Part shown: positions 1 through 21,971 of the stretch, piece after piece
Layout of the letters: each line of letters begins with the position of its first letter
Position numbering within the stretch: the first letter of the stretch is position 1
Virus record (IMG/VR): IMGVR_UViG_3300008107_000445
Span: 2,304-24,274 of that record
Source of the DNA: a virus
DNA length: 21,971 nucleotides
Direction: 5' to 3' (one strand)
The notes under the pieces: model-generated
The model's input: the letters and a program-made list of their open reading frames with translations, nothing else
Told to the model about the DNA's origin: nothing
The model's database searches: none
Program-made: the position numbers and the translations under genes

Positions 1-131
1 GCTACTATACTACCAGTTACTGTATTACTGTATGATTGAGTATACTCAAGTAAAATAACACTACCCGTAGTTAATTCATTCGGGTAGAATGCTATTGTAT
101 TAATAGTTTGGGATTTATTTAGCTGGAACAT
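1..131 (-). CDS. Unknown phage protein, N-terminal part (cut by window edge)
   Basis: An open frame starts at ATG (129-131) and runs off the left edge after 43 codons. The visible protein begins MFQLNKSQTINTIAFYPNE and continues with short beta-prone stretches rich in Thr, Ser and Val, like many small virion proteins. I do not recognise the family. It lies just beyond a terminator that closes the capsid block, so it may begin a new transcript. The upstream sequence (gtattattgtagact) has no Shine-Dalgarno motif, as elsewhere in the window. Its position after the probable tail tube gene makes a structural role likely, but that is inference from place alone. Confidence 0.6.
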   Translation of the reverse strand, partial: MFQLNKSQTINTIAFYPNELTTGSVILLEYTQSYSNTVTGSIV

Positions 132-153
132 AGTCTACAATAATACCAAGAAA

Positions 154-177
154 GGGGTTACGCATAAGCATAACCCC
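154..177 (-). terminator. Intrinsic terminator after the capsid block
   Basis: On the minus strand GGGGTTATGC and GCGTAACCCC can pair as a 10-bp stem with one G-T wobble around a TTAT loop, followed by TTTCTT. It lies 19 bases past the stop of the 181-aa virion gene. The U-tract is short, so termination may be partial. Confidence 0.65.
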
Positions 178-195
178 CTCTTAGTAATTTAATTA

Positions 196-741
196 TTAAG
201 CAATTGTAATGCCTGATAAACGAGCTGTTAATTCAGTTTCGTTAGAAGCTGAAATGAAAGCTGCTGGGTTTGGTTCTCTACCAGTGAAAGTTAAAGTGTA
301 GCCGTTTCTATCACCGAACAATGTTCCAGTACCTCCTGCTGAAGTTAACAACTGAACACCGTACTCTTCACCTACGTAAACGTACTTAGAAGTATTGGTT
401 GAGTTGTTTGTTTCAACAATCATACGAATTGTTGGGTTTTGAGCTAAAACTTTAATCTGGTTGCGGGTTGAAGTCTGCATTTTGAAGAATACAGCGTTTA
501 CAGTTTGTTCGTAAACTACTGTTCCGTTTTCTGGAGCTACAGTTACGTTTTCTGCGTAATCTGAAGTCTCACGGAATAATTCAAAAGTGTAGAAAGTACC
601 TGAACCAGTGATTGCATTAATCAATCCTTCACTTGCGTCAACGACGTTAGTAACAGAACCAGATAGGATGTAGATTTGCTTGATAGAACCAACGTTATCG
701 CGGCAACCAAGGGTAAATCCTGAAGTTATATCACATGCCAT
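196..741 (-). CDS. Probable tail tube / major tail-like virion protein
   Basis: This 181-residue protein begins MACDITSGFTLGCRDNVGSIK and contains FYTFELFRET, NGTVVYEQTV and GDRNGYTLTFTGREP. I recognise this arrangement (Cys-rich start, 'ENGTV.YEQTV', a C-terminal 'GD.NGYTLTF.G.EP') from a small protein frequent next to the capsid gene in Bacteroidota phages, usually unnamed and best explained as a beta-rich tail tube or other abundant virion protein. It follows the major capsid gene by 74 bases and is closed by a terminator. No signal peptide or membrane segment is seen. The start is fixed by the conserved MAC beginning; there is no Shine-Dalgarno motif. That it is a virion protein is fairly sure; the tail tube role is less so. 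Confidence 0.6.
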   Translation of the reverse strand: MACDITSGFTLGCRDNVGSIKQIYILSGSVTNVVDASEGLINAITGSGTFYTFELFRETSDYAENVTVAPENGTVVYEQTVNAVFFKMQTSTRNQIKVLAQNPTIRMIVETNNSTNTSKYVYVGEEYGVQLLTSAGGTGTLFGDRNGYTLTFTGREPNPAAFISASNETELTARLSGITIA

Positions 742-780
742 AGTATTTCTGGTTTTTGTTTTATTAGTGAATTGTTTTTA

Positions 781-799
781 GGGGACTTATTCAGCCCCC
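781..799 (-). other. Stem-loop between capsid and tail tube genes
   Basis: On the minus strand GGGGGC and GTCCCC can pair (one G-T) around TGAATAA, 17 bases past the capsid gene stop. No U-tract follows, so it is more likely an mRNA-stabilising or processing hairpin than a terminator. The rest of the 74-base gap is plain AT-rich sequence. Confidence 0.4.
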
Positions 800-815
800 C
801 TCAAACTTGATTGAT

Positions 816-1760
816 TTAGGCCTGGTCGTTAGACACCCAGAACTCAGGGTAAGCGATGTTCACACCTAACTTGGTTGAGATACGGTGACGAAGAGTGTCA
901 GTGTTGATATCGTACCAAAGTTGGAATTCAGAGAAGTCGCTCAATAGGTCAGTACCTACAACGATTTGCTTAGCAGGTCCTAGAACTACGCGGCCAGTGC
1001 CTTGTAGACCTACAGTACCTACAACCTTAATACCTGGTTGGAATGGGTAAGCCATTTCCAAGATACCACCACGGTTAGTGATGCTAGAAGGATCGAAGTA
1101 GAAATTGTTAGCAGAACGAAGTGCGCTTACGTAGTTACGGAAGTTAGCAACGCTCATGAAGAAAGTAAGGTCGTCACGGTCAGCTACATCAGAAGAAAGA
1201 CCTGCGATCATCGCGTCCATCTTAGTAAGTGCGTTAGCAGCAGTGAATGAACCAGTAGCATCGTTAGGAACAACTACACCTGAAGTTGAACCAGTGATGA
1301 TGTACTTAAGGCCTGAAGTAGCACAAGTTCCACCGTAAGTAGAAGCTGAACCAGACTCTTGTAACCAAAGGAATTGGTCGTTAGCTTTCTGGAATTGGTT
1401 AACCAATAGCTCAGAGTAAGCATTAGCAAGTGCCCAAGTCTCGTTGTATGAGCCGCGCTCAAGTGAAGAGATACCGAGGTACTTTTTGTCAAGATCTTTC
1501 AAACAGATAGCGTCGAAAGAGGTACGTGGACATACAGTGATGTTACGTTGAGTGAAGGTGGCTGAACCAGATGCAGTGCTAACACAAGTACCGTTGTTGA
1601 TGTACAAAGATACTTCGAATAGATTGATTGGCTCTTGGTATTTAACACCCTCTTGTACAGTTACGTACTCGATAGTGCTACCACCGTATACCATTTTAAG
1701 GACTAACTCACCAGCGATCTGGTTGTTAAAATCCGATAGGGCTGATACGTTTAAGCTCAT
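816..1760 (-). CDS. Major capsid protein (HK97-fold candidate)
   Basis: This 314-residue protein follows the scaffold-like gene by two bases and comes after the maturation protease, the usual protease-scaffold-capsid order. Visible pieces that fit a small Bacteroidota-phage major capsid protein are NITVCPRTSFDAICLKDL, the aromatic helix ANDQFLWLQESGSAS, the central ANALTKMDAMIAGL helix followed by DLTFFMSVANFRNYVSAL, and the beta-rich C-terminal part with GIKVVGTVGLQGTGRVVLG and FQLWYDINTDTLRHRISTKLGVNIAYPEFWV. The stretch after residue 240 resembles the P-domain/A-domain end of HK97-fold capsid proteins. The N-terminal 50 residues lack the charged scaffold-like delta domain; that role falls to the separate gene upstream. 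The start (MSLNVSAL) has an A-rich leader and no Shine-Dalgarno motif. Confidence 0.82.
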   Translation of the reverse strand: MSLNVSALSDFNNQIAGELVLKMVYGGSTIEYVTVQEGVKYQEPINLFEVSLYINNGTCVSTASGSATFTQRNITVCPRTSFDAICLKDLDKKYLGISSLERGSYNETWALANAYSELLVNQFQKANDQFLWLQESGSASTYGGTCATSGLKYIITGSTSGVVVPNDATGSFTAANALTKMDAMIAGLSSDVADRDDLTFFMSVANFRNYVSALRSANNFYFDPSSITNRGGILEMAYPFQPGIKVVGTVGLQGTGRVVLGPAKQIVVGTDLLSDFSEFQLWYDINTDTLRHRISTKLGVNIAYPEFWVSNDQA

Positions 1761-1762
1761 GT

Positions 1763-2434
1763 TTATTTAGATTTTTTAGTTTTTAGAAGATTCTTCATCA
1801 TTTCGTAGCGGTCAGCTTGCACTGGAGTAGCTACTCCACTTTCCAAAGAAAATTTCTTAGTTGGAAGGGTTTTTTCAGCAGCAGGTTCAGCGGACATTTT
1901 CTCCATCTTCTCCTTCATTGCTGCCATTTCTTTTTTCATTTCTACGAGTTCGTCTGCTACTGCTTTAGCTACTGCTTCAACGATTGACTTTTCAGTCATC
2001 ACGCCTTCTTCAGATTCCATTTGCTGTGGCATTGCTTTCTCGTATTGAGCACCTCTCTGTACTTCTACAGGGAATTGTTCTACTGGAAGCTTAACCTCGG
2101 CCATCTTAACTTCTTCGATGATTTCACCACCGTCTAAAGTTTCAGTTTCTTCACCTGGCTCCATCTCTTCTTGCATTTGAGAGGCTTCAGTGATTTCTAC
2201 TACTTTAGATCCTTCAGTCTTGATAACCATACCGTTTTCAAGCTTGTGGTAACCATCTGGAGCGTCCATTTCCTGGCCTTCAGTGGTTACTACTTTTACT
2301 GGCATACCCAATTCGAGTTGATCGCCTTCAAAAACAATTTTGAATGCTTTGTTCTCGTCATAGAGTTCACCAAACTTAACTTCGGTAAGGTTAAAGTATT
2401 CCTTGACAAGTGCTTTTAATTCGTTTGCTGTCAT
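1763..2434 (-). CDS. Capsid scaffold-like protein
   Basis: This 223-residue acidic protein sits two bases before the major capsid gene. Residues 31-80 hold a small beta domain (FKIVFEGDQLELGMPVKVV, then DAPDGYHKLENGMVIKTEG) typical of scaffold proteins in Bacteroidota phages. A Glu-rich linker follows (EEMEPGEETETLDGGEI). Residues about 145-180 form a strong heptad-like helix (AVAKAVADELVEMKKEMAAM and on) consistent with a coiled coil, and the end is basic (MMKNLLKTKKSK), a typical capsid-binding tail. Scaffolds guide procapsid assembly and are usually removed or cut by the maturation protease, here encoded two genes upstream. No cleavage site can be assigned from sequence alone. Confidence 0.72.
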   Translation of the reverse strand: MTANELKALVKEYFNLTEVKFGELYDENKAFKIVFEGDQLELGMPVKVVTTEGQEMDAPDGYHKLENGMVIKTEGSKVVEITEASQMQEEMEPGEETETLDGGEIIEEVKMAEVKLPVEQFPVEVQRGAQYEKAMPQQMESEEGVMTEKSIVEAVAKAVADELVEMKKEMAAMKEKMEKMSAEPAAEKTLPTKKFSLESGVATPVQADRYEMMKNLLKTKKSK

Positions 2435-2473
2435 AGGATTTTTAAATATTAAGGTTAATGTTAGTTAACATCA

Positions 2474-2491
2474 TATGATATACATATCATA
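2474..2491. repeat. Perfect 8-bp inverted repeat in the scaffold gene leader
   Basis: TATGATAT-AC-ATATCATA is a perfect palindrome with a two-base centre, in the 79-base gap between the 92-aa gene and the scaffold gene. It lies 40 bases upstream of the scaffold start. The short centre fits a dimeric protein operator better than an RNA hairpin. Nothing else is seen in the gap. Confidence 0.5.
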
Positions 2492-2513
2492 CGTTTATGG
2501 ATAAATCGAATAA

Positions 2514-2792
2514 TTAACCTTGTGCTTTTTTAGCAATGGTCAATCTGTCAATACAAATCTTAAGAGCACCAGGACCTACATAAGTTGGATTCTGACCTCT
2601 TAAAGATAAAAGACATTCTTCAATTTCTTCCGGTGATATAGCAGGAGCTTCCTCCGCCATATTTACTTTCTTAAGCTGATTGTAGCATATTGCTGCAGCT
2701 TGATCTTGTGGGTATTCATCAGATAATACTGAGATGCAACGACCAATGTATTCGTCACGTGATTCAGTTACTCTTTTAGATGGAATTGGCAT
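2514..2792 (-). CDS. Small protein with MPIP...EYPQDQAAAICY domain
   Basis: This 92-residue protein follows the protease gene with a three-base gap. Its first 40 residues (MPIPSKRVTESRDEYIGRC, then EYPQDQAAAICYNQL) match a short motif I know from phage head genes, where it occurs alone or fused near the prohead protease; its function is not known to me. The pattern is 'MPIP...E....FI.RC.....EYP...R.AICY'. The second half (EEIEECLLSLRGQ, then GPGALKICIDRL) is unfamiliar and probably helical. Its place between protease and scaffold suggests a head-assembly role. There is no membrane segment or signal peptide. Confidence 0.65.
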   Translation of the reverse strand: MPIPSKRVTESRDEYIGRCISVLSDEYPQDQAAAICYNQLKKVNMAEEAPAISPEEIEECLLSLRGQNPTYVGPGALKICIDRLTIAKKAQG

Positions 2793-2795
2793 AAT

Positions 2796-4490
2796 TTATG
2801 ATTTTATTAATTGTTCGCTAAAATAGCCTTCAATTGAAAAGCCTTTAACTAATCCTGGTTTAACGTAGCCTTCCCAAACACCTAAATTATCTACTTTATA
2901 CATTGTCATCCAAGTACCTTCTACTGGATTCAAACCATATTCTTTAGCTTTATCTGTTTCTGGGTTTTCTACAATCCAGCTTTCTACTAGATAAACATCA
3001 TCTACAAGTTCACCTGAATTATGTTCAATGTTAACTCGATCAATAATTTTATCTTTCATTGCCTTATAGGCTAATCTTTTAATTGTATCCTTAGTAAAGT
3101 AAACGTAATATACATCTCCGTTCTCGTCTTTACGTGGGATTAATTTACCAGGTATCATTGCTGGGCCTACAAGAATTTGTTGGTCTTCAACAGCAGCAAA
3201 TCCGTAAGTTGCTTCTTTATTAACTGTTAATTTACCAGTTGGCTCATTTACGTAATTAGGTAAACCAGATACTTCTAATTCAAATTTAACACCAATTGGT
3301 CCTAATTCATTAATTACATCTTGACTATTATCGTAGTGCTTAGTAATACCTAATTTGTTAATAAGTTCAATTTTAGCTTTATTACTTCCTACAGCAAATA
3401 CTTTATTCATAGGAATACCTATTTCAGCCATATTTTCAGCAAATGGTGTTTTATCATTACCTGCTGAAATAACATACACGTCGTATCCTTCAGTAATTAA
3501 TCTACGTGCTAATTCTTTACCACGTTCTGTAGTTAATACCTCGTGATAATCGATTGATACTTTTTCTGCTGCAAACATCATTTGTTCTACCATTTTTTGT
3601 GCAATGATAGATTCTAATATTTGACCAAACTGTTTACGTTTAGGATGTTTAGTAGGCAATAAATCGTAATCGGTAGTATAATTTCTGTTTTGTGGTCTAC
3701 CTTCTTTAATTAAATAAAGGAAAGCATTAACACGAGCCATTGCCCATTGTTTTGCTCCACCACGAGAAGCTACTTCTGGGGAACGTGAAGTGTTATAAGC
3801 ACCCAAACCACGTTGATAAACTGCTTTTAACGCACCTACGTTAGCACCATACCCTAATTTATCTTTATATTTTTCGTTAAATTCGTCTGCTTTCTTCTTT
3901 AATGATTCTTCTGTAGCAGCATCTACTTCAGCACCACGAGTTGTACCTGCTGTACCTCTAGCTGTTCCTTCTCCTTTTGGATCTGGATTTGGTGTATCTG
4001 ATTTTGGTGCTTTAGGTGATTCTTTAACACCACCACGTGGTCCTATTTCAGCAAATTCTTCTCCTGCTTGGCGTAATATCTTTTCTGTCCAAGGTAAAGC
4101 AGCAGGCCCACCCCAAAGTAAATAAGAGATGTACCCGCAAGCATTGTAATCGCGTCTAGTTCTAGCGAGCTCATAATTGTCTTTTTGTCTAATAAGGAAT
4201 GCGCGCATTCTTCTCACGGTATCAAGCGATACAGGTTCGCGGTTGGCCAATTGTTGTGCTCTAATCTTACCTACTTGTGTAGCGCATTTATTACCGGTTT
4301 CTTCATTACGTTTAATGCCTTGTTTGGCTGCTTCAACTGCTGCCTCTGGGTAATCAGTATATGTTTCAGCAAATTTTTCTGCGCTAAATGCAAAGAATTC
4401 TTCTTCAATAGCGGGTTTTTCAACCAATGCCATAGCATCGATTCCTGAAAGAATAGAATCCTCTAAAAGTTCTAATTGTACAATTTTCAT
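2796..4490 (-). CDS. XkdF-type capsid maturation protease with DUF5824-like and HAD-like domains
   Basis: A 564-residue multidomain protein. Residues 1-35 (DSILSGIDAMALVEKPAIEE) and 425-564 form an XkdF-like serine protease: ILVGPAMIPGKLIPR, YYVYFTKDTI, NIEHNSG with candidate catalytic His490, VVESWIVE-like VESWIVENPETDK, GTWMTM, and GFSIEGYF with candidate Ser552. Between them lie a helical domain with GYISYLLWGGPAALPW (about 47-140), a Pro/Gly-rich linker, a DUF5824-like part (AVYQRGLGAYNTS, then QWAMARVNAFLYLI, about 220-265), and a HAD-like Rossmann domain (about 308-395). The HAD motifs read IDYHEVLTT (motif I), VISAGN (motif II), SNKAK (Lys) and YDNSQD (motif IV). The first motif is DxH rather than DxD, so phosphatase activity is doubtful. 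The gene precedes the 92-aa, scaffold and capsid genes, fitting procapsid processing. Confidence 0.8.
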   Translation of the reverse strand: MKIVQLELLEDSILSGIDAMALVEKPAIEEEFFAFSAEKFAETYTDYPEAAVEAAKQGIKRNEETGNKCATQVGKIRAQQLANREPVSLDTVRRMRAFLIRQKDNYELARTRRDYNACGYISYLLWGGPAALPWTEKILRQAGEEFAEIGPRGGVKESPKAPKSDTPNPDPKGEGTARGTAGTTRGAEVDAATEESLKKKADEFNEKYKDKLGYGANVGALKAVYQRGLGAYNTSRSPEVASRGGAKQWAMARVNAFLYLIKEGRPQNRNYTTDYDLLPTKHPKRKQFGQILESIIAQKMVEQMMFAAEKVSIDYHEVLTTERGKELARRLITEGYDVYVISAGNDKTPFAENMAEIGIPMNKVFAVGSNKAKIELINKLGITKHYDNSQDVINELGPIGVKFELEVSGLPNYVNEPTGKLTVNKEATYGFAAVEDQQILVGPAMIPGKLIPRKDENGDVYYVYFTKDTIKRLAYKAMKDKIIDRVNIEHNSGELVDDVYLVESWIVENPETDKAKEYGLNPVEGTWMTMYKVDNLGVWEGYVKPGLVKGFSIEGYFSEQLIKS

Positions 4491-4508
4491 GTGTCAATAC
4501 ATATTACG

Positions 4509-6122
4509 TTATCCCGGACCTAAACGTCTGCGTCTATTGATAGCAGCGTTGGCCTGTTGACCAGTAGTTACATCTTGAGCTATAACATAAGCTCTAACTG
4601 GTTCTTGTCTACCTAAATTAAAACCAAATGGTACTCCTGCACCTTGAGTTCCTGGTAAAGCACCTGTAAATCCAGTATTACCAATTGAAGGTGTTCCTGG
4701 TATACTTGGTTTTGAAATAGTACCACCACTACCACCTCCACCTGGAGCAGTAGCTAAAATTTGTTTTGCTTGGTTTGCTGCAGCTAATACAGCAGCAATT
4801 TGTGCTGCGTAGAACAATGGAAATACTAATGCTGCCCCAGGACCTGCTGCTTTAGCAGTTTTTTGTGCAATATCTAAACCTTGAATAAATCCTGTAGCAG
4901 TACCAATAGCAATATCTGCAAGGGCTGCTGCTTTGGATGCTGCGGTTCCCTCTTTAAATAATGAACCTAAGGCTTTAATTGCAGCCGAAGCATTTTGAGT
5001 ATTTAAATTTCGTATTGCTTCTTCAGCATCAGCAATTTTTTGAGCATCAGCTATTCTTTGATCTCCTACTGCTTTTCTTGCGGCTAAATCATCTAAAACA
5101 GCCTGGAATGCTTCAGCGTCTAAATCAGCTTCATAATCAGCTAAGAATTGTGCATCTGAGATACGTTGATCTCTATCTGCTTTTTCTTTAGCAATACGAG
5201 CATCATCATATGATTTAAGTCTAGCTTCTCTATCTTGTAATTCTTTGTTTAGAATATCAAAACGTTCTTGTGCTGCTTTTTCTTCTTCAGCTTTACGTTT
5301 TTCATTAGCGGCCTTTTGAGCTTCAGCTCTATCAGTAATTACCTGGGCTTCAAATATTTGTAATTCTTGTTCTGCTTTCTTTCTTTCCTCACTACCGGCT
5401 TTAAATGAATTAACTCTTTCAGTTAGTAATTTACGTTCTGCTTTTGTCAATTCCTCAAAACCAGCGCCCTGAGCTTTAAGTAGTTTAAGTTGGAATTCAC
5501 TTTCTTTAGCAGCTTCGCCTTGTGCTTTAGCAAATTTTTCCTCTGCTGTTGCTGCTAAACCTACTGCTTCAGCTACCTTAGTAAAGGCATCACTAAAGAA
5601 TTGAGCTACTTGGTTTACTATTTCAAACTTATCTTTTAGAAGTACAATAGCGGCTGTAATAGCACCAATAGCTGCAATGGCAATACCAACAGGTCCCATT
5701 GCTACTTTTAATGCTACACCAAATGCAGTAGTAAATGCTGTAGCAATTTTTTGGGCACCACCAAATTTAGTAATACCTTCAGTTAAATTAACTACCCCAT
5801 CTAAGGTACGTTTAGCACCTTCTGCAAATGCAATAGCACCTAATGCTGCTGCTTCAAATTGTTTTGTATCTTCTTCTGATGCTAATCCTAATCCAATAAC
5901 TGCACCCGCAGCTAGTTCAACTGAACCTCCTAATAAGTTAACAGCACCATCTAAAATTTTAATGGTTGCTTCTTGTTTTTCAAGATTAGAAGTTAATTTT
6001 TCTGTATTAGCACTAGCATTTTGTGAAGCAGCTCCTGTTTGACCTAATGAGTTATTAAGTTGATCAACTGCTGCTGTTGCTTGGGAGGTATTCGCCCCTA
6101 TATTAACTATTGCTTCTGCCAT
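4509..6122 (-). CDS. Tape measure protein (short)
   Basis: This 537-residue protein has the make-up of a tail tape measure protein. The Ser/Ala/Gln-rich N-terminal helix (residues 1-55) is followed by hydrophobic helices at about 58-82 and 137-162 (ALKVAMGPVGIAIAAIGAI). A long charged coiled coil spans about 195-370 with a repeated DQRI(S/A)DAQ unit at 318 and 354. A hydrophobic Ala-rich helix spans about 425-455, then a Gly-rich linker (APGGGGSGG) and a short C-terminal domain with VRAYVIAQDVTTGQQANAAI, an ending I associate with Bacteroidota phage tape measures. Such proteins set tail length and help DNA pass the membrane. The gene sits after the hub/adhesin gene, inverted relative to most siphophages, where the tape measure comes first. 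A shared upstream motif precedes it. Confidence 0.75.
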   Translation of the reverse strand: MAEAIVNIGANTSQATAAVDQLNNSLGQTGAASQNASANTEKLTSNLEKQEATIKILDGAVNLLGGSVELAAGAVIGLGLASEEDTKQFEAAALGAIAFAEGAKRTLDGVVNLTEGITKFGGAQKIATAFTTAFGVALKVAMGPVGIAIAAIGAITAAIVLLKDKFEIVNQVAQFFSDAFTKVAEAVGLAATAEEKFAKAQGEAAKESEFQLKLLKAQGAGFEELTKAERKLLTERVNSFKAGSEERKKAEQELQIFEAQVITDRAEAQKAANEKRKAEEEKAAQERFDILNKELQDREARLKSYDDARIAKEKADRDQRISDAQFLADYEADLDAEAFQAVLDDLAARKAVGDQRIADAQKIADAEEAIRNLNTQNASAAIKALGSLFKEGTAASKAAALADIAIGTATGFIQGLDIAQKTAKAAGPGAALVFPLFYAAQIAAVLAAANQAKQILATAPGGGGSGGTISKPSIPGTPSIGNTGFTGALPGTQGAGVPFGFNLGRQEPVRAYVIAQDVTTGQQANAAINRRRRLGPG

Positions 6123-6125
6123 GTA

Positions 6126-6158
6126 AATAAATACTTTTTATGTAGTTTTAGTCTTTTA
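6126..6158 (-). promoter_or_regulatory. Shared bipartite motif before tape measure gene (candidate promoter)
   Basis: On the minus strand TAAAAGACTAAAACTACAT, four bases, then AGTATTTATT lies directly before the tape measure ATG. A near copy (16 of 19 plus 10 of 10 bases, spacer five) precedes the chaperone-like gene at 13281-13314. It includes the stop codon of the preceding gene. Function is inferred from recurrence and place. Confidence 0.45.
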
Positions 6159-9100
6159 ACTTATTTGATCTACTGTTACAATTAGAGAAGGAATAGCTGG
6201 ACCAGCAAATGGTGAAGCATTATATTCAATAGTAGTTCCCGCAGTATCACTGGCCCATCTTAATTCAAAATAATCATTTGTAGAGGTAGTAATACCAAAG
6301 AAGTTCCAGGCTGCTACCGTAGTTGCACCTGAACCTCCTGCAATAGTTACCTCAGTATTTGAGTTAGCAACGTTTGTTCCGTTTTTAGCTAACCAAGTAC
6401 ATACTTTAACATCACCACCAGTGTTTTTCTTATATTGGGCTGAGAACTCAATATTATAAGTTCCTATTCTATTTGGATAAATCTTAGTACCAGATATAGT
6501 AACACCACCTGTAATATCAACTGTATTAAGTGACATTGAGTAAGGTGTATTTGCTAATGATGCTGATTGGTCTGTAGTATCGTAGAATGAACCAAAATGT
6601 TTAGTATCATTATTTAATGTTACCCAGTTTGAACCACTAGCAGCATATAAAGTGACTACCTCATTTGGATTACTAAAGATAAATCTACCATTACCATTGA
6701 TAGTTTGTGAACCAAATGGAACAATCTCTACAGTAGTAGAACCATCAAATGAATCATCGCTTACAAATGTGTAAATAATTTTCTTATAATCATTGTTTAC
6801 AGCATTAGGCAAAGTAATTTCTGTAGTACCTGGTGAAACTCCACTCCAATTTAAATGGAAAATATGATCGTGTTTGTATTGAGTATCTGATAAATCAAAT
6901 GTTACAGTATCACCACAATCTAGTAATTTATTATTACTAAATAAGGCTTCACCAATGTATGTGTCACCTAACCAGTTTGAGTTATTGCGAGTATCAAGTA
7001 AATCTAACCCAGCTCCCTCTAAATTAAGACCAATTACAGTATGACCTGAACCATTGATTACTACCTCATTTTCGTGTGGGGTAATTAATGTAGTTACATC
7101 ACTATCTTGTAATGTAGCATTGTATCCATTAATAATTGTAGTGTAATCTCCGTTAAATATTGTTGAACCCGTACTAGTAAGGATAGCATTATTTACATTA
7201 AAACTACCTGAGATAGCATTTCCACTACCACCAACAATTTGGTTATTAACCAGGGTTTCAGTAATAGAGTTTTCTTGACCTACAACAAAAGCATTAGTTA
7301 CGTTTTGAGAGACATTATTAGCTCTACCCATAACATAAACTGTGTTGGTGCTAGATTCTACAATATTATTACTACCAATAGTCATGATTCTAGCTGAATC
7401 AGGATTTACTCTATTAGTACCTAAAGAAGATTGTTGTAAAGCTGGAGTAATTGGTTCAGCATAGTTCCATACTACAGAACCCGAATCAGATCCTGTTAGG
7501 TAAACTCTTAAACCATCTTGTTGACCAGCTTGAGATAAACCTGAGTAATCATCAAATGGAATTCCATCATCATAAGTTACGTATCTACCTCCACCATTTG
7601 GATTGTATCCTCCAAAAATAATATCAACTGAAATGCCTAATGATGTAGTTACTCTTCTACGAGGGAAGGTTAATTTACGAGCTGGTGTTTTGATTAATTC
7701 TACTTCAACTGAATCTCTACGAGTTAGGTTAGCTCCATTAATCTTGTTTATGCGGTAATAAGCTCCATCAATAAAGATTTTATCATTAAGAGCTATATCT
7801 TGTATTTCAGTTGGTTTTAGATAAACATTACAAACTAATTTACGAGCGTCAATATCATATAAACCATTGATATAAGGAGCCCAATAAGTAGTAAACGCAT
7901 CCCCACTACCACTAATAAAATTAGCACCATTAGGAACTACATTACTCCAGTAAGGAGGAATAGCTCCTTTACCTACGTTATTGTTGTTAAAATGTAAATC
8001 AAGTGCTGCTCCTGAAATAGGGGTTTCACTTAATGATGATACTTGGTACCAAACACTTTGTCTAGTGGTAACTCCATTTTCATCTAATAGCCAGTATGAA
8101 CCTGTAGTAAAAGCACTACCTGAATATCCTGCAGCTGCTGATTCTACAGTTTTCAAACCTACACCATACAATAATCTAGGTTTAAAAGCTAATGGCTGGT
8201 AAGTATTATTACTACCCACTACCTTAGTACATAAGTGAGGAATAATAAATTCTGATGAGTTTGGAATATTTGTAGTTGGGGTTGAAGCAAATACTTTACC
8301 AATTACTCTTTCACCCTCAGCTAAATCAGAATCTGAAGTATAAATGTATTGACCGTATGAGGTATCAAATGTTTCTCTAGTGTATAAGTTTAGATAATCA
8401 TCGTCATCCTCATCTTTAAAAATAATAGTACGAGGTTGTTCTAAAATAGGGTGTGAGATATTAAAACGAGTATCTCTATCAACCTTATCAGTCCAGTCAA
8501 CTACAACTCCTTGGTCTGTCCAATCACTGTAAGGTTCAATTCTAAGTAGGTTTCTTTCATTAGGTACTGGTTCAACAACTAAATTAAATTTCTCAATTAG
8601 TCCTTGAAGTAAATCTAATGCCTTTAAATCATCAGGAAATTGTTGTTGTATATTAACTGTACTACCTACTACAGTTGTAGGACCTTGTATTGATACAAAT
8701 GTATTTAAAATACCAGGTAACAGTGTTAAAGTTTGATTTGAATCCCCATCTCTTAATTGAACATAGAATTCAATGTAATCACCTGGATTTAAACTAATAT
8801 TTCCTGAATAAGTTAATGTATTACTTGAGGCATAAGGATTTACACGAGTACCTGCTAAAATAGGGAATCCACCACCATTTAATCTAACATAAACATTTAC
8901 TTTAGTTTCAGGCTCATCAGCCCAGTTATTAACATTAAATCTAATTTGACCCTGGAATCTGTAACTACCTGAAACATCAGCAGTATAAGCATTAGTTGTT
9001 AAATTAAAATTACCTGCGTTATCGTATGATGTTCCAGTAAAATCAATTTCAGTAGCAATGTTATAAGGAACATTTTGAGTAGTTGGTGGATTAGCAAATA

Positions 9101-9908
9101 CCCAACAGTTTTGTGAAATTGGGTTTTGCGAACTAGGTCCTAATGTATCATCTGCTGTTGTAAGTAAGTACAAATTATTAAAATAAGCACTATTAAAGAA
9201 TGATGAAGTATAATTGTACCCCACATTACTTTCAGTATATGAACCAGAGAAAATAACATCAATTACGTCTCTAATTTTAATAGCTGGTTTAAAATCAAAT
9301 AAACGTAATGGTGTATCGTAATTATCAATTGTATTATCTAAACCAGCTGCAACGTTTAATCCAGCAAATGCATAGTTTGGTGTTGATAAGTCACTCTCAG
9401 GTTGACCATAATTGATATTAGGGTAAATAATTGAACCACTAAATAAATTACCATACCAAGAACCAGTTACATTAGCTGCTGTGAGCAAGTGATCGTACTG
9501 GCTAAAATCAAATTTAGGATCAGTTAATGATAAATTTTGAATACGATATTTAAAGTCAATTACCTCATTTAGTACTACAACATTATAATATGTGTAACCT
9601 AATTGGTCTGTAGTAACATCTTTAATGTATAATTTACCATTAAATACTTGTTGACCGTCAGTTAAAACTTGACAGTTAATACTGTTAACTAATGCTACAG
9701 CGGGTGTAGCTCCTAAGTTATATAGGTTACCAAAAAATTGATTTGCTTCATTAGTACCAGGTATAGAAAATTCCTGAGAAGAAACCCCAAATGTAGTTCC
9801 AATCTCAGCGTTTTCAATAGCTGAGATGTCTAATCTAAGGTCAATATCCTCTTGAACTTGTAAATCAGCTACAAGTCCTTCATCATTGGTACAACGTAAT
9901 ATTATCAT
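6156..9908 (-). CDS. Tail hub / receptor-binding protein with C1q-like and beta-helix modules
   Basis: A 1250-residue tail protein with a mosaic build. Residues 1-220 (SSQEFSIPGTNEANQFFG, VFNGKLYIKD) and 425-740 (DLLQGLIEKFNLVVEPVPN, LRIEPYSDW, then WTDKVDRDTRFNIS) resemble the hub-like tail proteins of Bacteroidota phages. They are interrupted at about 282-410 by a jelly-roll-like domain (GSYRFQGQIRFNVN, VNVYVRLNGGGFP, LNPGDYIEFYVQLRDGD). Residues about 840-970 contain short strand repeats with Asn/Gly turns (IGSNNIV, VMGRANNVS, VVGQENSI), like YadA-type head or beta-solenoid repeats. The last 145 residues form a second C1q/TNF-like domain (GTYNIEFSAQYKKNTGG, VAAWNFFGI, YFELRWASD). These suggest a baseplate/tip protein with host-binding ends. 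Its start overlaps the previous gene as ATGA. An alternative is two ancestral genes fused. Confidence 0.7.
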   Translation of the reverse strand: MIILRCTNDEGLVADLQVQEDIDLRLDISAIENAEIGTTFGVSSQEFSIPGTNEANQFFGNLYNLGATPAVALVNSINCQVLTDGQQVFNGKLYIKDVTTDQLGYTYYNVVVLNEVIDFKYRIQNLSLTDPKFDFSQYDHLLTAANVTGSWYGNLFSGSIIYPNINYGQPESDLSTPNYAFAGLNVAAGLDNTIDNYDTPLRLFDFKPAIKIRDVIDVIFSGSYTESNVGYNYTSSFFNSAYFNNLYLLTTADDTLGPSSQNPISQNCWVFANPPTTQNVPYNIATEIDFTGTSYDNAGNFNLTTNAYTADVSGSYRFQGQIRFNVNNWADEPETKVNVYVRLNGGGFPILAGTRVNPYASSNTLTYSGNISLNPGDYIEFYVQLRDGDSNQTLTLLPGILNTFVSIQGPTTVVGSTVNIQQQFPDDLKALDLLQGLIEKFNLVVEPVPNERNLLRIEPYSDWTDQGVVVDWTDKVDRDTRFNISHPILEQPRTIIFKDEDDDDYLNLYTRETFDTSYGQYIYTSDSDLAEGERVIGKVFASTPTTNIPNSSEFIIPHLCTKVVGSNNTYQPLAFKPRLLYGVGLKTVESAAAGYSGSAFTTGSYWLLDENGVTTRQSVWYQVSSLSETPISGAALDLHFNNNNVGKGAIPPYWSNVVPNGANFISGSGDAFTTYWAPYINGLYDIDARKLVCNVYLKPTEIQDIALNDKIFIDGAYYRINKINGANLTRRDSVEVELIKTPARKLTFPRRRVTTSLGISVDIIFGGYNPNGGGRYVTYDDGIPFDDYSGLSQAGQQDGLRVYLTGSDSGSVVWNYAEPITPALQQSSLGTNRVNPDSARIMTIGSNNIVESSTNTVYVMGRANNVSQNVTNAFVVGQENSITETLVNNQIVGGSGNAISGSFNVNNAILTSTGSTIFNGDYTTIINGYNATLQDSDVTTLITPHENEVVINGSGHTVIGLNLEGAGLDLLDTRNNSNWLGDTYIGEALFSNNKLLDCGDTVTFDLSDTQYKHDHIFHLNWSGVSPGTTEITLPNAVNNDYKKIIYTFVSDDSFDGSTTVEIVPFGSQTINGNGRFIFSNPNEVVTLYAASGSNWVTLNNDTKHFGSFYDTTDQSASLANTPYSMSLNTVDITGGVTISGTKIYPNRIGTYNIEFSAQYKKNTGGDVKVCTWLAKNGTNVANSNTEVTIAGGSGATTVAAWNFFGITTSTNDYFELRWASDTAGTTIEYNASPFAGPAIPSLIVTVDQIS

Positions 9909-11260
9909 ATTCTTGGATTCTTTTGATTAGCTGGCTGGAATGTTATAACGTACTGGAATGTCTTTTGAGTACGTGGGTTTGTTTTTTCAATTGTTTCTGC
10001 ACTAGTAATATAAACAGGGAAAAATTCATTTCCACTCTGTACAAAAACATTAGTTGAAAAGAATAATTCTTTCAACCAATCAGCCTCGGCTTGTGTTAGC
10101 CAGTTAGTATTAGCTGTTTGGTTTTGAGTTAATTTATTATAGAAATCAACTGTACCACGTCTTTCTTTATTGTATGGGGCTGTTGTATTAGCTGAACCAA
10201 ATGGAACAAATGTTTGAGAATATTTTTCTCTTTCAATTGTATATGCTGAATCACTTTGTAGGGTAAATGTGTAATAATCCCAAACACCAAATTCGTTTTT
10301 CCAAGCAAATCTAACTCCATCATATCCGCATTGTGCTCCTTGTTTTACAAATTTAAGTGAAGCATAAACACCAGATGTATTGATTACTCCTGCTGATTGT
10401 TGTCCTAATGCTGTAACTATATAATAAGCCCAGTTTGAGGATAAAGTATCACCATTATCAGCTAAGTTTTGTGGACCTATTCCTACTGTAAGTAATTGAG
10501 TACCTGCTGTTTGGTTTGCTGCTACAGCACTCCATACTTGAACACCATTTGCTCTAGGACCTCCTCCATTAGAAACTAAATTAGATAAATCAACATCATC
10601 TAATAATGTACCTGCTGCATCATAGGATTTTATATTTACAGCATAAATGTCTTGTGCTGCGGTTGTAGAACCGTTAAAATTTCCGTTAAATAACGAGATA
10701 GTTGCGTATTCACCATCCTGTATGCTTTGAGTAAGTGGTGCGTTAGTTAACGTGTATTGTTTTGAAAAAGTAGTAGTAGTAGAAACAGCTGAACCTGTAA
10801 AATAAGATGCTGATGGAAAGTTCCAGTTTACCTTATCGTAAGGATCAACTAAACCATTAGCAATATAGTAATATGAAGAACCAGTTAATGCTGGACTACC
10901 TGTAATAGCTGCTATACCACTGTAAAGTACAATTGAACTAGATACTGAGGTAGAATATTCTTCACCAAATTTTACACTAAAACGTCTACCAGCTTGGCTA
11001 GCAGTAGCAAATGGGGCGGCTTTCCAAACATTATCATTATCTAAGTAATTAGAAACAATTTGACCTAAATCAAATATACCATTACCAAATGGGTTAGGTT
11101 GTTGTTTGATACGTTGTAAAACAGTATTAGATCCACTTAATGTCAAATCACACACATATTGGTATTGTGGGGCTGAAGCTGAATTAGAAGTAATGGTAAA
11201 TAGCAAATTATTATTTGCCATGTTAGGTGACGTTGGTTGTTGATGTAATGTTATTGCCAT
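9905..11260 (-). CDS. Tail tip-like structural protein
   Basis: A 451-residue, Ser/Thr/Asn/Gln-rich, beta-prone protein between the neck genes and the hub protein. The N-terminal part (ITLHQQPTSPNMANNNLLFTI, then QYVCDLTLSGSNTVLQRIKQQ and NPFGNGIFDLGQIVSNYL) and the C-terminal part (VRFAWKNEFGVWDYYTFTLQS, QTFVPFGSAN, WLTQAEADWLKELF, FFPVYITSAET) follow a pattern I recognise from tail proteins of Bacteroidota phages, where 'W.NR.G..D.YTF' precedes a cluster ending in an 'L..L..S..V' helix. It may be a distal-tail or tip protein, but no precise homologue can be named. It overlaps the hub gene by ATGA, indicating translational coupling. No cleavable signal is present. Confidence 0.6.
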   Translation of the reverse strand: MAITLHQQPTSPNMANNNLLFTITSNSASAPQYQYVCDLTLSGSNTVLQRIKQQPNPFGNGIFDLGQIVSNYLDNDNVWKAAPFATASQAGRRFSVKFGEEYSTSVSSSIVLYSGIAAITGSPALTGSSYYYIANGLVDPYDKVNWNFPSASYFTGSAVSTTTTFSKQYTLTNAPLTQSIQDGEYATISLFNGNFNGSTTAAQDIYAVNIKSYDAAGTLLDDVDLSNLVSNGGGPRANGVQVWSAVAANQTAGTQLLTVGIGPQNLADNGDTLSSNWAYYIVTALGQQSAGVINTSGVYASLKFVKQGAQCGYDGVRFAWKNEFGVWDYYTFTLQSDSAYTIEREKYSQTFVPFGSANTTAPYNKERRGTVDFYNKLTQNQTANTNWLTQAEADWLKELFFSTNVFVQSGNEFFPVYITSAETIEKTNPRTQKTFQYVITFQPANQKNPRI

Positions 11261-11261
11261 C

Positions 11262-11780
11262 TTAATTACCGTTTAATCCGGGTGTATTATTTATGTTTAA
11301 TTGTATGTTTCTGTCTAAATCAATAGCTACGGCGTTTGCTAATTGACCGCTGTTTATATACTGTTCTCTAACGGCATTTAACGCAGGTTCAATAAATGGT
11401 CTTGCACGTTTAAAACGTTGACCTTGTTTTCCTATATTATAAGCAATAGCCCAAGCAAATTGTTCGACAGATTTAAATTGTTTAGGTACTGAGATTCTTT
11501 TTTGTTTAACCCACTGTACTATATCTTGTACTGGTGGTTGTTTTCCTTTACCTCGTTCTGCTCCATCATCAACATATTCACCATACTTTAACATTGTAAC
11601 TGGAACAACAATAGATGTTTGAGTTACGCGAGCAGGTTGTACTTTAATAGAATTGGCTAATCTACCTGTAACGTTACTACCATTTTGAGTTAATTTAAGA
11701 ATTGCCTCTTCCTTATAGGAATTAGCAATCTTAGTTAACTCTTCAGTAGTAGCTAAATATTCAACAGGTATAAGTGCCAT
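11262..11780 (-). CDS. HK97 gp10-like neck / tail-completion protein
   Basis: A 172-residue protein with the pattern of the HK97 gp10 family (head-tail connector/tail completion): an N-terminal helix (EELTKIANSYKEEAILKL), then TGRLANSIKVQPARV, the strand-turn VVPVTMLKYGEYVDDGAERG, and the C-terminal ARPFIEPALNAVREQY. The order 'tG.LanSI......Y..yvd.G.........RPFi.pAl' is characteristic. Length is in the usual range. The protein is expected at the connector-tail joint. It starts one base after the stop of the 156-aa gene and ends one base before the next start, so it belongs to the tail operon. The last 20 residues, Asn-rich, are probably disordered. Confidence 0.75.
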   Translation of the reverse strand: MALIPVEYLATTEELTKIANSYKEEAILKLTQNGSNVTGRLANSIKVQPARVTQTSIVVPVTMLKYGEYVDDGAERGKGKQPPVQDIVQWVKQKRISVPKQFKSVEQFAWAIAYNIGKQGQRFKRARPFIEPALNAVREQYINSGQLANAVAIDLDRNIQLNINNTPGLNGN

Positions 11781-11781
11781 A

Positions 11782-12252
11782 TTATCCGTTTTGTGCTAAT
11801 GAAGGGAATGCACAGTAATCTAGTACTGCGATGTCTGTATAATTTAAAACAGCAACCCAACCATATGCTCTATCATTGAATGCCTCATCTACTGGAGTGA
11901 TGTTTTGTAGAGTAATGAATTCGGTTTGTTGTTGTGAACCTAAGTTAAAATACGAGATAATATCGTAAATGTATTGTTCAGTATTTGATTTAATTTGTAC
12001 TGGTGATGCATCCTTTAAATTAGGCACATCCAATGAGTACATTTCAAATGTTAAAGTACGAGTACCTGAAATACCATTTGCATTTAAATTAATTCCAGGT
12101 GAAGTTAGTGGGCGTAAAAATATGTAAGGGTATTTTACATTTTGAGAACTAGCATCTAAGTAATCAAGAGCACCTTCAGCAAACGATTTGATTGCTAGAT
12201 GTTCAGCACAAGATGCTGAGAATTCATTTACTATTTCTTTGTATGTTTTCAT
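11782..12252 (-). CDS. Probable tail-terminator / neck protein
   Basis: A 156-residue protein next to the gp10-like gene. Visible features are an N-terminal helix (YKEIVNEFSASCAEHLAIKSF), a strand with YPYIFLRPLTSPG, then RTLTFEMYSLDVPNL, a helix (SNTEQYIYDIISYF) and the C-terminal strands ITPVDEAFNDRAYGWVAVL. This alternation, with a central 'Yp..f' strand and a 'D...GW' end strand, resembles the minor tail/terminator proteins that follow gp10-like proteins in siphophages and myophages, and is common in Bacteroidota phages without a name. It overlaps the preceding 62-aa gene as ATGA. The role is inferred from neighbours and predicted fold, not from a catalytic motif. Confidence 0.6.
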   Translation of the reverse strand: MKTYKEIVNEFSASCAEHLAIKSFAEGALDYLDASSQNVKYPYIFLRPLTSPGINLNANGISGTRTLTFEMYSLDVPNLKDASPVQIKSNTEQYIYDIISYFNLGSQQQTEFITLQNITPVDEAFNDRAYGWVAVLNYTDIAVLDYCAFPSLAQNG

Positions 12253-12437
12253 AATCCTTCTTCTTCAGTGAACATTGGATCAATGTCTAACTTAGGGGTA
12301 CTTTTTTTAACAATGGGAGCACAAGTACCAGCATCAAGAATATCTTGAAGAGTTTGTTTACTTGTCATTTGGATAGCTGCGATTTGATTTAGATTATATC
12401 CTTCAGCTATCATTCCTAAAATTTGTTCTCTTGTCAT
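12249..12437 (-). CDS. Small helix-turn-helix-like protein
   Basis: A 62-residue protein beginning MTREQILGMIAEGYNLNQIAA. Its first 35 residues read as a helix-turn-helix ('qIlgmIaeGynlnqIAai...tkqTLqdIL'), followed by a short basic and then acidic tail (KKSTPKLDIDPMFTEEEGL). I do not recognise a family. Its ATG overlaps the stop codon of the -1 frame of the chaperone-like gene (ATGA), and its own stop overlaps the start of the 156-aa gene, so it is translationally coupled on both sides. It could be a DNA-binding regulator or a small tail accessory protein; the sequence does not decide. Confidence 0.6.
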   Translation of the reverse strand: MTREQILGMIAEGYNLNQIAAIQMTSKQTLQDILDAGTCAPIVKKSTPKLDIDPMFTEEEGL

Positions 12438-13275
12438 TTTATTTTATAAGATTGTAATTGTCTATTTTGTTCTCTTTGGGCCATACTATTCTGATCTTGT
12501 TCAAATGCTAAATAATTAAGAACAAATATAAAATTTAGGTCAGTAATGGCTTTGTCTCCTGTAATTGAAAGGATGGAAGTTTTTGAGAGGTGATGAATTG
12601 TAGCAAACCATCCCCAATGGCTGGAGAACCTGCTTTGCTCAGAGTCTTGATCTTCTCCATCTCCTTCTTGACTTTGGGGTTTAAAGATAGATTGGTACTT
12701 ATTAAGAGTGTGTTTGTTAGTACTAAAAAAAAACCTAATGCACCTAATGCAAATGCTACTGGTAGTCCCTTCATTATTTGAGCTTGTTCAGCTCGTTTTT
12801 TGGAATCATATTTTTCTAATGTATAGTACTGGAATAGGTTTTCTACATTACCAGTACCTACTTTGTATTTTGATTTTATAGCCCACGTAATACCATTAAA
12901 TGAATGTTTTTTAATTGGGCGATAAAGTAATGCCATTATCTCCTCAATGTTGATAGATGGATTTTTATTTAATTTTTGTAAATCAACATACTCACTAAGT
13001 GCCATCTTAGAGATAGAAGAGTAACCATATAGCTGACCATTAACCTCTATAATTGGATAGAATGAAGGTTCTACACTACTTAATTGTTCTAATATAGCAG
13101 AATAAACATTTGTAACATCTACTGGTCTTAATGACATAATAGTATCTTCTGGAATGTCAGTAGCGTAAGCAATAAACTTAAGCATCTTCTCATTATCGTT
13201 TTCCATTTCTAACGATTGAAAATACTTCCAGTCTTTAATACTTAAATAATCAGGTAAGTTAAACTTTAATTCCAT
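12434..13275 (-). CDS. Tail assembly chaperone-like protein, long form made by -1 frameshift
   Basis: Reading residues 1-184 in the first frame and slipping back one base at T TTT TTA (12724-12730) gives a 280-residue protein. The 96-residue extension starts STNKHTLNKYQSIFKP, has an acidic stretch (SQEGDGEDQDSEQ), then SRFSSHWGWFATIHHL and the helix TDLNFIFVLNYLAFEQDQN. The 'f..kWGW..ti..L..........vl.......LnyLaye.dkn' pattern is what I expect in the full-length form of this Bacteroidota phage family. The extension ends at TGA (12434-12436), which overlaps the ATG of the next gene as ATGA, the coupling seen across this operon. Without the shift, 97 bases before the next gene would be an unexplained gap. 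The role is inferred by analogy with lambda G/GT. Confidence 0.7.
12535..13275 (-). CDS. Tail assembly chaperone-like protein, short form (no frameshift)
   Basis: Read without slippage, the gene gives 246 residues. Common N-terminal pieces are MELKFNLPDYLSIKDWKYFQ, a helical ENDNEKMLKFIAYATDIPED, LNKNPSINIEEIMALLYRPIK and MKGLPVAFALGALGFF. The 'aLLYRPi ... lpv..alGal.FF' pattern fits a family of unnamed proteins in Bacteroidota phage tail clusters. The hydrophobic stretch at 171-192 is probably a buried helix rather than a membrane anchor. The C-terminal 62 residues (VLTNTLLISTNLSLNPKVKK, then a helix and a polar tail) exist only in this form. The gene is the first after a strong terminator and a candidate promoter, so it likely opens the tail operon. 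Confidence 0.72.
   Translation of the reverse strand: MELKFNLPDYLSIKDWKYFQSLEMENDNEKMLKFIAYATDIPEDTIMSLRPVDVTNVYSAILEQLSSVEPSFYPIIEVNGQLYGYSSISKMALSEYVDLQKLNKNPSINIEEIMALLYRPIKKHSFNGITWAIKSKYKVGTGNVENLFQYYTLEKYDSKKRAEQAQIMKGLPVAFALGALGFFLVLTNTLLISTNLSLNPKVKKEMEKIKTLSKAGSPAIGDGLLQFITSQKLPSFQLQETKPLLT
12724..12730 (-). promoter_or_regulatory. Candidate -1 frameshift site T TTT TTA
   Basis: The minus strand has nine T followed by A; in the gene's frame it reads GGT TTT TTT TTA GTA, so T TTT TTA is in the exact X XXY YYZ phase. The -1 frame is then open to 12434. A weak 5-bp stem (GTACT/AGTAC) can form just downstream. Polymerase slippage on the T-run would give the same product. Confidence 0.68.
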
Positions 13276-13280
13276 ATAAT

Positions 13281-13314
13281 AATAAATACTCGCGAATGCG
13301 GTTATAGTCTTTTA
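13281..13314 (-). promoter_or_regulatory. Shared bipartite motif before chaperone-like gene (candidate promoter)
   Basis: Minus strand TAAAAGACTATAACCGCAT, five bases, AGTATTTATT, placed between a strong terminator and the first gene of the tail operon. A close copy lies at 6126-6158 before the tape measure gene. A new promoter is needed here, which supports a transcription role. Confidence 0.5.
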
Positions 13315-13320
13315 AATGAG

Positions 13321-13361
13321 AAAAAACCCCCCTGCGTAAATGTCACTAAACCACAGGGGGG
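13321..13361 (-). terminator. Strong intrinsic terminator before the tail operon
   Basis: On the minus strand CCCCCCTGTG pairs with CGCAGGGGGG (one G-T) around a 15-base or longer loop, followed directly by TTTTTT. It is 80 bases past the stop of the 66-aa gene. The intervening 13362-13440 is AT-rich with no coding or RNA gene I can support. Confidence 0.85.
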
Positions 13362-13440
13362 AAAACACCTCATTGGTAAGGCGCGTAATGTTGTGTTTTT
13401 TTTATTTCAAATCAAATCAATCTATCGTAATATACGAACA

Positions 13441-13641
13441 TTATTGTTTATTGGCAAGTTTACTTTCAACTTTTTGTGCTGTTTGGTATTCACCTGAAAG
13501 ACCATATTCAGTAAATGCCATTGCAATACCTAATACTTCAGTAAGTGAACATTTCATACCTTGACCATTAATATAGTCAACTGCTGCTTTAAGGGATGAT
13601 TGACGAACAATCGATTCGTGGGGATTATTTTGGTAGGCCAT
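13441..13641 (-). CDS. Conserved small phage protein (RQSSLKAAVDY type)
   Basis: A 66-residue protein beginning MAYQNNPHESIVRQSSLKAAV. The pattern 'I.RQSSLKAAVd....g......eVl.iA..f..y...g' matches a short helical protein I know from many Bacteroidota phages and prophages, generally of unknown function and often close to replication or SSB genes. Here it lies between terminase and the tail operon and is the last gene before a strong terminator. Its start overlaps the end of a 26-codon hydrophobic reading frame, suggesting the two are translated together. No metal or catalytic motif is visible. Confidence 0.65.
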   Translation of the reverse strand: MAYQNNPHESIVRQSSLKAAVDYINGQGMKCSLTEVLGIAMAFTEYGLSGEYQTAQKVESKLANKQ

Positions 13642-13705
13642 AAAATAGAAAAAATGGAATCATAACAATAAGAATAACTAACAGAATTGAGTTTGTGTGT
13701 GACAT
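13625..13705 (-). CDS. 26-residue single-pass membrane peptide
   Basis: ATG at 13703-13705 opens a 26-codon frame, MSHTNSILLVILIVMIPFFL and then FYGLPK, ending TAA at 13625-13627. Residues 7-22 are almost all Leu, Ile, Val, Phe and Met, so it would span a membrane once with its polar N-terminus outside the segment and a short basic end. The stop overlaps the start of the 66-aa gene by 17 bases. A TATAAT sequence lies 15 bases upstream of the ATG. It is too short to assign; a holin-like or membrane-modulating peptide is possible, as is a leader for the next gene. Evidence is the reading frame, the hydrophobic profile and the shared start context. Confidence 0.45.
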   Translation of the reverse strand: MSHTNSILLVILIVMIPFFLFYGLPK

Positions 13706-13726
13706 TTGTTTTTATTTTCAATTATA
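13703..13726 (-). promoter_or_regulatory. TATAAT ... CAAATGTCA start module (copy 1)
   Basis: Minus strand TAGGTATAAT, twelve bases, CAAATGTCAC. The same pieces recur at 18220-18236 and 18983-19001, each time with ATG TCA as the start of a frame. It may be a -10 element with a short leader. Confidence 0.35.
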
Positions 13727-13741
13727 CCTAAATGTACGAAC

Positions 13742-13757
13742 GGATATTCGTATATCC
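13742..13757. repeat. 6-bp inverted repeat after the 118-aa gene
   Basis: GGATAT-TCGT-ATATCC, perfect arms with a four-base loop, five bases past the stop of the 118-aa gene. No T-tract follows on the minus strand, so termination is not supported. It could be an operator for the adjacent TATAAT site. Confidence 0.35.
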
Positions 13758-13761
13758 AAGT

Positions 13762-14118
13762 TTACTTTGGAATATATGTGTAAGTAGGTGATTCTATTTG
13801 TTCACTAAGTGCAACCGTATTAGCATTATTACCCCACAATACTTGATAAATTTCCTTCATCATTTTTTCAGCAGTACCTGAATTAATAAGCCAGGTTAAT
13901 ACAGCATCTGAAAATGGAGTTGTTCTGTCTAGAGATATTCCTACCTGCTTTTCATCATAATTGGGTTGGTAAAGGACATAACATTCATCCTTTTTACTAT
14001 AACATCTAATCATAAGAAGATCATCAGGTAATTTTTGTCCCTTATATTCAGTTATTATTTCAGAATCAAATTTTACTTCATTCTTTTCTGCTGCTCCGTA
14101 CTTATTAAATTTTTTCAT
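13762..14118 (-). CDS. Unknown 118-aa protein after terminase
   Basis: A soluble protein of 118 residues. It starts MKKFNKYGAAEKNEVKFDSEI, then has DDLLMIRCYSKKDECYVLYQP, a helix (PFSDAVLTWLINSGTAEKMMK) and ends SEQIESPTYTYIPK. I recognise no family. The two Cys (RCYS, DECY) are not spaced as a zinc site. It lies 39 bases after the large terminase, the place where a portal gene would be common, but it is far too short and lacks any portal feature. Its ATG is closely preceded by TTATAATAT, and an AGGGAG lies about 25 bases upstream, too far to be a normal ribosome site. Confidence 0.55.
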   Translation of the reverse strand: MKKFNKYGAAEKNEVKFDSEIITEYKGQKLPDDLLMIRCYSKKDECYVLYQPNYDEKQVGISLDRTTPFSDAVLTWLINSGTAEKMMKEIYQVLWGNNANTVALSEQIESPTYTYIPK

Positions 14119-14157
14119 ATATTATAAAGTTATCAACTCCCTTTCAGGTAGTCACGT

Positions 14158-15426
14158 TTACATTCCCATCCCCCATTTTACTTTAGTGGCCTCATTCATT
14201 TTAGGGCCACCAACATAAAGGGATGATTTACGCAAAGCTATTTTTTCTCTAGCTTCATTTGCTAACATTAAAGACATTACACAGTCGTCGTGCGTACCAC
14301 TGGGTGCATTAAATGTTAATAAACCATTGGCATTTACCTTATAGGAATATGCTTCCAGTTCTTGTTTTAGGTGTGGGAATAATTCCTCACTGGGTAATTC
14401 CAATTCACCATTTTGTATTTTGTAAATTAGATTACGAATACCTTGTGCTTTATTCTCGTTTGTAGTATAAAATTCCTGTGTTACTCTAATCTCAGATTTG
14501 ATTAGTTCAAACATAGGACGCCCCACCCCGTTTGTTTCAACGAAACCACCAGAAACGGAAAATCGTCTGAGTTCAGTAACGAAAGTTTTTCCAATGTCTT
14601 CATATAGTTGTCCGTTAATTCTAATAATTTTAACGACTCTTCCTGATTCATCGATGATAGTGAGGACAGAGTAGTCGTTAGTGAGCCCAATATCTGCTCC
14701 GAAATAATATCGTTTATTCTTTGTTGGTACATCCCAGTTTCTAATATTACATACAAAATCTACTCCCGTAAATACGTCATTACCTGAATCAGTAAATTCA
14801 GCTAGATATTCTTGACGGAATATGCTATCAGGAAGTGTTTTGCTTTGTTCGTTAATAAAATTTACATCTATATGCGGATTATCTGTTGATATACCGCGGA
14901 ACGAAACATAATCACTATCTTGGTCAAGCCCTCTTAAGTAAGCGCTATAAAACCAATTTTTAGATTTTGGTGTAGAGATAATTAAACATTTTTTTCCGAG
15001 TGCTGATAGTGTTGGGAGGATTGCCTCGTTGACTGCTTGCTCGGCCACAAAACTAGCCTCGTCGATAATAACGTAGTTGAAGCTAAAACCGCGTATACTG
15101 TCTGGTCGTTCGCTCGACAAAAATATAAGAGTAGAACCATTGATAAACTCAATAGTAAGTTCAGCTTTATTAGATTTAGAAATAATTTGATGTGCTGCAT
15201 TAGTTAATTCTTGGAATACCTTTCGGCATTGATTGTACACTGGAGAGATCCAACAACCTTTTTGTCCTTGATTTCCCAATAACCAATACAACATTAGATT
15301 TTGAGCTAATAAACTCTTACCATATTGTCTGCCAGTAGCAACTACCCCAAATTTATGGGGTGAATCAGCAAAACCATTTATAACCTTAAGTTGCCCCGGA
15401 TGTGGGGTAAACAACTCTACATTCAT
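14158..15426 (-). CDS. terL: Terminase large subunit
   Basis: A 422-residue protein with both expected domains. The N-terminal ATPase has Walker A VATGRQYGKSLLA (residues 29-41, Lys37), Walker B YVIIDEAS (118-125, Asp122-Glu123) and a coupling motif ISTPKSKN (150-157). The C-terminal RNase-H-like nuclease has YFGADIGLTNDYSVL (Asp245), GGFVETNG (Glu297) and GTHDDCVMSLMLA (Asp380/Asp381), giving the three acidic clusters. It pumps and cuts concatemeric DNA at the portal. Length is near the usual 420-550. It overlaps the small subunit gene by ATGA-type coupling at 15423-15426. There is no intron or intein. Confidence 0.93.
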   Translation of the reverse strand: MNVELFTPHPGQLKVINGFADSPHKFGVVATGRQYGKSLLAQNLMLYWLLGNQGQKGCWISPVYNQCRKVFQELTNAAHQIISKSNKAELTIEFINGSTLIFLSSERPDSIRGFSFNYVIIDEASFVAEQAVNEAILPTLSALGKKCLIISTPKSKNWFYSAYLRGLDQDSDYVSFRGISTDNPHIDVNFINEQSKTLPDSIFRQEYLAEFTDSGNDVFTGVDFVCNIRNWDVPTKNKRYYFGADIGLTNDYSVLTIIDESGRVVKIIRINGQLYEDIGKTFVTELRRFSVSGGFVETNGVGRPMFELIKSEIRVTQEFYTTNENKAQGIRNLIYKIQNGELELPSEELFPHLKQELEAYSYKVNANGLLTFNAPSGTHDDCVMSLMLANEAREKIALRKSSLYVGGPKMNEATKVKWGMGM

Positions 15427-15854
15427 TCTTCTAATTTTTGTAAACCTGGGTCAGTACCCCAATTAAGAGAAATATTACCTGTTACTTTTACTTCAGCACG
15501 TTCTATTTCTCCACCTTTAATTTTGTTTTGGTATTTGATTGTTTCTAACCAAATGCGTCTATCGTTTTCCTCGATAGCGGCTAATTTTACTTGTTCTAGT
15601 TCTAATAAGGTTTTATTGACAGTATCCTTAATACTATCTTCAAAATCCTCGTTAATTACTTCCCAAGATTTCTTCCACAAGTCATTTGCTTGTCTGTTAT
15701 TGATGTGGTATTTCTCCCTCGCCCAGTTGGTAAATTGCGACCAACCTGAACGATGTTCTAAAATATATTCAACAGACTCGTCCAAATGCTGAGAATGTTC
15801 TATTTTATTGCTCTTGCTCATTTTCATTATGTTTTGGTCTACCTCGTTTTCCAC
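15423..15854 (-). CDS. Probable terminase small subunit
   Basis: Immediately before and overlapping the large subunit by four bases. The 143-residue frame has an N-terminal helix-turn-helix region (SVEYILEHRSGWSQFTNWA, then NNRQANDLWKKSWEVINEDF, about 27-70), a central helix (KTLLELEQVKLAAIEENDR) suited to oligomerisation, and a C-terminal strand-rich end (ERAEVKVTGNISLNWGTDP), an order typical of small terminases in Bacteroidota phages. These bind the packaging site as rings. The first ATG gives a 50-base overlap with the previous gene; starting at MSKSNKIEHS (15821) would cut this to 17 bases and seems as likely. No Shine-Dalgarno motif decides it. Confidence 0.68.
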   Translation of the reverse strand: MENEVDQNIMKMSKSNKIEHSQHLDESVEYILEHRSGWSQFTNWAREKYHINNRQANDLWKKSWEVINEDFEDSIKDTVNKTLLELEQVKLAAIEENDRRIWLETIKYQNKIKGGEIERAEVKVTGNISLNWGTDPGLQKLEE

Positions 15855-16119
15855 CAGTAGGAACGTAGTAATTCTTTTTAGGTTTATCTACATCATTACC
15901 GTATTTTGAGAGTAGCTCATCATATAAATACATCACATCCATACCATTATTAATGCAATGATCTACCTGACTTTGTTTAAGTAGTACGTGTTTTGAGCGT
16001 TTGAATGTTTTAACTATTTTTTCTTTAGCTGATAAATCGTTTTTACCTAATTTTCTATTTTTCCCCAGAATCTTTTTTGCTTCTTCCTCTGCCTCTTTTC
16101 TCAACTGTTGGTAATTCAT
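15805..16119 (-). CDS. Unknown basic protein with AT-hook-like tail
   Basis: A 104-residue charged protein starting MNYQQLRKEAEEEAKKILGKN. After a Lys-rich helix come SAKEKIVKTFKRSKHVLLKQ and DHCINNGMDVMYLYDELLSKY, then a tail GGKRGRPKHNENEQEQ with an RGRPK AT-hook-like core. Its beginning overlaps the end of the preceding gene by 65 bases in another frame, and its end overlaps the small terminase frame. I do not recognise a family. The basic tail suggests DNA binding, possibly tied to packaging, but this is inference from composition and from sitting directly before the terminase genes. Confidence 0.55.
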   Translation of the reverse strand: MNYQQLRKEAEEEAKKILGKNRKLGKNDLSAKEKIVKTFKRSKHVLLKQSQVDHCINNGMDVMYLYDELLSKYGNDVDKPKKNYYVPTGGKRGRPKHNENEQEQ

Positions 16120-16375
16120 CTTCTATAACTGGGGTTTCTAATATAACTAATCTATCTTTTAGGGCTTGTTCGAATTGCTGGTAAGTATTATTTGCTATTT
16201 TTGAGTGAGCAACCCATTCACACGTACAACCTGGTTTGTCCCAATGACCCTTTAACAATTGTAATGCCTTAACATGCCAATCTATCCAATTTGAGACTTT
16301 ACCATAATCTCTAATTCGGTTATAATCATTCAATAACCATTCTATATCCTGTTTACTTAAATTATCTACGTTCAT
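16055..16375 (-). CDS. Unknown CxC protein with basic RGRGR tail
   Basis: A 106-residue protein. The first part is helical (DNLSKQDIEWLLNDYNRIRD), then WIDWHVKALQLLKGHWDKPG, a CTCEW motif and KIANNTYQQFEQALKD. The end, EKRGRGRSKKDSGEK, is Arg/Lys-rich and AT-hook-like. Only two close Cys are present, with His residues nearby (WHV, GHW), so a small metal site is possible but not shown. It overlaps the GIY-YIG-like gene by four bases (ATGA) at its start and the next gene by 65 bases at its end. Its function is unknown to me. Confidence 0.55.
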   Translation of the reverse strand: MNVDNLSKQDIEWLLNDYNRIRDYGKVSNWIDWHVKALQLLKGHWDKPGCTCEWVAHSKIANNTYQQFEQALKDRLVILETPVIEDELPTVEKRGRGRSKKDSGEK

Positions 16376-16614
16376 TTTTTCTTTCGTTTATTGGTCATTC
16401 GTTTTACTTTGTGATATGCTTTCTTATCAACTGGGTATCCGTAGAATTTTTGATATTCGATTTCCTTCTCTCCTGCTCGTTTAGCTGATGTTTCGGTTTC
16501 AATTATCTTTAATTCCTCTAACCCATATTGTTTTGCTCTTCGTTTTGGATTATCAGTTACCCCTATTTTTTTACCTTCTATGTGGTAAATAAAATATTTT
16601 GGGTCTTTACTCAT
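16372..16614 (-). CDS. Small GIY-YIG-like protein
   Basis: An 80-residue protein with FIYHIEGKKIGVTDNPKRRAK (8-28), which fits the 'Y.I......YIG.T.n...R' core of GIY-YIG domains in a reduced form. This is followed by a TETSAKRAGEKEIEYQKFYGY helix, matching the position of the Glu-bearing helix, and a Lys/Arg-rich end. The first motif is degenerate (YHI for GIY, KIG for YIG), as in many small phage proteins where the 'DNLKRR' and 'A...E...Q...GY' features are kept. Nuclease activity is therefore uncertain. It overlaps the membrane protein gene by eight bases and the following gene by four. Confidence 0.62.
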   Translation of the reverse strand: MSKDPKYFIYHIEGKKIGVTDNPKRRAKQYGLEELKIIETETSAKRAGEKEIEYQKFYGYPVDKKAYHKVKRMTNKRKKK

Positions 16615-16885
16615 CTAATTTCTCTATGGTTAAATCAATTATTCTTGCCATCAACGCACCTATGGCAGCTAATGGGAGTGAATGCATTATAACCAATATA
16701 GTCCAAAAACTAACGCACATTGGACACGATATTAAAACTATAACTTTATCTACCCAACCAAATCCTGGTTTTAACATTAAATGAACTAATTTACCTATAA
16801 TCCAATTTCTAACTGGTTCTAGGGGGCTAAAGTATTTTACTACCAATAATACAACAGCTACTATTTTTACTACTGAAAAAATCAT
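16607..16885 (-). CDS. Small membrane protein with CPMCVSFW motif (DUF1360-like)
   Basis: A 92-residue protein with hydrophobic segments at about 2-19 (IFSVVKIVAVVLLVVKYF), 48-65 (VIVLISCPMCVSFWTILV) and 68-84 (SLPLAAIGALMARIIDL). The CPMCVSFW sequence at 54-61 matches the 'CxxCxxFW' signature of DUF1360-like and related small membrane proteins found in phages and bacteria, whose role is not established. The Cys pair could bind metal or form a disulfide at the membrane face. It overlaps the 87-aa gene by ATGA and the GIY-YIG-like gene by eight bases. Confidence 0.65.
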   Translation of the reverse strand: MIFSVVKIVAVVLLVVKYFSPLEPVRNWIIGKLVHLMLKPGFGWVDKVIVLISCPMCVSFWTILVIMHSLPLAAIGALMARIIDLTIEKLDE

Positions 16886-17145
16886 TCTACTTCCTCGAAT
16901 CCATTAGTTTCCTTATATTGTTGTTGAAGTTTTTCTACTTCTTCTTTAGCGGATCTCCATAAATCATATGTTACAGCGTGTCCTAATTCTTCTAGAAATT
17001 GATTCATTAAATCTCTTTCTTCCTGGATAGCAGCACATGGATTTGTAGATACTGTAGAAGATTCAGCACCACCATGTCCTAAAGGAGCTAGGTTAGATTG
17101 GTTAGTAGGATTTCTTTCTTCTTCTGATTTAAATACTAGTCCCAT
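16882..17145 (-). CDS. Unknown 87-aa protein
   Basis: A small hydrophilic protein. The N-terminal 35 residues (MGLVFKSEEERNPTNQSNLA, then PLGHGGAESSTVSTNP) look disordered. From CAAIQEERDLMNQFLEELGH onward it is helical, ending YDLWRSAKEEVEKLQQQYKE and an acidic tail. I recognise no family. It starts one base after the preceding stop and overlaps the membrane protein gene by ATGA, so it belongs to the same operon. A short helical partner for the adjacent membrane protein is conceivable; nothing in the sequence shows it. Confidence 0.5.
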   Translation of the reverse strand: MGLVFKSEEERNPTNQSNLAPLGHGGAESSTVSTNPCAAIQEERDLMNQFLEELGHAVTYDLWRSAKEEVEKLQQQYKETNGFEEVE

Positions 17146-17146
17146 A

Positions 17147-17365
17147 TTAGAATAATTTTAATTGATTAGTATCCATTGACAACCAAGTTATATCGTCAGC
17201 TTTAAATTCATAGAATCTTACAACTCCATTTTGGTAAGCATTCGCCTGGATATCTTCTCCTGTAATGTTAAGTTTTAAAACATCTTTACCTTTGATGTTA
17301 ATTGTAATAGATGAGTACATCTTACCATCTGATTGAATTTTCATATTGTCTAGGTCCATGAACAT
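17147..17365 (-). CDS. Unknown 72-aa beta-rich protein
   Basis: The protein starts MFMDLDNMKIQSDGKMYSSIT, with a second possible start at the third residue. It continues INIKGKDVLKLNITGEDIQAN, then VRFYEFKADDITWLSMDTNQ. Alternating hydrophobic residues suggest a small beta-sheet fold. I do not recognise it. It lies two bases after the 57-aa membrane peptide and one before the 87-aa gene. There is no signal or membrane segment. Confidence 0.5.
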   Translation of the reverse strand: MFMDLDNMKIQSDGKMYSSITINIKGKDVLKLNITGEDIQANAYQNGVVRFYEFKADDITWLSMDTNQLKLF

Positions 17366-17367
17366 AA

Positions 17368-17541
17368 TTACTGGTTTTTAAGTTCGATTAATATATTTTT
17401 AATTTCTTCTCTAATCATATCACGTAGTTGTTCGTTACGTGTATGTTTAATTTGCGTTTTATATGCGTTATATTTCGATACTAGTTTAGGAACATACAAT
17501 GTACCGAATATACTAATTAATGCTGTTATAATAATACTCAT
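17368..17541 (-). CDS. 57-aa membrane-anchored peptide
   Basis: This frame fills the apparent gap between the sigma-like gene and the 72-aa gene. It starts ATG at 17539-17541, overlapping the sigma-like stop as ATGA, and ends TAA at 17368-17370. The protein reads MSIIITALISIFGTLYVPKL, then VSKYNAYKTQIKHTRNEQLR and DMIREEIKNILIELKNQ. Residues 2-21 form one membrane segment; the rest is a charged amphipathic helix that could be a coiled coil. The build (N-terminal anchor, long charged helix) resembles small holin-accessory or XhlA/spanin-like proteins, but there is no diagnostic motif. The tight overlap on both sides is good support that it is translated. Confidence 0.62.
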   Translation of the reverse strand: MSIIITALISIFGTLYVPKLVSKYNAYKTQIKHTRNEQLRDMIREEIKNILIELKNQ

Positions 17542-18080
17542 TCTAATTCACAATTACATTTTTCTTTTATTATAGCATAAGCTATCTTTAAGTCTTTAGT
17601 TAGAGAAGATAAAGTAATATTGTAACGATCTCTCATTTGATTAAGAGTTAATCCCTCAAACCATTTATCCTGGATTAATGTGCGATAGTAGAAGTGCATC
17701 TCATCTAATTCTCTCATCATACATTGATACAGTGGATCATTTTCATATGGGATATCATCATCTTCTCCATCTGGTAGTCCTACTCCCTCTCTAACACTCA
17801 TTTTAAATTTTCTAACTTTAGAATAGAAGGGAGAGGTAGATGATTTTAACTGGATTGAAGCACCTCTAAGAATATAGTTAGCAATCATATTCTCTTTTAG
17901 CATTTGTTCTTTCTGTTCATCTGAACGTTCCAGAAACCACATAACCATATACTGGAGTAAATCATCTGTATAATCATTCATTCCATCTTTACAGATATTA
18001 TTACTAATTTCTCTCCTCAGGTATAGGTAATTTTTATTAAACCACTCATTTATCCCTTTATCTAATTCTTCTTTAGTCAT
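17538..18080 (-). CDS. Sigma-70-like RNA polymerase factor
   Basis: A 180-residue protein with two helical domains in sigma-factor order. Residues about 1-95 resemble a reduced region 2 (INEWFNKNYLYLRREISNNI, then YTDDLLQYMVMWFLERSDEQK), ending with the SSTSPFYSKVRKFK stretch typical of this phage group. An acidic linker follows (PDGEDDDIPYENDP). Residues about 125-175 form a region-4-like helix-turn-helix (TLIQDKWFEGLTLNQMRDRYN, then ITLSSLTKDLKIAYAIIKEKC). Such proteins are common near terminase in Bacteroidota phages and are thought to steer RNA polymerase to phage promoters. It is coupled by ATGA to genes on both sides. Alternative: a transcription factor that only mimics sigma. Confidence 0.65.
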   Translation of the reverse strand: MTKEELDKGINEWFNKNYLYLRREISNNICKDGMNDYTDDLLQYMVMWFLERSDEQKEQMLKENMIANYILRGASIQLKSSTSPFYSKVRKFKMSVREGVGLPDGEDDDIPYENDPLYQCMMRELDEMHFYYRTLIQDKWFEGLTLNQMRDRYNITLSSLTKDLKIAYAIIKEKCNCELE

Positions 18081-18193
18081 TTAATCAAAGTATTTATTTT
18101 CACCCCTCCCCCCGTATCCTCAGGAAACAAATCTTTATACAAAACTGAGGCGTAATCTAGAATTGTATTTACCTGATCCAACCATGTCTCCAT
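18077..18193 (-). CDS. 38-aa peptide upstream of the sigma-like gene
   Basis: ATG at 18191-18193 opens METWLDQVNTILDYASVLYK, then DLFPEDTGGGVKINTLIK, ending TGA at 18077-18079, which overlaps the sigma-like start as ATGA. The peptide is amphipathic helical, then Gly-rich. The same frame stays open upstream for 31 more codons to the stop codon of the HNH gene, reading VFYISPIIGIIIPNVTAHQS before the Met, but with no ATG, GTG or TTG. It may therefore be the remaining end of a longer gene. Support comes from the ATGA coupling only. Confidence 0.45.
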   Translation of the reverse strand: METWLDQVNTILDYASVLYKDLFPEDTGGGVKINTLIK

Positions 18194-18219
18194 GGAAGTG
18201 TTACTCTGGTGAGCCGTGA

Positions 18220-18236
18220 CATTTGGTATGATTATA
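18220..18236 (-). promoter_or_regulatory. TATAAT ... CAAATGTCA start module (copy 2)
   Basis: Minus strand TAGGTATAATCATACCAAAT then GTCAC. It shares TAGGTATAAT and CAAATGTCAC with copy 1. GGTAT-AATC-ATACC is also an inverted repeat. The ATG here opens only 17 codons, so the site is more likely a promoter for the sigma-like operon than a gene start. Confidence 0.38.
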
Positions 18237-18280
18237 CCTATTATGGGGGAAATGTAAAATACATTTTTAGAGAAAACAAG

Positions 18281-18985
18281 TTATATTGAATCTCTTTTTA
18301 ATGCTGTTTTTACCATTTGGTGAATATCATTTAGATTAATTCCTAAAGCACGAGCTATATTAACATTTTTCATTCCTGATTTCTTTAGTCTAGCAATTTC
18401 AGGGTATAAATGAGAATGTTTTGATTCACTAATTTTTCTACCTTCTCCTAATTTTAATTTAGGGCCTATCATATTATGTTTGCTATAACCTATATTTTCC
18501 TTACGTGTTACCCACATTAAATTCTCTATTGAATTGTTTGAGGTATCAAGGTCAATATGGTGACATTCCATATTAGACTCAGGTGCTGGACCTTTAAATG
18601 CTGTTAGGATAAAACGGTGAAGATAAATTGCTTTTCTTACACCATTTTGATAGGGCTGAACAATCCAATATCCGTTTTTAAGTGTATAAGTGGGACGTAA
18701 TTGTAAAACGCGTTCTTTACCTGTTTTAATTGCGCTAGGTGTACCTCTAGTATCACGCCATACTTCACCATTTGGTCTTACGTAATATGTTGGAAAATTA
18801 GGTACTGCAATAGCATCTAAAGGTAATTCCTCATGGGTATAATCGTCTAATTTTCTCCATTCATCTTTAGCAGTAAATTTTTCAGGGTGTTTATTTCTGT
18901 AATCTTTAGAGGCTAATCTTCTATATTCTTTAAGATTGGTTTTGTGTAAATGAGCGTAAGGACGTTTGTTTTTCATAGTTGACAT
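18281..18985 (-). CDS. Free-standing HNH endonuclease with C-terminal HTH
   Basis: A 234-residue protein. A basic N-terminal region (NLKEYRRLASKDYRNKHPEK) precedes a NUMOD4-like segment (AVPNFPTYYVRPNGEVW, about 60-76). The HNH core follows: YLHRFILTAFKG, then ECHHIDLDTSNNSIENLMWVT (His142/His143, Asn151, Asn155). The end has a helix-turn-helix, YPEIARLKKSGMKNVNIARA then LGINLNDIHQMVKTAL, suited to sequence-specific DNA binding. This is the build of phage homing endonucleases that spread by cutting genomes lacking them. It stands alone between a terminator and the sigma-like operon, with its own candidate promoter. The first ATG (MSTMKN) fits the shared CAAATGTCA context; MKN four codons in is the alternative. 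Confidence 0.85.
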   Translation of the reverse strand: MSTMKNKRPYAHLHKTNLKEYRRLASKDYRNKHPEKFTAKDEWRKLDDYTHEELPLDAIAVPNFPTYYVRPNGEVWRDTRGTPSAIKTGKERVLQLRPTYTLKNGYWIVQPYQNGVRKAIYLHRFILTAFKGPAPESNMECHHIDLDTSNNSIENLMWVTRKENIGYSKHNMIGPKLKLGEGRKISESKHSHLYPEIARLKKSGMKNVNIARALGINLNDIHQMVKTALKRDSI

Positions 18986-19001
18986 TTGTTTTTTTATTAT
19001 A
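18983..19001 (-). promoter_or_regulatory. TATAAT ... CAAATGTCA start module (copy 3)
   Basis: Minus strand TATAATAAAAAAACAAATGT then CAAC, directly at the HNH start; a second TATAATC-like stretch lies 10 bases further upstream. It is located just after a strong terminator, where a promoter is required. Confidence 0.42.
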
Positions 19002-19047
19002 TGTGATTATAAATATACCACAGAAAGCGTAAAATCGCAACTCATAT

Positions 19048-19077
19048 AAAAAAAAAGGTTGGCGAAATTCGCCAACC
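19048..19077 (-). terminator. Strong intrinsic terminator after the LamG gene
   Basis: On the minus strand GGTTGGCGAA and TTCGCCAACC form a perfect 10-bp stem with a one-base centre as written (in practice an 8-bp stem with a small loop), followed by nine T. It is 63 bases past the LamG gene stop; the gap also holds a small CTAGC/GCTAG hairpin at 19123-19136. Confidence 0.92.
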
Positions 19078-19140
19078 CCCACACATCAATGTAGATAACC
19101 CCTGGTTAATAAAGGGAAGTAGCTAGCTTACGCTAGTTTA

Positions 19141-19893
19141 TTATAATCCGTAAACTGATTTATTAGCATTAAAGTTTTGAAGTACTTCAGAATCTGATAA
19201 AGCAGCTGTGTATACTCTAGTTAATCCTAATTTTCCTTTTAAATTAAATCCACCACCAGGAAGATTACCAATTAAAAGAGGGAATGTTGAATCAGATATA
19301 CTTGTAGCAGTAGTTGCAGTAGAAGTGCTTATAATAGAACCATTTTCATAGAATCTAATTTTATAATCCCCACCATAATTCCAAGTAGCAACATAATGTT
19401 TCCAAGTACCTGTAGATATTGTTATATTTGCAGTTTTAACATTAGTAAAATCTTGGATCCAAGCTTCAAATTTCTTTTGGGCTTGAGTCATATCAAGTCT
19501 CATAGCGTATCTAGCAAAAGGAGGAGACCAAGTTGATGCAGCTTGTTTAGTTATTAAGTGTGAGAAACCAGTATTAATATCTGCGACTGTAAATACTTCC
19601 ATAGTTACACCACTAGATGCATCTAATGTAGCAGCATCAGCAACAGTTACTACATTATTATTTACTGTTGTACCAAAATTAAAATAGCTAGGAGTTCCTG
19701 ATACAAAAGTTGGTCCTGATATAGTACCATTATTTCCATTAGGAGATAAATCAGTCCATGTAGTTCCACTTCCTGGGTAAGAAGTTGAGGAATTAGCATC
19801 TAAATAAACAGCTAAATTAGCAGTTACATAAGCAGGTCCGACTGCTCCAGCTTCTGGTTGTTTAACAAATGCAAATGGTGTAAAAAACGACAT
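19141..19893 (-). CDS. LamG/concanavalin-like adhesin
   Basis: A 250-residue protein. After a short N-terminal tail (MSFFTPFAFVKQPEAGAVGP) the body is a LamG-like jelly-roll: LAVYLDANSSTSYPGSGTTW, then DLSPNGNNGTISGPTFVSG, TMEVFTVADINTG, GTWKHYVATWNYGG, IRFYENGSIIST and the ending LGLTRVYTAALSDSEVLQNF. The 'YLDa..s.SYpGsGttWtDLSgNgNnGt' and 'g.....vY..aLs..Ev..NfnA.k..yg' patterns are typical of carbohydrate-binding fibre proteins of aquatic phages. It probably forms part of the fibre or tail tip and binds host glycans. Its ATG overlaps the fibre stop (TAATG), so the pair is co-translated and likely co-assembled. A terminator follows. Confidence 0.78.
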   Translation of the reverse strand: MSFFTPFAFVKQPEAGAVGPAYVTANLAVYLDANSSTSYPGSGTTWTDLSPNGNNGTISGPTFVSGTPSYFNFGTTVNNNVVTVADAATLDASSGVTMEVFTVADINTGFSHLITKQAASTWSPPFARYAMRLDMTQAQKKFEAWIQDFTNVKTANITISTGTWKHYVATWNYGGDYKIRFYENGSIISTSTATTATSISDSTFPLLIGNLPGGGFNLKGKLGLTRVYTAALSDSEVLQNFNANKSVYGL

Positions 19894-21971
19894 TAAATTA
19901 AGTTTTTAACGTTACTTAAGTATAAAGTTGTATTATCAAATGAGATAAATGTTACAATATCAACTCCAGTAGTTGTAGTTGGTACGTAAGCTGAACCAGA
20001 TGCTTGTTTAACTGAAGTTGGGAAACTTACAGTACCTGAACCTGTTGTATTAACTCTTAAATTAACTGTTTGACCTGGTAAAATATTACTTGGGTTAATA
20101 TAAGTGTTGCTTCCACTTACAAGTTGTAGTGTAAAGAAATTACCTTTACTTAAATCTATTGAGGCTGTATTGCTTGAAATACTTAAGGCATCTACATTAC
20201 CTCTAACTGAACCTGTTAATTCTAAACTACCTGTAAATCGAGAGTTTCCATTTACTGTTAAGCTACCTGTAAGAGCTGTAGTTCCGTGAACTCTTAAACT
20301 TCCGGTAGCTACGAATCCTGTAGCTGAGCCTGAATCTGCAAAATTAGCAGTACCCCATAATCTAACATTATTTTCTTGGAATGTTGAATCTTGATAAGCT
20401 GCAATATGTCCAGGACCAGCAGATTGTCTAGCCATTACAATTCTGTAAGTAGTACCTCCTGCTTCCATACCAGCACCAATACCAGCATTGAGACCTCCAG
20501 AGAAATTATTAATTACATAATCTCCTAAAAGTTCTACTTGGTATCCTACACCAGGTTCTAAAGTATCTCCTTGACCTAAACTAATCCTAGGAGTTCCTCC
20601 AGTTGTTGAAGCTCCAACTGATCCTGTAATTCCTAAACTTCCAGTAATTTGAGCAGATCCTGTATATGGAAAAGCACTACCACCACCTCCACCAGGAGCA
20701 TATGAGGCACTTAAAGCAAATAAAGCATAAGAAGCTGTAGTAGCTGTATTTGCTGAACCCGCGTTGGTTGCATAAGATGCTGAAGTTGAAGTATTAGCTG
20801 TAGTAGCAAATGATGCTGAAGTTGCGTTTACTACGTTGTTAACTGTAACTGCTTCTGTAGTACCATCACCTTGGTTAAAAGTAATAGTAGCGTTGTTAAC
20901 TGACGAGCTAACATAGAATGAACCAGTATTAATTGGATCAACATTAAGAGCATAAGATGCTGTAATTGCATTATCTGCGTTTAAAGCATGTGATGCTGAA
21001 GTTGCCGTAAGAGCACTATTTGCTGTATTAGCATTAGTTGCAAATGAAGCACTTATAGCATTATCTGCATTAACTGCATGTGAAGCTGAAACAGCAGTAG
21101 TTGCACTGCCTGCTGAACCTGCTGTAGTAGCATAAGAGGCTGAAGTAGCTGTAGCTGCAGTAGTTGCGTAAGAAGCAGTACCAGTTAAATTACCTGTAAT
21201 TCCAGCAGATACATTTAATGAACCTGTAATAAGTACAGGACCATTTTTCATATCTACAGTACCATAAAGTGTTTGAACATCATTTGATGCGTCACCAAAT
21301 TGGTTAGAACCTGAAGAATAGATTACTGAGGCAGTTTCGTATATTGTCTCTAAGTAAGTAATACTAGCTGATAAAGCTGTTAAAGTACCACTTACAGTAA
21401 AGTTATTAGCATATGAAGCGGTCTGGGCTGTTATAGCATTATCTGCGTTTACTGCGTGTGAAGCACTTATTGCGGTAGTTGCACTTCCGGCACTTCCAGC
21501 AGTTGTAGCATATGAAGCACTTGTAGCAGTAACCGCGCTATTTGCTGTTGAAGCATTTTGGGCATACGAAGCAGATGTTGCTACACTAGCAGAATTTGCG
21601 TTTACTACGTTATTAACTGTAATATTAAATGTGCTTGCATCGCCTTTAGTAAATGTAATAGTAGCATCGCTTATAGACGCGGTTACTAATAAACTACCTG
21701 TTGGTGTAGCAGTAGCTGAACCTGTATCAACTGTTAAGTTAAATGTTGAACCATTACCCTTAGTAAATGTTAAAACATTACCAGTAGCACTACCAGTAAC
21801 CATTAATGAACCTGTATCAACAGTTGCACCAGCATTCAAAGCATAAGAAGCAGTTACAGCATAGCTTGCAGAAATAGCATTATCAGCATCTTCAGCATGT
21901 GAAGCACTTGTAGCAGTAGCTGCACTATTAGCACTTGTTGCTGTTAAAGCATAAGAAGCACTAATTGCATT
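19893..21971 (-). CDS. Tail fibre protein with SASYATTA repeats (5' end outside window)
   Basis: The frame is open from the right edge (first codon AAT at 21971) to TAA at 19893, 692 residues, so the gene's start is outside the window. Two thirds are made of Ala/Ser/Thr repeats of the form 'TSASYAttAgSAgSATTA.SASHAvNADNAI', alternating with fibre strand modules (TGSATGNVLTFTKGNGSTFNL, TGSLLVTASISDATITFTKG). The region from SAFPYTGSAQITGSLGITGS to the end carries trimeric-fibre-like strands and a beta-rich tip (NFFTLQLVSGSNTYINPSNI then LPGQTVNLRV). Such repeats form long trimeric stalks. The gene ends in TAATG with the LamG gene. The TTG at 21839 is not needed as a start. Confidence 0.8.
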   Translation of the reverse strand, partial: NAISASYALTATSANSAATATSASHAEDADNAISASYAVTASYALNAGATVDTGSLMVTGSATGNVLTFTKGNGSTFNLTVDTGSATATPTGSLLVTASISDATITFTKGDASTFNITVNNVVNANSASVATSASYAQNASTANSAVTATSASYATTAGSAGSATTAISASHAVNADNAITAQTASYANNFTVSGTLTALSASITYLETIYETASVIYSSGSNQFGDASNDVQTLYGTVDMKNGPVLITGSLNVSAGITGNLTGTASYATTAATATSASYATTAGSAGSATTAVSASHAVNADNAISASFATNANTANSALTATSASHALNADNAITASYALNVDPINTGSFYVSSSVNNATITFNQGDGTTEAVTVNNVVNATSASFATTANTSTSASYATNAGSANTATTASYALFALSASYAPGGGGGSAFPYTGSAQITGSLGITGSVGASTTGGTPRISLGQGDTLEPGVGYQVELLGDYVINNFSGGLNAGIGAGMEAGGTTYRIVMARQSAGPGHIAAYQDSTFQENNVRLWGTANFADSGSATGFVATGSLRVHGTTALTGSLTVNGNSRFTGSLELTGSVRGNVDALSISSNTASIDLSKGNFFTLQLVSGSNTYINPSNILPGQTVNLRVNTTGSGTVSFPTSVKQASGSAYVPTTTTGVDIVTFISFDNTTLYLSNVKNLI
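21061..21153 (-). repeat. Fibre stalk repeat, copy A
   Basis: Encodes SASYATTAGSAGSATTA then VSASHAVNADN. It aligns without gaps to 21439-21531, giving the same residues apart from Val/Ile after ATTA, while many codons differ, including three Ser codons switched between TCA and AGT. Confidence 0.75.
21439..21531 (-). repeat. Fibre stalk repeat, copy B
   Basis: Encodes SASYATTAGSAGSATTA then ISASHAVNADN. The partner of 21061-21153; further shorter units of the same kind fill the stalk up to the window edge. Confidence 0.75.

Follow-up and report, generated by a model that had tools for sequence, protein, structure and literature searches.

The stretch of DNA analysed here (the window) comprises 21,971 nt of IMGVR_UViG_3300008107_000445, an IMG/VR virus record of 24,274 bp. 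On its minus strand lies a gene that starts with the ATG at 13275 and that, read in the zero frame, encodes 246 amino acids up to a stop at 12535. This gene carries a run of nine Ts (T9, 12733-12725 on the minus strand) followed by an A at 12724, with the heptamer T TTT TTA in phase at 12730-12724 (minus strand). The -1 frame holds 96 open codons with an HWGWF motif and ends in a TGA (12436-12434) that overlaps the ATG of the next gene (12437-12435) as ATGA; between the zero-frame stop and this ATG there is a gap of 97 nt. The initial annotation had described the T tract, the open -1 frame, the WGW motif, the ATGA overlap and a 97-base gap after the unshifted stop, and all of them were recovered at the same positions, the gap again measuring 97 nt. 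The coordinates of the gene parts and of the genes that anchor the locus are given in Table 1.

Table 1. Recoded gene and anchoring genes in the window
Feature	Position	Strand	Support
Large terminase subunit, anchoring the conserved order upstream	14158..15426	-	PHROG 2, E 6e-53
N-terminal half, 184 aa, common to both products	12724..13275	-	AF2, alignment A3, hhalign
T9 slip tract GG T TTT TTT TT A, recoding site	12725..12733	-	92/92 IMG/VR junctions, 34/37 genome loci
-1 frame C-terminal half, 96 codons, HWGWF, long product only	12434..12724	-	Translation, alignment A4, AF2
Zero-frame tail of the short product, 62 codons + stop, dual-coded with the -1 frame	12535..12723	-	Stop counts
Following gene (62 aa) with a weak match of helix-turn-helix type; its ATG overlaps the -1 stop	12249..12437	-
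Neck / tail-completion protein, downstream anchor	11262..11780	-	PHROG 5, E 2.6e-8; phrog_29822, E 0.0013
Probable tape-measure protein, sixth gene after the recoded gene	4509..6122	-	PHROG 1533, E 3e-5

Separate AF2 runs on the two halves, rather than on the fused protein, predicted a mostly helical N-terminal half with a small beta hairpin (pLDDT 85.5) and a C-terminal half composed of helices (pLDDT 70.5); the corresponding alignments contain 60 rows (A3, N half) and 59 rows (A4, C half). Just upstream of the gene lies a GC-rich hairpin (13327-13361, minus strand) with Ts at 13326-13321, which resembles a terminator or attenuator and for which a 76-nt stretch has a minimum free energy of -29.6 kcal/mol (z -3.4). 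Elsewhere in the window, a small GIY-YIG-like protein (16372-16614) and an HNH-endonuclease-like protein (18281-18985) were recognized by eye from the translations only, and the translation of 19893-21839 reads as a probable tail fibre with many ATSASYATTAGSA-type repeats.

Relatives and conservation of the T tract

IMG/VR relatives were gathered by protein similarity and their 92 distinct frame junctions were compared as 129-nt segments. Among the first relatives (33-98% identity per half), each of the 46 junctions has a run of exactly nine Ts in an identical phase, behind which the C-terminal half continues in the -1 frame, far above what chance would give. All 92 distinct junctions likewise consist of exactly T9 in one phase and have their C half in -1; an A follows the run in 68 of them and a G in 24. 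A first scan of bacterial genomes with the close alignment gave no matches; the broad profiles A9 and A10 led to prophages in Bacteroidota genomes, where 34 of the 37 loci examined combine T9 with a C half in -1, one combines ten Ts (T10) with halves in frame, and two are weak distant matches without a tract. Counting T9 and T10 together, the tract is present at all 92 IMG/VR junctions and at 35 of the 37 genome loci. One Bacteroidota family has the gene in 28 of 101 species genomes, and a scan of 376 Flavobacteriales genomes with profile A10 returned no match. The programmed switch into the -1 frame that the initial annotation had proposed for joining both halves is borne out by these relatives: the same nine-T junction recurs in all 92 IMG/VR junctions, and no close homologue lacks the -1 frame, which all of them conserve. 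From sequence comparison we conclude that the recoding is real and ancient.

No member of the close family was found in the INPHARED phage collection. Foldseek with the predicted N half led to the cultured Nonlabens phage P12024S, whose gp38 and gp39 correspond to the two halves (hhalign E 2.7e-9 for N and 2.9e-4 for C); the T9 that joins them is read as CTT TTT TTT TAT, a codon phase different from that in the window, and the C half again lies at -1. P12024S/L therefore share with the gene in the window homologous halves, T9, the -1 relation and the gene order, and differ in the phase of the tract and in being annotated with two hypothetical genes; in PHROGs, the halves of P12024S form phrog_32199 and phrog_38404, two families of unknown function. 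A fold search of the PDB gave no match above noise. More distantly, four relatives (L253 and, from Bacteroidota genomes, L247, L248 and L249) carry both halves in one frame without a T tract, and gp10 of Flavobacterium phage 6H is a distant fold match (E 1e-4, TM 0.32; weak homology) with a -1 open frame behind it, differing in that it appears to use T TTT TTC, with just six Ts. A match in Campylobacter phage A11a (E 0.08) was rejected, as it falls on the strand opposite an mnmG-like bacterial gene of an unverified record; the peptidase-like L239 was rejected as a chance match, and L245, whose contig ends before the site, was left out.

Clusters whose N halves are <40% identical include T9 in each of the three codon phases, and T10 as well. 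The first phase (NNT TTT TTT TTR) is the dominant one, with 41 of 49 clusters (<60% identity), the second (NTT TTT TTT TNN) is found in P12024S, L235 and L238, and the third (TTT TTT TTT) in L250; neither T8 nor T11 was seen among the tracts compared. Position T1 of the run is always T, though it is the third base of seven codons (AGT, GGT, TCT, ACT, GCT, AAT and GAT). With clusters taken as independent, log10 P for this invariance is -15 (50 clusters) or -7 (24 clusters), and -9.8 for 15 clusters, again taken as independent, from mixed-GC genomes in which TTT makes up just 55% of Phe codons. Outside the site, coding-strand T runs of at least nine occur only twice in 622 kb of loci. As judged from these alignments, it is the length of the T run that is conserved, rather than the heptamer T TTT TTA by which the initial annotation had defined the site, a definition that the tracts kept in three codon phases and the in-frame T10 alleles do not support.

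A scan for a ten-T pattern, which is biased towards T10 and gives no estimate of its frequency, retrieved three distant relatives: L214 (T10, C half in -1) and L232 and L220 (T10, halves in frame). The unbiased search contributed L271, a T10 copy that may reflect an assembly error; three of these four T10 cases hence stem from the biased pattern search. L271 lies in genome G1572 together with a second prophage, L278, that is ~85% identical around the gene; L278 has T9 and the -1 relation, L271 has the halves in frame, and in L271 the short-form frame is still open with the same stop. L232, L220 and L271, and more distantly L247-L249, are the homologues with both halves in one frame that the initial annotation had advised to look for. 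L280 (G1572:C6) and L281 (G1572:C4), two related prophages of genome G1572 with T10 and T9 alleles, differ in their flanks.

A zero frame kept open behind the site

In every IMG/VR cluster, at least 180 nt behind the site are free of zero-frame stops, a feature that the initial annotation had missed. Across 59 codons in 23 clusters we counted no zero-frame stops versus 53.3 ± 4.8 expected from synonymous recoding of the -1 frame, while the third frame was not open (163 stops versus 189 expected); the clusters in these counts are partly dependent through shared ancestry. Genome clusters (n = 18) gave 2 zero-frame stops versus 20.7 ± 3.4 expected, and 93 versus 78 in the third frame. The N half, tested likewise, had no comparable depletion of stops. 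Zero-frame stops so far below the recoding expectation argue that openness is selected, i.e. that the zero frame is open for 189 nt beyond the site through selection and not by accident, and the counts indicate that ~190 nt are read in two frames. We dropped the further claim that the zero-frame tail is conserved as protein sequence: its excess similarity over recoding has a counterpart of like size in the third frame.

Mechanism of the frame switch

Programmed transcriptional slippage, in which RNA polymerase rather than the ribosome slips at T9, is in our judgment the best explanation and a probable one. Since T9 occurs in three phases and T10 alleles are in frame, slippage by RNA polymerase fits better than a heptamer. 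Runs of nine As or nine Ts are efficient slip sites for bacterial polymerase, and nine is the run length at which the coding regions of many genomes begin to show avoidance (PMC5009743, PMC1088944); the nine As of Yersinia tssM3 give 15-25% slippage (PMC4256274), and E. coli polymerase slips more on T runs than on A runs (PMC6260861). Two products would thereby come from one start. Most transcripts would carry the templated nine Us and yield the 246-aa short form, consisting of the N half and the 62-aa zero-frame tail. A fraction of transcripts would gain one U when RNA polymerase realigns the nascent RNA on T9, and their ordinary translation would enter the -1 frame and give a long form of ~280 aa, composed of the N half, FFF (FFL under a ribosomal slip) and the helical C half with its WGW. 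In the phages with in-frame T10 the default would be reversed, with the long form made by direct reading and the short form when one U is lost; from T10, the short form is attainable by such a loss and not by a -1 ribosomal shift.

Thermus dnaX, Shigella mxiE and Yersinia tssM3 resemble the present case in having about nine A/T in the coding sequence, where frames are joined or split to give two functional products. The present case differs in concerning a phage structural gene, in a tract kept family-wide in three phases, in the long dual-coded tail, and in that slippage is deduced.

The observations that count against polymerase slippage are those that favor programmed -1 ribosomal frameshifting on the tandem heptamers T TTT TTT and T TTT TTA/G, which would resemble lambda G/GT and operate without a stimulator. 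Every T9 tract holds an in-phase T TTT TTT or T TTT TTR, the dominant phase (41/49 clusters) has tandem perfect heptamers, the IMG/VR runs are without exception followed by A or G, and the distant relative 6H appears to make do with the six Ts of T TTT TTC. Moreover, every T9 case puts the C half at -1, as polymerase slippage would predict only if insertions dominate, and ribosomal frameshifting is established for other tail chaperones (PMC5009743). On the other hand, six or seven Ts suffice for the ribosome, and T TTT TTA takes up just the final six of the run, yet nine are kept in every phase with T1 invariant, and the in-frame T10 alleles would require the opposite shift. No downstream signal of pseudoknot-free RNA folding was found (mean z ~0 at +5 and +10; z +1.0 at the site of the window alone), and Shine-Dalgarno (SD)-like motifs precede 2 of 24 starts as counted at gene starts. 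Bacterial frameshift sites commonly, though not always, have a stimulator, either RNA structure downstream or an SD upstream. Few SD-like sequences are expected in Bacteroidota hosts. We regard ribosomal frameshifting as a less likely alternative, and consider it more doubtful still that polymerase and ribosome slip jointly on one tract to set the ratio, a reading in which T9 would suit both machines but which is less economical. We infer both the part of the polymerase over that of the ribosome and the product ratio.

Phase variation at the DNA level, with the tract toggling during replication between T9 (short form only) and T10 (long form only), could account for the T9 and T10 prophages found together in genome G1572, but it is very improbable given that T9 is present in all 92 IMG/VR junctions with no variation in length, that the zero-frame tail is kept open, and that neither T8 nor T11 was observed. 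Homopolymers are error-prone in sequencing, yet an error of sequencing or assembly in the run that leaves just one frame real, the objection raised in the initial annotation, can be practically dismissed, as the run is of equal length in independent contigs, bacterial genomes, the isolate P12024S and metagenomic relatives, and both frames are under selection.

Gene order and a putative role in tail assembly

The genes are arranged in the order terminase, recoded gene, small proteins, neck protein, two large genes, tape measure and prohead protease. The same order is found in the Bacteroidota prophage L284 and, up to the tape measure, broadly in P12024S, whose gp42 is phrog_29822. Both frames, the tract length and the gene order are conserved. 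The initial annotation had considered the distance from the tape measure an oddity of this phage; the tape measure is the fifth gene after the recoded gene in L284 and is likewise apart in P12024S, which makes the distance a family trait. Tail genes (4509-13275) precede the protease and capsid-like genes (1-4490) in the order of transcription, unlike in most tailed phages.

The architecture, with two nested products in a tail block, points to a role as a tail chaperone. As in lambda gpG/gpGT, there are one start and two products, the longer with a C-terminal domain from the -1 frame, in a tail gene block; such nested products would come from -1 recoding in the first ORF, with the C half in -1 and both frames under selection. 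Unlike lambda, there is a nine-T tract in place of a heptamer, the gene follows the terminase and is at least five genes from the tape measure instead of directly before it, and the zero frame continues for ~190 nt behind the site. In SEA-PHAGES genes with programmed frameshifts, this extension has a mean of 26 nt (PMC10885494). The gene also differs from lambda in matching no chaperone family in Pfam, NCBIfam or PHROG, and Foldseek matches to annotated chaperones were weak (E 0.02 and 0.8). The short and long forms are probably tail-assembly chaperones that work as a pair in the manner of gpG/gpGT: the N half would bind the tape measure, and the C half that only the long form has would recruit tail-tube subunits.

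Frameshifting in tail chaperones is textbook ribosomal recoding, and we found no papers in the open-access literature that describe transcriptional slippage as the source of a phage tail chaperone. Gene callers break the recoded protein in two or cut it short, as illustrated by the halves of P12024S that sit in two PHROGs families. On balance we think it probable that, throughout a broad Bacteroidota lineage of phages and prophages, the tail-chaperone pair is made by programmed slippage of RNA polymerase on T9, with the ratio set by the RNA-DNA hybrid of the polymerase and not by the ribosome, the tract in three phases, T9 giving the short and T10 the long form by default, and the short form bearing a selected, dual-coded tail. 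If true, RNA polymerase would perform a step ascribed to the ribosome, in phages of hosts that rarely use Shine-Dalgarno sequences.
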